Source of the DNA: Allobosea thiooxidans
Lineage (GTDB): Bacteria > Pseudomonadota > Alphaproteobacteria > Rhizobiales > Beijerinckiaceae
DNA: 64,000 bases
Assembly: GCF_900168195.1 (NCBI RefSeq)
Contig: NZ_FUYX01000001.1
Coordinates: forward strand, 124,001-188,000
Direction of reading: 5' to 3'
This document shows positions 1 through 64,000 of this stretch, piece by piece. The notes under the pieces were generated by a model. It did no database searches. It saw only the letters and a list, made by a program, of their open reading frames with translations, and had not been told where the DNA came from. The first letter of the stretch is position 1. Every line of letters begins with the position of its first letter. The translations under genes and the position numbers were made by a program.

Positions 1-1263
1 GCGGCGGTTCAGCAGGTGGTAGAGCACGATCGCGCCGAAGGTCGCGGTGCCGATTCCACCGAGCTCGTAGCCGAAGATCGGCAGCTTCAGGTCGCCGGCG
101 CCAAGAATCAGCGCGGTCGCGACCGTGATCAGATTCTTCGGCTCGGAGAAGTCGACCTTGTTCTCGACCCAGATCCGGCCCGCCGTGGCGGCGATGAGGC
201 CGAAGACCACGACCGCGAGGCCGCCGAGCACCGCGACGGGGATCGTGCCGATCACCGCGCCGAACTTGGGCGAGAAGCCGAGCAGGAGCGCGATGATGCC
301 GGCCGCGACGAAGACCAGCGTCGAATAGACCCGCGTCACCGCCATCACGCCCATGTTCTCGGCATAGGTGGTCACACCCGTGCCGCCGCCCGAGCCGGCG
401 ATCATCGTGCCGAGGCCGTCGGCGAAGAAGCCGCGGCCGATCAGATGGTCGAAATTGCGCCCGGTCATCACCGAGATGCCCTTGATATGCCCGAGATTCT
501 CCGCGACCAGGATGATCGCGACCGGCACGATCAGCGTGATCGCCTTCATCTCGAAGACCGGCGCCACGAATTGCGGCAGGCCGAACCAGGCGGCCGCGCC
601 GATCTTGCCGAAATCGATCGTCGGCGCGCCGAAGCTCGACGCCGTCAGCGCATAGAGGATGTAGGCGGCGAGCCCACCGATCAGCACCGGCAGGCGCTGC
701 GGCAGCCCGCGCCCATAGACGGCGACCAGCGCCACGGCGACGACCGTGAACAACGCGATCCACTTGGTGTAGGGGCTGGCCGAGATCATGCTGATCGCGA
801 CCGAGGTGAGGTTGAGGCCGATCGCTGCCACGACCGCGCCGGTCACCACCGGCGGCAGCAGCGTCTCGATCCAGCGCGTGCCGACGCCCTGCACGATCAC
901 CCCGATCAGCGCATAGACCGCGCCGCAAGCGATGATGCCGCCGAGCGCCACGCCGATATTCGGGTTGGGACCGGAGCCGGCATAGCCCGTCGCCGCGATG
1001 ACGACGCCGATGAAGGCGAAGGAGGAGCCGAGATAGCTCGGCAGCTGCCCGCGGGTGATGACGAAGAACAGCAGCGTCGCGATGCCCGAGAAGAAGATCG
1101 CGACATTCGGGTCGAAGCCCATCAGCACCGGCGCCAGCACGGTCGAGCCGAACATCGCCACGACATGCTGCAGGCCGGCGATCACCGTCTGCCCGGTCGG
1201 CAGCCGCTCGTCCGGCATCACCGCGCCGGAAGTCTTCAGGGTCCAGTTCGGAAAATAGCCCAT
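1..1263 (-). CDS. Uracil/xanthine permease, NCS2 (NAT) family, 3' end cut by window edge
   Basis: Inner-membrane nucleobase:proton symporter of the UraA/RutG type. The frame is open from 1263 to the left edge (421 codons), so only the last residues are missing. It begins MGYFPNWTLK, is hydrophobic throughout with many Gly/Ala-rich membrane segments, and carries the family segment AENLGHIKGISVMTGRN. The start at 1263 is preferred over the in-frame ATG at 1269 because a GGGGAG ribosome site lies 8 bases before 1263 but only 2 before 1269. Uracil is the likely substrate from similarity to RutG, but xanthine or another base cannot be excluded. It shares its strand with leuA, which ends 240 bases upstream. 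Confidence 0.85.
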   Translation of the reverse strand, partial: MGYFPNWTLKTSGAVMPDERLPTGQTVIAGLQHVVAMFGSTVLAPVLMGFDPNVAIFFSGIATLLFFVITRGQLPSYLGSSFAFIGVVIAATGYAGSGPNPNIGVALGGIIACGAVYALIGVIVQGVGTRWIETLLPPVVTGAVVAAIGLNLTSVAISMISASPYTKWIALFTVVAVALVAVYGRGLPQRLPVLIGGLAAYILYALTASSFGAPTIDFGKIGAAAWFGLPQFVAPVFEMKAITLIVPVAIILVAENLGHIKGISVMTGRNFDHLIGRGFFADGLGTMIAGSGGGTGVTTYAENMGVMAVTRVYSTLVFVAAGIIALLLGFSPKFGAVIGTIPVAVLGGLAVVVFGLIAATAGRIWVENKVDFSEPKNLITVATALILGAGDLKLPIFGYELGGIGTATFGAIVLYHLLNRR

Positions 1264-1397
1264 CGGCATCGCTCCCCAGGGTCGCCGGGGGGCGACCGCA
1301 CCGGAAGAGCAGATGAAGGCAAGAAGACGGGCCGCGCCAGATCGCCGCGGCCTCATCCACCGGAATCGATGATCCTCGCGCTATTCCGCCATAGGCC

Positions 1398-1490
1398 CGT
1401 CATGCTCGCCCTTGTGGCGAGCATCCACGTCTCGGACACGGCCTTAGCTGGGTGAAGACGTGGATGGCCGGGACAAGCCCGACCATGACG
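1398..1490. repeat. 93-bp palindromic intergenic repeat, copy A1
   Basis: Near-identical in length and layout to 7414-7506. Outer ends GTCAT (1399-1403) and ATGAC (1485-1489) pair. Each side carries its own hairpin (GCTCGCC-CTTGT-GGCGAGC at 1404-1422; GGCCGGG-ACAAG-CCCGACC at 1466-1484), and an inner 10-bp stem pairs ATCCACGTCT (1423-1432) with AGACGTGGAT (1456-1465). It lies between leuA and the permease gene and could act as a transcript end or mRNA-stabilising structure; no T-run is present. Confidence 0.85.
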
Positions 1491-1503
1491 AGGAATGCGG
1501 TGC

Positions 1504-3066
<1,563 letters not shown>

Positions 3067-3143
3067 GGTCTGCTTCCGGTGTCGGCGCGCCGCACGGTTT
3101 GAAGAGGCGGACGCTTGGTTTGCTGTCGGCGGTTCTCGTCACT

Positions 3144-3185
3144 CCCCTGAGCGCCCAGGCAGCATGCCCGGCCGGCCCTCAGGGG
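3144..3185 (-). promoter_or_regulatory. Attenuator-like hairpin upstream of leuA
   Basis: On the minus strand CCCCTGAG (3185-3178) pairs perfectly with CTCAGGGG (3151-3144), and inside it CCGGGCA pairs with TGCCTGG across a 3-base loop with one G-U pair. The leader-peptide stop codon TGA is inside the first arm, so a ribosome terminating there would open the hairpin while one stalled at the leucine codons would not. No T-run follows, so if it terminates transcription it may be Rho-assisted, or it may act another way. Confidence 0.6.
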
Positions 3186-3250
3186 CAGCTAAGGAGAAGA
3201 AGGCCAAGAAGCGAGAACGGAGCGCGTGCGAGGGGAGCGCGGGCGCACAT
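3179..3250 (-). CDS. leuL: leuA leader peptide (23 aa)
   Basis: Short open frame 112 bases before leuA on the same strand, encoding a 23-residue peptide that ends FSLLGLLLLSCP. Six of its last ten residues are leucine, and five of those six codons are CTT, a rare leucine codon in so GC-rich a genome; the sixth is CTC. Position, leucine run, rare codons and the overlapping hairpin fit a leader peptide that senses leucyl-tRNA supply. Leucine attenuation of leuA is known in proteobacteria; applying it here is an inference. Confidence 0.7.
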   Translation of the reverse strand: MCARAPLARAPFSLLGLLLLSCP

Positions 3251-3481
3251 GCCGACGGTCTGCGCGGTGGCGCAGTCTTTCGTCAGGTCATGGCGGGCGG
3301 TCGAAACCACGGGCGTTCCTCTAATCGACGGGACAGGATGTAACCGAAGGCGGGGGTCCAGCGCAAGCATATGTCGCATGCGGTTGCCGGATCATGACGA
3401 GACGCTGCCGCGGCCTATGATAGGCAACGCCGATTCGGCCGGCTCCCGCGCCGGATCGATGATCCAGGATTCGTATTCGTC

Positions 3482-4123
3482 ATGATGCGCTACCAGAGGC
3501 GCGAGATCGCGCTCGCCGCCTGTTTTTCGGCGCTTGCCGGCTATGTCGACGCACTCGGCTTCATCACGCTCGGCGGCTTCTTCGTCTCCTTCATGACCGG
3601 CAACACGACGCGGCTCGGCATCGAGCTCGCGGGCGGCAGGGCTGGCGGGGCCGCGCTCGCGGGCGGCATCATCGCCCTTTTCGTCAGCGGCGTCGTGCTC
3701 GGCTCCCTCGTCGGCCACGCCACCGGGCGGCAGCGCGCGCCGGCCGTGCTCGGCGTGGTCACGGTGCTGCTCGCCCTGGCGGCACTGCTGGAAACGAGCG
3801 GCGCGGCGCTCCCGGCCGTCGGCCTGCTCGCCGTGGCCATGGGCACGGAGAACGCCGTCTTCCAGCGCGATGGCGAGGTCACGATCGGGCTGACCTACAT
3901 GACAGGCACGCTGGTCAAGATGGGGCAGCGCATCGCCGCCGCCATGCTCGGCGGGCCGAAGCGCGCCTTCCTGCGCCATTTCCTGCTCTGGCTCGGGCTG
4001 ATGGGCGGCGCCTTCCTGGGCGCGGCCGTGCATGGCTGGATCGGCCTGGCGGCCATCTGGCTCGCCGCCGCGGCAGCCGCCGCGATGACGATCGCCGCCA
4101 CCTTCTTCCTGCGCGACGGCTGA
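3482..4123 (+). CDS. DUF1275 (YoaK) family membrane protein
   Basis: Integral membrane protein of 213 residues with about six hydrophobic segments. The N-terminal stretch contains AGYVDALGFI, then FVSFMTGNTT, the signature of DUF1275/YoaK proteins. Function is unknown; some relatives sit near transport or stress genes. It is divergent from leuA, sharing the 231-base region 3251-3481. Two consecutive ATG codons lie at the start and only a weak AGGA precedes them, so the exact start may differ by one codon. Confidence 0.85.
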   Translation: MMRYQRREIALAACFSALAGYVDALGFITLGGFFVSFMTGNTTRLGIELAGGRAGGAALAGGIIALFVSGVVLGSLVGHATGRQRAPAVLGVVTVLLALAALLETSGAALPAVGLLAVAMGTENAVFQRDGEVTIGLTYMTGTLVKMGQRIAAAMLGGPKRAFLRHFLLWLGLMGGAFLGAAVHGWIGLAAIWLAAAAAAAMTIAATFFLRDG

Positions 4124-4251
4124 ACCGCGCCCGGTCCTTTCCCTGACATTGGAGCAATGCTAAGCTTCCCTTACGTCACCCATCGCAATGACGAACGTTC
4201 GCGCAGGTCGGCGCAGCGGAAACGGCAGGACAGGACGCCAGGGAGGCAATC

Positions 4252-4758
4252 ATGCGGCAGGCGATCTTCCGCACGCTCATCGTCATCGGCCTTTCGGCGC
4301 CAACCGCGCTCGCTGCGCAGACCGGGCCGTCGCAGGAGAAGCTGCGGCGCGGCGAGTATCTCGCGACGATCATGGATTGCGCCGGCTGCCATACGCCCGG
4401 CGTCTTTCTGGGGAAGCCGGACATGCAGCGGCCGCTCGCGGGATCCGAGGTCGGCTTCCACATCCCGGGCCTGGGCGTGTTCTTCCCGCCCAACCTCACG
4501 CCCGACCGGGAGACGGGGCTGGGTTCCTGGTCCGAGGCCGACATCGTGAAGGCGGTGCGTCAGGGGGCGCGGCCCGACGGCCGCGTCCTCGCACCCATCA
4601 TGCCCTACAAGAGCTACGGCAGGCTGACCGATGCCGATGCCTCGGCGCTGGTGGCCTATCTCAAGAGTCTCAAGCCGGTCGCGAACCGCGTCCCGGCGAT
4701 CGTCGGCCCCGGTGAGAAGGCGACCGCCCCCCATCTTTCCGTGGTCATGCCGCAATAG
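4252..4758 (+). CDS. Exported c-type cytochrome
   Basis: Periplasmic monohaem cytochrome c of 168 residues. A Sec signal peptide covers about residues 1-22 and ends after ALAA. The haem site CAGCH is at residues 43-47 (C43, C46, H47), and a downstream PIMPYKSYG segment offers a likely methionine ligand before the C-terminal helix LTDADASALVAYLKSL. Class I cytochromes of this kind pass electrons from periplasmic dehydrogenases to oxidases. The redox partner is not visible; the neighbours are an unrelated membrane protein and a lipoprotein. Confidence 0.85.
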   Translation: MRQAIFRTLIVIGLSAPTALAAQTGPSQEKLRRGEYLATIMDCAGCHTPGVFLGKPDMQRPLAGSEVGFHIPGLGVFFPPNLTPDRETGLGSWSEADIVKAVRQGARPDGRVLAPIMPYKSYGRLTDADASALVAYLKSLKPVANRVPAIVGPGEKATAPHLSVVMPQ

Positions 4759-4840
4759 CGGCAGCGCGAGCCGGGCGCGCGATTTCGCTCGCAGCGAGAA
4801 TCAGACATCGTCGCTCCGTCTTGCATCAGCGGAGCTTTCG

Positions 4841-5179
4841 ATGCGCCACCTGCCCGTCCTCGCACTCGCCGCGATCCTGCTTTCGGCCTGCCAGACGCCG
4901 ACGGCCAGCACGCCCCCTGCCCCGCCGCCGGAGCAGGCTGCACCCGGCGTGACGCCGAACACCTTCCGCATGCCGACGGGCACCGGCTGCTCCGGCGAGG
5001 TCGAGCGCTTCCAGGCGGTGATCGACAACGATCTCGCCACCGGACACACGACCAAGGGCGTGCATACGCGCGTCAGCGGCGAGATTTCGCGGGCCCGCTC
5101 GACCTGCTCGGCCGGCAACGATGCCGGCGCCATCGGCCAGATCCGCGCGACCAAGGCGAGGTTCGGCTATCCGGGCTGA
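4841..5179 (+). CDS. Small predicted lipoprotein
   Basis: Encodes 112 residues. The N-terminus is a lipoprotein signal with a lipobox LSAC, so Cys at about residue 19 would be lipidated. A Pro/Ala-rich linker follows and then a compact domain with two cysteines (GTGCSGE and RSTCSAG) that could form a disulfide. No function recognised. The longer in-frame opening upstream lacks a signal sequence, so the ATG at 4841 is chosen. Its 3' end overlaps the convergent sulfate-permease gene by 13 bases. Confidence 0.75.
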   Translation: MRHLPVLALAAILLSACQTPTASTPPAPPPEQAAPGVTPNTFRMPTGTGCSGEVERFQAVIDNDLATGHTTKGVHTRVSGEISRARSTCSAGNDAGAIGQIRATKARFGYPG

Positions 5180-6903
5180 GGCTCGGCCTCGCCCTCCGCT
5201 CCGGCGCGGTCGATCCGCGCATGGACCGCGGCCACGGCCTCGGTCACCGAGGCGACGAAGCGCACCCGCGGCCGCCTGATGCCGTGGATCAGCAGCGTGC
5301 GGCGCACGGCCCGGGTCGCCCCGGCGACATAGACGACCACGCTCTGCCGGTTCGCCTTGCGCACGAAGCCCTCGAGCGTCGCGGCGCCGGTCGAATCGAG
5401 CAGCGAAACCGCCGAGAGATCGACGACATAGGCCCTGGGCGCCTCGCCGATCCGGTCGAGCGCCGCGCCCACCGCCGCCGCCGCGCCGAAGAAGAAGGCG
5501 CCCGATATCCGCACCACCACCACGTCTGGGTCCGTCGCGGGCGCGGCATCGTAGGGCTTGCGCCGGTCGCCATTGGCCGTGTCGGCCCGGTCCTCATCCG
5601 TCATCGGCTTGCCGTTCTCGACGGCGACCGTCTGGGCCATGCGGTGCAGGAAGAGCAGCGCGCTGACGACGAAGCCGGCGACGATGCCCGTGCTCAGGTC
5701 GACGAAGATCACCAGCAGGAAGGTCACGAGCAACACCACCGCATCGCCGCGCGAAGCGCGGATCAGCGTCGCGAACTCATGCTTCTCGGCCATGTTCCAG
5801 GCGACGATCGCGAGCACGCCGGCGAGCGCCGCCAGCGGGATGTAGGAGGCGAGCGGTGCCGCCACGAGCATGAACAGCAGCAGGAAGACCGAATGCAGCA
5901 TGCCTGAAACCGGCCCGCGCGCACCGGAACGGACATTGGTGGCGGTACGCGCGATATTGCCGGTGACGCAGATGCCGCCGAACAGCGGCGAGGCGATGTT
6001 GGCAAGGCCTTGCGCCACCAGCTCGCAATTGGAACGGTGCCGCCGTCCGGTCATCGAATCCGCCACCACCGCCGAAAGCAGGCTCTCGATGCAGCCAAGC
6101 AATGTGAAGGAGAGCGCGTTCGGCAGCACCGCCACGATCTTCTCCCAGGACATCGCCGGCAGTTGCGGCAGAGGCAGCGTCTGCGGGATGCCGCCGAAGC
6201 GCGTGCCGATGGTCTCGACCGGCGCGCCGACGAGCGCCGCCCCCGCCGCCGCGACCGAAACGGCGATGATGAAGGCCGGCCAATGCGGCCGCAGGCGGCG
6301 CAGCAGCAGGATATGGCCGACGGTGACGGCGGTGATCACGATCGCCGCAGGGCTCGCCGTCGGCAGCGCCCCGGCGAGCGCCGCGAGCTTCGGCAGGAGC
6401 GGCCCCGGCTCGGCCGCGAGCGTGAGCCCGAGCAGGTCCTTGATCTGGCTGGCGAAGATGATGACCGCGATGCCGGCCGTGAACCCGACCGTGACCGGAT
6501 AGGGGATGTACTTGATGAAGGTGCCGAGCCCGAGCAGGCCGACCGCCGCCAGCATCAGGCCGGAGAGGAAGGTGGCGAGCAGCAGGCCATCGAGCCCATG
6601 CTGCGCCACGCAGGCCGCGACCAGCACGATGAAAGCGCCGGCCGGCCCGCCGATCTGGAAGCGGCTGCCGCCCAGCGCCGAGACGATGAAGCCGCCGATG
6701 ATCGAGGTGTAGAGCCCCCGGTCGGGCGTGACGCCCGAGGCGATGGCGATCGCCATGGAGAGCGGCAGCGCCACGATGGCGACCGTCAGCCCGGAGATCG
6801 CGTCGGCTCTGAGATGGCCCAGGCCGTAGCCTTCGCGCAGGACGGTCAGCAGCTTGGGGGTGTAGAGCTCGACGAAGCTGGGCTTGATGCTCGTGGCGGC
6901 CAT
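5167..6903 (-). CDS. SulP-family anion permease with STAS domain
   Basis: Inner-membrane transporter of 578 residues. The N-terminal Sulfate_transp domain has the family pattern GLTVAIVALPLSMA near residue 40 and about 10-12 membrane segments; a STAS domain occupies the last ~110 residues. SulP proteins move sulfate, bicarbonate or other anions; the substrate is not readable here. An ATG at 6903 with a GGAAAGGG site before it fits better than the longer opening. An XRE-type regulator gene ends 88 bases upstream on the same strand and may be co-transcribed. Confidence 0.88.
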   Translation of the reverse strand: MAATSIKPSFVELYTPKLLTVLREGYGLGHLRADAISGLTVAIVALPLSMAIAIASGVTPDRGLYTSIIGGFIVSALGGSRFQIGGPAGAFIVLVAACVAQHGLDGLLLATFLSGLMLAAVGLLGLGTFIKYIPYPVTVGFTAGIAVIIFASQIKDLLGLTLAAEPGPLLPKLAALAGALPTASPAAIVITAVTVGHILLLRRLRPHWPAFIIAVSVAAAGAALVGAPVETIGTRFGGIPQTLPLPQLPAMSWEKIVAVLPNALSFTLLGCIESLLSAVVADSMTGRRHRSNCELVAQGLANIASPLFGGICVTGNIARTATNVRSGARGPVSGMLHSVFLLLFMLVAAPLASYIPLAALAGVLAIVAWNMAEKHEFATLIRASRGDAVVLLVTFLLVIFVDLSTGIVAGFVVSALLFLHRMAQTVAVENGKPMTDEDRADTANGDRRKPYDAAPATDPDVVVVRISGAFFFGAAAAVGAALDRIGEAPRAYVVDLSAVSLLDSTGAATLEGFVRKANRQSVVVYVAGATRAVRRTLLIHGIRRPRVRFVASVTEAVAAVHARIDRAGAEGEAEPQPG

Positions 6904-6991
6904 GACGACCCTTTCCTCTGCCACCTCGGAGCGGGTTCGTCGGCCGGATCGCGGTCGGCGCCGCTCTGTCGCAACGGGTTCCGGCGGGCGA

Positions 6992-7243
6992 TCACGGAGG
7001 CGCCTTGAGGCGGACGCCGCGCCCCCCGCCGCCGCTGGCCGCATTCTCCCCGATCAGCACGACACCGGCGCGGTCGAGCGCCTCGACGACGCGCGTCAGC
7101 GATTCGATCATGCCGCGCACCGTGCCGTTGCTGCGCTCCATGCGCTGGATCGTCGGCAGGGAGACGCCCGCCATCTCGGCAAGCTGGCGCTGGTCGATCC
7201 CGAGCATCGCCCGGGCAGCTCGCATCTGCGCAGCGGTCATCAT
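6992..7243 (-). CDS. XRE-family transcriptional regulator
   Basis: 83-residue DNA-binding protein made almost wholly of a Cro/C1-type helix-turn-helix: MRAARAMLGIDQRQLAEMAG forms the first helices, then VSLPTIQRMERSNG with the recognition helix. The C-terminal part (VVEALDRAGVVLIGE) is typical of small chromosomal XRE regulators. It lies just upstream of the SulP gene, suggesting local control. Two ATGs (7243, 7240) are in tandem. Confidence 0.85.
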   Translation of the reverse strand: MMTAAQMRAARAMLGIDQRQLAEMAGVSLPTIQRMERSNGTVRGMIESLTRVVEALDRAGVVLIGENAASGGGGRGVRLKAPP

Positions 7244-7578
7244 GAGCCGGCTCGCATCGCTGGGACGTCGACATGAATATACCGGCCATCCGTACTGACG
7301 TCCACGACATCAGCTTTAGGAGGTGAGAGGTGAACGTTTTGGCGCAGGCCGCGACCTCTGTGGCTTCGCGCTGTCTAGCGCCCGGAGCACATGAACAGCG
7401 CCGCGCTCAACCTCGTCATGCTCGCCCTTGTGGCGAGCATCCACGTCTTGAACACCACATGGCAGTGATGAAGACGTGGATGGTCGGGACAAGCCCGACC
7501 ATGACGGCAAGCGTCGCGGCCTTGGATTCGGGCCTCCGCGCTGCCCGGAATGACCGATCGTCGGTCCTGCCAGGAGGG
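7244..7578. other. Intergenic region between XRE regulator and M3 peptidase
   Basis: 335 bases holding the promoter side of the XRE gene and repeat copy A2 (7414-7506). No other convincing coding sequence was seen; short open frames here have no ribosome site and cross the palindrome. Confidence 0.6.
7414..7506. repeat. 93-bp palindromic intergenic repeat, copy A2
   Basis: Second copy of the element at 1398-1490, same length. The side hairpin GGTCGGG-ACAAG-CCCGACC is perfect here, whereas A1 has one mismatch. The inner stem ATCCACGTCT/AGACGTGGAT is conserved, while the unpaired centre between the stems differs, as expected if structure rather than sequence is kept. It lies downstream of the M3 peptidase gene. 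Confidence 0.85.
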
Positions 7579-9666
7579 TTACCCGGCCAGCCCCCGCTTC
7601 TCCAGCAGCGCATCCGGCGTCGGCAGGCGCCCGCGGAAGAGCGTGTAGGCTTCCGCCGCATCGCGGGTGTCGCCGGCCGCATAGATGTAGCGCTTCAGCT
7701 TTTCCGCCACGGCGGCCGAGAACACGTCGCCCGCCTCGGTGAAGGCGTTGAAGGCGTCGGCATCCATCACCTCGGACCAGAGATAGCTGTAGTAGCCGGC
7801 CGAATAGCCGTCGCCGGAGAAGACATGCGTGAAATGCGGCGTGCGGTGGCGCATGATGATCTCGGCCGGCATGCCGAGGCGCGCGAGTTCCGCCGCCTCG
7901 AAGGCGAGCGGATCGATCTGCGCAGGTTCCTCCAGCGAATGGAAGGCGAGATCGACCAGCGCCGAGGAGGTGTACTCCACCGTGGCGAAGCCCTGGTTGA
8001 AGGTCTGCGCCTTCTCGATCTTCTCGATCAGCGCCTCGGGGATCGGCTCAGCCGTCTCGGCATGGTGGCAGTATTCCCGCATCACCTCGCGCGTCAGGAA
8101 CCAGTGCTCGTAGAGCTGGGAAGGCAGCTCTACGAAATCGCGCGCCACCGCCGTGCCGGCGAGCGAGCCGTAGGTCACGTCCGAGAGCAGGCCGTGCAGC
8201 GCATGGCCGAACTCGTGGAAGAGCGTGCGCGCATCGTCGAGCGAGAGCAGGGCCGGCTTGCCCTCGGCCGGCTTCGCGAAATTGCAGACATTGACGATGA
8301 TCGGCCGGGTCTCGCCGTCGAGCTTGCGCTGACCGCGGAAGGCGCTCATCCAGGCGCCCGAGCGCTTCGACGAACGGGCGAAATAATCGCCGATGAACAG
8401 GCCGATATGGCGCCTGGTGGTGGCCTCCGTGACCTCGAAGATGCGGACGTCGGGATGGTAGCCGGCGAGTTCCGGCCGCTCGGCGAAGGAGAGCCCGAAC
8501 AGCTTGCCGGCGACGTCGAAGGCCGCCTGCCGGACGCGATCGAGCTGGAGATACTGCTTCAGCACGGCCTCATCGAGCGCATAGGTCTTCTGCCTGACCT
8601 TCTCCGCATAGTGGCGCCAGTCCCAGGGACGGATCGGCCCGTTCTCGCCCTCGTCCTGGGCGAGCGCCGCGAGATCGGCCGCCTCGCGCGCCGCGCGCGC
8701 CTTGGCCGGCTTCCAGACCAGCTCGAGCAGGTCGCGCACATGCTCCGGCGTCTTCGCCATGGCGTCGTCGAGCTTGAAATGCGCGAAGGTCGGATAGCCC
8801 AGCAGCCTCGCCTTCTCGGCCCTGAGCTTCACCATCTCGGCGACGATGGCGCGGTTGTCGCTCTCCCCACCGTTCTCGCCGCGCTTGCTCCAGGCGATGA
8901 AGGCCTCCTCGCGCAGGTCGCGACGGGTCGAGAAGGTCAGGAAGGGCTCGATGATCGAGCGCGACAGCGTCACCGCATGCTGGCCCGGCTTGCCACGATC
9001 GGCCGCGGCGCGCGCCATCGCCGCCTTCAGGAATTCCGGCAGGCCGGCAAGCCCGGCTTGGTCCGCGATGAACAGCGCATAGGAGGATTCGTCCTTGAGC
9101 ACGTTCTGGCTGAACTGGGTGCCGAGGCCCGCCAGCCGCTCATTGATCGCCGCCAGCCGCTTCTTGTCCTCGGGTCCGAGCTTGGCGCCCGAGCGGATGA
9201 AGCCCTTGTAGCTGCGCTCCAGCAGCCGCGCCTGCTCGGCGTCGAGGCCAAGCGCATCGCGCTTCGTATTGACCGCGTCGACCCGGGCGAAGAGGCCCTC
9301 ATCCATCATGATCGCCGACCAGTGCCGCGAGGTGATCGGCGACATCTCGCGCTCGATCGCCTGCAGCGCCTCGTTCGTGTCGGCGCCGGTCAGGTTGTAG
9401 AACACGCCGCCTACGCGGGAGAGCGCGCGGCCCGCCCGCTCCAGCGCCTCGATCGTATTGGCGAAGTCGGGCGCCGCCTTGTCGGCGACGATCGCCGCGA
9501 TCTCGGCCTTGTGCTTGGCCAGCGCCGCATCGAAGGCGGGGCGGATATGCTCGGGCTTGATCGCCGCGAAGGGCGGCAGGCGGAAAGGCGTCTCCCAGCG
9601 CGCGGCGAAGGGGTTTTCGGCCGGCAATGCAAGGGCTTCGGGATAGGCGGTCTCGGGAGATGTCAT
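7579..9666 (-). CDS. M3-family oligopeptidase (peptidyl-dipeptidase Dcp type)
   Basis: Cytoplasmic zinc metallopeptidase of 695 residues that cleaves short peptides. The zinc-binding helix HEFGHALHG is in the C-terminal half, with the third ligand expected in the following helix pair. The N-terminus NPFAARWETPFRLPPFAAIKPEHIRPAFDAAL matches the Dcp/OpdA start. The ATG at 9666 opens a protein of usual length; a longer opening would run into the upstream repeat. No signal peptide. It is flanked by palindromic repeats on both sides, so it is probably monocistronic. Confidence 0.9.
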   Translation of the reverse strand: MTSPETAYPEALALPAENPFAARWETPFRLPPFAAIKPEHIRPAFDAALAKHKAEIAAIVADKAAPDFANTIEALERAGRALSRVGGVFYNLTGADTNEALQAIEREMSPITSRHWSAIMMDEGLFARVDAVNTKRDALGLDAEQARLLERSYKGFIRSGAKLGPEDKKRLAAINERLAGLGTQFSQNVLKDESSYALFIADQAGLAGLPEFLKAAMARAAADRGKPGQHAVTLSRSIIEPFLTFSTRRDLREEAFIAWSKRGENGGESDNRAIVAEMVKLRAEKARLLGYPTFAHFKLDDAMAKTPEHVRDLLELVWKPAKARAAREAADLAALAQDEGENGPIRPWDWRHYAEKVRQKTYALDEAVLKQYLQLDRVRQAAFDVAGKLFGLSFAERPELAGYHPDVRIFEVTEATTRRHIGLFIGDYFARSSKRSGAWMSAFRGQRKLDGETRPIIVNVCNFAKPAEGKPALLSLDDARTLFHEFGHALHGLLSDVTYGSLAGTAVARDFVELPSQLYEHWFLTREVMREYCHHAETAEPIPEALIEKIEKAQTFNQGFATVEYTSSALVDLAFHSLEEPAQIDPLAFEAAELARLGMPAEIIMRHRTPHFTHVFSGDGYSAGYYSYLWSEVMDADAFNAFTEAGDVFSAAVAEKLKRYIYAAGDTRDAAEAYTLFRGRLPTPDALLEKRGLAG

Positions 9667-9728
9667 CGGGGCACTTTCACGGAGCGGACGGGATCGGGCG
9701 GGCCTGGAACCCGATTTGGAATTGTCAG

Positions 9729-9846
9729 CCCTCATCCTGAGGAGCCGCGAAAGCGGCGTCTCGAAGGATGCTCCAGAAGGTTCCGGAGTCTCCTGGAGCA
9801 TCCTTCGAGACACCATTCCCTTGGGAATGGCTCCTCAGGATGAGGG
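9729..9846. repeat. 118-bp four-arm palindromic repeat (family B)
   Basis: Outer 18-bp perfect stem 9729-9746/9829-9846; side hairpins GCCGC-GAAA-GCGGC (9744-9757) and CCATTCCC/GGGAATGG (9813-9830); inner 18-bp perfect stem 9758-9775/9794-9811. This is an almost ideal cruciform. It lies between the nudix and M3 peptidase genes. Confidence 0.85.
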
Positions 9847-9870
9847 CTTCACCAACCTCCAAATCGGCTT

Positions 9871-10593
9871 TCAGCCCGCCTGGAAGATATGTGCGAGATA
9901 GCGGCGCATGAAGGGCGGCATGTCGTGCTTTTCGGTCTCGGCGAGATCGCGCACGATGACGATGTCGGACAGCTCCTCCTCGTCGAGATGCTGCATCCGC
10001 TCGAGCATCAGCGCGCGCGCCTCCTCCGCCGGCAGGTCGATGCCGACCTCGCGCATGAAGGCGATGCGGCCCTGCTCGATCACCGCCGTCCAGCCCTCGC
10101 CCACGCCGAGTTCCTCGACGCGCAGGCCCGTCTCCTCGCCGAGCTCGCGGGTGACGCTGCCGGCGAGGTCGAGCGTGCCGTCGGGACGGGCGTCCTCGCG
10201 GTCGGGCGTGCCGGCGGCGAAATAGACCTTGCCCGCATTGGCGGTGTGGTCGCCCATCTTCCCGCAGAGGAAGGCACCGTCATTGGCTCTCAGCGCCGCC
10301 ATGGCGAAGCCGTTGCGGATGACCGGGCCGGGATGGCCGGCGTCGCGCCAGGTCATGAAGGCGGCATAGTCGGCCTCGAAATAGCCGGCCTCGAATACGC
10401 CATCGCGGATCGCGGCGCGGTGCTGCAGCATGATGCGGCCGTTGAACATCGCCGGCTTGCCCGCGCTGATCCGCGCCCAATGCGCCTCGATCCTTTCGGC
10501 ATTGTCGCGCGCGAACCCCCAGTCATAGGGCTCGACCCTCGCCTCGACCCGCGACAGCCGGACGATCGTGCCGTTCTCGACGCCCTCGCTCAC
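9871..10593 (-). CDS. NUDIX hydrolase
   Basis: 240-residue hydrolase of nucleoside-diphosphate-linked compounds. The core REUxEExGU part of the Nudix box is present as RELGEETGL at about residue 145, which supplies the Mg2+ ligands. The Glu normally eight residues before the Arg is replaced by Leu, so the box is not fully canonical. Start is GTG, overlapping the phzF-like stop codon as GTGA, so the two are translationally coupled in the pdxY-nuclease-phzF-nudix operon. Substrate unknown. Confidence 0.8.
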   Translation of the reverse strand: MSEGVENGTIVRLSRVEARVEPYDWGFARDNAERIEAHWARISAGKPAMFNGRIMLQHRAAIRDGVFEAGYFEADYAAFMTWRDAGHPGPVIRNGFAMAALRANDGAFLCGKMGDHTANAGKVYFAAGTPDREDARPDGTLDLAGSVTRELGEETGLRVEELGVGEGWTAVIEQGRIAFMREVGIDLPAEEARALMLERMQHLDEEELSDIVIVRDLAETEKHDMPPFMRRYLAHIFQAG

Positions 10594-11483
10594 AGCAGCA
10601 CGCCCTCGCTGACCACGACGGCCGAGCCGCCGATCCGCGCCGAGACGAGCGCACCGTCCCGCACGCTCATCTCCAGCGTGATCTGCGAGGGCCGGCCCAT
10701 CTCGTAGCCCTGCTCGATGACGAAGCGATGGTCGCCATCCTCGGGCTTGTCGAAGGCCATGACCACGCCGGCAAAAGCCGCCGCCGCCGAGCCGGTCGCC
10801 GGGTCCTCGAGGACCCCGATGTTCGGCGCGAACATGCGCGCATGGAAGTGATGGCCGGTCTCGGCCGTCTCGCGGCTGTAGACGAAGGCCGCCCCACCCT
10901 GCATCGCGGCGTCCCAGCGGCCGAGATCGGGCCGCGCTTTGGCAACGGCCTCCCGCGAGCCGACCGGAATGCAGATATAGGGCACGCCGGCGGTAAAGAC
11001 CGCAGGCAGGTGCGTACCGAAGCCGATATCCTCGCGATCGACGCCAAGCGTCGCTGCCAACGCCTCGGCCGCAGCTGTCTCGCCCATCTGTTCCGGCAGG
11101 CGCGGCAGGGTGAAGACGGCGTGACCGGCATGGCTGCCCTTGACCTCGACGGCGCAGGAGACCGGCCCGACCTTCTCCTCCAGCACCAGCAGGTCGGTTG
11201 GGGCCCCCTCGGCTTCGTCGCTGAGCGCGAGCCAGACGGCCGAGCCGACCGTCGGATGGCCAGCGAAGGGCAGTTCGGCGCCCGGAGTGAAGATGCGGAT
11301 CGCGGCGCGATGGCCCGGGTTCTCGGGCGGGAAGACGAAGACCGTCTCCGACAGGTTGAACTCGCGGGCGATCGCCTGCATCGCCTCGGTATCGAGTCCT
11401 TCCGACTGGAGCACGACCGCCAGCGGGTTGCCGGCATGGCGACGCGTGGTGAAGACGTCGAGCGTGACGAAGCGGCGTTTCAT
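10590..11483 (-). CDS. PhzF-family isomerase/epimerase-like protein
   Basis: 297-residue member of the PhzF (diaminopimelate epimerase fold) family. The catalytic glutamate is in EFNLSETVFVFPP near residue 46, and the second half carries the family signature EDPATGSAAAAF. No phenazine genes are nearby, so a housekeeping isomerase role is more likely; substrate unknown. It starts 16 bases after the nuclease gene ends and overlaps the nudix gene. Confidence 0.88.
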   Translation of the reverse strand: MKRRFVTLDVFTTRRHAGNPLAVVLQSEGLDTEAMQAIAREFNLSETVFVFPPENPGHRAAIRIFTPGAELPFAGHPTVGSAVWLALSDEAEGAPTDLLVLEEKVGPVSCAVEVKGSHAGHAVFTLPRLPEQMGETAAAEALAATLGVDREDIGFGTHLPAVFTAGVPYICIPVGSREAVAKARPDLGRWDAAMQGGAAFVYSRETAETGHHFHARMFAPNIGVLEDPATGSAAAAFAGVVMAFDKPEDGDHRFVIEQGYEMGRPSQITLEMSVRDGALVSARIGGSAVVVSEGVLL

Positions 11484-11499
11484 CTGAGGGTCCTTCGGA

Positions 11500-12615
11500 T
11501 CACCCTTCCGGGATGTCGAGGTCGATGGTGAGCGGGCAATGGTCGGAGGCCTTGGGCCGGTCCCAGCCGACGCGCGGATAGCGGTTCGCGCAGGTCGCGA
11601 GCTTCGCCATCGAGCGGTCCGGCTCGCGCGGGTCGAGCGGCACGCGATAGGGCAGGCCGCGCCGGATCATCTGCATGGCCGGCTTCGGATTGGCCGCCGC
11701 CAGCGACGGCGACAGCAGGATATGGTCGAGCGGCATGTGGCTGTCGACGAGCTTCTCCTGCGCCTCCGACCAGTAGCGTCGGAAATGCGTCCAGCGCTCA
11801 TGCGCGGGCAAACTGCCCATCGGGTCGATGGCGAAATCGTTCAGCAGCGGCTCGATGCCGCTTGCGCCCTCGTCGACCGGCTCCGCCCGCGGCCCGAGGC
11901 CGTAGCGATAGCCGTTGAGATCGCCGAGCACGATCCAGTTGGTCTCGCGCCAGCCGCCGCCGAAGCGCTGCTGGATCAGCCAGCGCACCGCGCGCGCCTC
12001 GGCCCGGCGCACGGGCAGCGTCATCTCCCGCCCGTCGTCGCGGCCATTGTTCATCGACTTGAAATGGCAGCCGAACAGGCTGAGCCGTCGCCCGTCGAAG
12101 GCGAGCTCGATCTCCAGGCAGTCACGCGCGAAGACCTTGCCATGCGGCCCGATGCCGAGCATGGCGAGCTCGCGGTCATGCACCCCCGCCTCGGCGAAGG
12201 TCAGGTCCTTGTGCGAACGCACCGTGACCTGCCCCTGTCCGAACAGGTCCCGCCGCGCCGCGAAGCCGATATCGATGTTGCGGCGGTCATTGCCGTCGAT
12301 CAGCGTGAAATGGCCGTAGCGATGGTCCGCGATGCGATGGACGTAGTTGGCGAAGAAGGCCTGCAGGCTGGCGAGCGAGTCGACCTCCTGGAGCATCCAC
12401 AGATCCGCCTGCGCCTCGGCGATGGCGAGCGCCGTCATCTGGCGCTTGTCGTCCTCCAGCGCGACCGCCAGCGAGCGCTCCACCGCGTCGCGTTCATCGG
12501 CGCGCGGGAAATGGAACAGCGACATCGCCGCCGCCGTCTCGGTGCGCCCGCCGGGCTCGAAGCGGTGGCGCGTCAGCAGGTTCTCGACGTTGAAGGTGCC
12601 GATGCGCAGCTTCAT
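11500..12615 (-). CDS. Endonuclease/exonuclease/phosphatase-family protein
   Basis: 371 residues with the EEP fold. N-terminal RIGTFNVENL, WMLQEVDSL with the metal-binding Glu, IVLGDLNGY, and C-terminal KASDHCPLTIDLDI with the catalytic Asp-His pair. The fold covers nucleases and phospho-ester hydrolases; no signal peptide is visible, so it is likely cytoplasmic. It lies 10 bases after pdxY and 16 before the phzF-like gene, all on one strand. Confidence 0.82.
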   Translation of the reverse strand: MKLRIGTFNVENLLTRHRFEPGGRTETAAAMSLFHFPRADERDAVERSLAVALEDDKRQMTALAIAEAQADLWMLQEVDSLASLQAFFANYVHRIADHRYGHFTLIDGNDRRNIDIGFAARRDLFGQGQVTVRSHKDLTFAEAGVHDRELAMLGIGPHGKVFARDCLEIELAFDGRRLSLFGCHFKSMNNGRDDGREMTLPVRRAEARAVRWLIQQRFGGGWRETNWIVLGDLNGYRYGLGPRAEPVDEGASGIEPLLNDFAIDPMGSLPAHERWTHFRRYWSEAQEKLVDSHMPLDHILLSPSLAAANPKPAMQMIRRGLPYRVPLDPREPDRSMAKLATCANRYPRVGWDRPKASDHCPLTIDLDIPEG

Positions 12616-12625
12616 CGCGATACGC

Positions 12626-13474
12626 TCAGATCGCTTCCGGCGCGAAGATCTGCGAGGGCGCGACGAACTCGTCCTGCGCCGCCACGGTGAGGATCTCGCG
12701 CGAGCCGGCTTCCTTGGTCCGCTTCAGCAGCCCGTAGACCGAGGAAGCGGCCTTCGACAGCGCGGCAGCCGCCGATTCCTCGCGCAGGTAATGGGTGAAG
12801 AACAGCGCCCCGATCGCGTCGCCGGCGCCGTTGACGCTGACGTCGAGCTTGGGCGTGCGCACGCGCCAGCTGCCCTTGGCGTCGGCCGCCATCAGGTCGA
12901 TCGAGTCGGCCGGCGTCTCCTCGGTGTCGAGCGAGGTCACCATCACCACCTTCGGCCCGGCATCCCGCAGCGTCTCCAAGGCGCGGTGGGCATCCGCGAT
13001 GGTCTTGATCTCGATGTCGGTCAGAAGCTCGAGCTCGAACTGGTTGGGCGTCACGATGTCGGCGGCCGGAACGGCCTGCTCGCGCATGAATTCCGGGATG
13101 CCCGGCCGCACGAAGACGCCGCGCCCGACATCGCCGATCACCGGGTCACAGCAATAGAGCGCCTTCGGATTCGCCGCCCGCACCCGCTCGACCGCCGAGA
13201 GGATCGCATGGCCGATATCGGCCGAGCCCATATAGCCCGAGAGCACGCCGTCGCAGCTGGCGAGCACGCCGCGCTCGGCAATGCCCTCCATCACCTCGTC
13301 GATCATGCCGCCGTCGAAGACGCGCCCCTTCCAGCTGCCGTAGCCGGTGTGATTCGAGAACTGCACCGTATGGATCGGCCAGACGTCGACGCCGAGCCTC
13401 TGCATCGGGAACACGGCCGAGGCGTTGCCCACATGCCCGTAAGCGACATGGGACTGGATCGAGAGAATATTCAT
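12626..13474 (-). CDS. pdxY: Pyridoxal kinase
   Basis: Phosphorylates pyridoxal (and relatives) in vitamin B6 salvage. 282 residues of the PfkB/ribokinase-like fold: N-terminal MNILSIQSHVAYGHVGN, VTPNQFELELLT with substrate-site residues, and the catalytic loop VNGAGDAIGALF with Asp as base (GAGD where many have GTGD). It is first in a four-gene run reading toward lower coordinates; the link with a nudix enzyme and a PhzF protein is not explained by a known pathway. Confidence 0.9.
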   Translation of the reverse strand: MNILSIQSHVAYGHVGNASAVFPMQRLGVDVWPIHTVQFSNHTGYGSWKGRVFDGGMIDEVMEGIAERGVLASCDGVLSGYMGSADIGHAILSAVERVRAANPKALYCCDPVIGDVGRGVFVRPGIPEFMREQAVPAADIVTPNQFELELLTDIEIKTIADAHRALETLRDAGPKVVMVTSLDTEETPADSIDLMAADAKGSWRVRTPKLDVSVNGAGDAIGALFFTHYLREESAAAALSKAASSVYGLLKRTKEAGSREILTVAAQDEFVAPSQIFAPEAI

Positions 13475-13573
13475 GGTCCGAAGCGATACCCCGTTCGCGG
13501 TGAGCCCGCGAACCTAGCGGCTCTCGCGCGAGGCGCAAATCGAAAGCGGTGATGGCCGCGATCAGGACCGGTG

Positions 13574-13981
13574 CTAGGGCGTCGACAACCGCGCCACGCC
13601 CGCCGTGTCGGTGAACTGGGTCAGGCTTTTCACCTTGCCGTCGGCGATGGTGAAGATGTCCATGACCTCGAAGGAGCCATGGCGGCCGGTCGGCTTGCAT
13701 TCGACATCGGCGCGCCAGTGCAGCGTCGCCCGGTCGCCGTCCACCGTCAGCGCCAGCTCCTCGATGTTGCTGAAGGCATAGGTCGCGATCAGCCCGGCCA
13801 TCTGCTCGCGCACGGCGGCGTGGCCGTCCGGCCGCGCGAAGACCTCGGCCGCCTCCGGCCCGCCGGCGAGCCGGTAGCTGCAATCGGGATGGAGATAGTC
13901 CATGAGCGCATCGAGGTCGCCGCGGTGGCGAGCGGCATAGGCATCGCGGATCAGGGCTTCGACGGCGGCGCGTTCGGTCAT
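13574..13981 (-). CDS. SnoaL/NTF2-like domain protein
   Basis: 135-residue single-domain protein of the cone-shaped alpha+beta NTF2-like fold: N-terminal helix AAVEALIRDAYAARHRGDLDALMDYLHPDC, then beta strands containing ATLHWRADVECK and FEVMDIFTIADGKV. Members are hydratases, isomerases or ligand binders; without conserved catalytic residues known to me here, function stays open. Isolated between pdxY and the histidine kinase gene. Confidence 0.8.
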   Translation of the reverse strand: MTERAAVEALIRDAYAARHRGDLDALMDYLHPDCSYRLAGGPEAAEVFARPDGHAAVREQMAGLIATYAFSNIEELALTVDGDRATLHWRADVECKPTGRHGSFEVMDIFTIADGKVKSLTQFTDTAGVARLSTP

Positions 13982-14103
13982 CTCGCCTCTCCTTACGTCA
14001 GCCCCTCACTGTCGCGCCGCCGCAGCGGTGAGTCCAGCGCCCTGTCGGCGGTCCGAAAAGCGAAAAGCGTCGCCGTGTGGCGAGTGTCCGGCCGTGCCGA
14101 CGA

Positions 14104-15183
14104 TCACTCGCGTGGCGCGATCTGTGCCATCGTCGTGATGAGCCGGTAGCGCAGCCCTTCCGGCCGGTAGTCGAGCTCGACCTCGCCGTGGAACTTCTGC
14201 GCCATCACCCGCTCGACCAGCCGCGAGCCGAACCCCTGCCGCCGCGGCTTGACGACCGGCGGCCCGCCGCTCTCGGTCCATTCGAGCCGGAAGGCATCGT
14301 CGCTCTGGGGCCGGCCCGCGCGCCAGGCGATGAAGACCTCGCCGGCCTCGACCGAGAGCGCGCCGTACTTCACCGCATTGGTCGCGAGCTCGTTGACGGC
14401 GAGCGCCAGCGTCATCGCCTGGTCGGCCGCGAGCTGCAGCGGCGGGCCCTCGATCCGGATCGTCCCGATATCCGAGCGATGCGGCGCGAGCGCGCCCTCG
14501 ACCACGGCGCGGATCGGAGCCCCGCTCCAGCTCGACCGGGTCAGGATGGAATGCGCCTCTCCCAGCGTCGCGATCCGCTCGCTGAGGATCGATTGCGCCT
14601 CCTCCAGTGTCTCCGCCGAGCGGAAGGTCTGGCTGGCGATCGCCGCGATCATCGCCAGTGTGTTCTTCATGCGATGGGCAAGTTCGGCATTGAGCAGGCG
14701 GCCGTTGCGCTCCGCCAGCATCTTGCCGGTCGTTTCCATCACCGTGTCCATCATGCCGAGGACACGGCCCGCCTCGTCACGGATCGGGCTGTAGCAGAAG
14801 GTGAACCAGACCTCCTCGGGGTGGCCGTAGCGCTCGACGGTGAGCGGGAAGTCTTCGATGAAGGTCGCCTCCCCCGCGAGCGCCTTGGCGACGAGCGGGC
14901 TGATCTCGTCCCAGACCTCGGACCAGACGTCGCGGAAGGAGCGGCCGAGCGCCGGAGGCTTGTCGCCGAGGATCGGGCGGAACGCGTCGTTGTGGATGGT
15001 GACCAGCTCCGGGCCCCAGGCGATGCATTTCGGGAAGCGGGAATTGACCATCATGCTGACAGCCGTCTTCAGCGCGGAGGGCCAGCCCTCGATCGGCCCC
15101 AGCGGAGTCGCGCGCCAGTCATGATTGCGGATGGCGGCGGCCATCTCGCCGCCGCCATCCAGAAAGGCCGTCTCGCCGCTCAC
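14104..15183 (-). CDS. PAS-domain HWE-family sensor histidine kinase
   Basis: Soluble 359-residue signalling kinase. Residues ~25-150 form a PAS sensor domain (WPSALKTAVSMMVNSRFP, TFCYSPIRDEAGRVLG). The phospho-acceptor is H170 in ELAHRMKNTLA; NELATNAVKYGA is the N-box, and LEWTESGGPP gives the Trp-x-Glu pattern that defines HWE kinases, with GFGSRLVE later. No transmembrane segment and no adjacent response regulator. Start is GTG. HWE kinases in this group often feed the general stress response or light responses, but the input here is unknown. Confidence 0.88.
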   Translation of the reverse strand: MSGETAFLDGGGEMAAAIRNHDWRATPLGPIEGWPSALKTAVSMMVNSRFPKCIAWGPELVTIHNDAFRPILGDKPPALGRSFRDVWSEVWDEISPLVAKALAGEATFIEDFPLTVERYGHPEEVWFTFCYSPIRDEAGRVLGMMDTVMETTGKMLAERNGRLLNAELAHRMKNTLAMIAAIASQTFRSAETLEEAQSILSERIATLGEAHSILTRSSWSGAPIRAVVEGALAPHRSDIGTIRIEGPPLQLAADQAMTLALAVNELATNAVKYGALSVEAGEVFIAWRAGRPQSDDAFRLEWTESGGPPVVKPRRQGFGSRLVERVMAQKFHGEVELDYRPEGLRYRLITTMAQIAPRE

Positions 15184-15272
15184 CTGTTTCCCCCAGCGCG
15201 AATCCGCATAGCATGCACCGGATGCGTGCCAAGTGCGACGTCAAATGACAGCCCTGCACACAACGCTTGGCG

Positions 15273-16304
15273 TCAGGAACCGGAAGCCGCCTTCTTGGCG
15301 AAGCTGTCGATGAAGGTCTTCGACAGGTCGACATTGGAGTTGCTCAGCTCCGGGTCGAGCAGCTTGAGCGAGTCGTACATGCTTTTCATCGCGTCGGGCG
15401 TCGAGATGCCGGTGCGCGAATAGCTCTCCTGCGAATTCTTGACCGCGCGCAGATAGAGCGGCTTGTCGCCGAGCAGGTACTCTTCCGGCACGAGGTCGGC
15501 GACCTCCTCCGGCTTCGCCGTCTCCAGCCATTTCAGCGACTTCATCAGCGCGTTGACCAGCTTCTGCGTCGTGACCGGGTTCTTCTCGGCGAACTCGTTC
15601 TTGAGATAGAGCACCGCCGCCGGGTTCGCGCCGCCGAACAGCGCCTTGGTGCCGGCTTCGGTACGCGTGTCGATCAGCGCCACCACATCGCCATCGGCCT
15701 CGAGCTTCGAGGTCACCGGGTCGAGATGCGAGATCAGGTCGACCTGCTTCTGCTTGATCGCCGCCACCGCGCTGGCGCCGGCGCCGACGCCGATGATCGG
15801 GGCGTCGGTCGCCTTCAGCCCGGCTTTGACCATGGCGTATTGCGCCGTCAGCGCCGTCGAGGATCCCGGCGCCGTCACGCCGATCTTGAGGCCCTTGAAG
15901 TCGGCCGCCGACTTGACCTTGTCGGCCAGGTCCTTGCGCACCGCGATGGTGATCGCCGGGAAGCGGCCGAGCTCGATCACCGCCCGGATGTCCTGGCCCT
16001 TCGCCTGCATGCGGATGGTGTGCTCATAGGCGCCGGTCACGACGTCGACCGAACCGCCGACCAGCGCCTGCAGCGATTTCGCGCCGCCGCCGAAATCGTT
16101 GATCTCGACGTCGAGGCCCTGGTCCTTGAAGAAGCCCTTCTTCTCCGCGACGGTGAGCGGCAGATAGTACAGCAGCTGCTTGCCGCCGACGCCGAGCGTC
16201 AGCTTCGGCTTCTCGGCATTCTGGGCGAACGCAGCCTGCGACGAAAAGCCGAGCGCGGTCGAAAGGGCGAGCGCGGCCAGCGCGCCGCGGCGTGACAGGG
16301 ACAT
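15273..16304 (-). CDS. ABC transporter substrate-binding protein, NitT/TauT type
   Basis: Periplasmic binding protein of 343 residues. Signal peptide MSLSRRGALAALALSTALG to about AFA; mature part begins EKPKLTLGVGGKQLLYYLPLTVAEKKGFF, typical of the NMT1/SsuA-like fold for sulfonates, nitrate or similar small anions. A strong GGAGGA site precedes the ATG at 16304; longer openings upstream are not supported. The matching permease and ATPase genes lie at 17226-18892, separated by an opposite-strand gene. Confidence 0.88.
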   Translation of the reverse strand: MSLSRRGALAALALSTALGFSSQAAFAQNAEKPKLTLGVGGKQLLYYLPLTVAEKKGFFKDQGLDVEINDFGGGAKSLQALVGGSVDVVTGAYEHTIRMQAKGQDIRAVIELGRFPAITIAVRKDLADKVKSAADFKGLKIGVTAPGSSTALTAQYAMVKAGLKATDAPIIGVGAGASAVAAIKQKQVDLISHLDPVTSKLEADGDVVALIDTRTEAGTKALFGGANPAAVLYLKNEFAEKNPVTTQKLVNALMKSLKWLETAKPEEVADLVPEEYLLGDKPLYLRAVKNSQESYSRTGISTPDAMKSMYDSLKLLDPELSNSNVDLSKTFIDSFAKKAASGS

Positions 16305-16460
16305 AGAGGTTCCTCCGGTTGATTCCTGCTGGCGCTTCTGGGGCGCATTCGTCGCGAACATAGGATAGATTGAAGAACGGGAGCAACAAATCCCGAGCCG
16401 GCGGCGAGGCCGGTGCTTCAGGCGTGTCCACCTGCTGGAACAGCAAGTCGAGGGCTGGCC

Positions 16461-17210
16461 ATGAACGAAGTGCGCATCGCCGTTTTCGTGTTTCTCTGCT
16501 TGACCGCCGCCTCGCTCGGCGCCCTGTTCTCCTATGAGCGCCTGCCGGAGCATCAGCGGCAGGACGACACCCGGCAGGTCGTCCATCTCATCGCCAACAT
16601 CTTCGTCGTGATGACCTCGCTCGTGCTCGGCCTGATGATCACCTCGGCCAAGAGCCGGTTCGACATCGTCAACCAGGATGTGCACAGCTACGCCACGGAG
16701 CTCATCCTGCTCGACCGGATGCTGCTGCTCTATGGCCCGGAGGCCGACGAGACCCGCCAGAAGCTGCTCGCCTATGCCGAGCGCGCCGCCAACGGCCACT
16801 GGACCGCGGAAGGCGGGCTGTCGGACAAGACCTCCGAAGGGCTGCTCGAGGATGTCGGGACGCGCCTGCGGAGCTTCGAACCGCGCGGCGACCCGCAGCT
16901 CTCGATCTGGAACGACATCCGCGAGCAATACCGCAAGGCCCTGGAACTGCGCTGGAGCCTGGTCGAGCAGGCCGAGGGCTCGCTGCCGCGGCCGCTGATG
17001 CTGATGCTCGTGGCCTGGCTGGTGCTGATCTTCGCCACCTACGGCTTCCGGGCCCCGCGCAACGCCGTGGTCGTGACCGGCTTCATCGCGGCCTCGGCGC
17101 TGATCGGCGGCGCGATCTACCTGATCGTGGACATGGATCTGCCCTTCGACGGGCCGATCCAGGTCTCGTCCGCGCCCCTGCAGCGGGCCCTCACCGAAAT
17201 GCGCCGGTGA
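16461..17210 (+). CDS. DUF4239 (bestrophin-like) membrane protein
   Basis: 249 residues with four hydrophobic segments: two at the N-terminus (IAVFVFLCLTAASLGALF; LIANIFVVMTSLVLGLM), a ~120-residue charged soluble middle, and two at the C-terminus. This layout and MITSAKSRFD match DUF4239 proteins, some annotated as bestrophin-like. Function unknown. It is encoded against the ABC genes on either side, sitting only 16 bases from the permease stop. Confidence 0.78.
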   Translation: MNEVRIAVFVFLCLTAASLGALFSYERLPEHQRQDDTRQVVHLIANIFVVMTSLVLGLMITSAKSRFDIVNQDVHSYATELILLDRMLLLYGPEADETRQKLLAYAERAANGHWTAEGGLSDKTSEGLLEDVGTRLRSFEPRGDPQLSIWNDIREQYRKALELRWSLVEQAEGSLPRPLMLMLVAWLVLIFATYGFRAPRNAVVVTGFIAASALIGGAIYLIVDMDLPFDGPIQVSSAPLQRALTEMRR

Positions 17211-17225
17211 CGACGGCGCACGCCG

Positions 17226-18017
17226 CTAGGTCGTTGTCGTCGCGCTCTGCCCCGGCCGCCAGACCAGGAGCCGCTTCTCGACCAGCGTCACCAGCGCGTC
17301 GATGGCGATCACGAAGATCGCCAGGATCAGCATGCCCGAGAAGACGCCGGTGACGTCGAAGACGCTCTCGGCTTCATGGATCTTGTAGCCGAGCCCCGCC
17401 GAGGAGCCGAGATACTCGCCCACCACCGCGCCCACCAGCGCGAAGCCGACCGAGGTGTGCAGCGAGGAGAACATCCAGGTCAGCGCCGAGGGCCAATAGA
17501 CATGCTTGAAGAGCTGGCGCTCGTTCATGCCGAGCATGCGCGCATTGGCCAGAATCGTCGGCGAGACCTCGCGCACGCCCTGATAGACGTTGAAGAACAC
17601 GATGAAGAAGACGAGCGTGAAGCCGAGCGCCACCTTCGACCAGATGCCCAGGCCGAACCAGAGCGCGAAGATCGGCGCCAGCACCACGCGCGGCAGGGCG
17701 TTCGCCGCCTTGATATAGGGGTCGAACACCGCCGAGAGCAGCTCGCGCCGCGCAAAGGCGAAGCCGAACAGGATTCCCGCCAGCGAGCCGATGACGAAGG
17801 CGAGCACCGTCTCGGTCAGCGTGATGCCGAGATGCCAGTAGATGTCGGCGCTGGTCAGCTGCTTGAAGGTGCGCGCCAACACCGCCGATGGCGTCGAGAA
17901 GAAGAACTGCATCGTCTTGACGTCGCCGAACAGGCTGGTGGTGGTGACGACATGCCAGACCAGCAGGAAAGCCAGCATCACCAGGATCTGGAGCGCGATG
18001 AGCCTCGCCCGCTTCAT
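17226..18017 (-). CDS. ABC transporter permease, SsuC/TauC type
   Basis: 263-residue inner-membrane permease with about six membrane helices and the BPD_transp_1 EAA-type loop in the region NARMLGMNERQLFKHVYWPSA, which contacts the ATPase. It overlaps the upstream ATPase gene by 4 bases (ATGA), so the two are coupled. With 15273-16304 it forms a NitT/TauT-type uptake system of unknown substrate. Confidence 0.9.
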   Translation of the reverse strand: MKRARLIALQILVMLAFLLVWHVVTTTSLFGDVKTMQFFFSTPSAVLARTFKQLTSADIYWHLGITLTETVLAFVIGSLAGILFGFAFARRELLSAVFDPYIKAANALPRVVLAPIFALWFGLGIWSKVALGFTLVFFIVFFNVYQGVREVSPTILANARMLGMNERQLFKHVYWPSALTWMFSSLHTSVGFALVGAVVGEYLGSSAGLGYKIHEAESVFDVTGVFSGMLILAIFVIAIDALVTLVEKRLLVWRPGQSATTTT

Positions 18018-18892
18018 GATGCGTCTCCCCCGACCAGCTCGCGGCCCTCGCCCATCGCATAGGCCTTCTGCACCTCGACGCGCAGCGAGGCCCAGATGTC
18101 GCGATGGATCTCGTGGAAGGCCTTCTCCAGCCGGATATCGGCAATGTCGCGCGGGCGCGGCAGATCGACCTTGTAATCGGCGACGATTCCCGCCGCCGGC
18201 CCGGCCGACATCACCACGACCCGGTCGGAGAGGGCGATCGCCTCCTCGAGGTCATGGGTGACGAACATCAGCGCCTTACGGTCGCGCGACCAGAGGTCGA
18301 GCAGCAGGTTGCCCATGATCTGCCGGGTCTGCGCGTCGAGCGGCCCGAAAGGCTCGTCCATCAGCAGGATCTCGGGGTCTCGGATCAGCATCTGCGCGAG
18401 GCTGACGCGCTTGCGCTGCCCGCCCGAGAGCATATGCGGATAGCGGTCGACGAAGGTCCGCAGGCCCACGCGCCCCAGCCACTCCCGCGCGCGCTGGTCG
18501 GCCTCGCGCTCGGGCACGCCCATCGGCTCCAGCGCGACCTTGACGTTCTCCAGCGCCGTCTTCCACGGCATCAGCGCATCCTGCTGGAAGAGGTAGCCGG
18601 CGCGGCGGTTCAGGCCCGCGAGCGGCTTGCCGAAGATGCCGACCGAGCCGGACGAGGGCGTCAGCAGCCCGGCCGCCGCGTTGAGCAGCGTGGACTTGCC
18701 GCAGCCGGTCGGCCCGACGATCGAGACGAACTCTCCGGGGAAGACCTTGAGATCGATGCCTTTGACCGCCTGATAGCGGCCGCCATCGGCGAGATGGAAG
18801 GTGATGTCGATGCCGCCGAGCGCGACAGCGGCCACGCCTGGCGAATCCGGCCCTGCTCCCGCAACCGGGTGCGGGCGATCCTGCAACTCCAT
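18014..18892 (-). CDS. ABC transporter ATP-binding protein, NitT/TauT type
   Basis: 292-residue ATPase. Walker A GPTGCGKST, Q-loop LFQQDALMPWKT, signature LSGGQRKRVSLAQ, Walker B ILLMDEPFGPLDAQT and the switch His in FVTHDLEEAI are all present. The N-terminal ~25 residues are a short extension. First gene of the ABC run. The order ATPase-permease-(gap)-binding protein is unusual because DUF4239 interrupts it. Confidence 0.92.
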   Translation of the reverse strand: MELQDRPHPVAGAGPDSPGVAAVALGGIDITFHLADGGRYQAVKGIDLKVFPGEFVSIVGPTGCGKSTLLNAAAGLLTPSSGSVGIFGKPLAGLNRRAGYLFQQDALMPWKTALENVKVALEPMGVPEREADQRAREWLGRVGLRTFVDRYPHMLSGGQRKRVSLAQMLIRDPEILLMDEPFGPLDAQTRQIMGNLLLDLWSRDRKALMFVTHDLEEAIALSDRVVVMSAGPAAGIVADYKVDLPRPRDIADIRLEKAFHEIHRDIWASLRVEVQKAYAMGEGRELVGGDAS

Positions 18893-19058
18893 GAAATCCG
18901 TTTCCCCGTCGAGCGCCGCCTTGTCTGGCGCCGTCAGCTCTTCTGCATGCCGGAATTAATAGGCGATCGCTCCGGGAAGGCAACGTGGCCCGCTCCCGCG
19001 GCCGTGCGTCGCTTGCATCGTTCCGCCGACACGGCCATATGCCAGAGCCACCCTCGAT

Positions 19059-19604
19059 ATGCCGGAGCAAGACGAACGCATGGCCGATCTCGAACACGCC
19101 ATGAAGACGCTCGTCGAGTTCATGCAGACGCACCAGCAATGGGCGATCCCGATCGTCTTCGCCGTCGCCTTCGCCGAATGCGTCGCGATCCTCTCCTGGC
19201 TGGTGCCGGCCACGGTATTTTTCACCACCTTCGGCGCAGTCGCCGGAGCTTCGGGGCTCAACCTCGTGCCGCTGGCGCTCGCCGCCTCGCTCGGCGCCGG
19301 CAGCGGCTTCTGGGTGTCCTACTGGGCGGGGCTCTTCCTCGGCCCGCGCGTCCATGACTACTGGCCCTTCACCAAGAACCCGGAGCTGCTCGACCGCGGC
19401 CATGCCTTCTTCGAGAAATGGGGCATCGCCAGCATCCTGATCGGCCATTTCTTCGGCCCGCTGCGGGCGGTGATCGCGATCGTCGCCGGCATCGTCGTCA
19501 TGCCGTTCTGGGCCTTCCAGCTCGCGAACTGGGCCGCCTCCTTCGCCTGGGGCTTCGGGCTGCTCTACGGTGTCGGGCGCGTCAGCGAGTTCTTCGCACG
19601 CTGA
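19059..19604 (+). CDS. DedA-family membrane protein
   Basis: 181-residue integral membrane protein of the DedA/VTT (SNARE-associated) family, whose members act in lipid scrambling and envelope maintenance. Features: FAECVAILSWLVPATVFF near residue 40, GAGSGFWVSYWAG, and the conserved GHFFGPLRAVIAIVAG with its Arg. A second ATG at 19080 is also possible. Neighbours give no further clue. Confidence 0.88.
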   Translation: MPEQDERMADLEHAMKTLVEFMQTHQQWAIPIVFAVAFAECVAILSWLVPATVFFTTFGAVAGASGLNLVPLALAASLGAGSGFWVSYWAGLFLGPRVHDYWPFTKNPELLDRGHAFFEKWGIASILIGHFFGPLRAVIAIVAGIVVMPFWAFQLANWAASFAWGFGLLYGVGRVSEFFAR

Positions 19605-19817
19605 CGGCGCCCGCAAGCTGAGCGCCAGATGAACGCGGCGTTCCGCACCGGTTCAATCCGAAGAGCGTCAATTGGCGGCGTCGCATCGCGGCACGCCACC
19701 ATCTCGGCGAGCGCGGCGCGGCACGCTGGACGGTCTCGTGCCGCCAGCGTCGTCCGGCGGCGGGACCCGGCCCCCGTCGGATGCGATGATCCGGGCCGAC
19801 CCTGCGAGGTCCCAGCC

Positions 19818-20189
19818 ATGACGATGTCTCGTTTCCTGATCCCCCTCGTCGCGCTCGCCGCCCTGGGCGGCCAGGCTTTCGCCCAGACCGCGACGCAGCC
19901 CGCCCCCGCCAAGCCTGCGGCGCCGGCGACCGCCCCCGCCCCGACGCAGACAGCGCCGGCAGCCAAGCCCGCGGCACCGGCTGCCGCCGCGACGCAGACC
20001 AAGAAGATCAACGTCAACACCGCCACTGCCGCCGAGCTCGACACGCTCAAGGGCATCGGCGAGGTCCGCGCCAAGAAGATCGTCGAGGAGCGCGGCAAGG
20101 CGAAGTTCAAGGATCTTGCCGATCTGGTGAAGCGCGCCGCCCTGCCCGCGAATGTCGAGGCCGAGATCAAGGACAAGGTCTCCTTCTGA
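19818..20189 (+). CDS. Exported helix-hairpin-helix protein (ComEA-like)
   Basis: 123 residues: Sec signal peptide to about AFAQ, a ~40-residue Ala/Pro/Thr-rich linker, and a C-terminal HhH domain (INVNTATAAELDTLKGIGEVRAKKI...) like the DNA-binding end of ComEA. Members bind double-stranded DNA without sequence preference in the periplasm. The ATG at 19818 is chosen because it opens the signal peptide. No other competence gene is nearby. Confidence 0.85.
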   Translation: MTMSRFLIPLVALAALGGQAFAQTATQPAPAKPAAPATAPAPTQTAPAAKPAAPAAAATQTKKINVNTATAAELDTLKGIGEVRAKKIVEERGKAKFKDLADLVKRAALPANVEAEIKDKVSF

Positions 20190-20287
20190 CCCGGCCTGTG
20201 CATGAAGAAACCTCCGGCGCCCGGGCGTCGGAGGCTTCCACCGTTGAAATCCGGATCGGAGCAGGCGCTCCGATCGGGAACGTCCCG

Positions 20288-20386
20288 TCAGGCGAGGCCG
20301 AGGATCACGGCCAGCATCATCGCCAGCGAGAGCGCCAGCACGACGCGGATCGCCACAGGCGTTTCGAGCATTCGCAAGAGAGCCAT
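20288..20386 (-). CDS. Small single-pass membrane protein (32 aa)
   Basis: Very short gene: ATG, then 32 residues with one continuous hydrophobic helix (VVLALSLAMMLAVILGLA) and a short charged N-terminus MALLRMLETPVAIR, stop TGA. A strong GGGAGG ribosome site lies about 5 bases before the ATG, which supports translation. Function unknown; it lies 48 bases downstream of the gene at 20434-20664, another single-pass protein, and may be in one transcript with it. Confidence 0.55.
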   Translation of the reverse strand: MALLRMLETPVAIRVVLALSLAMMLAVILGLA

Positions 20387-20433
20387 CGCAGCCTCCCTGT
20401 CAGCAGGCAAACACGATCGTCTTACGCGGGTGT

Positions 20434-20664
20434 TCAGTAGACGAGCATCTCGACCGCAAGCCACGCCACGATCGCCAGCACGAGCCCGGCGACCAGCACC
20501 ACGAGGACCGGACGGCCGAGGAAGCCTTGCCGCGCCTCGACGGGGGTCTCCACAGCCGGATCATCGTCGCTGTGGTGGTCCGCCCTCAGCGGCGGCAGCG
20601 GATCGCCGCCCCGCAGCTGTTCCAGATCCTGCTCGGGCACTTTGGGTCGGGTATCGACCGTCAT
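20434..20664 (-). CDS. Hypothetical single-pass membrane protein
   Basis: 76 residues: a charged N-terminal half with many Asp/Glu/Arg and one C-terminal membrane helix (VLVVLVAGLVLAIVAWLAVEMLV). A tail-anchored layout. An AAAGGGAGA ribosome site precedes the ATG. No family recognised. It precedes the 32-residue membrane protein on the same strand. Confidence 0.65.
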   Translation of the reverse strand: MTVDTRPKVPEQDLEQLRGGDPLPPLRADHHSDDDPAVETPVEARQGFLGRPVLVVLVAGLVLAIVAWLAVEMLVY

Positions 20665-20907
20665 GTCCGTCTCCCTTTGGTGTTCCGCTGGCCGATCGGG
20701 CCATGCACCGCAATGGAAACGCCTGTCGGTCCGGCTGGTTCCCGCCGCCCTGAAAAGGAACGGGCGGCAGCTGCCGCCACCGCCCGTTCAGATCGGCATA
20801 ACCACCTGATATCAGCAGGTTGCGACGAGAACGGAAAATCTCCGTCGCAACCGCTCGAACCAGGCTGGGAAGCCCGCGCCGGCGGAGGCCGACGCGGGAA
20901 CCACGGC

Positions 20908-22607
<1,700 letters not shown>

Positions 22608-22624
22608 GCCGGCTGCGATCCAGT

Positions 22625-22639
22625 ACCGTACGTTACGGT
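22625..22639. promoter_or_regulatory. Palindromic operator candidate before TetR gene
   Basis: ACCGTA-CGT-TACGGT, perfect 6-bp arms around 3 bases, 18 bases upstream of the TetR start at 22607. Size and place fit a TetR-dimer operator for autoregulation. Confidence 0.6.
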
Positions 22640-22748
22640 TCAGGGATCTAGCGCAGCCGCCGCCGGCCGGCAAGCGTTATTCGGGGCTGGCGACGGGCGG
22701 CGGAAGAATTATCTCTTGGGCTCGCTCGCCTGACCAACGGAGTTCTCC

Positions 22749-23294
22749 ATGCCCCTGCCCAGCGCCGCGGATATCGTCGCCTTCTGGCGCGAGGCCGGTC
22801 CCGAAAAATGGTTCGCCAAGGACACGGCTTTCGACGCCGAGATCACGCGCCGTTTCCTGCCCGCTCATGAGGGCGCGGCGGCGGGGAAGCTCGGTGATTG
22901 GGAGAAGACCCCGGAGGGCGCCTATGCGCTGCTGATCCTGCTCGACCAGTTTCCGCGCAACATGTTCCGGGACAGCCCGCGCGCCTTCGCCACCGATGCG
23001 CAGGCCCTCGCGATTGCGGAGCGCGCGATCGCGCGCGGCTTCGACGACGCCTATGGCGCGCCCGAAAAGCGCTTCTTCTACATGCCCTTCATGCATTCGG
23101 AAGAGCTGCACGACCAGGAACGCTGCATCGCGCTCTGCGCCGCTGCCGCGGACCCCGAGGGCGTGAAATATGCCGAGATCCACCGCGACATCATCCGCGA
23201 CTTCGGCCGCTTCCCGCATCGAAACCCGGTGCTGGGGCGCGACACCACCCCTGCGGAAGAAAGCTTTCTGGCCGGCGGTGGCTTCGCGGGTTGA
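22749..23294 (+). CDS. DUF924 family protein
   Basis: 181-residue cytoplasmic all-helical protein with the DUF924 hallmarks: ADIVAFWREAGPEKWF at the start, LILLDQFPRNMFR in the middle, FFYMPFMHSEELHDQERC later. The fold resembles TPR repeats. No enzymatic role is established. It is divergent from the TetR regulator and could be under its control through the shared upstream region. Confidence 0.88.
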   Translation: MPLPSAADIVAFWREAGPEKWFAKDTAFDAEITRRFLPAHEGAAAGKLGDWEKTPEGAYALLILLDQFPRNMFRDSPRAFATDAQALAIAERAIARGFDDAYGAPEKRFFYMPFMHSEELHDQERCIALCAAAADPEGVKYAEIHRDIIRDFGRFPHRNPVLGRDTTPAEESFLAGGGFAG

Positions 23295-23361
23295 GGCTTG
23301 GCGCCGCCCACATCCTTCCAGGGCACGCCGAAGACATCGTCCTGGAATCATGCAGCCTTCC

Positions 23362-23577
23362 TCAGCCGCCCTGCTGGCTCGCCATTCGCTGCAGGAAGAT
23401 GGCGGCGATCGTCAGCAGGAACCCGGCCCACCACAGCGGCGAACGCAGGCTCTTGCTGCTGCCGAACGGCTCGGCCTGCGCCCGGCCGGTCAGGCGCATC
23501 ACGATCGGCCCGGCGAAGCAGGCGAATCCGACGATGCCGAGCAGCAGCGCGATCTGTTCGAGGCCGAAATGCGTCAT
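23362..23577 (-). CDS. Small two-helix membrane protein
   Basis: 71 residues with two membrane helices (IALLLGIVGFACFAGPIVM and LWWAGFLLTIAAIFL) linked by a short polar loop. Start overlaps the stop of the FAD monooxygenase gene as ATGA, so the genes are coupled. Function unknown. Confidence 0.7.
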   Translation of the reverse strand: MTHFGLEQIALLLGIVGFACFAGPIVMRLTGRAQAEPFGSSKSLRSPLWWAGFLLTIAAIFLQRMASQQGG

Positions 23578-24827
23578 GCCTGCACGCTCGCTCGGGCGGG
23601 TTCCATCGGAAAGGCCGGCCCCAGCTTGAGGGTCCGCAAGGGATCGCCATACAGCCCCGCGACCAGCAGGGCCAGTTGCCTGTCGACGCCCGGGACTCGC
23701 GCCAGCGGCGGCACCAGCCGGTCGCGGATCAGCGGCAGCAGCCGGCTGTCGGACTGGTAGAAGGGCGTGAACAGCCGGCTCGCCGCCTGATAGAGCCGGA
23801 CATGCCCGCGCCTGAGCCTGGCATAGCGCTGCAGTGCCGCGGCGATATCGCGTTCCTCGGCCACGGCCGACGCCAGCGCAAAGGCATCGAGCAGGGCCAT
23901 GTTCGCACCCTGCCCGAGCTGCGGGCTGGTCGAATGGGCGCAATCGCCGACGAAGGCGATCCCCCGCCCCGCCGGAACAGGCAGCGTATGGTGGCGATAG
24001 GTGGCGAGCAGCAGCTGGTCGGCATCATCCAGATGGGCGAGCAGCGGCGCCGTCTGCGGCCAGTGGCCCAGCACCTCGTCCTTCCAGGCCGCGAGGCCGC
24101 GCGCCTTCCAGCCGGCATGGCTGTCCGGCTTCAGGCTCCAGAAGAAGGAGGCGAGCGTCGCATCCGCTCCCGGAGCCCTGCCGATCGGCAGCACGCCGAC
24201 CATGACGCTGGCACGGCGGTAGCGCTGCTCCAGCGCATGCGGATCGAAGCCCTCCGCGAGCGGCACATTGGCCCAGATCGCCCCATAGCCCAGCGAACGC
24301 TGCCGGGCCGGACGCAACGCCCGGCCGAGCAAGGGCGAGCGGGCACCGAGTGCATCGACCACGAGGTCGAACGGCCCGAGCCGGCGCCCGCCCTGCAGGT
24401 GCAGCAGCGTCTGCCCACCGCTGCCCGGCTCGGCATCGACGACTTCGCAACCTGTCTCGATCGCGATGCCACGCGCCGTGACGGCGTCGAACAGGGTCTC
24501 GAACAGGCTGCCGCGATGCACGCCGAGCCCCGAGGCCGCCGGGCCGAGCGCGGCATAGCGCACATCGAGCACCACAGAGCCACTGGCGGCGCCGAGCCCG
24601 TAGAGCCGCTCGATCCGGCTGCCGCGCGCGCTGATCGTTGCGGCAAGTCCGAGCTCGCGCAGCACGGCGAGCCCCGTCGGCTGCAGGATCAGGCCCGAGC
24701 CGAGCGGCTGCGGCGCAGCGAAGCGCTCGACCAGCGTGACGCGATGGCCCGCGCGTTCGAACAACAGGGCAGCCGCCAGCCCGGCCGGCCCGCAGCCGGC
24801 CACGGCGATGTCGTAGCGTCGGCTCAC
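23574..24827 (-). CDS. FAD-dependent monooxygenase (UbiH/PHBH-like)
   Basis: 417-residue flavin hydroxylase. FAD motif GCGPAGLAAALLFERAGHRVTLVE at the N-terminus, the DG-type motif in VVDALGARSPLLGR, and GDCAHSTSPQLGQGANMALLDAF in the C-terminal half for flavin ribose. Start is GTG. Aromatic or quinone-like substrates are usual for the family; no partner gene shows which. It lies 16 bases after ilvH on the same strand, so it may be carried by the ilv transcript. Confidence 0.88.
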   Translation of the reverse strand: MSRRYDIAVAGCGPAGLAAALLFERAGHRVTLVERFAAPQPLGSGLILQPTGLAVLRELGLAATISARGSRIERLYGLGAASGSVVLDVRYAALGPAASGLGVHRGSLFETLFDAVTARGIAIETGCEVVDAEPGSGGQTLLHLQGGRRLGPFDLVVDALGARSPLLGRALRPARQRSLGYGAIWANVPLAEGFDPHALEQRYRRASVMVGVLPIGRAPGADATLASFFWSLKPDSHAGWKARGLAAWKDEVLGHWPQTAPLLAHLDDADQLLLATYRHHTLPVPAGRGIAFVGDCAHSTSPQLGQGANMALLDAFALASAVAEERDIAAALQRYARLRRGHVRLYQAASRLFTPFYQSDSRLLPLIRDRLVPPLARVPGVDRQLALLVAGLYGDPLRTLKLGPAFPMEPARASVQA

Positions 24828-24843
24828 CGATCGGACGGTGCGC

Positions 24844-25386
24844 TCACATCGCCTCCGGCCCGCGGCTCATCGCCGCGATGCCGGTGCGCGACACCTCGGT
24901 CAGGCCCACCACCGTCATCATCTTGATGAAGCGCTCGATCTCCTCGGTCGAGCCGGTCAGCTCGAAGACGAAGGAGGTCAGCGAGGCATCGAGAGTGCGC
25001 GCGCCGAAGGCGGAAGCGAGCCGCATCGCCTCGACACGGTGCTCGCCCTTGCCGACCACCTTGATCAGCGCGAGCTCGCGCTCGATCGCCTCGCCCTGCT
25101 CGGTCAGGTCGACGACGCGATGCACCGGGACGAGCCGGTCGAGATGCGCCTTGATCTGGTCGATCACGCTGGCGGTGCCCGAGGTCACGACGGTGATGCG
25201 CGAGAGGTGCTTCTCATGCTCGGTCTCGGAGACGGTGAGGCTCTCGATGTTGTAGCCGCGGCCCGAGAACAGCCCGGCGATGCGGGCAAGAACCCCTGGT
25301 TCGTTGTCGACGATCACCGCCAGGGTGTGGCGCTTGCTCGGCTGCGACTTGGGGGCATTCGGATAATGGGTGGCGGGCTTCGACAT
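24844..25386 (-). CDS. ilvH: Acetolactate synthase small (regulatory) subunit
   Basis: 180 residues: N-terminal ACT domain (HTLAVIVDNEPGVLARIAGLFSGRGYNIESL) that binds valine for feedback control, followed by the ALS_ss_C domain. It activates and regulates the catalytic subunit encoded at 26963-28726. Unusually, a racemase gene and a GST gene stand between the two subunits. Confidence 0.95.
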   Translation of the reverse strand: MSKPATHYPNAPKSQPSKRHTLAVIVDNEPGVLARIAGLFSGRGYNIESLTVSETEHEKHLSRITVVTSGTASVIDQIKAHLDRLVPVHRVVDLTEQGEAIERELALIKVVGKGEHRVEAMRLASAFGARTLDASLTSFVFELTGSTEEIERFIKMMTVVGLTEVSRTGIAAMSRGPEAM

Positions 25387-25431
25387 GGCAAACCTGCAGG
25401 CGGGTTGGAGCAGAAGATGGATGGGAAGGAT

Positions 25432-26115
25432 TCAGGACCGGCGCAGATCGACGAGGGCGGGCTCGTCCACCTCGTCCTGCGCGACGATCCAGGGCTCGGC
25501 CAGCGCGGCGGCGAGCCATTCGCGATAGGCCGGCAGCGCGAGGACGGCCTTCATATAGGCCTGCGCCACCGCATCGACGGCGATGCCGTAGGTGTCGAGC
25601 CGGGTGACGACCGGCGCATACATCGCATCCGCCGCCGAGAATTCGCCGTAGAGGAACGGACCCGCCGCGCCGAAGCGCTCGCGCGCCTGCCGCCACAGCG
25701 CGGTGAGGCGCTCGACATCGCTGGCGACGGCCGGGCCACGGTCGCGCGCGGAAAAGCGCTTGCCGAGATTCATCGGGCAGGCGCTGCGCAGCGCCGTGAA
25801 GCCCGCATGCATCTCGCTGGACGCCGCACGGGCATGGGCGCGCGCAGCCTTGTCTCCGGGCCAGATCCCCGCCTGAGGATGCGTCTCGTGCAGATACTCG
25901 ACGATCGCCAGGGTTTCCCAGACGGCGACATCGCCGTCGACCAGCGTCGGCACAGTGCCGCCGCTGCCCGGAGCATCAGCGAAGATCGTCGCTTTGAAGC
26001 CGGGCTCGTCGAGCGGGACGAGCTTCTCGGTGAAGCCGATCCCCTTGGCGCGCATGATGAGCCAGGCCCTGAGCGACCAGGACGAATAGCATTTGTTGCC
26101 GATCAGCAGTTTCAT
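25432..26115 (-). CDS. Glutathione S-transferase family protein
   Basis: 227 residues: thioredoxin-like N-terminal domain (GNKCYSSWSLRAWL, with GTVPTLVDGDVAVWETLAIVEYL carrying the cis-Pro and the ES-like glutathione site as ET), then an alpha-helical C-terminal domain. Likely cytosolic detoxification or reductive chemistry; substrate unknown. It overlaps the upstream racemase gene by ATGA and so is translationally coupled to it. Confidence 0.85.
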   Translation of the reverse strand: MKLLIGNKCYSSWSLRAWLIMRAKGIGFTEKLVPLDEPGFKATIFADAPGSGGTVPTLVDGDVAVWETLAIVEYLHETHPQAGIWPGDKAARAHARAASSEMHAGFTALRSACPMNLGKRFSARDRGPAVASDVERLTALWRQARERFGAAGPFLYGEFSAADAMYAPVVTRLDTYGIAVDAVAQAYMKAVLALPAYREWLAAALAEPWIVAQDEVDEPALVDLRRS

Positions 26116-26822
26116 GCGGCCACGGTCTCCACTTCGGAGGCATAGTCCAGCGCCGCCGCGACATGCAGGGCGGTGGTGTCGAAGACCGGCACCGCGAAAT
26201 CGTCCTGCGAGACCAGAAGCCCGATCTCGGTGCAGCCGAGGATGACGCCGTCGGCCCCCTCCTCCCGCACCGCCCGCTCGACGACGGCGCGGTAGCGCTC
26301 GCGCGAGGCCGGCTCGATGCGGCCCCGGCACAGCTCTTCATAGATGATGCGGTGCACCTCGTCCCGCTCCTGCGGCTGCGGCACCAGCGCCTCGACGCCG
26401 AAGGCCTGCAGCCGGCCGCGATAGAAGTTCTGCTCCATGGTGAAGCGGGTCGCCAGCAGCAGCGGCCGGCGCGCCCCGGAAGCAAGGACCGCCCGCGCCG
26501 TCACATCGGCCAGGTGCAGGAAGGGCAGCCTGGTCGCCGCGGTGATCTGGTCGGCGACCTTGTGCATGGTGTTGGTGCAGAGCAGCAGGCAGGAAGCGCC
26601 GGCGCGCTCGAGCCGGCGGGCGCTCTCGGCCAGCGCCGCCCCGGCCGCGGCCCAGTCGCCGCGCGCCTGCATCTCGGCGATCGGCGCGAAGTCGAGCGAG
26701 TGCAGCAACACGTCGGCCGAGTGCAGCCCGCCTCCGCGCGCCCGCACGCCTTCGTTGAGCAGCCGGTAGTAGACCGCGGTCGACTCCCAGCTCATCCCGC
26801 CGATCAGACCGATTGTGGCCAT
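26112..26822 (-). CDS. Aspartate/glutamate racemase family protein
   Basis: 236-residue PLP-independent racemase. IGLIGGMSWESTAVYYRLLNEGV at the N-terminus, the two catalytic cysteines in LLLCTNTMHK and ILGCTEIGLL. The pattern fits the YgeA/aspartate-racemase branch, broad amino-acid racemases. The ATG at 26822 follows a GGAAGGA site. It sits between ilvI and the GST gene. Confidence 0.88.
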   Translation of the reverse strand: MATIGLIGGMSWESTAVYYRLLNEGVRARGGGLHSADVLLHSLDFAPIAEMQARGDWAAAGAALAESARRLERAGASCLLLCTNTMHKVADQITAATRLPFLHLADVTARAVLASGARRPLLLATRFTMEQNFYRGRLQAFGVEALVPQPQERDEVHRIIYEELCRGRIEPASRERYRAVVERAVREEGADGVILGCTEIGLLVSQDDFAVPVFDTTALHVAAALDYASEVETVAA

Positions 26823-26847
26823 GGTGTTTCCTTCCCGGACCGCTGCC

Positions 26848-26953
26848 GTCATTCTCGGATCGAAGCAGGCTTCGACCCGAGAATCTCCTGACGAGGAGGC
26901 GCCATCTGGCGCCTCATTCTGCCTGAGATGCTCGGGTCAAGCCCGAGCATGAC
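26848..26953. repeat. Palindromic intergenic repeat (family C)
   Basis: Outer GTCAT (26848-26852)/ATGAC (26949-26953), inner ATCTC/GAGAT. Side hairpins are ATTCTCGG...CCGAGAAT on the left and GCTCGGGTCAAGCCCGAGC on the right; a central hairpin GAGGCGCC-ATCT-GGCGCCTC caps the inner stem. It lies between ilvI and the racemase gene. Confidence 0.75.
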
Positions 26954-26962
26954 GATGCTTCG

Positions 26963-28726
26963 TCAGACGAGCTGCTTGCCCTTGGCGTCGATGATCTGGC
27001 CGGTATCGCCTTCGAAATCGGGCAGGATCATCTCGTTATGGGCCTTGCCCGACGGGATCATCGGGAAGCAGTTCTCCTCCTTGGCGACGATGCAGTCGAA
27101 AATCACCGGCTTCGGCGTCTCGATCATCTCCATGATCGCGGCGTCGAGCTTGGCCGGGTCGTCGCAGCGGATGCCGTGGCCGCCATAGGCCTCGGCGAGC
27201 TTCACGAAGTCCGGCAGGGACTCCGAATAGCTTTCCGAGTAGCGCCCGCCATGCAGCAGCTCCTGCCACTGGCGCACCATGCCCATGTACTCGTTGTTGA
27301 GGATGAAGATCTTGACCGGCAGCCGATACTGCACCGCCGTCGACATCTCCTGCATGTTCATCAGGATCGAGGCCTCGCCCGCGATGTCGATGACCAGCGC
27401 CTTCGGATTCTTCATCTGCACGCCGATCGCTGCCGGCAGCCCGTAGCCCATGGTGCCGAGCCCGCCCGAGGTCATCCAGCGGTTCGGCTCCTGGAAGTGG
27501 AAGTGCTGCGCCGCCCACATCTGGTGCTGGCCGACCTCGGTCGTGATGAAGGGATCGCGATCCTTGGTCAGCTGGTAGAGCCGCTCGATGGCGTATTGCG
27601 GCTTGATGATCGTGTCCGACTGCTTGTAGGCGAGGCTCTTGCGGCCACGCCAGCCCTCGATCTGCGTCCACCAGGCGGCGAGCGCGGTCTTGTCGGTCTG
27701 CGCGCCGGTCTCGCGCCAGATCCGGACCATGTCCTCGAGCACATGGGCGCAGTCGCCGACGATGCCGATGTCGACCTTGACCGTCTTGTTGATCGAGGAC
27801 GGGTCGATGTCGATGTGGATCTTCTTCGAGCGCGGCGAGAAACCGTCGATCCGCCCGGTGATGCGGTCGTCGAAGCGCGCGCCGATATTGATCATGACGT
27901 CGCAGTCATGCATCGCCAGGTTGGCCTCGTAGGTGCCGTGCATGCCGAGCATCCCGAGCCACTGCTTGTCGGCCGCCGGGAAGGCACCCAGCCCCATCAG
28001 AGTCGAGGTGACCGGATAGCCCGTCAGCCGCGCCAGCTCGCGCAGCAGCGCCGAGGCCTGCGGGCCGGAATTGATGACGCCGCCGCCGGTGTAGAAGATC
28101 GGCTTCTTGGCGCCGGCGATCAGCTCGACCGCCGCCTTGATCTTGGCGAGGTCGCCCTTGACCACCGGGCGGTAGGTCTTGTGCTGGTTGTCGCGCGGGC
28201 GGCTATAGGTGCCGGTCGCGAACTGGATGTCCTTCGGGATGTCGATCACGACGGGGCCGGGCCGGCCGTTGGCCGCGACATAGAAGGCCTCGTGCAGCAC
28301 GCGCGGCAGGTCGTGGATGCTCTTCACCAGGTAGTTGTGCTTGGTGCAGGAGCGGGTGATGCCGACCGTGTCGCATTCCTGGAAGGCGTCCGAACCGATC
28401 AGATGCGTCGGCACCTGGCCGGTGATGACGACGAGGGGGATCGAGTCGAGCAGCGCGTCGGTCAGGCCGGTGACGGCGTTGGTCGCGCCCGGGCCGGAGG
28501 TGACAAGCACGCAGCCGACCTTGCCCGCGCCGGAGCGGGCATAGCCCTCGGCGGCGTGGACCGCACCCTGCTCGTGGCGGACGAGCACGTGCTTGACCTT
28601 GTCCTGCTGGAAAATGGCGTCGTAAATCGGGAGTACGGCGCCGCCCGGATAACCGAACAGGTGCTCGACACCCTGATCCTGAAGCGCGCGGACGACCATC
28701 TCGGCGCCGGTCATCATCTCGCTCAT
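26963..28726 (-). CDS. ilvI: Acetolactate synthase large (catalytic) subunit
   Basis: 587-residue thiamine-diphosphate enzyme for the first common step of valine, leucine and isoleucine synthesis. N-terminal GAEMVVRALQDQGVEHLFGYPGGAVLPIYDAI, catalytic Glu in RHEQGAVHAAEGYAR, central FAD-type domain, and C-terminal thiamine motif with GDI-like IDIAGEASILMNMQEMSTAV (family shows GDxSFxMN). A strong AGGAG site precedes the ATG. Transcription is very likely controlled by the leader and terminator at 28781-28877. Confidence 0.95.
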   Translation of the reverse strand: MSEMMTGAEMVVRALQDQGVEHLFGYPGGAVLPIYDAIFQQDKVKHVLVRHEQGAVHAAEGYARSGAGKVGCVLVTSGPGATNAVTGLTDALLDSIPLVVITGQVPTHLIGSDAFQECDTVGITRSCTKHNYLVKSIHDLPRVLHEAFYVAANGRPGPVVIDIPKDIQFATGTYSRPRDNQHKTYRPVVKGDLAKIKAAVELIAGAKKPIFYTGGGVINSGPQASALLRELARLTGYPVTSTLMGLGAFPAADKQWLGMLGMHGTYEANLAMHDCDVMINIGARFDDRITGRIDGFSPRSKKIHIDIDPSSINKTVKVDIGIVGDCAHVLEDMVRIWRETGAQTDKTALAAWWTQIEGWRGRKSLAYKQSDTIIKPQYAIERLYQLTKDRDPFITTEVGQHQMWAAQHFHFQEPNRWMTSGGLGTMGYGLPAAIGVQMKNPKALVIDIAGEASILMNMQEMSTAVQYRLPVKIFILNNEYMGMVRQWQELLHGGRYSESYSESLPDFVKLAEAYGGHGIRCDDPAKLDAAIMEMIETPKPVIFDCIVAKEENCFPMIPSGKAHNEMILPDFEGDTGQIIDAKGKQLV

Positions 28727-28774
28727 TACGCTCTCCTGCGGCTGGTCTTCTGATCTGTCTGGAATGCGGGCAAT

Positions 28775-28800
28775 AAAAAAGGCCCTCGGAGGGGCCTGGG
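28775..28800 (-). terminator. Attenuator terminator before ilvI
   Basis: Minus strand: GGCCC...GGGCC stem (28796-28781) followed by TTTTTTATT. Its 5' arm also pairs perfectly over 7 bases with the segment at 28837-28843, which would form an antiterminator. A 9-bp perfect pairing of 28845-28853 with 28802-28810 gives the pause/anti-antiterminator state. Confidence 0.85.
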
Positions 28801-28841
28801 CGTGCGCTGGCGTCGGGGACGCCCGGTCTTGAAACCGGCCC

Positions 28842-28877
28842 CTACCAGCGCACCTCTACGAGAATGAACTTGCGCAT
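28842..28877 (-). CDS. ilvL: ilvI leader peptide (11 aa)
   Basis: ATG at 28877 opens the peptide MRKFILVEVRW, then TAG. It contains Ile-Leu-Val in a row plus a second Val, the three end products of the pathway; codons are ATT, CTC, GTA, GTG, of which GTA is rare in such a genome. The last three codons form one arm of the 9-bp hairpin with 28802-28810. Ribosome stalling here would free the antiterminator. Such ilv leaders are known in proteobacteria; the exact mechanism here is inferred from pairing. Confidence 0.8.
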   Translation of the reverse strand: MRKFILVEVRW

Positions 28878-29050
28878 TGCGCGATCGATCCTTGACGAAA
28901 GTTGCCGAACGCTAGCGGAGCGCGTCCAGCCGGTCAAGCGCTAACATGGTTACCATTCGGTCGCTGGCGGGGCCCGGAATGTCGCCTCCCCGCGGAAGAC
29001 TTTCTCAATCCGCGCCGCTTACGGTCCGCCGCGCTCGAAACGGGACGGAT

Positions 29051-30514
29051 ATGTATTACGAGGTCCACAGCGAGAACATCGCCGCGCGAAGCCACGCGCC
29101 GGAGGTTGCCGAAATCCTCGATCGGTTCGTGCTGCATCGGCGCGGCGGATCGCCGGTCGCCTATGAAGCGCTCGCCGCCGAGCTCCTGCCGACATTCGGC
29201 GAGGATCTGATGGTCCTCGAGCCCGCAGTCGACGGCGACTATCGCTGGGTCCATTTCGGGCGCGAGATCATCCGCTATTCCGGCGCCAACCGGCTGGGCG
29301 AGTGCGTCTCGGGCATGCGGCCGCAGGTCGCCCGCTTCACCATCGACTGCCTGGACCAGGCGCTGGCCGAGGGCGAGGCGCTCTACACGGTGCATCGCTC
29401 GAACGGCACGGTGCGGGTCGCGCTCTGGGAACGGCTGCTGCTGCCGACGCTGGCCGCGGACGGGCGCCGCTTGGTCATCGCCTTCAGCCGCCCGCTGCAG
29501 TTCCGCGAGGACCTGCTCAACGCCGTGCTGGAAACCTCTCCTTGTGGCATCGTCGCCCTGCGTGCGATCCGCGACGCAGCCGGTGCGATCGAGCAGGCCG
29601 TCATCGTCACCGCCAACAGCCGCGCCGCCGCGCTCAGCGGCAATCCCGGCATGACGCTGCTCGACACCGACGGCCGCGAGAGCCTGCCCTTCCTGTCCGA
29701 CCCTCTGGTCTGGCAGCGCTGCCGCCGCGCCATCGACCTGCAACGCTCCGACCTGCTCGAGACCTCCTTCACCCGGGACGGCCGAGCGATCTGGCTGCGG
29801 GTCGCGATCGCGCCGCTCGGCGACGGCCTGCTGCTGACCCTGACCGACATCACCGACCTGACCGTCGCCAACCACACCCTGCAGATGCGCGCGGCGACGC
29901 TTGCGCTCGAGATCGGCCGCGAGCGCGCGACGAGGCGCGCCCTCTCCGAGGAGATCGACCTGCGCGAGGAGCGCGAGCGGGAGCTGCGCCGGCTCGCCGA
30001 GACCGACCCGCTGACGGCGCTGCTCAACCGCCGCTCCTTCACCGAGAAGGCCAATGCCGCCATCGCCGCCTGCGAGGCGAGCGAGACCGAGATGGCGCTC
30101 GTCATCGTCGACCTCGACCACTTCAAGCAGGTCAACGACACCTACGGACATCCGGCCGGCGATGCGGTGATCCGCGCCTTCGCCGATCTGTTGCTCGGGC
30201 AGCTTCGCAACGAGCGCAACCTCATCGGCCGCTTCGGCGGCGAGGAATTCGGCATCCTGCTTCAGGGCGCCGACCTGGCGGCGGCGGCGGCCAGTGCCCG
30301 GCAAATCCAGGACGCGCTGCTCGCCCGCGCGATGCCGGTCTCCGAAACCCTGGCGCTGCGGGTGACGGCGAGCCTGGGCGTCGCGGCGCGTCAGCCGGGC
30401 GAAAGCCTGGCCTCGTTGACCGCGCGCGCCGACCAGGCGCTTTACCGGGCCAAGAACGAGGGCCGCAACCGGCTCGGCCTCGCCCCGCCCGCAACCGTCG
30501 CGGCCGCCGCCTGA
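29051..30514 (+). CDS. Diguanylate cyclase with PAS-like sensor
   Basis: 487-residue soluble protein. The N-terminal ~170 residues are an uncharacterised sensor region, then a PAS-like domain (EDLLNAVLETSPCGIVALRAI), a coiled-coil linker rich in Glu/Arg, and a GGDEF domain with GGEEF at residues 396-400, so cyclic-di-GMP synthesis is expected. The RxxD inhibitory site five residues before GGEEF is absent, so product inhibition is probably lost. ATG at 29051 follows GGGACGGAT; longer starts at 28979 or 28946 are possible. Confidence 0.85.
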   Translation: MYYEVHSENIAARSHAPEVAEILDRFVLHRRGGSPVAYEALAAELLPTFGEDLMVLEPAVDGDYRWVHFGREIIRYSGANRLGECVSGMRPQVARFTIDCLDQALAEGEALYTVHRSNGTVRVALWERLLLPTLAADGRRLVIAFSRPLQFREDLLNAVLETSPCGIVALRAIRDAAGAIEQAVIVTANSRAAALSGNPGMTLLDTDGRESLPFLSDPLVWQRCRRAIDLQRSDLLETSFTRDGRAIWLRVAIAPLGDGLLLTLTDITDLTVANHTLQMRAATLALEIGRERATRRALSEEIDLREERERELRRLAETDPLTALLNRRSFTEKANAAIAACEASETEMALVIVDLDHFKQVNDTYGHPAGDAVIRAFADLLLGQLRNERNLIGRFGGEEFGILLQGADLAAAAASARQIQDALLARAMPVSETLALRVTASLGVAARQPGESLASLTARADQALYRAKNEGRNRLGLAPPATVAAAA

Positions 30515-31456
30515 TCAGATGGCGAGCGCGGCCCGCGCCGCGTCCAGGGCCTCCGTCGGCGCCACCGCGCGCCAGCCCGCCATCTGGTGGCGGAACCACG
30601 TCACCTGCCGCTTGGCATAGGCGCGCGTATCGGCCTGTCCGCGCCGGATCGCCTCCGCAAGGCTGATCTCGCCGTCGAGATGGGCGATCAGCCCCGGCAC
30701 GCCATGGGCACGCATGATCGGCAGCAGCGGGTCGAGCCCGCGCGCCTTGAGGCGCGCGACTTCGTCCAAGGCCCCGGCCGCGATCATCGCCTCGAAACGC
30801 TGGTCGATCTGCCGCCGCACCGCCTCGCGCTCGGGATGGATGAACAGGCGCAGCTGCCCATTTTCGCCGAGCGGCCCCGGCTCGCGCTCGCCCTGGAAGC
30901 TCGCCAGCGAGCGCCCCGTCGCGCGGAAGATTTCGAGCGCCCGCATGATCCGCATCCGGTCGCTCGGCTTCAGCCGCTCCGCCATCTGCGGGTCGCAGGC
31001 GGCGAGTTCGGCATGGAGCGCGCCCGTGTCGAGCCCTTCCGCATGGGCGCGGAACTCCGCCCGGACGCTCTCCGGAACGGCCGGCATCGCCGAGAAGCCC
31101 TCGGTCACCGCCTTGAAATAGAGCCCCGTGCCGCCCACCAGGATCGGCAGCGAGCCCTTCGCCCGCAATTCGTCGAGCAGGTCAGCCAGGTCCCCGGCGT
31201 AGCGCATCGCCGAATAGTTCACGGCGCCGTCGACATGGCCGTAGAGACGGTGGGGCACCATCGCCTCCTCCGCCTCGCTCGGCCGTGCGCTCAGAACGCG
31301 CAGATCGGCATAGACCTGCATGGAATCGGCATTGACGACGGTGCCGCCGGTGCGGCGCGCGATCTCGATCGCCAGCGCGGACTTGCCGCTGGCGGTCGGA
31401 CCTGCGATGAGCACCGCCCTGACCTGTCCTTCAGCCTGCCCCACCGGTCCTCGCAT
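30515..31456 (-). CDS. miaA: tRNA dimethylallyltransferase
   Basis: Adds a dimethylallyl group to A37 of tRNAs reading UNN codons. 313 residues; P-loop GPTASGKS at 19-26, NADSMQVYADL, VGGTGLYFKAV, and the C-terminal TRAYAKRQVTWFR. The ATG at 31456 gives the usual length; the open frame continues upstream but only through serB antisense. Its start codon overlaps that of divergent serB by 2 bases. Confidence 0.92.
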   Translation of the reverse strand: MRGPVGQAEGQVRAVLIAGPTASGKSALAIEIARRTGGTVVNADSMQVYADLRVLSARPSEAEEAMVPHRLYGHVDGAVNYSAMRYAGDLADLLDELRAKGSLPILVGGTGLYFKAVTEGFSAMPAVPESVRAEFRAHAEGLDTGALHAELAACDPQMAERLKPSDRMRIMRALEIFRATGRSLASFQGEREPGPLGENGQLRLFIHPEREAVRRQIDQRFEAMIAAGALDEVARLKARGLDPLLPIMRAHGVPGLIAHLDGEISLAEAIRRGQADTRAYAKRQVTWFRHQMAGWRAVAPTEALDAARAALAI

Positions 31457-32342
31457 GCTCGTCGCCACACTCGTATCCGCCCACGGCCAGGCGCTGGTCG
31501 GCGAAGCCCTGCTGGCCCGCCTCGCCCGCGCCGTTCCCGGCACCGCCCGCACCGCGGTGCTCGACGGTGCGGTCGCTGCCGACCTCTTCGCGGATGCCGC
31601 CGACGCGCGCAAGCTCGAAGCCGAGATCCGCGCGGCGCTGGAGGGCGCGGCGATCGACGTCATCGTCCAGCCGGCGGCCACGCGCCGCAAGGCGCTGTTC
31701 CTCGCCGACATGGATTCGACCATGATCGGGCAGGAGTGCATCGACGAGCTCGCCGCCGTCGTCGGCCTCAAGGAGCACGTCGCCGCCATCACCGAGCGGG
31801 CGATGCGTGGCGAGATCGAGTTCGAGCCGGCGCTGCGCGAGCGCGTCGCGTTGCTCAAGGGCGTGTCGCTCTCCGTAGTCGACGAGATTATCCGGGACCG
31901 CATCACGCTGACGCCCGGCGGGCGCGAGCTCGTCCGTACGATGCGTGCCAACGGCGCCTATACCGCGCTGGTCTCCGGCGGCTTCACCGTCTTCACCGGG
32001 CCGATCAGCGCGACGATCGGCTTCGACGAGCATCGCTCCAACACGCTGCTGGCCGATGCCGGCATCCTCACCGGCAAGGTCGCCGATCCGATCCTCGGCA
32101 AGCAGGCCAAGCTCGACGCCCTCGTCGGGCTGCGCGCCCGTTTCGGCCTGGCCCCTGAGACGACGCTCGCCGTCGGCGACGGCGCCAACGACCTCGCCAT
32201 GCTCGGAGAGGCTGGGCTGGGCGTCGCCTTCCGGGCCAAGCCCGCCGTCGCGGCGGCAGCGGATGCGCGGCTGGACCACGCCGACCTCACCGCCCTGCTC
32301 TACGCCCAGGGCTATACGGGCGACCAGATCGTCCGGAGCTGA
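31455..32342 (+). CDS. serB: Phosphoserine phosphatase
   Basis: Last step of serine synthesis. 295 residues: N-terminal ACT-like region, then the HAD phosphatase core with DMDSTMI (nucleophile D85, acid D87), SGGFTVFTG, KxxxL region and VGDGANDLAML with the metal Asp residues. The start at 31455 shares CATG with the start codon of divergent miaA, so each gene's promoter must lie inside the other's coding region. Confidence 0.93.
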   Translation: MLVATLVSAHGQALVGEALLARLARAVPGTARTAVLDGAVAADLFADAADARKLEAEIRAALEGAAIDVIVQPAATRRKALFLADMDSTMIGQECIDELAAVVGLKEHVAAITERAMRGEIEFEPALRERVALLKGVSLSVVDEIIRDRITLTPGGRELVRTMRANGAYTALVSGGFTVFTGPISATIGFDEHRSNTLLADAGILTGKVADPILGKQAKLDALVGLRARFGLAPETTLAVGDGANDLAMLGEAGLGVAFRAKPAVAAAADARLDHADLTALLYAQGYTGDQIVRS

Positions 32343-32363
32343 CCGCCCCACATAGAACGCGGG

Positions 32364-32467
32364 TCATCCCGGACGAAGCGAAGCGAAGATCCGGGATCCA
32401 TTCCTGAGCGCTTCCGATGAAGGTTCCGGAATGGGCCCCGGGCCTCCCTGCGGTCGCCCGGGATAAC
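32364..32467. repeat. Palindromic intergenic repeat (family D)
   Basis: Outer GTCATCCCGG/CCGGGATAAC, left hairpin ATCCCGG...CCGGGAT, inner stem CCATTCC/GGAATGG, right hairpin CCCGGGC...GCCCGGG. Same layout as families A-C. It lies between convergent serB and the cupin gene and may help end both transcripts. Confidence 0.7.
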
Positions 32468-32489
32468 GCGTATTTCTGGAAAGCGCTGA

Positions 32490-32831
32490 TCAGTCGACGA
32501 TGAAGAGCTTCGCGCCGGTCTTCGTCGTGGAGCGGTGCGCCTCGGCATTGTCCGCAACCTGATAGCTCATCCCGGCCCTGAGCGGCATCACCCGCCCGTC
32601 GGCGAGCGTGGTCTCCATCTCCCCCTCCAGGCACAGGATGATGTGCCCCTTCGAGCACCAGTGGTCGGCGACGTAGCCGGGCGAGTACTCGACCATGCGG
32701 ACGCGGATGCGGTTCTCCGCCGGGCCGAAATACTGCACGCGCCAGATCGCCTCGCCGCTGTCGCCGGCATGGCGCTCGGGCGGAATCGTCGACCAGTCGG
32801 TGGTGACGAAGGGAATTTCGCTGATCTTCAT
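32490..32831 (-). CDS. DHCW-motif cupin-fold protein
   Basis: 113-residue small cupin. The family motif appears as DHWCSKGHIILCLEGE, giving His/Cys side chains at the metal-binding strand, followed by a second cupin half (MPLRAGMSYQVADNAEAHRS). ATG at 32831 gives the compact domain. Function of this family is not established; a metal-dependent role is likely. Confidence 0.85.
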   Translation of the reverse strand: MKISEIPFVTTDWSTIPPERHAGDSGEAIWRVQYFGPAENRIRVRMVEYSPGYVADHWCSKGHIILCLEGEMETTLADGRVMPLRAGMSYQVADNAEAHRSTTKTGAKLFIVD

Positions 32832-32944
32832 CTGGCCTCTCCCGGCGCGGGCGGATGTCCCGAGCGGCATGGAGAAGCTCTAGCCGTGTTCCGGCACGCT
32901 GCGCCAGCGCGATCCCCGGACCTCTGGTCCGCATTCACGGCATG

Positions 32945-32971
32945 AAAAAGGGCGGCCCTGCCGGGCCGCCC
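32945..32971 (-). terminator. Intrinsic terminator of degP-like gene
   Basis: GGGCGGCCC (32950-32958) and GGGCCGCCC (32963-32971) form a perfect 9-bp hairpin with a 4-base loop; on the minus strand it is followed by five T. It lies 28 bases after the protease stop codon. Confidence 0.85.
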
Positions 32972-32998
32972 TCTCGCATTCTGCAGCTGTCGCCGATC

Positions 32999-34516
32999 TC
33001 AGTTCATCGCGACGGCGACGAAGCGGACCTCGCCCTGCCCGTTCGAGACGAGCAGCAAAGCCGACTTCTTGCCTTCCTTCTTCAGCGCCTCGAGCCGCTT
33101 GGTCACGTCCTGCGGCGAGTTCACCGGCTCCTGGCCGACCTCGACGATCAGCTCGCCGACGAGGATGCGCTTGTCGGCGGCATTCGAATTGCCGTCGACC
33201 TTGGTGATGACGACGCCCTTGAGCCCGTCCTTGATCGAGTAACGCTTCCGGAGCTCATCCGTCTGCGGCGAGAATTCGAGGCCGAGCGCGCTCGTCACGG
33301 CGGGCTTGGCCGGTTCGGCGGCGGGCTTGTTGGCCGAAGCCGACTGCACCTTCTCGCCATCCTCGAGGCGGCCGAGCTTGACCGTCTTGACCTCTTCCTT
33401 GCCCTTGCGGATCACCGCGATCGGCACGTCCTTGCCGACCGGCGTGGCGGCGACGATGCGCGGCAGGTCGCGCGAATCCTTCACTTCCTTGCCGTCGAAC
33501 TTGACGATGACGTCGCCGGTCTCGAGGCCAGCCGGCTTGGCCGGGCCCTTCTCGTCGATGCCGGCCACGAGGGCACCGCGCGCCGTGCCGAGGCCGAGCG
33601 CCTCGGCGGTGGCGTCGTCGACGCTCTGGATGCGCACGCCCAGCCAGCCGCGCCGCGTCTCGCCGAACTCCTTGAGCTGATCGACGATATTCACGGCCAG
33701 CGACGACGGCACCGCGAAGCCGATGCCGACCGAGCCGCCGGTCGGCGACAGGATCGCGGTGTTGATGCCGATCACCTCGCCCGCCATGTTGAACAGCGGG
33801 CCGCCGGAGTTGCCCTTGTTGATGGCTGCGTCGGTCTGGATATAGGTGTCGTAGGGACCCTGGCTGATGTCGCGGTTGCGCGCCGAGACGATGCCGGACG
33901 AGACCGAGCCGCCGAGGCCGAACGGGTTGCCGATCGCCATCACCGGGTCGCCGATCCGCATCTTGTCGGAATCGCCGAACTTGACGAAGGGCAGCGGCTT
34001 GTCGTGCTTCACCCGCAGCACGGCGAGGTCGACCTTGGTGTCCTTGCCGATGACCTCGGCCTTGAGCCTGAGCCCGTCGCCGAACACCACCGTGATCTCG
34101 TTGGCGTCGCCGATGACGTGGTTGTTGGTCACGACGATGCCGGACGGATCGACCACGAAGCCGGAGCCGGCCGATTGCGAGCGGCGCTGCTGCGGCGCCT
34201 GGCGCTCGCCCTGCTGGTTGCGGCGGTTGAAGAATTCCTCGAACAGGTCGCCGAAGGGCGTGTCCGGGCCGAGCTGCGGCAGCTGCGGCAGGTTGCGCCC
34301 CTTCTGGTCGTTTGTGGTGACCGCCGAAATGTTGACCACCGCCGGCATGACCTTCTCGACGAGGTCGGCGAGCGAGGTCTGTCCTTGCAGCAGCGGCGTG
34401 TTGGCCTGCGCCTGTCCCGGCACCAGTACCGGCGAGGCCAGCAGCGCCAGGCCGGCGATGCCGGCCGCGAGGGCGATACGGGCGGGCCGGACTGCGGAAA
34501 CGGTTTTAGATGCCAT
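32999..34516 (-). CDS. degP: Periplasmic serine protease/chaperone, DegP (HtrA) family
   Basis: 505-residue envelope quality-control protease. Signal peptide to about AQA (residue 38); trypsin-like domain with triad H133 (TNNHVIG), D163 (KVDLAVLR) and S237 (GNSGGP); a flexible Q-rich LA-loop at ~95-115; two PDZ domains follow. The ATG at 34516 has GAGG 6 bases upstream, better than the ATG at 34528. It is last in a run with DUF2065, hflC and hflK, all envelope or membrane proteolysis genes. Confidence 0.93.
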   Translation of the reverse strand: MASKTVSAVRPARIALAAGIAGLALLASPVLVPGQAQANTPLLQGQTSLADLVEKVMPAVVNISAVTTNDQKGRNLPQLPQLGPDTPFGDLFEEFFNRRNQQGERQAPQQRRSQSAGSGFVVDPSGIVVTNNHVIGDANEITVVFGDGLRLKAEVIGKDTKVDLAVLRVKHDKPLPFVKFGDSDKMRIGDPVMAIGNPFGLGGSVSSGIVSARNRDISQGPYDTYIQTDAAINKGNSGGPLFNMAGEVIGINTAILSPTGGSVGIGFAVPSSLAVNIVDQLKEFGETRRGWLGVRIQSVDDATAEALGLGTARGALVAGIDEKGPAKPAGLETGDVIVKFDGKEVKDSRDLPRIVAATPVGKDVPIAVIRKGKEEVKTVKLGRLEDGEKVQSASANKPAAEPAKPAVTSALGLEFSPQTDELRKRYSIKDGLKGVVITKVDGNSNAADKRILVGELIVEVGQEPVNSPQDVTKRLEALKKEGKKSALLLVSNGQGEVRFVAVAMN

Positions 34517-34650
34517 ATGGGTCCTCATGTCGGAAGGATGCGGCCGGTCGATGCAGGCAGCGCGCATCCGATGATTGAACTCCGAAATGCGGCGGAAGGG
34601 CGACGCACGATCATGTCATCGAACACGATCGCGTGCCCGCTTCCGACAAT

Positions 34651-34842
34651 CTACCAGCTTCCGCGCGCGAGCCAGACCAATAGCACGCCCAGCACGGCCG
34701 AGCCGAGGCCGATGAGCCGCATCCGGTCCGCCGGCGTCTCCGCGGCGCTGCGCAGGGCATCCTTCGCCAGATGCGGGATCGCGGCGAAAAGGATGCCCTC
34801 GATAGCAAAGACCAGGCCGAGCGCCGCGATGAAATCGAACAT
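34651..34842 (-). CDS. DUF2065 (YjeT) family small membrane protein
   Basis: 63 residues, two membrane helices (FDFIAALGLVFAIEGILFAAIPHLA; LIGLGSAVLGVLLVWLA). Members are regularly found directly downstream of hflC, as here (18 bases after it), suggesting a role with the HflKC complex; function unproven. Confidence 0.88.
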   Translation of the reverse strand: MFDFIAALGLVFAIEGILFAAIPHLAKDALRSAAETPADRMRLIGLGSAVLGVLLVWLARGSW

Positions 34843-34860
34843 CGGCGTCGCTCGCTCCGA

Positions 34861-35802
34861 TCAGGGCCGTGCCGGCGCGGGCGCGGCGGGTGCCGTCGCT
34901 CCGCTGCCCTGCTGCGGCCCGCCCTGGCGCTGCGCGTTCGGGCCGTTGAAGAAGCGGAAGAACGGCGAATCCGGCGTCAGCACCATCCGCGTGTCTCCCG
35001 CCTTGATGCTCGCCTCATAGGCCTGCATCGAGCGGTAGAACGAGAAGAACTCGGGATCCTTGCCGAAGGCTTCGGCGAAGACCTTGTTCCGCTCCGCCTC
35101 GCCCTCGCCGCGGATCACGTCGGAGCGCTGCTGCGCCTCGGCGACGATCACGGTCGCGTCCCTGTCCGCCCTTGCGCGGATCTCCTGCGCCTGCTGGCCG
35201 CCGAGAGCGCGCGCTTCCGCCGCCTCGCGCTGGCGCTCGGTCTGCATCCGCTGGAACACCGCGGCCGAGTTCGCCGTCGGCAGGTCGACGCGCCGCAGCC
35301 GGACGTCGACGACCGTCATGCCGAAGCGCGCGGCCTCGCGGTTCACGTCGTCGCGGATGCGGTTCATCAGCCGCGAGCGCTCGGTGCGCACCATCGCGAT
35401 GAAGGTCGCTTCCGCCAGCACCGAGCGAACGTTGCCGTTCACGATCGAGGCGAGCTGCGAGTTCGCGCGCGGAATGTTGTTGACCGCCTGGTAGAAGCGC
35501 AGCGGATCCGAGATGCGGTAGCGCGTGAAGGCATCGACGACGAGACGCTTCTGGTCCGAGGCGATGATTTCCTGCGCCGGCAGGTCGAGATCGAGGATGC
35601 GGTTGTCGAGCAGCGTCACCGTCTCGATCGGCGCGAACCACTTGAAGTAGAGGCCCGGCGCGGTCTTGACCGCGCGCACCGCGCCGAGGCGCAGCACGAT
35701 GGCCGACTGGGTCTGCGAGACCACGAAGGTGCAGGCGTAGAGCACCGCCGCGGCGGCCACGACCAGGACGAGCAGGGCCGCGCGAAACACGGAGCCGTTC
35801 AT
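34861..35802 (-). CDS. hflC: HflC, regulator of FtsH protease
   Basis: 313-residue SPFH/prohibitin-family protein. One N-terminal membrane anchor (AALLVLVVAAAAVLYACTFVV), then the SPFH domain facing the periplasm, with a long charged helix region rich in Glu/Ala/Arg and a Pro/Ala/Gln-rich tail. Forms the HflK-HflC cage around FtsH. Its start overlaps the hflK stop as ATGA. Confidence 0.92.
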   Translation of the reverse strand: MNGSVFRAALLVLVVAAAAVLYACTFVVSQTQSAIVLRLGAVRAVKTAPGLYFKWFAPIETVTLLDNRILDLDLPAQEIIASDQKRLVVDAFTRYRISDPLRFYQAVNNIPRANSQLASIVNGNVRSVLAEATFIAMVRTERSRLMNRIRDDVNREAARFGMTVVDVRLRRVDLPTANSAAVFQRMQTERQREAAEARALGGQQAQEIRARADRDATVIVAEAQQRSDVIRGEGEAERNKVFAEAFGKDPEFFSFYRSMQAYEASIKAGDTRMVLTPDSPFFRFFNGPNAQRQGGPQQGSGATAPAAPAPARP

Positions 35803-36959
35803 CGCGTAGCCCCTCCCTGCTGGCGCACGGCCGGAACCTGGCGGCCGGCATTGAGCTGGTCGAGCGGCAGATAGGGCACCACGCCCTGCCCGCCGACGGG
35901 GTTGTCGAGGATGATCTTGTCGGTCCCGCCCATCACACGTTCCATCGTCTCCAGGAAGAGACGCTCGCGCGTCACGTCCGGAGCGTTCCTGTACTGCTCG
36001 TAGACCGCATTGAAACGGCTCGCCTGACCGCGCGCCTCGGCGACGGTCTGCTCCTTGAAGGCTTCAGCCGATTGGACGAGCTGGGCCGCCCGGCCGCGCG
36101 ATTCCGGCACGACGCGGTTGGCATAGGTCTGCGCCTCGTTGCGCAGGCGTTCCTGGTCGGCGCGCGCCGCCTGGACGTCGCGGAAGGCGTCGATGACCTG
36201 CTGCGGCGGATCGACCTTCTGCAGCTGGACGAGGCGGATCTGCACGCCGGCATTGTAGCCGTTGAGCGTCTCCTGCATCAGCTGGCGCACCTCGGTCTCG
36301 ATCGCGCCGCGGTCGGTGGTGAGCACGGGCTGGATGTTGCGCCGGCCGATGATCTCGCGCATCGCGCTCTCGGCCACGGCCTTCACCGTGCCCGACGGAT
36401 CCTGGATGTTGAAGACGTAGTTCTCCGGCACGGCCGGATCGATCTGCCACTGCACGATGAAGTCGATGTCGACGATGTTCTCGTCGCCCGTCAGCATCAG
36501 GCTTTCCTCGGTGACGTCGGTCTGGCGCGAGGTGCGGACCGATTCGACGGTGCGGAAGCCGACTTCCGTGGTGATGACGTTCGTCACCTGCGGCTTGATC
36601 ACGCGGCCGATCGGATAGGGCCAGTTCCAGTTGGCGCCCTCGCCGGTCTTGCCGGCGAAGCGGCCGAACACGACGTTGAGGCCGACCTCGTTGGGTCGGA
36701 CGAAATAGATGCCGGAGCCGAGCCAGATCAGGATCAGCACCAGGATGCCGAGGGCGAGCCCGCGCCCGCCGATATTGCCGCCCGGAACCAGATTCTTCAG
36801 CCGGTCCTGGCTGCGCCGCAGGATCTCCTCGAGATCGGGCGGATTGCCGTTGCCGCCGCCGGAGCCACCGCCCCACGGGCCGCCGCCACCACTGCCACCG
36901 CGCTGACCCCAGGGACCTCCCCCGCCGCTGCCACCGCCGCTCTGATTGCTCCAAGGCAT
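35799..36959 (-). CDS. hflK: HflK, regulator of FtsH protease
   Basis: 386 residues. A Gly-rich N-terminal segment (SGGGSGGGGPWG repeats) lies in the cytoplasm, then a single membrane helix (GLALGILVLILIWLGSGIYFV) and an SPFH domain. First gene of hflK-hflC-DUF2065-degP on the minus strand. HflKC moderates FtsH proteolysis of membrane proteins. Confidence 0.93.
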   Translation of the reverse strand: MPWSNQSGGGSGGGGPWGQRGGSGGGGPWGGGSGGGNGNPPDLEEILRRSQDRLKNLVPGGNIGGRGLALGILVLILIWLGSGIYFVRPNEVGLNVVFGRFAGKTGEGANWNWPYPIGRVIKPQVTNVITTEVGFRTVESVRTSRQTDVTEESLMLTGDENIVDIDFIVQWQIDPAVPENYVFNIQDPSGTVKAVAESAMREIIGRRNIQPVLTTDRGAIETEVRQLMQETLNGYNAGVQIRLVQLQKVDPPQQVIDAFRDVQAARADQERLRNEAQTYANRVVPESRGRAAQLVQSAEAFKEQTVAEARGQASRFNAVYEQYRNAPDVTRERLFLETMERVMGGTDKIILDNPVGGQGVVPYLPLDQLNAGRQVPAVRQQGGATR

Positions 36960-37113
36960 ACCCGAGCCGTTCCCTTCCGTTCTATCGAGGCCGAGCCATA
37001 GGCGAATGACGGCCGCTTGTCAGCGTCTTCGGCTGAAGACGCTGGGCTGAGTTGGTCATGGGACACGGATTCGTCAACGGCGCAAGCCATTCATCGTGAA
37101 TGGAAAGCGGCGA

Positions 37114-37629
37114 TCAGCCGCGCCTGCGGTAGGTGGCGAAGGTGAAAGCGTGCTCGTTCTCGGCATCGGCCGGGTGGTGCTCGCTCGCGCCGGCGACGAA
37201 GGCGTCGCGTTCCCAGTCGGGGAAAAGCGCATCGCCTGATGGCTTGGCATGGACCTGCGTCAGCTCCAGCCGGTCGGCCAGCGGCAGCGCCTGGCGGTAG
37301 ATTTCCGCGCCCCCCGCCACCACGACGGAATCGGCCCCGCTCGCCGCGGCGAGCCGCTGGCCCAGCTCCAGTGCGTCGTCGAGCGAATGCGCGATCCTGA
37401 CGCCGTCGGCGGAAAAATCGGGGTCGCGGGTCAGCACGATGATCTCACGCCCCGGCAGCGGCTTGCCGATCGAGAGGAAGGTCCGGCGCCCCATCAGCAC
37501 CGGGCGGCCGAGCGTAAGCTCGCGGAAATGCCTGAGGTCGCTCTTGAGCCGCCAGATCAGCCGGTTGTCGTCGCCGATCACATTGTTGTCGGCCACGGCT
37601 GCGATCAGCACGACCGGGCGCTTCTCCAT
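37114..37629 (-). CDS. folA: Dihydrofolate reductase
   Basis: 171 residues, NADPH-dependent reduction of dihydrofolate. IAAVADNNVIGDDNRLIWRLKSDLRHF contains the active-site acid D31-type residue, GRPVLMGRRTFLSIGKPLPGR the NADPH site, and FATYRR the C-terminal strand. It follows thyA and a GNAT gene on one strand; thymidylate synthase makes the dihydrofolate that this enzyme recycles. Confidence 0.94.
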   Translation of the reverse strand: MEKRPVVLIAAVADNNVIGDDNRLIWRLKSDLRHFRELTLGRPVLMGRRTFLSIGKPLPGREIIVLTRDPDFSADGVRIAHSLDDALELGQRLAAASGADSVVVAGGAEIYRQALPLADRLELTQVHAKPSGDALFPDWERDAFVAGASEHHPADAENEHAFTFATYRRRG

Positions 37630-37633
37630 CGCT

Positions 37634-38116
37634 TCAGCCCTCCGTTCCCAGCCGTCTCAGCGCCTCTCCCTCCAGCCGCTTCACCGTCCACTCGTCCTGT
37701 GCCGTGGCGCCGAGCGCGCGGTAGAAAACGCGCGAGGGCTCGTTCCAGTTCAGCACCCACCAGGCCAGCCGCGGCAGGCCCTCCTCGACGCAGCGCCGCG
37801 CCAGCCCGGCGATCAGCCCCTTGCCGATGCCGCGCCCGCGCTGGCCCGGCCGGACGTAGAGATCCTCCAGCCAGATGCCGTGCCGCCCGCTGAAGGTCGA
37901 GTAGGTGTAGAACCACACGGCGAAGCCGACCGGCTCGCCGTTCCATTCGGCGATGTCGCAGAACGTCTTCGGATTCGGCCCGAACAGCGCCGCATCGAGT
38001 TCGGCCTCGGTCGCGACGACCTCGTGCAGCAGTTTCTCGTACTCGGCGAGTTCCTTGATGAAGGCGAGCACGAGCCCGGCCTCGCCGGGGCGGGCGGAAC
38101 GGATGTTGAGCGTCAT
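37634..38116 (-). CDS. GNAT-family N-acetyltransferase
   Basis: 160 residues with the acetyl-CoA motif [28 protein letters not shown] (R/Q-x-x-G-x-G/A). Closest in style to diamine/spermidine-type acetyltransferases ([14 protein letters not shown]), but the substrate is not certain. It overlaps thyA by ATGA and ends 4 bases before folA, so it is carried in the thyA-folA operon. Confidence 0.88.
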
Positions 38117-38907
38117 ACGGCGATCGGAGCCTTGATGGTGGGATGCGGGTCGTAATCCGTGATCGTCACATCCTCGAAGCGGAAATCCTCGAGCCGCGTC
38201 ACGGCCGGGTTGAGCGCAAGCTTCGGCAGCGCGCGCGGCGCGCGCGAAAGCTGCAGCCGCGTCTGATCGAGATGGTTCACATAAAGGTGCGTATCGCCGA
38301 AGGAATGGACGAAGTCGCCGACGCCCAGCCCCGTGACCTGCGCCATCATATGGGTCAGCAGCGCATAGCTCGCGATGTTGAAGGGCACGCCGAGGAAGAC
38401 GTCGGCCGAACGCTGGTAGAGCTGGCAGGACAGCTTCCCGTCGGCGACGAAGAACTGGAACAGGCAATGGCAGGGCGCCAGCGCCATCTTCGGGATATCG
38501 GCCGGGTTCCAGGCCGAGACGATCAGGCGGCGCGAATCGGGATTGCGGCGGATCTCGTCCACCACCCAGGCGATCTGGTCGATCACCTGCCCGTCCGGGG
38601 CCGCCCAGCTGCGCCACTGCCGGCCGTAGACCGGGCCGAGATCGCCGTTTTCATCGGCCCACTCGTCCCAGATGGTGACGCCGTTCTCGCGCAGGTAGCG
38701 CACATTGGTGTCGCCGCGCAGGAACCAGATCAGCTCATGGATGATCGACTTCAGATGCAGCTTCTTGGTCGTGACGAGCGGAAACCCCTCCGACAGGTCG
38801 AAGCGCATCTGGTGGCCGAAGACGGCGAGGGTTCCGGTCCCGGTCCGGTCGTCCTTGCGGACGCCTTCTGTCAGGACGCGTTGAAGCAGGTCGTGGTACT
38901 GGCGCAT
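38113..38907 (-). CDS. thyA: Thymidylate synthase
   Basis: 264 residues, the same length as the E. coli enzyme. Methylates dUMP using methylene-tetrahydrofolate. [45 protein letters not shown], and the active-site cysteine in [21 protein letters not shown] near the C-terminus. First gene of thyA-GNAT-folA. Confidence 0.95.
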
Positions 38908-39065
38908 GGCGAATCTCTGCGAGGCGCGCGAGCATAGCGGCTCGGCGCCCGCTTGGCCTCCTCCGCCATGTCCCCGTCCCCAGGCTTTGCCGGGCGGCGC
39001 CTTGGCCGGAACAATATTCCAGCCCCTCCTGTTGCCTTCCCGAGATCCCGCAGGAGGGCCCTTCC

Positions 39066-39383
39066 ATGCTGTCGCGCACACCGTTCCTGGCCCTGGCCGT
39101 CGCCTGTCCGCTCTGGGTGCTGCCCCATCCCGGACAGGCGCAGGCACCCGGCCCCTCCGCCCCATCGCAGCAGCCGGCCGTCTCGATGGAGCAGGCGCGC
39201 CGCATCGCCGCCGAGAACGGCGTCGTCAGGGTCGAGGAGATCAGCCTCGAGCGCGACGAATGGAAGGTCGAGGGCCGGGACAGCACCGGCGCCGAGATCG
39301 AGATCAAGCTGCGCGCCAGCGACGGCGTCATCATCCGGATGGAGCGCGAGCGCCCGGCCTCGGCGCGTGCCGACCGCAAGTGA
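39066..39383 (+). CDS. Exported PepSY-like protein
   Basis: 105 residues: Sec signal to about AQA, a short Pro/Ser linker, then a PepSY-like fold ([48 protein letters not shown]). It resembles the product of 39512-39769 and the two probably arose by duplication. Function unknown; PepSY domains often restrain periplasmic peptidases. Confidence 0.75.
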
Positions 39384-39420
39384 GCTGGCCGCAAGTGACT
39401 TGAGCGCAAGTGACTTGGGC
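39376..39420. repeat. Three tandem 15-bp repeats
   Basis: GCAAGTGAGCTGGCC, GCAAGTGACTTGAGC, GCAAGTGACTTGGGC in direct head-to-tail order. The first unit holds the stop codon of the preceding PepSY gene (its reading frame ends inside the repeat). Looks like recent slippage. Confidence 0.85.
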
Positions 39421-39452
39421 GCCCTCACGGCATTGCGACGCGCCGTGAGGGC
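39421..39452. terminator. Stem-loop after first PepSY gene
   Basis: GCCCTCACGG (39421-39430) pairs perfectly with CCGTGAGGGC (39443-39452) across a 12-base loop. No T-run follows on either strand, so a terminator role is tentative. Confidence 0.45.
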
Positions 39453-39511
39453 GCGCGTCCCCAAACCCGCCGCATTCGACGCAGCACATCGCTCCCCGAT
39501 TCGCAGGGGAT

Positions 39512-39769
39512 ATGACGATGCGCAGGAACGGTGCCATCATCGGGTTGTTGATCGCGCTGGCGCTGAGCGGCGGGATCGCGCGGGCGGCCCACGGCCAGAA
39601 CGATCTGGTTTCCGAGCAGCGGGCGCGCGACATCGCCTGGCGGGCCGGGCTCGTCCATGTCGAGCAGATCACGCGCTCCGGCGACCGCTGGGAGGTCGCG
39701 GGCCGGACTGTCGACGACGAGGTGATCATCATCGACATCGACATCAGAAATGGTCGGATTCTCGATTGA
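39512..39769 (+). CDS. Exported PepSY-like protein
   Basis: 85 residues: signal peptide to about ARA, then DIAWRAGLVHVEQITRSGDRWEVAGRTVDDEVIIIDIDIRNGRIL, a PepSY-like strand-helix pattern matching the neighbour at 39066. ATG codons at 39512 and 39518 are both possible. It is the last gene of clear core character before the accessory region. Confidence 0.75.
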   Translation: MTMRRNGAIIGLLIALALSGGIARAAHGQNDLVSEQRARDIAWRAGLVHVEQITRSGDRWEVAGRTVDDEVIIIDIDIRNGRILD

Positions 39770-39834
39770 GGCCGGAAAGCCGCACAAGCTGTCGAAATCG
39801 GCGGTGCACTCTTTCGCCGCGCAAAGGCTGCGCC

Positions 39835-39917
39835 TATATTCGCAGGTGCCGCTCGCAAGAGCGGCTATGGCGATAAACGGACTTCGTAATAAGCCTTTCG
39901 GACCCGGGGGCGGTACC
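39835..39917 (+). pseudogene. ssrA: Truncated tmRNA-like (permuted ssrA acceptor piece) fragment
   Basis: A TATATT box (39835-39840) precedes a hairpin GCCGCTCGCAAGAGCGGC and then sequence ending GGACCCGGGGGCGGTACC. In alphaproteobacterial two-piece tmRNA I recall this last part continuing CCGGCGCCTCCACCA, i.e. T-stem CCGGG (39904-39908), 7-base loop, CCCGG, acceptor strand and CCA. Here the match stops after 39917, in the T-stem. In permuted ssrA the acceptor piece comes first, as seen. Recognition is from memory, without an alignment. Confidence 0.45.
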
Positions 39918-39923
39918 TTAGGT

Positions 39924-40268
39924 TCAGAAATTGTGTAGTCGACACAATCCGTTTGCAATCTTCACTGGGCTTGCTTGGTGCTGCTTTCTGGCGCGACCGT
40001 CGAGTGGCCGGCGAAGCTGGTCGGGGTTGCGCAGCCGGCCATAGCGCGACATCGGAGCTGGGAGTTGGTGATCGAGCCCAATCGGCATTGTTATCCAGCC
40101 ACTGATTGTAGAGCCCTCGAGAAACGTCAGCGAAGTGAAGAGCTCACCGCGCAGCAGTATCCGTACGGTTTCGGCTTGGACCGTTAGGTTCGCCATTTGA
40201 GCTCTTGCGCCTTCGATCGGGATGCGCAGGTTGAGTTTGGCGCTGCCTTTTGAGACGCTTGGGCCCAT
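39924..40268 (-). CDS. Unknown protein at island junction
   Basis: 114 residues starting MGPSVSKGSAKLNLRIPIEGARAQMANL. The ATG at 40268 has a strong GGGAGG site 5-6 bases before it, the main reason to accept it. The C-terminal half is basic and looks less protein-like; the stop lies 6 bases from the break in the tmRNA-like sequence, so the 3' end may have been rewritten by the insertion. No family recognised. Confidence 0.4.
   Translation of the reverse strand: MGPSVSKGSAKLNLRIPIEGARAQMANLTVQAETVRILLRGELFTSLTFLEGSTISGWITMPIGLDHQLPAPMSRYGRLRNPDQLRRPLDGRARKQHQASPVKIANGLCRLHNF
39930..39948. repeat. Short inverted repeat at junction
   Basis: ATTGTGT-AGTCG-ACACAAT, perfect 7-bp arms, 12 bases after the end of the tmRNA-like match. 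Possible recombination-site arms or a scar. Confidence 0.4.
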
Positions 40269-40434
40269 GCACGCCTCCCTCGGTTCAGCCGAGCTTTTGC
40301 AAGTTGACCACATTCCGAATTCGACCGGTGACGAGCTTCAAGTCATGTCTGGGCTGGTCGTTTCTCGACCAGGGAAGTCGCTTGCCTCCGTCAGTACTCG
40401 CTTCGCCCCCCTAGCTCCTTTGTAAGCGTCGTCG

Positions 40435-41089
40435 TCAGGCCACGTCCCTGAGGGCGGCCTGAGCCGGATAGGCCCAAGGCAGCAGTTCATCGATGCGGCT
40501 GTTGGGATGGCCGCTGACGATCCTGGCGATGACGTCGGCGAGATAGGCGGGCGGCTCGACACCGTTGAGCTTTGCGGTTTCGAGGAGCGAGGCGATGACG
40601 GCCCAATGCTCCGCGCCGCCGTCGGAGCCGGCGAAGAGCGCATTCTTCCTGGTCAGGGCGAGCGGCCGGATCGAGCGCTCGACGGTGTTGGAGTCGATTT
40701 CGACGCAGCCGTCAGCGAGGAAGAGGCTCAAGCCCTGTCAACGCGAGAGCGCATAGCGGATGGCCTCGGCGAGCTTCGTCTTCTGGCTGATCAGGCTGAG
40801 CTTCTCGCGCAGCCATGGCTCCATGGCCTCGAGGATCGGCGTGCTCTTTTCCGGGCGCGCTACCCGACGTGCATCGGCATCATGGCCACGGATCGCGGCT
40901 TCGATGCGATAGAACTCGGCGATGCGCTGGAGGGCGACAACGCTCACCCTCGCGCCAGGCTCGAAGCTCTCCGCCACGATCGCGCCTTGTCCTCGGCAGA
41001 CCAGTCCCGACGGCGCCCCGCACCTCAAACCGCCTAACCGGCTCGTCGATCTCGACGCTCGATTTAAGCGTAAGCTCTGAAATCGTCAT
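40435..41089 (-). pseudogene. IS66-family transposase remnant (tnpA N-term joined to tnpC C-term)
   Basis: Starting at 41089 is the N-terminal part of the IS66 accessory protein (MTISELTLKSSVEIDEPVRR, then in another frame RIVAESFEPGARVSVVA-like sequence), which runs straight into the C-terminal part of the DDE transposase (IAEFYRIEAAIRG, LAEAIRYALSR). tnpB and the catalytic core are deleted. At 40735-40737 an in-frame TGA replaces the Trp codon expected after ALSR; the frame then continues DSNTVERSIRPLAL, NALFAGSDGG and ETAKLNGVEPPAYL to 40435. Non-functional. Confidence 0.8.
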
Positions 41090-41818
41090 ATGTCCAAGCC
41101 CTCCAGGCTCGGAACATCAACGCTCATGCCCCATCCCGAAAGGTGGGGCCGGGACGCCGCTTACGCTCCTTTCTCCGTTCACGGCGCGAGATTGCCAAGT
41201 CAAGATTTCCGGAAGCGTACGCCTGCTGCGGCTTGGGATGGTCGCCGCGGCACTCACCACAAGAGGCACCTGCGTCAAAGACAGGTGCGAGCTAGAGGCG
41301 CGCGGACGGCGATCGGGCTCCGCGCGAGATCCATCGAGAAAAGTCTGTAGGAGCGGGTATGGCGCTCACCAGACCGCTATCTCGGCGAGTTGGGATTCAA
41401 TCCCGCATTCTGGGGATTCGTCCCCGAAAGCTCCTCCCTGAATCCCAACCGGCGCGCCCAGGATTCGCCCATTAGTTGTAGGATTCATTTGCAAAGACCG
41501 ACTTTTGAATTCAAGGATTCGATTGCAATATCAATTGGTTAGAAATCACAACGCTTGCCTTGTCACTCATTCTCTGCTACCCCTTGCCCAACGTATGTAC
41601 AATCACAGATTGTTCGACCAGGGGAAAACCAAGTGACGAAGCCGCCAAGACCAACAGACCGCCACTCGCTTGCGGCACACTCCTTAGCGACGAGCCCAGT
41701 GCGACCAGTCTCAGTTAGCGTTCCCTCGAACTCGCTCGACCGGTGACAGGGTAGCGAGCCAGGGACCTCAATCGTCCCGGAAGCAAGCTTGCCGATCTGC
41801 AAGTATGGAGACTTCACC
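41090..41818. other. Non-coding stretch before the recombinase operon, with att-like motif array
   Basis: 729 bases without a convincing gene. The left half is GC-rich; from about 41460 base composition drops sharply and stays low to 47,640. It contains the GGATTC array (41391-41528) and probably the promoter of the recombinase genes. Confidence 0.6.
41391..41528. repeat. GGATTC motif array upstream of recombinase operon
   Basis: GGATTC occurs at 41393, 41414, 41461, 41481 and 41515, and inverted at 41440-41445. Two copies extend to 14 bases with one change (GGATTCATTTGCAA at 41481-41494; GGATTCGATTGCAA at 41515-41528). TGGGATTC (41391-41398) and GAATCCCA (41440-41447) form an 8-bp inverted pair. 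Spacing and position fit recombinase arm-sites or imperfect att repeats at the island end. Confidence 0.6.
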
Positions 41819-43270
41819 ATGGCCACGGTCCATTGGCCGGGGAACGAGGTCGCTCGCGTACCAAAACGCGCGCACCTCATCGGCGTTCCCTTCATCATGA
41901 CTGGCGACGAGGAATTTCCCGATGGCATCAACGCCTTCATCTTCGAAAGAGCGCGCGGAAAAGTCTCCGCTCTTCACGGCGCCGCTCCGCGTGTTCGCCT
42001 GCGCCCTCTCGACCGGGAGGCACGTCGCAAGATCGCTTATAATCTCGCGGACCTGTTGACCTGGGGTGAAACAGAAAGAGCTCATCCAACGCAGGGCACC
42101 ATCAGATGGGATCAACTAAAAAGCTGGCACATCCTTGAGATGTACCAGGATGCGCTTATTCGCGGATACTGGTCAGAAAACTTCTTCAGAACGAAGTCGC
42201 CGTCGCCCATTGCCCCTGAGACAGTCCGGACAAAAATCAGCCATGCCTTAGGCTGCTTCAAGTGGATGGCGGACAACGGCTTTGTCACGAATTTCGATTA
42301 CGAGCCCGCTCTTCAAACGATTACTCTTTCGAAGGACGCCTGCCTGCTCTCGTATCGCAGGGAGCTGCAACAGGCGGTTACAAATTCGGTCCCAGTCGCC
42401 GCTCGAGCGTTTCGAAAGTCGCCAGGCAATCAGCCTTTACCGACTTTGCCCCATCTCCACGCGTTCTTTTCGGCTTTGGCACCCGGGCCGCACAGGCTGA
42501 TCGCGCTGCAAATGTTCGAAACCGGCATGCGTGCAACGGAGGTCATCGAGAACACACTGATCCCAGGGCGCGTTCACCAACGCTGTATGGATCGGTCGAA
42601 GTGGCACGTACATCCGAGCTGGTCAGATCAACCGCTAACACTCGAATGGTCTTTGGGTGACGATCGAATGATCGGCGTAATACCGCCACTGGAGATGGTG
42701 GAATGGAAACTGAAGCCAGGCTCGGGCTGGGATCGCCAATCAACTCCCGGCAGCAGATTGGACTACGGTTACCAGTGCAACTATCGGATTATTGGAAAGG
42801 GCCCCAAGGTTCGCCTGGCACATCTTCCGCCCAAGCTCCTCCTAGCCATGTGGGCCTACATCAACGGAGCGCGTCGCAGTAACGAAGATTCCGCGCACGT
42901 TTACCTAAATAGATTTCAGCAAAAAATGTCGTACCATGCAATCTGGGAAGCCTTCGACGCGGCCAATCACGCGATCAAGTCACCATTACGTCTTACGCCC
43001 CACGTTATGCGGCATGCATATGCCTGCTATTTTTTGGAAGCAGCAATAATTAAAGAAGGTCAAGATCGAGGATACGACAGGAATTCTATTCCACCCGAGC
43101 TTATATTGGAGCACGGGAGCACGATTCTTCTTACTATACAATCTGATCTTGGGCATTCGGAAGCCAAATCGACCAAAAAGTACCTCGAACAGGTCGCCAA
43201 AGGTTGGATCCGAATGTCAGCCCATCAAACGTGGAACCAATTCCTGGATGAAGTTCAGCTTGATGTCTAG
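41819..43270 (+). CDS. ginA: Tyrosine recombinase, GinA-like
   Basis: 483 residues. Catalytic set visible: R238 (TGMRATEV), H395-x-x-R398 (TPHVMRHAY), H446 (LGHSEAKS) and nucleophile Y455 (TKKYLE). The N-terminal ~200 residues are a DNA-binding core domain plus extension. The ATG at 41819 follows GGAG by 8 bases; an alternative ATG at 41789 would add ten residues. First of four overlapping genes; in GInts all four are needed for integration and excision. Confidence 0.85.
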   Translation: MATVHWPGNEVARVPKRAHLIGVPFIMTGDEEFPDGINAFIFERARGKVSALHGAAPRVRLRPLDREARRKIAYNLADLLTWGETERAHPTQGTIRWDQLKSWHILEMYQDALIRGYWSENFFRTKSPSPIAPETVRTKISHALGCFKWMADNGFVTNFDYEPALQTITLSKDACLLSYRRELQQAVTNSVPVAARAFRKSPGNQPLPTLPHLHAFFSALAPGPHRLIALQMFETGMRATEVIENTLIPGRVHQRCMDRSKWHVHPSWSDQPLTLEWSLGDDRMIGVIPPLEMVEWKLKPGSGWDRQSTPGSRLDYGYQCNYRIIGKGPKVRLAHLPPKLLLAMWAYINGARRSNEDSAHVYLNRFQQKMSYHAIWEAFDAANHAIKSPLRLTPHVMRHAYACYFLEAAIIKEGQDRGYDRNSIPPELILEHGSTILLTIQSDLGHSEAKSTKKYLEQVAKGWIRMSAHQTWNQFLDEVQLDV

Positions 43271-45239
43271 GAGATACAGAAAAGGAGATTTCTCGGAATC
43301 TCAATCCAATATCGCGAATATTGCCTCGCCGCCCGACCCAGGACAGGGGAGGCATCCGCTCGTTATTTCTGCCAGCATCGGACATGGGGTGTCAAGAACA
43401 TCGAGCATTCAACTCGATATTCTTGATCGCGTGCATTTGTTTGGGAATAACTCTCGCGGGATCAGAAATATTTTTATGAATGCATCCCCAGAGACCGTTG
43501 ATTCATACAAGGCAAAGCTGAGGCATATCGAGCGATATATTCTATGGTACTCCGATACATTTCAGGCCATTCCACCCAAGACGGCAGCAGAAATCGATGA
43601 TCATTTCTGCAACACTTTCGCCGCATGGTTGGTTCTCCCGGGGCAGCCGCAAAGCTCGCTTGCAACCGCGATGCGATTCTTCATACGAGTTTTGCGCGCT
43701 GTAGGCGCCTCCCCTAGCCTGATTCCGAGTAACCCCTTTCACGACAACGATCTCCCCACGCCTGGCGACACCTTGTCAAAGGCGGAGGCGAGAAAGATCG
43801 TCAATCAAGCGAAATTCGAGATCGGAATCGTCAAGCGCCGGACCCAAGAGGCACATCGTCTTGCAGGATCTGGCCACGACCCCCACCGCAACGCAGGCGG
43901 ACGACATGGCGATTGGCAACAAGTGGAAAACCGAGCGTGGGTCATAAAGCGCCTGCTGAAGAGAGAGATCCATTCTTTCGAAGACCTACGCCGCAATCTC
44001 GGCCGAAACACATTGCTCCGCGGTCTTGAGGGACGGCCAGCAGCAGAATACGTCGCACCCGACGGGACAATCCAGAGAATGGTGGGTTGGATGGGCCACC
44101 TACGGTGGTTCTTCCCGTGGGCGGATGACATGGCTCCGTTCATCGTACTTCTTATGCTTCGTACCGGTTGGAATCTATCCACTGTCGCAGCATTGCGCAC
44201 CCGCGCCTGGGTCGAGCCGTTTCCATTTCGGTTGAGCGGACGAACCGGGGAGGACCATGTCTACGTTGTCTCATACAAGACGCGTGGCCGCAGCAACCGC
44301 CTCCAATCCAGCGCTGTTGTCAAAGTCCCGTCATCAAAACGACCTTGGTCGCATCCATATCGCCTACTCAAATATTTGGACTATTTAACGCTCGCATTAC
44401 GAAAGGAAATACATAGAAAATTGAACGCCATTCTTCAGAAAGGTAAGCTTGATAAATCCGATGAAGATGAATTGAATAAGCTATCGCAGATCAAGGACGA
44501 CATTTTTATATATAAAAACGAGAGAGGAATAACTTCCTTATACTGGGAAATTAGAAACGGTCAACACCGAGGAATTCAGGCATTTTTGCAACGATGCGGC
44601 TCAGGCGCGGGCGTGAGGGATCTACGCGATGCAACAATACTCTTCAGTTATGAAACATCCGGGCAGAATTTATTTGTTGCACAGATTGTCGCAAATCACA
44701 CAGATCGAGAAACGACCGCCCTCTATGTTCGTCGAAGACTGACACAAGAGAGGGTTTGGGACGACGCCGTCCGGGTATTCGATGCCTCGCTCAGCTTGAT
44801 CCAATCAGGCGACTTTAACACCGACAGGGTGCGGGCGATCCTGAAGCAACAGGGCCTCACCTCGCATCAGATTGACAACCTGACAAATCAGGAAAATCGA
44901 GCACGATGGGGCAATCGGTGCGCCGACCCAGAGAATCCGCCCCAAAATTTCGCCAGAGATGCTGCGGGAGTTTGCCAATTGCAAGACTGCATTGACGGGT
45001 GCCCTCACGCACGTTGGTTCGCAGACAGCGTCGAATACGTCTGTCGCGAATTGATAAATGCAGAACGACTGCATGAAAGATTAAGCCTTCAGTCAACCGA
45101 AGGCAGCTCGTTGGAGAGCCGCATAAATCGTTGTCGAGAACTTCTTACTCGATGGCCTACCGCAACCGTTAACAAAGCTCTTGAGGCAGCAAAGTCAGAA
45201 ATGGAAAGAGAGCCCGATCTTTTTTTTGGATCCATCTGA
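43263..45239 (+). CDS. ginB: Tyrosine recombinase, GinB-like
   Basis: 658 residues, much larger than ordinary integrases. Box I Arg in LRTGWNLSTVAALR; the HxxR element is degenerate (GVRDLRDAT, lacking the first His); His and Tyr follow in VANHTDRETTALYVRRR. The C-terminal end has a cysteine cluster (RCADPENPP...VCQLQDCIDGCPH) that may bind zinc. The start overlaps ginA by 8 bases; an upstream in-frame start at 43149 cannot be excluded. Lower GC than neighbours outside the module. Confidence 0.8.
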   Translation: MSRRYRKGDFSESQSNIANIASPPDPGQGRHPLVISASIGHGVSRTSSIQLDILDRVHLFGNNSRGIRNIFMNASPETVDSYKAKLRHIERYILWYSDTFQAIPPKTAAEIDDHFCNTFAAWLVLPGQPQSSLATAMRFFIRVLRAVGASPSLIPSNPFHDNDLPTPGDTLSKAEARKIVNQAKFEIGIVKRRTQEAHRLAGSGHDPHRNAGGRHGDWQQVENRAWVIKRLLKREIHSFEDLRRNLGRNTLLRGLEGRPAAEYVAPDGTIQRMVGWMGHLRWFFPWADDMAPFIVLLMLRTGWNLSTVAALRTRAWVEPFPFRLSGRTGEDHVYVVSYKTRGRSNRLQSSAVVKVPSSKRPWSHPYRLLKYLDYLTLALRKEIHRKLNAILQKGKLDKSDEDELNKLSQIKDDIFIYKNERGITSLYWEIRNGQHRGIQAFLQRCGSGAGVRDLRDATILFSYETSGQNLFVAQIVANHTDRETTALYVRRRLTQERVWDDAVRVFDASLSLIQSGDFNTDRVRAILKQQGLTSHQIDNLTNQENRARWGNRCADPENPPQNFARDAAGVCQLQDCIDGCPHARWFADSVEYVCRELINAERLHERLSLQSTEGSSLESRINRCRELLTRWPTATVNKALEAAKSEMEREPDLFFGSI

Positions 45240-47167
45240 TGAATGAAACGACCCCGTGGTTTACTGAGTTCGAAGATTCTCGAATGTGGGTGGTGCATGC
45301 CCGAAATTCTATGCCATCTAAACCACCATACCAAGATGAACTTCATACAACTCCTCTATCTCAATTTAGGGATGACACTTGGGAGTACCCCACGACGTGG
45401 GCTTCTGAAAACAACCGCAATTGTCTTTTCTTAGATTTCCTGGGGCATGGCACCTTTCCGGATGGGACTCGACTTTCTTTATCCCCAGTCACCGACGCCA
45501 TTTTGATTCGGCAGCTCAAGGAGGCGCTCATTGCCCTTACATACCGTCGCGGGATATTGACTTCCGAGCGTACGCGCGTACGCCACCTGCGACCAACAGG
45601 CGTCTATAGCCTACTGCAACCGCTGCGCCGTTTATTCGTTGCCTTCAAACGATGCGGATGCCGGTCTTTAAGGGAAGTGAATCCGGCAGTGCTGGCGGAG
45701 ACGCTGGCAATGATCGAGCCATCTGCAAACGCCTTTGACAACCTCGCGACCACCTTCACAGACCTTCTATGCGCTTGCCGCCATGGTCTTATTAGTGAGG
45801 GTCTTCTCGACCTAGATTTTGAGATTTCGCCACCCACCGAGACCTTTCCCGACTTGTCAGGTCCTCGCGGATGGCAACCCATTAGTGACTTGAATGTCTC
45901 GGAGATTATCCGAGTATCCGAATTCTACGTGGACCACGTTCACGACATCGCCAAATGGATCGATTACCTCCGGAGAGACCCTGAATCTCGAAGGCATGAG
46001 GTACTGATTTGGGCAAGATCTAACTTACCATGCGGCTTAAAGCTTTCAAAAATGCTCGGCGGAAGACAACTTTTGCATAATCTGTGCGGGCTTGTTTACT
46101 CCTCGTGCAGCAATTTTATCTCGTTTCACGCAGGATTGAGAGTATCAGAACTACTTTCAATAAAGACCGGATTCATAAGCACAGATCAATCGGAGGCGAT
46201 ATTCGACACGAGGAAATTGCTGCTGAATTTTACAACGTATAAGACGGTGCTCAGTCTACAAGGGCGCCAGAGAGCAGTAAAAGCTCATCCAAAGCTCATT
46301 GCTATTTCAGCCGCCTTAGAGGAAGTTCGTCATGCGCTAGGGATTCCGGGAGAGTATTTATTCACGCCACCTGGAGAGTCGAGACCATATATCACGAAGC
46401 GCTGGAACAAAACCGTCCTCAGAAGATTCTGCGAGCTTCACAATTTGGACATCGAATTGACAGGGCACAGGTGGCGAAAAACTGTCGCAGCCCTTGCCGT
46501 TCGCGTTTTTACTAACGCATCAATTCACCTAAAGGAACTATTCGGTCACGCAAGCCTCTCAATGACCGCCCGATACATTCTGGCGTCCCCATTCATACGA
46601 GAAGAAATACGCGACTTAACACTCGATGAAGTAAGAAAAACGGGAAAAACCTTGCTTGAAAGTCTCTCTGTTTTTGGCGGGCCTAGGCTCGGAGGAAGAC
46701 ACGGAAAGGAAATGGAGCGGCGTTTCAGCGAACTCTTTGCCACCGACATTACCGAAATTGACGTAGGCAAAACGATCGATGAGTTCGTTGAAGAGATGCT
46801 CCGACAGAACATGTTGCCTATCCCTGTTATGCCAGGCGTCCTCTGCATGAAGCCCGCGAATGCCAGAGGCGCCTGCGCGACAACATCAGGAGATCGCCTG
46901 GCAGATCCCGCTCGATGCTCAGCCGCTTGCACCTGGCAAGTGCAGGAAGCTCATCGACGCGAGGTCGTCTTCTTCATGACGCGGAGGATCGCTCAGAAGT
47001 GGACGTCTTGGTCGTTGCTTCAGCAAACATATTGGGGAGCGCAGTGCCGTGATCAGATTCGTGCTTGGCCAGAATTGGCCGTCCGACTGGATGATTTTCC
47101 TGGGATGCCGACCACGCTGAAGCGGATGATTTTGGGGATTGATGCATGTCCAACAATCGCAAACTGA
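45239..47167 (+). CDS. ginC: Tyrosine recombinase, GinC-like
   Basis: 642 residues. R301 (AGLRVSELLS), H410-x-x-R413 (TGHRWRKTV), H437 (LFGHASLSM) and Y446 (ARYILAS) form the full catalytic set. A C-terminal region has Cys residues (LCMKPANARGAC...RCSAAC) resembling a metal-binding knot, as in GinB. Its ATG overlaps the ginB stop (TGATG), so translation is coupled. Confidence 0.85.
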   Translation: MNETTPWFTEFEDSRMWVVHARNSMPSKPPYQDELHTTPLSQFRDDTWEYPTTWASENNRNCLFLDFLGHGTFPDGTRLSLSPVTDAILIRQLKEALIALTYRRGILTSERTRVRHLRPTGVYSLLQPLRRLFVAFKRCGCRSLREVNPAVLAETLAMIEPSANAFDNLATTFTDLLCACRHGLISEGLLDLDFEISPPTETFPDLSGPRGWQPISDLNVSEIIRVSEFYVDHVHDIAKWIDYLRRDPESRRHEVLIWARSNLPCGLKLSKMLGGRQLLHNLCGLVYSSCSNFISFHAGLRVSELLSIKTGFISTDQSEAIFDTRKLLLNFTTYKTVLSLQGRQRAVKAHPKLIAISAALEEVRHALGIPGEYLFTPPGESRPYITKRWNKTVLRRFCELHNLDIELTGHRWRKTVAALAVRVFTNASIHLKELFGHASLSMTARYILASPFIREEIRDLTLDEVRKTGKTLLESLSVFGGPRLGGRHGKEMERRFSELFATDITEIDVGKTIDEFVEEMLRQNMLPIPVMPGVLCMKPANARGACATTSGDRLADPARCSAACTWQVQEAHRREVVFFMTRRIAQKWTSWSLLQQTYWGAQCRDQIRAWPELAVRLDDFPGMPTTLKRMILGIDACPTIAN

Positions 47168-47604
47168 ACGATGGCCTGAGACAATCGGCTCAAGCGCGGA
47201 CAAACGACAAGCTCAACGCAATCTACGCCGTTCTTGAGGACGTCGAGCGCGACATCCGCCGCCTCGCTGAACCACTCGACCTGAAACATGTTCAAACCCG
47301 AGCGGGCGTAGGCGAAAAATTCCTCTATGGCCCCAAACACAAAGACACTACTAAACCTACAATCCAACGCAGGATTGAAAAGATAAATGAAAAATGGGAA
47401 AAACTAGAACCAGAACCAGGTGAGAATATCGAGCAATCAGAACTGGATAAAGCCAAACTTGAAGCAAAATACTGGGAGGATAGGTACCGAAAACTTGCGA
47501 GGCATTTCAATATCTGGTTTCATCGCATGCGCGACCAATCCAGAGTGATTCGTGCAAAACAAGCTGAATTTGGGAATATCCGCAATTTTAATCATAAGCG
47601 GTAG
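47146..47604 (+). CDS. ginD: Small charged helical protein, GinD-like
   Basis: 152 residues, rich in Lys/Glu/Arg and predicted to be nearly all helix (ELDKAKLEAKYWEDRYRKLARHF). It overlaps ginC by 22 bases. Small partner proteins of this type accompany trio recombinases: GinD in GInts, TnpC in Tn554. Likely an accessory DNA- or recombinase-binding factor. Confidence 0.65.
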   Translation: MSNNRKLNDGLRQSAQARTNDKLNAIYAVLEDVERDIRRLAEPLDLKHVQTRAGVGEKFLYGPKHKDTTKPTIQRRIEKINEKWEKLEPEPGENIEQSELDKAKLEAKYWEDRYRKLARHFNIWFHRMRDQSRVIRAKQAEFGNIRNFNHKR

Positions 47605-48036
47605 CGCAATGGTGGCTGCCCAAGGTATCAGGGCCGTACTCAACCGGATCAGAAAGTGACCGACTGAGCACGCACCCGTTTAGATCATGCGTTTGATCTA
47701 GGCATAGGCGTCGTTGGTTTTCGGTGTGATCGTCACGTCCACGCATATCCTAATTCACGACGCTACCCTCCGCAGCCCATGAAACGTTAACCTTGGAGCT
47801 CGCCATCATCGTCAGCATGTATTCAACGATTTCGCTCGACCTCAGGGTGATGACCGTCCCGCCCTTGCGTCCGTGCCTGGGCAACGACGACGCGCCGCTC
47901 GCCCGGGCGGAAGAGACGAACAGAACCGCCAGCGCGCTGCCGAGCGGGCAGAAACGCGGTTGCGCTTTTGAAACGCCCGCCCGCGGCAGTATCGACATCG
48001 GCGTTCGCAAGATGGCGGTCAATGATCATTCATTGG
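47605..48036. other. Gap between integrase module and cargo
   Basis: 432 bases. GC rises again to host-like values within this stretch. A minus-strand frame at 47750-48022 (90 codons) has a hydrophobic patch and GRKGGTVITLRSSEIVEYML, but no clear ribosome site and no recognised family, so it is not called. No hairpin with a T-run was seen. Confidence 0.5.
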
Positions 48037-48942
48037 CTACAGCCCTTGCTCGAGCCAGGCCGTGGCCATTTCCGGTTCGACTCCCGCCACCTCAATCAGC
48101 CTATCGGGATCAAGGATCCGAAGCCGCCGATAGTGGAACTCGACGATGCGTTCCTTCCGCAGCGTGCTGAGGACCCGATTGACGTGGACTGACGTCAACC
48201 CCGTCGCGTCACCGATCTGCTCCTGCGTGAGCGGGAGCGGCATTTCCTCGATGCGATTGCCCGGCCATTGAGCACGGTAGCGGGTAAACAGCTCCAATAT
48301 GAGGTGGGCGACCCGCTCTCGCGCGGACCGGCGCCCGATGCTCGTCAGGTGATCAAACGCCAGGCTGCAATCGCGGGCCAGCGAGCGCGCCAGACGCATG
48401 GTCAGCTCCGGCTCATCGCGGGACAGTGTCGCTAGCATTGAGTTAGGGATCACGGACACCACGACGCTGGTTAGCGCTAACGCCCCAAACGTTGCCTGCG
48501 ACCGATTTGATGGCAGGACCCCCAGTATGGCACCGGGTAGCGCGAACTGGACGATCTGGCGCCTGCCATCCTCAAGCTGGGTATAGAGGGCCACCCAGCC
48601 ATCGATCAGATTGAAGATGGCGTTGCCCGTCGACCCAACGCTGAAGAGGTCGCGGCCTGCTTCGATCTTTCGATCGCCCGACCGGTGGCGCGGCAACAAC
48701 CGATACCCCTCTGTTAACGAAGGTGCGGCGGCTGCGGACCACGATGCGCCATCGACGCCCGTCGAGTTATGGCGGGGACATTTGGTCAAGTCGTTAACCG
48801 CTGCACCGGCGCTACGATCAAGTTCACGCAACGGCAACTCGCAAAAGGTCGGTCCATTCCGCTCGCGCCCGATATTCTCCCAATCGTGGCGAGGGAACGA
48901 CCGGGCGATCTCCTCAGGAAAAGACGCTCGATCCAAATTCAT
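48037..48942 (-). CDS. Crp/Fnr-family transcriptional regulator
   Basis: 301 residues with a ~70-residue N-terminal extension of low complexity, a cyclic-nucleotide-binding-like beta-roll (KIEAGRDLFSVGSTGNAIFNLIDGWVALYTQLEDGRRQIVQFALPG) and a winged helix (LTQEQIGDATGLTSVHVNRVLSTLRKERIVE). The FNR iron-sulfur cysteine pattern is absent, so oxygen is not sensed that way. The recognition helix reads SVHVNR rather than ETISR, so its binding site may differ from TTGAT. A strong GGGAGGTG site precedes the ATG at 48942. Probable regulator of the cargo genes. Confidence 0.85.
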   Translation of the reverse strand: MNLDRASFPEEIARSFPRHDWENIGRERNGPTFCELPLRELDRSAGAAVNDLTKCPRHNSTGVDGASWSAAAAPSLTEGYRLLPRHRSGDRKIEAGRDLFSVGSTGNAIFNLIDGWVALYTQLEDGRRQIVQFALPGAILGVLPSNRSQATFGALALTSVVVSVIPNSMLATLSRDEPELTMRLARSLARDCSLAFDHLTSIGRRSARERVAHLILELFTRYRAQWPGNRIEEMPLPLTQEQIGDATGLTSVHVNRVLSTLRKERIVEFHYRRLRILDPDRLIEVAGVEPEMATAWLEQGL

Positions 48943-49128
48943 ATTGCACCTCCCGGGCGCACCTGGCCCGTTGCGGTGGCTGCCTCGGCAGCCCATCAGC
49001 ACTCCGGATGAAATCCCGAGCTCCTCGGCTCAGCGCGTCGGACACCCTCGGTCGGCACGACAAGGCTCACGATTGTGCGCTGGCCGACCTGTGTCGGCAG
49101 GTGGCGCACCGAATGCGAGCGCAGCGGC

Positions 49129-49506
49129 CTAAAGGAGGCGGCCTTTGGGGACGGGCGGATCGCGACCGACAATAACCGAGTGTACGTGATCTTCGAGAGA
49201 AACCACGATTACCGCAGACGTAAGCGACGCTCGAATGATGTCACAGCGATATGGATGCTGAGATACCTGACATTGCGCGCAGACTGTCTGGCAGCAAGCG
49301 TGCCGGGGCAGACAACCATCTTCGCCCGCGGACGTCATGATGACGGTCGAATGCATCGCCGGACTGACCTGCTCTCGCGCCGCACGGTTCTCGTGCGCCC
49401 ACGATGCTTCCCCCAGCCACAGTAGGGAGACCATGCAGACGACAACCAATGCAATGAACCTGAACATCCGCACCACAGCCGTCGAAAGTTCGTTTGCGCC
49501 GAACAT
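49129..49506 (-). CDS. Small Cys/His-rich exported protein
   Basis: 125 residues from the ATG at 49506 (113 from 49467). A hydrophobic segment (RFIALVVVCMVSLLWLGEASWA) serves as signal or anchor. The following domain has the cluster CLPRHACCQTVCAQCQ and further His, suggesting metal binding. The layout resembles the protein at 63139-63525 and DUF2946-like proteins near copper genes. A perfect FNR/FixK-type box lies 76 bases upstream. Confidence 0.55.
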   Translation of the reverse strand: MFGANELSTAVVRMFRFIALVVVCMVSLLWLGEASWAHENRAAREQVSPAMHSTVIMTSAGEDGCLPRHACCQTVCAQCQVSQHPYRCDIIRASLTSAVIVVSLEDHVHSVIVGRDPPVPKGRLL

Positions 49507-49581
49507 CAGCCGCGGATCCGGGGGGCGAGTGATCCAGATACGCGATGCGATCCATTCCACTACGGCAGGATGCCGTTTGCT

Positions 49582-49595
49582 TTGATCGAGGTCAA
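49582..49595. promoter_or_regulatory. FNR/FixK-type box 1
   Basis: TTGATCGAGGTCAA, a perfect TTGA-N6-TCAA site. It lies 76 bases before the minus-strand gene 49129-49506 and in the same gap as box 2, so it probably serves the minus-strand gene. Confidence 0.7.
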
Positions 49596-49644
49596 AAGCG
49601 CTGCTTGCACGTGGCCACGTCGAAATCGCTGCCCGGATGCGCGA

Positions 49645-49658
49645 TTGATCGAAATTAA
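49645..49658. promoter_or_regulatory. FNR/FixK-type box 2
   Basis: TTGATCGAAATTAA, one change from TTGA-N6-TCAA. 63 bases before the start at 49722; activation at -41.5 would place transcription start near 49693, after the alternative GTG at 49677, which favours the 49722 start. Confidence 0.6.
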
Positions 49659-49721
49659 GGTGTCGCGCAGAAGGCTGTGCTGATCTCTTGCGGTGTAGAA
49701 GATTTCTCCCGCGGGCCAAGG

Positions 49722-50072
49722 ATGGCACCAATAGCCCTGCCCCGAATTGATCGAAGGCACCGGATAGCAGTGCTCGTCGCGCGGGGGCGACGCAAGGCGA
49801 TGCTCAGTCCGTTCTTCGCCAAATGCGATGGGGTGCTACTGATCGACCCTGACGAAGCGCAGAAACATGAGTTCCGCGCGAACTGCGAACGAACCGGCGA
49901 AGCCACCTGTGACCTCGTGCTCGCAACCGGCATCACCAAGCTCATATGCGGCTTCATCGATGAAGCCGATCGCAACCGCCTTTCAGCGTTCGGGGTGGAT
50001 ATCCGGCTCGGCTCCTGTTCACGGCCTGTGACCCTGCTGGCACGCGAATTTGACGTCCTGCCGAAGGCTTGA
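49722..50072 (+). CDS. NifX/NafY-like (dinitrogenase Fe-Mo cofactor biosynthesis fold) protein
   Basis: 116 residues. RIAVLVARGRRKAMLSPFFAKCDGVLLID opens a ribonuclease-H-like metal-cluster carrier domain; GEATCDLVLATGITKLICGFIDEADRNRLSAFGVDI continues it, matching the NifB/NifX/NafY domain in order and spacing. No nif genes are present, so a role in cluster transfer or sensing elsewhere is more likely. Alternative GTG start at 49677. Preceded by FNR-type box 2. Confidence 0.6.
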   Translation: MAPIALPRIDRRHRIAVLVARGRRKAMLSPFFAKCDGVLLIDPDEAQKHEFRANCERTGEATCDLVLATGITKLICGFIDEADRNRLSAFGVDIRLGSCSRPVTLLAREFDVLPKA

Positions 50073-50163
50073 GGCTTCGCCGGGCGCAGGATCGACTCGA
50101 ACATCCCGCCCGAGCACGCCATGTCCGGGCTTCCAGAAAGCTGAGTCACTTCGCCGCATCAGC

Positions 50164-50177
50164 TTAACCGAGATCAA
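50164..50177. promoter_or_regulatory. FNR/FixK-type box 3
   Basis: TTAACCGAGATCAA (reverse TTGATCTCGGTTAA), 149 bases before the DUF2933 gene. One mismatch to TTGA-N6-TCAA. Confidence 0.55.
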
Positions 50178-50325
50178 GGATTTGCGTCCCGGTTCGCCTC
50201 ATCTGTTGAGCCAGGATCACGCCACCGCACGTCGAAGGCTCCCGTGGCCCGCCAGATCCGGGACCCTACGATGATCCGCAGAGGCAGCTCCTACCCTCGA
50301 TGGTCTCCAGCGCGGACGCGACCTC

Positions 50326-50589
50326 ATGGAACACAGTGCAGACCACCCCAACGCCCAGGATCAGAAGCGCCGATCCACGTCGTTCAAGATCGCTCTCGTC
50401 GGGTTTCTTGCAGTCGCTGCCTTCTATCTGATTGCGGAGCACCGCGCCCATCTCCTCGGCTGGCTCCCGTTGCTAATATTCCTCGCGTGCCCGCTGCTTC
50501 ATGTGTTCATGCATGGAAGACATGGAGGCCACGGCAACCAATCAATCCAGCCGTCCTCAGGTTGGCGGCAGCCTCCGCACGAACACTGA
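50326..50589 (+). CDS. DUF2933 small membrane protein
   Basis: 87 residues: charged N-terminus, one or two membrane segments (FKIALVGFLAVAAFYLIAEH; WLPLLIFLACPLLHVFMH), and a His/Gly tail FMHGRHGGHGNQ...PPHEH able to bind metal. DUF2933 proteins are common beside copper and heavy-metal genes. It ends 21 bases before the methyltransferase-like gene, so both are likely one transcript. Confidence 0.8.
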   Translation: MEHSADHPNAQDQKRRSTSFKIALVGFLAVAAFYLIAEHRAHLLGWLPLLIFLACPLLHVFMHGRHGGHGNQSIQPSSGWRQPPHEH

Positions 50590-50610
50590 TCAGGCTCCCG
50601 GAGCGCTCCC

Positions 50611-51270
50611 ATGCACGACAACGTTCCCGCCTACGGGCTTTGGTCCCTTGTTCTTCTGAACTCCGTAGTCTTCATCTTTTTTGCGTTCAGCTTCTTCAAG
50701 CCGAAATCGCCGCGCGACTGGCGCTCATTCGGGGCCTTCAGCGCCTTCATCCTGGCCCTCTTTACGGAAATGTACGGCTTCCCGCTGACGATCTACCTCC
50801 TATCCGGTTGGTTGCAGTCCAGATATCCGGACGTCAACTGGCTCTCCCACGACGCAGGACATCTTCTTGAGGAACTCTTCGGCTGGCGAGCGAACCCGCA
50901 TTTCGGCCCCTTTCACCTGCTGAGCTTCCTGTTCATCGGCGGCGGCTTCATGCTGATCGCGGCCGGTTGGAGGGTGCTCTACGAGGCTCAGCGACGCGGC
51001 ACGCTCGCCACCACTGGCATCTACGCCCGGATCAGGCATCCGCAATACGTCGGCTTCGTCCTCGTGATGTTCGGCTTCCTGCTGCAATGGCCGACGCTGC
51101 TGACGGTCGCGATGTTCCCCGTCCTGGCCTTCATGTACTGGCGGCTCGCGCGGCACGAGGAGCAGGAAGCACTAGCCGAGCACGGCGAGGCCTATGCGCG
51201 ATACATGCAGGACGTGCCCGGCTACTTTCCGCGACTTTCGTCCCATCCGACCGAAACGACGAGCCGCTAG
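50611..51270 (+). CDS. Isoprenylcysteine carboxyl methyltransferase (ICMT/PEMT) family membrane protein
   Basis: 219 residues with about five membrane helices. The family signature is in the C-terminal half: TTGIYARIRHPQYVGFVLVMFGFLLQWPTLLT, then EEQEALAEHGEAYARYMQ. These enzymes use S-adenosylmethionine on lipid-like substrates; bacterial versions are mostly uncharacterised and often near metal resistance genes. A GGAG site lies 7 bases before the ATG. Confidence 0.85.
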   Translation: MHDNVPAYGLWSLVLLNSVVFIFFAFSFFKPKSPRDWRSFGAFSAFILALFTEMYGFPLTIYLLSGWLQSRYPDVNWLSHDAGHLLEELFGWRANPHFGPFHLLSFLFIGGGFMLIAAGWRVLYEAQRRGTLATTGIYARIRHPQYVGFVLVMFGFLLQWPTLLTVAMFPVLAFMYWRLARHEEQEALAEHGEAYARYMQDVPGYFPRLSSHPTETTSR

Positions 51271-51384
51271 CCAAATCGAGTTCCCGGCGTGGTTTGATCT
51301 GAGGGTCTAACGGCGAGCAATGCTTCGACCTTGATAGCCCGGCACGCCGCCGCACCCGGAGTTGCCCGACGCGGATTTCACGGG

Positions 51385-51900
51385 ATGCAGCCGTTCGTCA
51401 GCGCTGGCGGCATCACCGTGCATGCGTTAGCATTCACACTGAATCTGCCTAGGGGGCTGATCGGTTCCAGCACAGGAGAGCTTGTGGGCCAATCCGTTCA
51501 TCCAGCCGCAGCCTCCACGCACTTGCCGGCATTCATTACGGCCCCCGGCGAGACAGACTGGCTCATGATTGCAATGGGCATGTTTCTGCTTCTTTTCGTC
51601 CTCGCGGTTGGCATCCTCTATCTTCGACTGCATGCGCTGCCCGATCGCCTCGCGCACAATAAAGTGCAGTTAGAAGTCACTTGCGTGTTGGGTCTGCTGG
51701 CCATGTTCACCCACATGCACATATTCTGGATCGCAGGTTTGCTTCTTGCACTGATCGATATCCCCGATGTGATCACGCCGATTAAGCGGATCGCAGGTGC
51801 AACGGAAAAGATCGCTGATCGCGCGGAAGTCGAGCGTGAAGAGCTAGGCGAGCGGCCCTCCGGTCCCGTTATCGAACCTCGGAATTCCGCCGCTGCCTAA
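51385..51900 (+). CDS. Hypothetical membrane protein
   Basis: 171 residues from the ATG at 51385; a TTG at 51331 would add 18. Contains two strong membrane helices (WLMIAMGMFLLLFVLAVGILYL; VTCVLGLLAMFTHMHIFWIAGLLLALI) and a C-terminal charged helix (KRIAGATEKIADRAEVEREELGE). HMH within the second helix could bind metal or haem. Family not recognised. Confidence 0.65.
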   Translation: MQPFVSAGGITVHALAFTLNLPRGLIGSSTGELVGQSVHPAAASTHLPAFITAPGETDWLMIAMGMFLLLFVLAVGILYLRLHALPDRLAHNKVQLEVTCVLGLLAMFTHMHIFWIAGLLLALIDIPDVITPIKRIAGATEKIADRAEVEREELGERPSGPVIEPRNSAAA

Positions 51901-52386
51901 GAATTTCGAGCTGTCTGTATCCAAGTCTAAGTGAGCAACGGAACGCCAACCGATACTCGGTCGGCGGACACAACGAACTGCGGACTCCGCTCGAGCGGTA
52001 GAGGGACCGCTTTCGAGGAGCGTCTCCGCACAGGACGGGTTCGGAGAGTTGCATTGTGGTCGGTGGCCCCGGATTTGCGGTCCAAGCGCAGGTAGGCGCC
52101 CCGCGACCTCCACGTACAAAGGGAGCAAGGTTGCGAGAAAACGATATCGTGCATCCGCAACGCTTCCCATCGCAGCATGACGGAAGGAGGACCACCCGAC
52201 GCCGGCGGTTGCTCCTCACCAATCCCTGCGGCGGCAGCGACAGTGCGAGAAAGCCCGCCCGGCACTGGACCTTAATCTCGATCAAAGATTCCCGGTCGCG
52301 AAATGACGACCCTCGCGGCCACCGAAATGCTCGCCGCCGATGTGCTGTCCCGCGATATCCTCCGCGGCCGTGCCAAGGAACAGACT
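51901..52386. other. Upstream region of the P-type ATPase operon
   Basis: 486 bases to the preferred ATPase start, including FNR-type box 4 (52272-52285). No convincing gene: minus-strand frames here lack ribosome sites and have arginine-rich shadow composition. Confidence 0.55.
52272..52285. promoter_or_regulatory. FNR/FixK-type box 4
   Basis: TTAATCTCGATCAA (reverse TTGATCGAGATTAA). Activation from -41.5 would start transcription near 52320, between the ATG at 52303 and the ATG at 52387, which argues for the later start. It probably drives the whole run 52387-61731. Confidence 0.65.
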
Positions 52387-54507
52387 ATGAGTTCGCCCCA
52401 TTCTGACCATGGCCATCATGGGCATCCCGGCCATGAGGGACACCAGGCGAGCGGGCACTCGGGCCACGACCGTCACGACAACCCGAAGGTCGTCATGGCC
52501 GCCGGATCGAGCCATGCCGAGCATGCTGGGCATGGCGGACACGACCATGGCGCCATGGTCGCCGATTTTCGCCGACGCTTCTGGGTAACGCTAATCCTGA
52601 CACCGCCGGTTCTGCTGCTGTCGCCGATGATCCAGCACTGGCTCGGCATTGCCAGCGCCCTCGCCTTCCCGGGTGACGGCTATGTTCTCTTTGCACTGTC
52701 CACGGCCGCCTATCTCTACGGCGGCTGGCCGTTCCTGACGGGCTTCGTATCCGAGCTGCGCAAGGGTCAGCCCGGAATGATGACCCTGATCGCGCTGGCG
52801 ATCTCGGCGGCCTATTTCTTCTCCGCCGCCGTCACCTTCGGCTTTCCCGGGGAGGCCTTCTACTGGGAGCTCGTGACGCTCATTCTGATCATGCTGCTCG
52901 GGCACTGGGTGGAGATGCGCTCCGTCATGGGCGCCTCGCGCGCCCTCGAGGAGCTGGTACGGCTGCTGCCCGACAGCGCAACCAGGATCGAAGCCGACGG
53001 CAGCACGCGCGAAGTCCCGATCTCGGCGCTCAAGCCAGGCGACCGTGTGATCGTCCGGCCGGGTGCCAAGGTCCCCGTTGATGGCAAGATCCTGGAAGGT
53101 TCGTCGGGCTTCAACGAGGCCATGCTCACGGGCGAATCCAGGCCCGTCACCAAGACGGTCGGCGCGACGGCGATCGGCGGCGCCATCAACGGCGCCAACG
53201 CCGTGACGATCGAGGTGACCGCGACGGGCGACTCGACCTACCTCGCCCAGGTCATCGACCTCGTGAAGAAGGCCCAGGCGACGCGCTCGCGTACGCAAGA
53301 CATCGCCAACCGGGCGGCCGCTTGGCTAACATACATCGCCCTCATTGTCGGCTTTGGAACGCTCTTCGTCTGGTGGCTAGTTCTGTCCGCTCCCCTCGAA
53401 TTCGCGCTGGAGCGGATGGTCACGGTGATGGTCGTAGCGTGCCCGCATGCGCTCGGCCTAGCGGTCCCGCTCGTCGTTGCGGTCAGCACCTCGCTCAGCG
53501 CCAGCAATGGCCTGCTGATCCGGGATCGCGCCGCCTTCGAGCGGGCGCGCAATCTCGATGCCGCCGTCTTCGACAAGACGGGCACGCTGACTGAAGGCCG
53601 CTTCGGCGTCAGCGACATCGTGCTGCTCGGAAAAGGCAAGGTCGAGGAGGAGCTGGCCTTCGCGGCCGCGGCCGAAAGCCAGTCCGAGCACCCCATAGCC
53701 CATGGCATCGTCGCCGAGGCAAAGGCACGAAACATCGCGCTGCCCAAGGCAACCGAGGTCAGCAACATTACCGGCGAAGGCCTCGTCGCCAAGGTCGCAA
53801 ATCAGGAAGTGCGCATCGTCAGTCCTGGCAATCTCGCCCGGCAGGGCAAGCCCGTTAGGCATCCGGAGCTTAAGCGGCTCGAGACCGAGGGCAAGACCGT
53901 CGTCGTCCTCGTCCGCGGAGGGGAGCCCACGGCCCTGTTCGCGCTCGCTGATATTGTCAGGTCGGAATCGAGGGAGGCGATCGCCGAACTCACTCGCCTC
54001 GGCATCAGGTCTGTGATGCTGACGGGCGATGCCAAAGGTGTTGCAGAGACCGTCTCCAAGGAACTCGGCATCGCCGAGTTCTTCGCCGAGGTACTCCCCG
54101 ACCAGAAGTCCGAGAAGATTAAGGAGCTTCAGGCGCGCGGGCTCTCCGTCGCCATGGTCGGCGACGGCGTCAACGACGCGCCAGCCCTCGTCCAGGCCGA
54201 TCTGGGAGTCGCTATCGGCGCAGGCACCGACGTCGCCGTGGAATCGGCCGACGTAGTGCTCGTCAGAAGCGACCCGCGTGACGTCGCGGCGATCCTTGGC
54301 CTGTCGCGCGCGACCTATCGCAAGATGGTTCAGAACCTGATCTGGGCGACCGGCTACAACACCATCGCTATCCCGATGGCCGCCGGAATCTCCTTCGGCA
54401 CGGGCTTCCTGATGACCCCGGCCGTGGCCGCCGTATTCATGTCCGCCAGTACTGTGATCGTCGCGATCAACGCACAGTTCCTGCGCTTCTACAGGCGCCA
54501 GGCATGA
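52387..54507 (+). CDS. P1B-type heavy-metal ATPase, CPH (CopB-like) class
   Basis: 706 residues from ATG 52387 (734 from 52303). His-rich N-terminus (HGHHGHPGHEGH, HAGHGGHDHG) in place of HMA domains; eight membrane helices expected; ion-site motif CPHALGLAVP in helix 6, TGES actuator loop, DKTGT phosphorylation site, and GDGVNDAP hinge. CPH pumps of the P1B-3 type export Cu(II)/Cu(I) or Ag(I). It is the first gene of a coupled operon, its stop overlapping the next start (ATGA). Confidence 0.92.
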   Translation: MSSPHSDHGHHGHPGHEGHQASGHSGHDRHDNPKVVMAAGSSHAEHAGHGGHDHGAMVADFRRRFWVTLILTPPVLLLSPMIQHWLGIASALAFPGDGYVLFALSTAAYLYGGWPFLTGFVSELRKGQPGMMTLIALAISAAYFFSAAVTFGFPGEAFYWELVTLILIMLLGHWVEMRSVMGASRALEELVRLLPDSATRIEADGSTREVPISALKPGDRVIVRPGAKVPVDGKILEGSSGFNEAMLTGESRPVTKTVGATAIGGAINGANAVTIEVTATGDSTYLAQVIDLVKKAQATRSRTQDIANRAAAWLTYIALIVGFGTLFVWWLVLSAPLEFALERMVTVMVVACPHALGLAVPLVVAVSTSLSASNGLLIRDRAAFERARNLDAAVFDKTGTLTEGRFGVSDIVLLGKGKVEEELAFAAAAESQSEHPIAHGIVAEAKARNIALPKATEVSNITGEGLVAKVANQEVRIVSPGNLARQGKPVRHPELKRLETEGKTVVVLVRGGEPTALFALADIVRSESREAIAELTRLGIRSVMLTGDAKGVAETVSKELGIAEFFAEVLPDQKSEKIKELQARGLSVAMVGDGVNDAPALVQADLGVAIGAGTDVAVESADVVLVRSDPRDVAAILGLSRATYRKMVQNLIWATGYNTIAIPMAAGISFGTGFLMTPAVAAVFMSASTVIVAINAQFLRFYRRQA

Positions 54508-55529
54508 CCTCCACGGCCTCACAGGAATCCGCGATGCGGCTGATCCTTCCCCTGCCCGGAAACGAGACCTTCGCGCAACGGCTGGCAAACGCTGGCGGAT
54601 GGGAGCTCGGCGTGCTCGAAGTACGACGTTTTCCCGATGGCGAGAGCTATGTGCGCCTGTTGTCGGACGTTGTGGGCAAGTCGGTCTATCTCGTCTGCAC
54701 GCTGGCCAGGCCGGACGAGGGCTTCCTGCGCCTGGTCTTCGCTGCCGATGCGGCCCGCTCGCTCGGAGCACGGACGGTGTCGTTGATCGCGCCTTACCTC
54801 TCCTACATGCGGCAGGATCGCCGCTTCCGGGCCGGAGAGGCCGTGACCTCGAGAAGCTTTGCGCGGCTCATCTCGTCGAGCTTCGACAGGCTGGTAACCG
54901 TCGACCCGCACCTGCATCGCTATCCGGCGCTTTCCTCCCTCTACGCCATTCCCACGAATACGCTGCACGCGGCCCCGCTTCTCGCCGACTGGATCGCGGA
55001 GGAAGTCCGCTCGCCCCTCGTCATCGGCCCGGACGAGGAAAGCGAGCAATGGGTCTCGGCGATTGCCGAGCGAGCACGCGCTCCCTGGACGGTTCTTCGC
55101 AAGGTGAGGCATGGGGATCGCAGCGTCGATGTCGATGTGCCCGACCTGTCCGCATGGCAGGGGCGTCAACCCGTCCTCGTCGACGATATCGCCTCGTCCG
55201 GCCACACCCTGATCGAGGCGGCGCGCAAGCTCCCGCCGCAAGGATTTCCCAAGCCCGTCATTGCGGTCGTCCATCCCATCTTCGCCGAGAACTCCTACGC
55301 CCGCCTGCGTGCTCTATCCGAAAGGATCGTCTCCGCGGACGCAGTCGAGCACGAGAGCAATGCCATCGGTCTTGCCTCGCTGATCGCAGGCGAGTTGTCG
55401 GTCGCGGAAAATACAGCGGAACAACTCGTGCGGCGGCGCAGGCCGCCCGAGCCGCGCGACGAGGTTGAGCAAGCCGGATATGACTCCTTTCCGGCCAGTG
55501 ACCCGCCATCCTGGACGTCCGGCCGATGA
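54504..55529 (+). CDS. Ribose-phosphate pyrophosphokinase homologue with C-terminal tail
   Basis: 341 residues. Conserved: RRFPDGESYVRL (ATP site), PYLSYMRQDRRF, VDPHLHRY, and the PRPP loop VDDIASSGHTLIEAA (usual form VDDMIDTGGT). Normal PRPP synthetase makes PRPP from ribose 5-phosphate and ATP. It diverges from housekeeping Prs and ends in a tail with DSFPASDPPSWT, a motif found alone in small alphaproteobacterial proteins. It may act on ribose phosphates made by the phosphorylase at 59690. Starts at the ATGA overlap. Confidence 0.82.
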   Translation: MTSTASQESAMRLILPLPGNETFAQRLANAGGWELGVLEVRRFPDGESYVRLLSDVVGKSVYLVCTLARPDEGFLRLVFAADAARSLGARTVSLIAPYLSYMRQDRRFRAGEAVTSRSFARLISSSFDRLVTVDPHLHRYPALSSLYAIPTNTLHAAPLLADWIAEEVRSPLVIGPDEESEQWVSAIAERARAPWTVLRKVRHGDRSVDVDVPDLSAWQGRQPVLVDDIASSGHTLIEAARKLPPQGFPKPVIAVVHPIFAENSYARLRALSERIVSADAVEHESNAIGLASLIAGELSVAENTAEQLVRRRRPPEPRDEVEQAGYDSFPASDPPSWTSGR

Positions 55530-55906
55530 AACCTCCCACGCAAATCGAGGTCCCGGGCAGGCCGAATGCGGTGACGAGCGCGAGGCTCAAGCGATCCGAA
55601 TTGGCCTCTACTTTAGGCGCCGCTCTGTTCGGCGGCGGCCTCGGATTGCTGGTCGCCCGCTACGTTGCCGACCTTACGGGTCCCTTACTGCTGGCGGGAG
55701 CGCTCGTCCATGCCTGGGGAATGTACGACAAGCACGCAATCGAGCGGGACCTGGGGCGGCCCGAGGCTCCGTGGATGAGGGCGTTGTACTGGCTGTGCTG
55801 GCTGGTTCTGGCGGGCGTGGCTGCCACGATCATTCTGAGAGCGCTCCTCTATGCGGCTTCGGTCCAGGTATCCGCCAGCGCAGCAGCAGGCGCTCTTCTC
55901 TCCTGA
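55526..55906 (+). CDS. Hypothetical membrane protein in phosphoketolase operon
   Basis: 126 residues with three to four hydrophobic segments (LGAALFGGGLGLLVARYVADLTGPLLLAGALVHAWGMY; ALYWLCWLVLAGVAATIILRALLY). Start overlaps the previous stop (ATGA). Its position suggests it belongs to the operon; function unknown. Confidence 0.7.
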   Translation: MKPPTQIEVPGRPNAVTSARLKRSELASTLGAALFGGGLGLLVARYVADLTGPLLLAGALVHAWGMYDKHAIERDLGRPEAPWMRALYWLCWLVLAGVAATIILRALLYAASVQVSASAAAGALLS

Positions 55907-55934
55907 GAGCAATCCGCGCAGAAAGGTCCAGCGA

Positions 55935-58319
55935 GTGAACCACGACCCATCTCCCGAATTTCTGCGTTGGGCCAATGGCTACGGCGTCATCGAGCACTCG
56001 TCCGAAACCAGGGATCGCGTCCGGGCCCTGGGGGCGCGGCTGATCGCGGCCGGCAGAACGACCGAAGTGGATGCGTATTACCGCTTGCTCGCGGCAGCGG
56101 ACCGCCTCGCGTCGGCCGCCATGTGGGCCGTCGTCCACATGACCTATGCCCGAAGGATGGACCTCTCCGGCGCGCCTTTGCCGCCGGAGGCCTTCAAGGC
56201 CACACCGGAGGGACATACCGGCGGCTCGCTCAACATGGTTCCCGCATTCGTCGGCTATCTCGTCGCCAACGCGATCACCGCGACGACGCGCTCCTGGCTC
56301 ATGGGACAGGGGCATTGCGTCGCCTCCATCGAGGCGATCAACGCCCTTACCGGAGACGTGTCCGCCGTCCAAAAGGGCCGCTACGATCGTAGCGAAGCCG
56401 GGCTTTCGAGGCTTGCCGCCGACTTCTATTCCTATGCGATCGACGCAAGCGGACACGCCTCGGTTCCCCTCGGAAGCCACGCCGGCCCCAACACGGCCGG
56501 TGCGATCTCGGAGGGAGGGTACCTCGGCTTTGCCGAGGTCCAATACGTTCACATGCCGCTCCCCGGCGAGCGGCTGGTCGCGTTCCTGAGCGACGGCGCC
56601 TTCGAGGAACAACGAGGTTCCGATTGGACGCCGCGCTGGTGGCGCGCCGAGGATTCCGGCATCGCGGTCCCGGTGATGATCCTCAACGGTCGCAGGATCG
56701 AGGAGCGAGCCCAAATCGCACAGCAGGGTGGCTCAGACTGGCTCGCCTCCCATCTGCGCCATAATGGGTTCGACCCTTTCTCGATCGACGGGCGGGATCC
56801 AGCAGCCTTTGCCTGGGCGATCCTCACGGCGGAGGAGCGGCTCGAACGCTTCGCGGCCCGCCCGGACCGCCGCTATCCCGCGCCGATCCCCTACGTCATC
56901 GCCGAGACGGTCAAGGGCTTCGGGTTCCCTGGAGCGGGCACCAACGCCGCGCATAACCTGCCGCTCGGCGGCAACCCGTCGAACGACGAGGTCGCGCGCC
57001 AAGCGTTCAACGATGCCGCGCGGTCCCTCTTCGTGCCGTCGGACGAGCTCGATCGTGCCATCGGCGCGCTGGCGGTTCACGGGAAACAGAACCGCCCGCC
57101 CGAGAGTCGGCACCCGCTGGCGTTCCGGCACCCGCCCTCCCCTCGACTTCCTGAGCCCGATTGGACGAGGGCCGGCAGCCCGGCAGATTGCGCTATGCAT
57201 GCGCTCGACCGGTGGTTCGTGCGCCTGGTCGACCACAACCCGGAACTGAGGTCGCGCGTCGGAAACCCCGACGAACTGCGATCCAATCACATGGGCGCTA
57301 CGCTCGATCGCCTGCGCCATCGCGTGAACGTCTGCGAACCCGGGACCTCGGAGGCCGTGGACGGAGCGGTCATCACCGCCCTAAACGAGGAAGCGGTGGC
57401 GGGCGCGGCGCTTGCCAACAAAGGCGGCCTCAACCTGATCGTCAGTTACGAGGCCTTCGCCATGAAGATGCTCGGCGGCCTGCGACAGGAAATCGTCTTC
57501 GCCCGGCGACAGCGCGAGATCGGACGGCAGCCAGGCTGGATATCCGTGCCGCTCGTCGTCACCTCCCACACCTGGGAGAATTCCAAGAACGAGCAGTCGC
57601 ATCAGGATCCCACGATCGGCGAGGCACTACTCGGCGAGATGTCGGACACCGCACGCGTCCTGTTCCCGGTCGACGCCAACACCGCCATGGCCGCCTTGCG
57701 CTCGGTCTATGGCGGCCGCGGACAGGTGGCCTGCCTGATCGTCTCCAAGCGCGACATGCCGCATCGGCTCGAAGCCGAGACGGCCACCCGGTTCGTGGAG
57801 GACGGCGCGGCCCATTTCGAGGGCGTGCCGGACGCAGCCGACCTACAGATCGTCGCGATCGGCGCCTATCAGTTGGAAGAGGCGCTGAAGGCCGCCAGCC
57901 GACTTGGACGGCACGGTCATCGAGTCCTAGTCACAGGAATCTGCGAACCCGGACGCTTTCGTCAACCGCGCGATCCTATCGAGGCGGCCTTTACGGCAGG
58001 CGACGATGCAGTCGCGGCGTTGTTCCCGCCGGATCTGCCGCGCGTGATCGTGACCCATACGAGGCCTGAACCCATGCTTGGCCTGTTGCGGCGGCTGGAC
58101 GGCGGACCACGGCGGACCACGGCGCTCGGCTATATCAGCCGCGGCGGCACGTTCGACGTGCCCGGGATGCTCTTCGCCAATCGTTGTTCGTGGGCGCATC
58201 TGGTGGATGCGGCGGCGCCGCTCGCTGGTTGGTCCCGAGACGACTTGCTCACTCCCGACGAGCGCGACGCCATTAATGGACGCGGCGACCCGGCCCACCT
58301 CCTAATCTCAACGACCTGA
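55935..58319 (+). CDS. Phosphoketolase-family (XFP-like) enzyme, divergent
   Basis: 794 residues from a GTG at 55935 with AAAGG 8 bases before. Phosphoketolase cleaves xylulose 5-phosphate (or fructose 6-phosphate) with phosphate to acetyl phosphate and an aldose phosphate. Family landmarks: EGHTGGSLNMVPA, GSHAGPNTAGAISEGGYLGF, LNEEAVAGAALANKGGLNLIVSYEAF, and NEQSHQDPTIGEAL. The thiamine motif reads LSDGAFEEQRGSDW, unlike the usual GDGEAETGPLA, so it is a distinct branch and specificity may differ. Confidence 0.85.
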   Translation: MNHDPSPEFLRWANGYGVIEHSSETRDRVRALGARLIAAGRTTEVDAYYRLLAAADRLASAAMWAVVHMTYARRMDLSGAPLPPEAFKATPEGHTGGSLNMVPAFVGYLVANAITATTRSWLMGQGHCVASIEAINALTGDVSAVQKGRYDRSEAGLSRLAADFYSYAIDASGHASVPLGSHAGPNTAGAISEGGYLGFAEVQYVHMPLPGERLVAFLSDGAFEEQRGSDWTPRWWRAEDSGIAVPVMILNGRRIEERAQIAQQGGSDWLASHLRHNGFDPFSIDGRDPAAFAWAILTAEERLERFAARPDRRYPAPIPYVIAETVKGFGFPGAGTNAAHNLPLGGNPSNDEVARQAFNDAARSLFVPSDELDRAIGALAVHGKQNRPPESRHPLAFRHPPSPRLPEPDWTRAGSPADCAMHALDRWFVRLVDHNPELRSRVGNPDELRSNHMGATLDRLRHRVNVCEPGTSEAVDGAVITALNEEAVAGAALANKGGLNLIVSYEAFAMKMLGGLRQEIVFARRQREIGRQPGWISVPLVVTSHTWENSKNEQSHQDPTIGEALLGEMSDTARVLFPVDANTAMAALRSVYGGRGQVACLIVSKRDMPHRLEAETATRFVEDGAAHFEGVPDAADLQIVAIGAYQLEEALKAASRLGRHGHRVLVTGICEPGRFRQPRDPIEAAFTAGDDAVAALFPPDLPRVIVTHTRPEPMLGLLRRLDGGPRRTTALGYISRGGTFDVPGMLFANRCSWAHLVDAAAPLAGWSRDDLLTPDERDAINGRGDPAHLLISTT

Positions 58320-58334
58320 AGGGCCGTCACGCTC

Positions 58335-59693
58335 ATGCTCACGCTCACCTCCCTCGGCGGCGCCGGTACGGTTACCGGCTCCAAGCATCTTCTTGCCCAC
58401 AACGACACCCGCATCCTGATCGATTGCGGCCTGTTCCAGGGTCTCAAGAACCTGCGCGATCTGAACTGGGAACCGCTGCCCATCGACCCGTCGAGCATCG
58501 ATGCGGTGGTGCTGACGCACGCCCACCTCGATCATTCCGGCTATCTACCGCGGCTGGTTCGGGAGGGCTTTCGCGGCAAGATTTTCGCAACTGCGGCCAC
58601 AAGCGACATCGCCCAGTTGATCCTGATGGACGCTGCCCATCTCAACGAGAAGGACGCCGAATACGCCAACAGGAAGGGCTTCTCGAAGCACAAGCCAGCC
58701 CTGCCGCTCTACGGAAGTCATGATGCCGAGCGCGCTCTCGAATGCTTCACATCGATTCCGTTCGGCGACGTCGTTCGGCTCCCTGGCGGGGCCACGCTGA
58801 GGTTCCGGCACGCCGGGCACATCCTGGGTGCCGCCACCGCCGATATCGAATGGGGCGGACGCCGCATCGCCTTCTCCGGCGACATCGGGCGCTACGACGA
58901 CCCGGTACTTCCCGATCCAGAGGTCGTGCCCGATGCGGACTATGTTCTCGTGGAATCGACCTACGGTAACCGCCTCCACGACCCGGCTGATCCCACCGAG
59001 GCGCTCGGCGCCATCGTCAAGAGAACGGTCGAGCGGGGCGGCACGCTAGTGATCCCGGCCTTCGCGGTCGGGCGCGCGCAATCGCTGCTCTACCATTTGT
59101 GGAAGCTCAAGACGAACGGGCAGCTTGCCAACATCCCGGTCTACCTGGACAGTCCCATGGCGATCGATGCAACCAATCTGCTGCACAACCATCGCGCGGA
59201 CCATCGGCTCCCTGCCGAGATGTGCGCCGCAATCTGTGGGGTCGCGACCTATACACGGGACGTAGAGGGTTCCAAGGCGATCACGGCCAGCCCCTATCCC
59301 AAGGTGGTGATCTCGGCGAGTGGAATGGCGACCGGCGGACGCGTCCTCCACCATCTCAAGGCATTTGCCCCCGACTCGAAGAATACGATCCTGTTCTCCG
59401 GCTTCCAGTCTGCGGGCACCCGAGGCCGCGCCATGCTGCAAGGCGCACGCGAGACCAAGATCCATGGCGAGTGGATTCCCGTCCAGGCGGAAGTCGCCGA
59501 GTTGTCGATGCTTTCGGCCCACGCTGACGCGAACGAACTGATGCGCTGGTTGTCCGGCTTTCGGCGCGCGCCCAGCCGCGCCTTCATCGTTCACGGCGAA
59601 GATGACGCCTCGGAGGCCCTGCGCGTACGGATCGACCGCGAGCTCGGCTGGAACGCCACCGTCCCCCGCATGAACCAGTCCTTCGACCTATGA
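58335..59693 (+). CDS. Metallo-beta-lactamase-fold RNA-processing hydrolase (beta-CASP/RMMBL)
   Basis: 452 residues. N-terminal LTSLGGAGTVTGSKHLL, zinc ligands in THAHLDHSGYLP, beta-CASP insertion after SGDIGRYDDPVLPDPE, and the C-terminal RNA-specificity domain with LSAHADANELMRWLSGFRRAP and VHGE. Homologues process or degrade RNA (CPSF73/TTHA0252 type). It begins 15 bases after the phosphoketolase gene and overlaps the phosphorylase gene by ATGA. Confidence 0.92.
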   Translation: MLTLTSLGGAGTVTGSKHLLAHNDTRILIDCGLFQGLKNLRDLNWEPLPIDPSSIDAVVLTHAHLDHSGYLPRLVREGFRGKIFATAATSDIAQLILMDAAHLNEKDAEYANRKGFSKHKPALPLYGSHDAERALECFTSIPFGDVVRLPGGATLRFRHAGHILGAATADIEWGGRRIAFSGDIGRYDDPVLPDPEVVPDADYVLVESTYGNRLHDPADPTEALGAIVKRTVERGGTLVIPAFAVGRAQSLLYHLWKLKTNGQLANIPVYLDSPMAIDATNLLHNHRADHRLPAEMCAAICGVATYTRDVEGSKAITASPYPKVVISASGMATGGRVLHHLKAFAPDSKNTILFSGFQSAGTRGRAMLQGARETKIHGEWIPVQAEVAELSMLSAHADANELMRWLSGFRRAPSRAFIVHGEDDASEALRVRIDRELGWNATVPRMNQSFDL

Positions 59694-61216
59694 CGATGCC
59701 CAGCGATCCCCCCATCATCCAGCCGACATTGCGCGTCAAGCGGCTACACCTGCACTCGCAGCACCAGGCGGTTGTCGTCATGCGGACCGACTGCCACGTC
59801 TGTCGCTCCGAGGGATTGGCCGCTCGGTCCCAGGTCTTGCTTTCCTATGGTGAGCGGCATGTCCAGGCGACGCTGTTCCAGGTCGAGGGGGATTCGCTCC
59901 TCGCGCCAGATGAGGCCGGGCTTTCCGAGACGGCCTGGGACCTCCTCGGCGTCACGGAGGGTGAGGCGATCAGCGTAAGCCATCCGCCCGCCATCTCCTC
60001 ACTGGCAAGCGTGCGCCGTCGCATCTACGGCAATCGGCTCGACGCGCAGGCGTTCTCCGATATCGTCGGGGACGTTGTGGCCGGACGCTACACCGACGTC
60101 CATCTGGCAGCCTTCCTGACGGCCAGTGCCGCCTTGCCACTGAACGAGGACGAGACGGCCGAGCTGACGGATGCGATGGTCAAGGTCGGCGGCCATCTGC
60201 GATGGGATGCGCCGATCGTGGTCGACAAGCACTGCGTCGGCGGCCTTCCCGGCAACCGAACGACCCCGATCGTCGTCGCGATCGTTGCCGCGAACGGCCT
60301 GGTCATGCCCAAGACCTCCTCCCGCGCCATCACCTCTCCGGCGGGAACGGCCGATACCATGGAGACGCTCGCGCCGGTCGATCTCGACATGGCGACGCTG
60401 CGGCGAGTGGTCGAGGCCGAGGGCGGATGCGTGGCATGGGGCGGAGCCGTGCATCTGAGCCCCGCGGACGACATCTTCGTGCGCGTCGAGCGTGAGCTCG
60501 ACGTGGACACCGAGGGTCAGCTCATCGCATCGGTCCTCTCGAAGAAGATCGCCGCCGGCTCAACCCATGTCGTCATCGACATCCCCGTCGGGCCTACCGC
60601 CAAGGTCCGCAGTGGTGAAGCTGCCGATCAGCTCGCAGATCGCATGCGCGCGGTCGCGGCACGTTTTGGTCTCAGCGCGACATGTATCCAGACCGACGGG
60701 GCACAGCCCGTGGGGCGCGGCATCGGCCCGGCCCTCGAGGCATTCGATGTCCTCGCCGTGCTTCAGAACGCACCCGCTGCCCCCGACGATCTGCGCCACC
60801 GTGCCGCCCTGCTCGCGGGCGCGGCCCTTGAGATCGGTGGCAAGGCCGAACAAGGACGCGGCACCGTGATGGCCCTTGAAACGTTGAGCAGCGGCAAGGC
60901 CTGGACGAAGTTCGAGGCAATCTGCCGGGCGCAGGGCGGGTTGCGCGCACCGCCAAAGGCCTCGAGCGTCCACGCGCTCGTCGCCCCAAGCGCTGGTCGC
61001 GTGGTTCATATCGACAACCGCAAGGTCGCCAGGCTTGCCAAGCTGGCGGGAGCGCCGGAGGCCAAGGCCGCGGGCGTCCATATGGAGGTCCGGCTGGGCG
61101 CGACGATCGACAGGGGTCAGCCCCTCCTGCATGTCCACGCCGAAACGGCTTCGGAATTATCCTACGCGCTCGACTACGCCTCGCGTGCCGGAGACATCGT
61201 CAAGGTCGAGCCGTGA
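59690..61216 (+). CDS. AMP phosphorylase/thymidine phosphorylase family enzyme (long form)
   Basis: 508 residues, the length of archaeal AMP phosphorylases (about 500) rather than E. coli DeoA (about 440). An extra N-terminal ~85-residue beta domain precedes the nucleoside phosphorylase core. The phosphate loop DKHCVGGLPGNRTTPIVVAI and SSRAITSPAGTADTMETLAPVDLD follow the AMP phosphorylase pattern; C-terminal PYNP-like domain. Expected reaction: NMP plus phosphate to base plus ribose 1,5-bisphosphate. Starts at the ATGA overlap; ATG at 59696 is an alternative. Confidence 0.85.
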   Translation: MTMPSDPPIIQPTLRVKRLHLHSQHQAVVVMRTDCHVCRSEGLAARSQVLLSYGERHVQATLFQVEGDSLLAPDEAGLSETAWDLLGVTEGEAISVSHPPAISSLASVRRRIYGNRLDAQAFSDIVGDVVAGRYTDVHLAAFLTASAALPLNEDETAELTDAMVKVGGHLRWDAPIVVDKHCVGGLPGNRTTPIVVAIVAANGLVMPKTSSRAITSPAGTADTMETLAPVDLDMATLRRVVEAEGGCVAWGGAVHLSPADDIFVRVERELDVDTEGQLIASVLSKKIAAGSTHVVIDIPVGPTAKVRSGEAADQLADRMRAVAARFGLSATCIQTDGAQPVGRGIGPALEAFDVLAVLQNAPAAPDDLRHRAALLAGAALEIGGKAEQGRGTVMALETLSSGKAWTKFEAICRAQGGLRAPPKASSVHALVAPSAGRVVHIDNRKVARLAKLAGAPEAKAAGVHMEVRLGATIDRGQPLLHVHAETASELSYALDYASRAGDIVKVEP

Positions 61217-61731
61217 GGCTCGAGCTATGGCCTTCCACGCTGGCTTGTCCCGGGACGCAGGCGTTCAACGTCTACCAACGAGCCATGCATTGGATCGTGC
61301 CGCTCCTTTGCATCATCCAGGTGCCGACGGCCTGGGCGATCCAGCGCACGCACCTGGCGCACGGCTTCCTCAAGCCTGCTCCCATCGACTTGTTCCTGCA
61401 TCAGGTTCACGCCTGGAGCGGATGGCTGATCCTGCTGATGGCGCTGCTACAGCTTGCGATACGGCTCGTCCGCGGCAAGCCCCTTCCTACCGATGGCACC
61501 TCGCGATTGGAAGCTCGGGTAGCTTCAGTCACACACATAGCGCTGTACGGCCTCTTGATCGCGCTGCCGGTGACCGGAACGATCGCGATGTATCTCACCT
61601 TCCGGGTCGCGCCTCTCCATAGATACCTGAGCTGGTTGCTCCTGGCATTGGTCCTCATCCACATCGTCGCTGCGCTCTGGCATCACCTCTATCGCCGGGA
61701 CGACGTCTTGCGCAGGATGATCAAGGGCTGA
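61213..61731 (+). CDS. Cytochrome b561 family protein
   Basis: 172 residues, four membrane helices. Haem-ligand histidines: YQRAMHWIVP (helix 1), LHQVHAWSGWLI (helix 2), and HIVAALWHHLYRRDDVLRRM at the end (helix 4). Di-haem b-type electron carrier in the inner membrane. GTG start overlaps the phosphorylase stop (GTGA). Last gene of the coupled run. Confidence 0.9.
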   Translation: MRLELWPSTLACPGTQAFNVYQRAMHWIVPLLCIIQVPTAWAIQRTHLAHGFLKPAPIDLFLHQVHAWSGWLILLMALLQLAIRLVRGKPLPTDGTSRLEARVASVTHIALYGLLIALPVTGTIAMYLTFRVAPLHRYLSWLLLALVLIHIVAALWHHLYRRDDVLRRMIKG

Positions 61732-61789
61732 TGAGGCGTGCCGTCGCCAGGAACCGGGCGTCGGAGATCGGCTCCGGAGCGGACGCACA

Positions 61790-63073
61790 ATGGACTCGTT
61801 GATCCCGCAGCTCGGCCTTGCTCTGGCCATCGGCTTGCTCGTCGGACTGGAGCGTGGGTGGCGAGAACGCGACACGCCCGATGGCGGCCGGACGGCGGGT
61901 ATACGCACCTATGGGATCTCTGGACTGCTGGGCGGCGTCGCCGCGGCCCTCAGCCTCAGCCTGAACACGCCCTCGGTCCTCATCGCCACGTTCCTGGCCT
62001 TCACCGCCGTCTTTGCGTGGTACCAGGCGCGCGAATCCATGCACGACGAGAGCTTCAGCGTGACCGGTGTCATCGCCGCTCTCGGCGTGTTCGCGCTCGG
62101 CGCCCTCGCGGTCACGGGCGATCAACGCGTCGCGGCGGCGGGCGGAGCCGCGCTCGCGGCCGTTCTTGCCAGTCGCGATCTCCTGCACGGGCTGCTCAGG
62201 AGGATTTCCTGGATCGAACTGCGCTCGGCACTCGTGCTCGCCGTGATGACCGCGATCGTCCTGCCCCTCCTGCCTGCGCGTACGATCGATCCATGGGGAG
62301 GCTTCAACCCCCGGCAAGTGTGGCTGTTCACGGTGCTGACGGCCGCGATTTCCTATCTCGGCTATATCGCCGTCCGGGCCCTCGGTACCGCTCGCGGCGT
62401 CCTGGTAGGCGGCCTGGCAGGCGCGATCGTCTCCTCGACCGCCGTCACCGTCGCGCTGGCGCGAACGGCGGCAGCGGGAGGAAGTCCCTGGCCGCTCGCC
62501 GGAGCGGCTGCGCTCGCCGCGGGCGTTTCCGTGCTGCGCGTGGCGGGGATCGTAACCATCGTCGCGCCATCGCTGCTCGGCGTTTCCGGCACCGCGATGC
62601 TTGCCGCGATTGTCGGCTTCGGGGCATCCGGCGCCCTCTTTCTGTCGCGGGGACGGGTGGACGGAGACGGTACGGAACCGCCCCGAAATCCCTTCGAGCT
62701 CGGACCGCTCCTGGCCTTCGCCGTGCTCTTCGGCGTCGTCTCGACGATCAGCGCCGTGCTGTCGATCGGAAGCAGCCGCGGAATGATCGCGACCTCCGCG
62801 ATCTCGGGGCTCTTCGACGTGGACGTCGCCGTGCTCAGCGCCTTGCGGCTTCTCGGGCAGTCGGCATCGCCCGAGGCCGTCGGCCACGCTGTCCTGCTAG
62901 CGCTAGCGAGCAATGCTGTCGGGCGCATCTCGGTCGCGATCGCAACCGGACCTGTCCGCTTCTGGTTGCCATACATCGGCGCCACGATCGTCGCGGCTGC
63001 GTCGGGTTACGCGGCATTCGTCACCTTGCCGCATTTCGAATGGGCGGGCCTCCTGGGCACTCCGAATCCTTGA
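61790..63073 (+). CDS. MgtC/SapB family protein with DUF4010 domain
   Basis: 427-residue membrane protein. N-terminal MgtC/SapB domain (LALAIGLLVGLERGWRERD...GIRTYGISGLLGGV), C-terminal DUF4010 region with six or more helices (AILSYLGYIAVRALGTARGVLVGGLAGAIVSSTAVTVALAR). The true MgtC binds or senses Mg-related signals; the function of MgtC-DUF4010 fusions is unknown. It begins 59 bases after cytochrome b561 and its stop overlaps FNR-type box 5. Confidence 0.88.
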   Translation: MDSLIPQLGLALAIGLLVGLERGWRERDTPDGGRTAGIRTYGISGLLGGVAAALSLSLNTPSVLIATFLAFTAVFAWYQARESMHDESFSVTGVIAALGVFALGALAVTGDQRVAAAGGAALAAVLASRDLLHGLLRRISWIELRSALVLAVMTAIVLPLLPARTIDPWGGFNPRQVWLFTVLTAAISYLGYIAVRALGTARGVLVGGLAGAIVSSTAVTVALARTAAAGGSPWPLAGAAALAAGVSVLRVAGIVTIVAPSLLGVSGTAMLAAIVGFGASGALFLSRGRVDGDGTEPPRNPFELGPLLAFAVLFGVVSTISAVLSIGSSRGMIATSAISGLFDVDVAVLSALRLLGQSASPEAVGHAVLLALASNAVGRISVAIATGPVRFWLPYIGATIVAAASGYAAFVTLPHFEWAGLLGTPNP

Positions 63074-63083
63074 TCGAGGTTAA
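63070..63083. promoter_or_regulatory. FNR/FixK-type box 5
   Basis: TTGATCGAGGTTAA, overlapping the stop of the MgtC-like gene and 55 bases before the ATG at 63139; -41.5 placement gives transcription start near 63118. It likely drives the small exported protein and the multicopper oxidase. Confidence 0.65.
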
Positions 63084-63138
63084 TTCGCGACGTCGGGCAT
63101 TGCGCTAGCTTTGGGTCCGAGGATCCACCGTTGAGCGG

Positions 63139-63525
63139 ATGCGGACTTTGGCGAAGACCATTGCCGGACAGAGAAGAGCGCTGATCGCGGCGCTCGCGTT
63201 CGTGCTGATCGCGGTACCGACGATCAGCGCCCATCCCGTCCGTTGCCTGGAGGAGCCGACGGCTGGGTTCTCCCAGGTCGACGCATCGAAGACCACAGCG
63301 AGCCAACACCAACATGGGCACGGCAACCCGGAGGCCGGAACGCCGTCAGGTCCATGCTGCGCGGCGGCGTGCAACGCCTGCGGCATTGCCATTGCAGCAG
63401 CCCCGAGATCCTCAAGCACCACCGTCGAGGCGGTCGCGTATCGCCGACAGGAGGAGCAACCCGGTGGCCTCGTGGCCCGTCCACCCCATGGCCCTCCTCG
63501 ATACCGATCAGAGCGGTCCGTCTGA
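63139..63525 (+). CDS. Small His/Cys-rich exported protein (DUF2946-like)
   Basis: 128 residues: signal peptide RRALIAALAFVLIAVPTISA, then HQHGHGN and GPCCAAACNACGIA, a His run followed by a Cys cluster suited to binding copper. It precedes a multicopper oxidase gene by 85 bases and follows FNR-type box 5. Similar layout to the product of 49129-49506. Confidence 0.65.
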   Translation: MRTLAKTIAGQRRALIAALAFVLIAVPTISAHPVRCLEEPTAGFSQVDASKTTASQHQHGHGNPEAGTPSGPCCAAACNACGIAIAAAPRSSSTTVEAVAYRRQEEQPGGLVARPPHGPPRYRSERSV

Positions 63526-63610
63526 CATCCAGGTCGTCCAGCTCAACGCATGTCTGCCAACACACCTGATCAACGACCCTGCCGTCGCAGGCCGAAACAG
63601 GACATTCATC

Positions 63611-64000
63611 ATGAACCGTCGCAGATTCCTCACTGCCGCAATGACCGGGGCCGCGGCGCTCGGCGCGAACGCCTTGATGCGCCCCGCCGCCAGTCTCGCC
63701 CAGGGAGCGAGCAGCCCATCACCGATCGACCTCCGGGTCGTCAGCCGGACCATCGAAGTCCACGGGAGGAGCGCCCGCGTGTTCGGCCTTCTGCAACCCG
63801 ATGGCCGCCATGGGCTCATCCTGGAAGCGGGATCGAACTTCGACGTCCGCCTTGCCAACGAAATCGGCGAGGCCACGATGATCCACTGGCATGGCCTGAC
63901 CCCTCCTTGGCACCAGGACGGCGTGCCGGACAATCCGAAGCCACTGCTCAAGCCGGGCGATGTCGCCCGCTACACCTTCCCCGTAGGCGCTGGCGGCACA
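63611..64000 (+). CDS. Multicopper oxidase (CopA-like), cut by right edge
   Basis: First 130 codons seen. A twin-arginine signal (MNRRRFLTAAM ... ASLAQ) indicates export of the folded copper enzyme. LEAGSNFDVRLANEIGEATMIHWHGLTPPWHQDGVPD carries the HWHG type-2/3 copper site of the first cupredoxin domain. Such oxidases turn Cu(I) to Cu(II) in the periplasm, fitting with the CPH ATPase. The C-terminal part is outside the window. Confidence 0.9.
   Translation, partial: MNRRRFLTAAMTGAAALGANALMRPAASLAQGASSPSPIDLRVVSRTIEVHGRSARVFGLLQPDGRHGLILEAGSNFDVRLANEIGEATMIHWHGLTPPWHQDGVPDNPKPLLKPGDVARYTFPVGAGGT

What the first reader, a model, noticed from the sequence alone, without database searches (positions are those of the whole stretch)
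52387..61731. Coupled operon that could convert RNA-derived nucleotides to acetyl phosphate
Seen: seven genes in one run, most overlapping by 1-4 bases, encoding CPH ATPase, PRPP-synthetase homologue, membrane protein, divergent phosphoketolase, beta-CASP RNA hydrolase, long-form AMP/thymidine phosphorylase and cytochrome b561. Known: AMP phosphorylase releases ribose 1,5-bisphosphate; phosphoketolase yields acetyl phosphate from pentose phosphates; beta-CASP proteins cut RNA. Inferred: RNA to NMP, to ribose phosphates (with the PRPP-synthetase homologue as a link), to acetyl phosphate and ATP, as an oxygen-limited survival route. Missing: a clear ribose-1,5-bisphosphate isomerase, which the odd PRPP-synthetase homologue might replace. 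A related gene mix is known, as far as I recall, from the low-oxygen-activated locus of Burkholderia cenocepacia.
Basis: partly seen in the sequence, partly recalled or inferred. Interest (0 to 1): 0.8.

Follow-up and report, generated by a model that had tools for sequence, protein, structure and literature searches.

The report
Low-oxygen nucleotide and phosphoketolase gene cluster
A mobile set of bacterial genes, found in many relatives and apparently switched on when oxygen is scarce, probably breaks nucleotides down to sugar phosphates and then to an energy-rich acetyl compound; most parts are recognisable, but the link between the two halves is unproven.

Summary
The seven genes are real and read as described (52303-61731, a Bosea genome). 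TP (long thymidine-phosphorylase homologue), PRPPs (PRPP-synthetase homologue) and beta-CASP hydrolase recur together in proteobacteria and on a Bacteroidota plasmid. The phosphoketolase is a deep sister subfamily with catalytic residues kept and substrate pocket altered. Of its 80 best-matching loci (560 found), 76 have beta-CASP, 63 TP, 63 PRPPs and 30 acetate kinase within 10 kb. TP resembles archaeal AMP/NMP phosphorylase more than DeoA: 54 against 8 diagnostic positions. FNR/FixK-type boxes are enriched in the island (6 against 0.7) and upstream of this operon (30 of 76 loci).

Against the full pathway: 9 of 11 genomes tested with the phosphoketolase but no neighbouring TP have no credible long TP; none of 18 TP loci not picked for a phosphoketolase has one nearby; 28 TP loci from other sources show little box excess; many sit in copper islands. 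R15P isomerase reaches cut-off in 0 of 39 genomes, PhnN in 19. Verdict: a real, low-oxygen-linked module; the RNA-to-acetyl-phosphate chain is inference with one open step.

The parts
48037..49002 (-). Crp/Fnr-family regulator, possible local regulator of the island
   Evidence: PF13545, PF00027; FnrL/FixK/Fnr models matched below cut-off; 59% identical to a Crp/Fnr gene beside the Agrobacterium copy
49582..49595 (.). exact FNR/FixK-type box TTGATCGAGGTCAA
49645..49658 (.). FNR/FixK-type box, one mismatch
50164..50177 (.). FNR/FixK-type box, one mismatch
50326..51270 (+). DUF2933 protein (50326-50589) and isoprenylcysteine-methyltransferase-like protein (50611-51270); accompany the module or a metal ATPase elsewhere
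   Evidence: ICMT-like gene in 16 of 80 loci
52272..52285 (.). FNR/FixK-type box TTAATCTCGATCAA upstream of the operon; similar boxes in relatives (TTAACCTCGATCAA)
52387..54507 (+). P1B copper/heavy-metal ATPase with His-rich N-terminus and CPH motif (longest frame from 52303)
   Evidence: TIGR01525, TIGR01511 over cut-off; ATPase of 35% identity or more in 28 of 80 loci
54504..55529 (+). PRPP-synthetase homologue (PRK07199 type)
   Evidence: 426 against 322 bits; motif residues kept; a second homologue, 31% identical, in the same genome
55526..55906 (+). small membrane protein, no family match
   Evidence: 4 of 80 loci
55935..58319 (+). divergent phosphoketolase (GTG start preferred; ATG at 55851 possible)
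   Evidence: PF03894, PF09364 over cut-off; AlphaFold model nearest to phosphoketolases; residues; separate clade
58335..59693 (+). beta-CASP metallo-beta-lactamase, likely ribonuclease
   Evidence: PF10996, PF07521; nearest solved structure RNase TTHA0252; metal-ligand motifs visible in the translation (motifs recalled)
59690..61216 (+). long-form thymidine-phosphorylase homologue, NMP-phosphorylase-like
   Evidence: TIGR02645 over cut-off, TIGR03327 below it; 54 against 8 diagnostic positions for T. kodakarensis AMP phosphorylase over DeoA
61213..61731 (+). cytochrome b561-like membrane protein
   Evidence: PF01292; 11 of 80 loci
61790..63073 (+). MgtC/DUF4010 membrane protein, probable further member of the run
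   Evidence: PF13194, PF02308; 15 of 80 loci

Best explanation
A horizontally mobile, oxygen-responsive module that turns nucleotides into pentose phosphate and, in this lineage, into acetyl phosphate. Shown by sequence: a beta-CASP ribonuclease-type hydrolase, an NMP-phosphorylase-like TP, a PRPP synthetase homologue and a divergent phosphoketolase with the mapped catalytic residues kept, in one conserved run under an FNR/FixK-like box. Inferred: when oxygen fails, (1) the beta-CASP enzyme and other RNases release NMPs; (2) TP splits NMP with phosphate into base and ribose 1,5-bisphosphate (R15P); (3) R15P becomes PRPP (by PhnN where present) and the operon's PRPP synthetase, run backwards on rising AMP, gives ribose 5-phosphate plus ATP, or the homologue takes R15P itself; (4) housekeeping isomerases give xylulose 5-phosphate; (5) the phosphoketolase gives acetyl phosphate and glyceraldehyde 3-phosphate; (6) acetate kinase makes ATP. 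Step 3 is the least secure. The core is TP-PRPPs-beta-CASP; the phosphoketolase is an add-on, seen beside the trio from two phosphoketolase clades.
For: Conserved genes and tight spacing. TP and PRPPs overlap in Legionella fallonii, Sphingobium xenophagum and Bradyrhizobium septentrionale; the trio is also on a Bacteroidota plasmid. TP signature nearer NMP phosphorylase than DeoA, with a true DeoA elsewhere in the genome. Phosphoketolase fold and residues. Acetate kinase in 30 and type II GAPDH in 16 of 80 loci; acetate kinase directly upstream, sharing one base, in Alteromonas. An ordinary phosphoketolase beside the trio in Legionella fallonii and Shinella. FNR/FixK boxes. FixK2-dependence of the Bradyrhizobium TP, MBL, phosphoketolase and acetate kinase genes. 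PhnN and two acetate kinases in the genome.
Against: Phosphoketolase with beta-CASP but no credible long TP in 8 genomes, part of 9 of 11 tested that lack it (completeness of these genomes not told). No phosphoketolase near TP in 18 of 18 loci not picked for one. PhnN over cut-off in only 19 of 39 genomes and R15P isomerase in 0 of 39, so 20 show neither known R15P enzyme; among the 36 with TP in the stretch read, 18 show neither. TP below the AMP-phosphorylase cut-off (472 against 535) and keeps Lys180 of DeoA where T. kodakarensis has Val. Boxes upstream of 28 TP loci from other sources: 4 against 1.8 expected. One abstract calls PRPP synthesis irreversible (PMC9221600, search listing), another an interconversion (PMC10249872 abstract).
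Confidence: 0.42

Rival explanations
1. A low-oxygen stress island whose genes share a regulator but not a pathway. The phosphoketolase is fed by the ordinary pentose phosphate pathway and makes acetyl phosphate from sugars; TP and PRPPs serve nucleotide salvage; beta-CASP processes transcripts.
For: Phosphoketolase with beta-CASP but no credible TP genome-wide in 8 genomes; no phosphoketolase near TP in 18 of 18 loci; phosphoketolase directly before gnd in Phenylobacterium, whose trio lies about 60 kb away on the same plasmid; mixed stress neighbours such as universal stress proteins and alcohol dehydrogenases.
Against: Tight, often overlapping, conserved order in the phosphoketolase loci and adjacency in two phosphoketolase clades.
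Confidence: 0.3
2. A copper-stress operon. The ATPase exports copper; the spare PRPP synthetase replaces a copper-inhibited housekeeping enzyme; TP and phosphoketolase rebalance pentose and nucleotide pools.
For: P1B ATPase first in the operon and within 10 kb in 28 of 80 phosphoketolase loci and 7 of 18 TP loci; copper regulators, pumps or resistance genes beside TP-PRPPs; copper inhibits Prs in S. aureus and more prs lowers sensitivity (PMC10249872, abstract read); a second PRPPs homologue in the genome.
Against: Does not explain the phosphoketolase, acetate kinase or ribonuclease; FNR/FixK boxes at this operon, while copper-regulator sites were not searched for; TP-PRPPs loci without copper genes in the stretch read.
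Confidence: 0.18
3. TP is a nucleoside phosphorylase: RNA goes through nucleosides to ribose 1-phosphate and, by phosphopentomutase, to ribose 5-phosphate and the phosphoketolase, so no bisphosphate step is needed.
For: TP below the AMP-phosphorylase cut-off; keeps the DeoA lysine (K180); removes the missing-isomerase problem.
Against: 54 against 8 diagnostic positions favour the NMP phosphorylase; the genome already has DeoA; leaves the linked PRPPs unexplained.
Confidence: 0.1

Closest known systems
Archaeal NMP (AMP) phosphorylase pathway / pentose bisphosphate pathway, Thermococcus kodakarensis (PMC9700705, PMC8376864, passages read)
   Same: TP is 41% identical to T. kodakarensis AMP phosphorylase over 436 positions and shares its signature blocks; would release R15P from NMPs.
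   Different: No R15P isomerase over cut-off in 39 of 39 genomes; a phosphoketolase and PRPPs stand beside TP. Rubisco was not searched.
Bradyrhizobium diazoefficiens FixK2 regulon: bll3117-bll3116-bll3115 and bll2518-bll2517 (PMC6515984, PMC9104804, passages read)
   Same: TP, PRPPs and MBL in one predicted unit; phosphoketolase with acetate kinase in another; bll3117, bll3115, bll2518, bll2517 lowered without FixK2 in microoxia; bll3115-3117 and bll2518 listed in a table of the microoxia study (column heads not seen). A homologous trio stands in B. septentrionale.
   Different: There the phosphoketolase is in a separate unit; here a divergent phosphoketolase lies inside the run with a Cu-type ATPase and b561. 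B. diazoefficiens sequences themselves were not compared.
Low-oxygen-activated (lxa) locus of Burkholderia cenocepacia (PMC6127331, passages read)
   Same: Low-oxygen locus with a metallo-beta-lactamase protein, universal stress proteins and an alcohol dehydrogenase.
   Different: Phosphoketolase and thymidine phosphorylase are not in that paper's main text; the DOI that I recalled for the original lxa paper is not held.
Xylulose 5-phosphate/fructose 6-phosphate phosphoketolase (Bifidobacterium Xfp)
   Same: Fold (TM about 0.74); equivalents of His64, His97, His142, Gly155, His320, Ser440, Glu479, Asn549, His553 and Lys605 kept (residue list from PMC10547157 passages; I placed the numbers on the alignment by hand).
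   Different: Gln321 to Asn, Gln546 to Asn, His548 to Lys, Arg442 variable, GDG to SDG; separate clade; far below NCBIfam subfamily cut-offs.

Membership tests
AMP phosphorylase (TIGR03327) | curated score cut-off 535 | tested here: not met
   472.2 bits; TIGR02645, named putative thymidine phosphorylase, is met (576 against 434.6)
AMP phosphorylase (TIGR03327) | residues shared with T. kodakarensis enzyme rather than DeoA | tested here: met
   54 against 8 positions among those invariant in four TPs; K180 is an exception
AMP phosphorylase (TIGR03327) | phosphorolysis of NMP to R15P | not testable with these tools
   needs an assay
Thymidine phosphorylase DeoA (TIGR02643) | curated score cut-off 570.7 | tested here: not met
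   122.8 bits; the genome's other copy scores 656.6
Phosphoketolase XFP | Pfam domains and fold | tested here: met
   PF03894 136.2 and PF09364 48.8 bits; ranks 1-20 of the 50 structures listed are phosphoketolases, the rest transketolases
Phosphoketolase XFP | ThDP and catalytic residues | tested here: met
   ten mapped residues kept; Tyr501 not mapped; Gln321, Gln546, His548 replaced
Phosphoketolase XFP | NCBIfam subfamily cut-offs | tested here: not met
   139.9 against 962 at best E-value: an outlying subfamily
Ribose-phosphate diphosphokinase PRK07199 | cut-off 322 and motif residues | tested here: met
   426.1 bits; FPDxE, RQD, DxH, KxR, DD...T kept (roles of motifs recalled)
Beta-CASP ribonuclease | Beta-Casp and RMMBL domains | tested here: met
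   PF10996, PF07521
Archaeal pentose bisphosphate pathway | R15P isomerase | tested here: not met
   own genome's IF-2B protein is MtnA; 0 of 39 other genomes over cut-off (15 with weaker matches), controls over it in 3 of 14
Archaeal pentose bisphosphate pathway | type III Rubisco | not tested
   not searched
FNR/FixK regulon | TTGAY-N4-RTCAA-like box upstream (up to one mismatch) | tested here: met
   6 in 48-64 kb against mean 0.7, 0 of 100 shuffles; whole window 8 against 2.8, 2 of 100 shuffles; 30 of 76 operon loci against 5.5 expected; only 4 of 28 TP loci from other sources
lxa locus | orthologous gene set | tested here: inconclusive
   PMC6127331 passages only; sequences not compared

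The most novel reading that the evidence does not exclude
The operon's PRPP-synthetase homologue itself consumes ribose 1,5-bisphosphate, passing its C1 phosphate to AMP or ADP and yielding ribose 5-phosphate. This would close a bacterial NMP-to-acetyl-phosphate route that needs neither R15P isomerase, Rubisco nor PhnN. A variant: the altered phosphoketolase pocket, with its invariant extra lysine, accepts a pentose bisphosphate directly.
Probability: 0.13. Interest if true: 0.85.

Novelty: new variant of a known kind. Interest (0 to 1): 0.55.

Why it matters
If true, bacteria would have their own mobile version of the archaeal nucleotide-to-energy route, ending in acetyl phosphate rather than Rubisco, and RNA would be an oxygen-crisis fuel. 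It also defines a widespread phosphoketolase subfamily that public plasmid records name as an epimerase, and poses a sharp question: what handles ribose 1,5-bisphosphate in the 20 of 39 genomes where neither PhnN nor R15P isomerase reaches cut-off.

Tried and rejected
R15P isomerase in the genome: the one IF-2B hit is MtnA. My first reading of that locus was on the wrong strand (protein 8, no family; and the IF-2B and PhnN queries are void for the same kind of error); one search uses the right frames. The name 'xylulose 5-phosphate 3-epimerase' for the phosphoketolase subfamily: 12 papers hold the phrase and none of the abstract beginnings shown concerns this protein; fold and residues say phosphoketolase, so I take the name as a transfer error. 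A general low-oxygen box upstream of TP: 4 of 28 loci from other sources against 1.8 expected. Five of those 28 do have a phosphoketolase (L022, L023, L029, L030, L181), and none of these five shows a box; that script's chain-building often missed PRPPs, and L022 began inside the run, so its starts are approximate. TP neighbourhoods: of 33 loci read, 23 have TP of 48% identity or more; I set aside five of these (L029, L031, L032 picked through PRPPs; L030 and L181 picked after a phosphoketolase was seen on the plasmid), leaving 18: PRPPs 14, beta-CASP 13, P1B ATPase of 32% identity or more 7, phosphoketolase 0 (one of the 18, L173, is from a plasmid known to carry the phosphoketolase about 60 kb away). 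L175 and L178 show TP with neither partner. The 10 loci with TP below 48% show no PRPPs. Genomes tested for a TP elsewhere: 11 of the 17 loci without TP; the other six were left untested, three of them on short cut contigs. Box count: 4 of 80 loci dropped for lack of 600 bases upstream. PhnN search: in many genomes only 65 of the first-look candidates were scored. Structure alignment: L060 dropped for a stop in frame. The 5'-phosphate pocket of TP could not be checked; one search found no paper on it. The tree's split between the two phosphoketolase clades has very long branches.


Full report
What is there. The run 52303-61731 holds seven + strand genes: P1B ATPase, PRPP-synthetase homologue (PRPPs), small membrane protein, divergent phosphoketolase, beta-CASP hydrolase, long thymidine-phosphorylase homologue (TP) and cytochrome b561. 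Four of six junctions overlap by 4 bases. An MgtC/DUF4010 gene follows. The closest named records are Bosea (Bosea sp. 67-29 100%, B. vaviloviae 99%), so I take the window as Bosea; its genome has 5.37 Mb in 34 contigs. Of 37 genomes of the genus searched, itself included, three carry this phosphoketolase type (own, 99%, 77%); the other matches in the 61-genome search are phosphoketolases at 24-29%. Patchy presence, plasmid copies and integrase-like genes at 41789-47167 beside the island point to horizontal transfer.

Conserved neighbourhood. A scan of named genomes with seven phosphoketolase sequences found 560 relatives, of which the best 80 were kept, so this sample leans to near kin and includes a near-identical record (L034). 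Within 10 kb (less at contig ends) beta-CASP is in 76, PRPPs in 63, TP in 63, acetate kinase in 30, a Cu-type ATPase of 35% identity or more in 28, type II GAPDH in 16, MgtC in 15, phosphate acetyltransferase in 14 and b561 in 11 of 80. Spacings are operon-like: beta-CASP and TP overlap in 50 of 64 measured pairs, with starts estimated from alignments. Named plasmids show the same order in Agrobacterium and a permuted order in Sulfitobacter. In Alteromonas acetate kinase lies directly upstream of the phosphoketolase and shares one base with it. In Legionella fallonii and Shinella an ordinary phosphoketolase from the other clade sits beside the same trio. The trio also occurs on a Bacteroidota plasmid.

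The view from TP is different. In a class-wide sample 21 of 152 genomes, own included, have a long TP at E of 1e-60 or better. Of 33 TP loci read, 23 have TP of 48% identity or more; leaving out five chosen for other reasons, 18 remain: PRPPs in 14, beta-CASP in 13, a P1B ATPase in 7, a phosphoketolase in 0. Conversely, 17 of the 80 phosphoketolase loci have no TP in the stretch read; I tested the genomes of 11 of these, and 9 have no credible long TP anywhere (one of them a fragment match at 2e-5), while in 8 of these 9 beta-CASP still follows the phosphoketolase. The core is therefore TP-PRPPs-beta-CASP; the phosphoketolase is a partner, not an obligatory one.

The enzymes. TP scores 576 bits with TIGR02645 (cut-off 434.6), 472 with the archaeal AMP phosphorylase model (cut-off 535) and 123 with the DeoA model TIGR02643. 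Against the printed part of the T. kodakarensis enzyme it is 41% identical, against the genome's own DeoA 29%. Of positions invariant in four TPs, 54 agree with T. kodakarensis and not DeoA and 8 the reverse, one of them a lysine (K180) in a motif that I recall as phosphate-binding. The genome already has a true DeoA (656.6 bits). This favours nucleotides as substrates but does not prove it. PRPPs is an ordinary PRK07199 member with motif residues kept; a second homologue, 31% identical, is in the genome. The beta-CASP protein is nearest in solved structures to RNase TTHA0252. The phosphoketolase model (mean pLDDT 79.5; several loops that hold active-site residues are below 50) matches phosphoketolases in the top 20 places (TM 0.73-0.75) and transketolases in the remaining 30 listed. 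Its histidines and other core residues are kept, while Gln321, Gln546, His548 and Arg442 are replaced or variable (residue list from passages of PMC10547157). It may thus make acetyl phosphate, perhaps from an unusual donor.

Control. Six FNR/FixK-like boxes lie in 48-64 kb against a mean of 0.7 in 100 shuffles, none of which reached six; two lie in the other 48 kb. For the whole window it is 8 against 2.8, reached by 2 of 100 shuffles. A Crp/Fnr-family gene lies at 48037-49002. In 30 of 76 phosphoketolase loci a box lies within 600 bases upstream of the run, against 5.5 expected from the loci's own density; among those that begin with the ATPase and have 600 bases upstream, 12 of 17 (related sequences, not independent). 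In 28 TP loci from other sources it is 4 against 1.8 expected, so oxygen control is not shown to be general. In B. diazoefficiens bll3117 and bll3115 of the trio unit and both genes of the phosphoketolase-acetate kinase unit bll2518-bll2517 are lowered without FixK2 in microoxia, with predicted FixK2 sites (PMC9104804, passages); bll3115-bll3117 and bll2518 are also in a table of the microoxia study PMC6515984 (passages; column heads not seen). A homologous trio with overlapping genes stands in B. septentrionale beside a universal stress protein.

The missing step. No R15P isomerase: the genome's IF-2B protein is MtnA, and 0 of 39 other genomes with this phosphoketolase locus (36 of them with TP in the stretch read) reach the cut-off, while 3 of 14 controls do. 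PhnN, named in NCBIfam as the PRPP-forming bisphosphokinase, is over cut-off in the window genome and in 19 of 39 others (18 of the 36 with TP). With PhnN, PRPPs run in reverse would give ribose 5-phosphate and ATP, a better fit for the gene than an isomerase role. Where PhnN is absent, either PRPPs takes R15P itself or TP does not make it. That fork is the most useful outcome of this study.

Copper. Many TP-PRPPs loci lie among copper genes. Copper inhibits PRPP synthetase in S. aureus (PMC10249872, abstract), so a spare PRPPs beside a copper pump makes sense. This rival explains the ATPase, but not the phosphoketolase or acetate kinase.

Print. In the held library no paper was found that proposes this route: searches, judged by listings (subscription journals are mostly missing). 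The FixK2-dependence of these genes in Bradyrhizobium is already in print. I rate the finding a new variant of a known kind.

Noticed in passing
window 41789-47167: Three large consecutive overlapping frames at G+C about 0.51-0.53 from 42 kb (flanks about 0.6-0.7); the first and third match Phage_integrase. I recall recombinase-in-trio elements of this shape. Probably marks how the island arrived.
   Followed up: partly
window 50326-51270: DUF2933 and an isoprenylcysteine-methyltransferase-like gene; the pair recurs near the trio or metal ATPases on plasmids.
   Followed up: partly
L020 14989-17358, L023, L024 and other plasmid records: The divergent phosphoketolase subfamily is named xylulose 5-phosphate 3-epimerase in public plasmid records; probably a naming error.
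   Followed up: partly
L177 2829-6597: Pontibacter (Bacteroidota) plasmid carries MBL-TP-PRPPs, just after a gene with an ATP-cone domain.
   Followed up: no
L030 and L176: Pentose-phosphate genes near TP: an ordinary phosphoketolase in Shinella HZN7, gnd in Qipengyuania.
   Followed up: no
L175, L178: Long TP on Variovorax and Cupriavidus replicons without PRPPs or beta-CASP in the stretch read.
   Followed up: no
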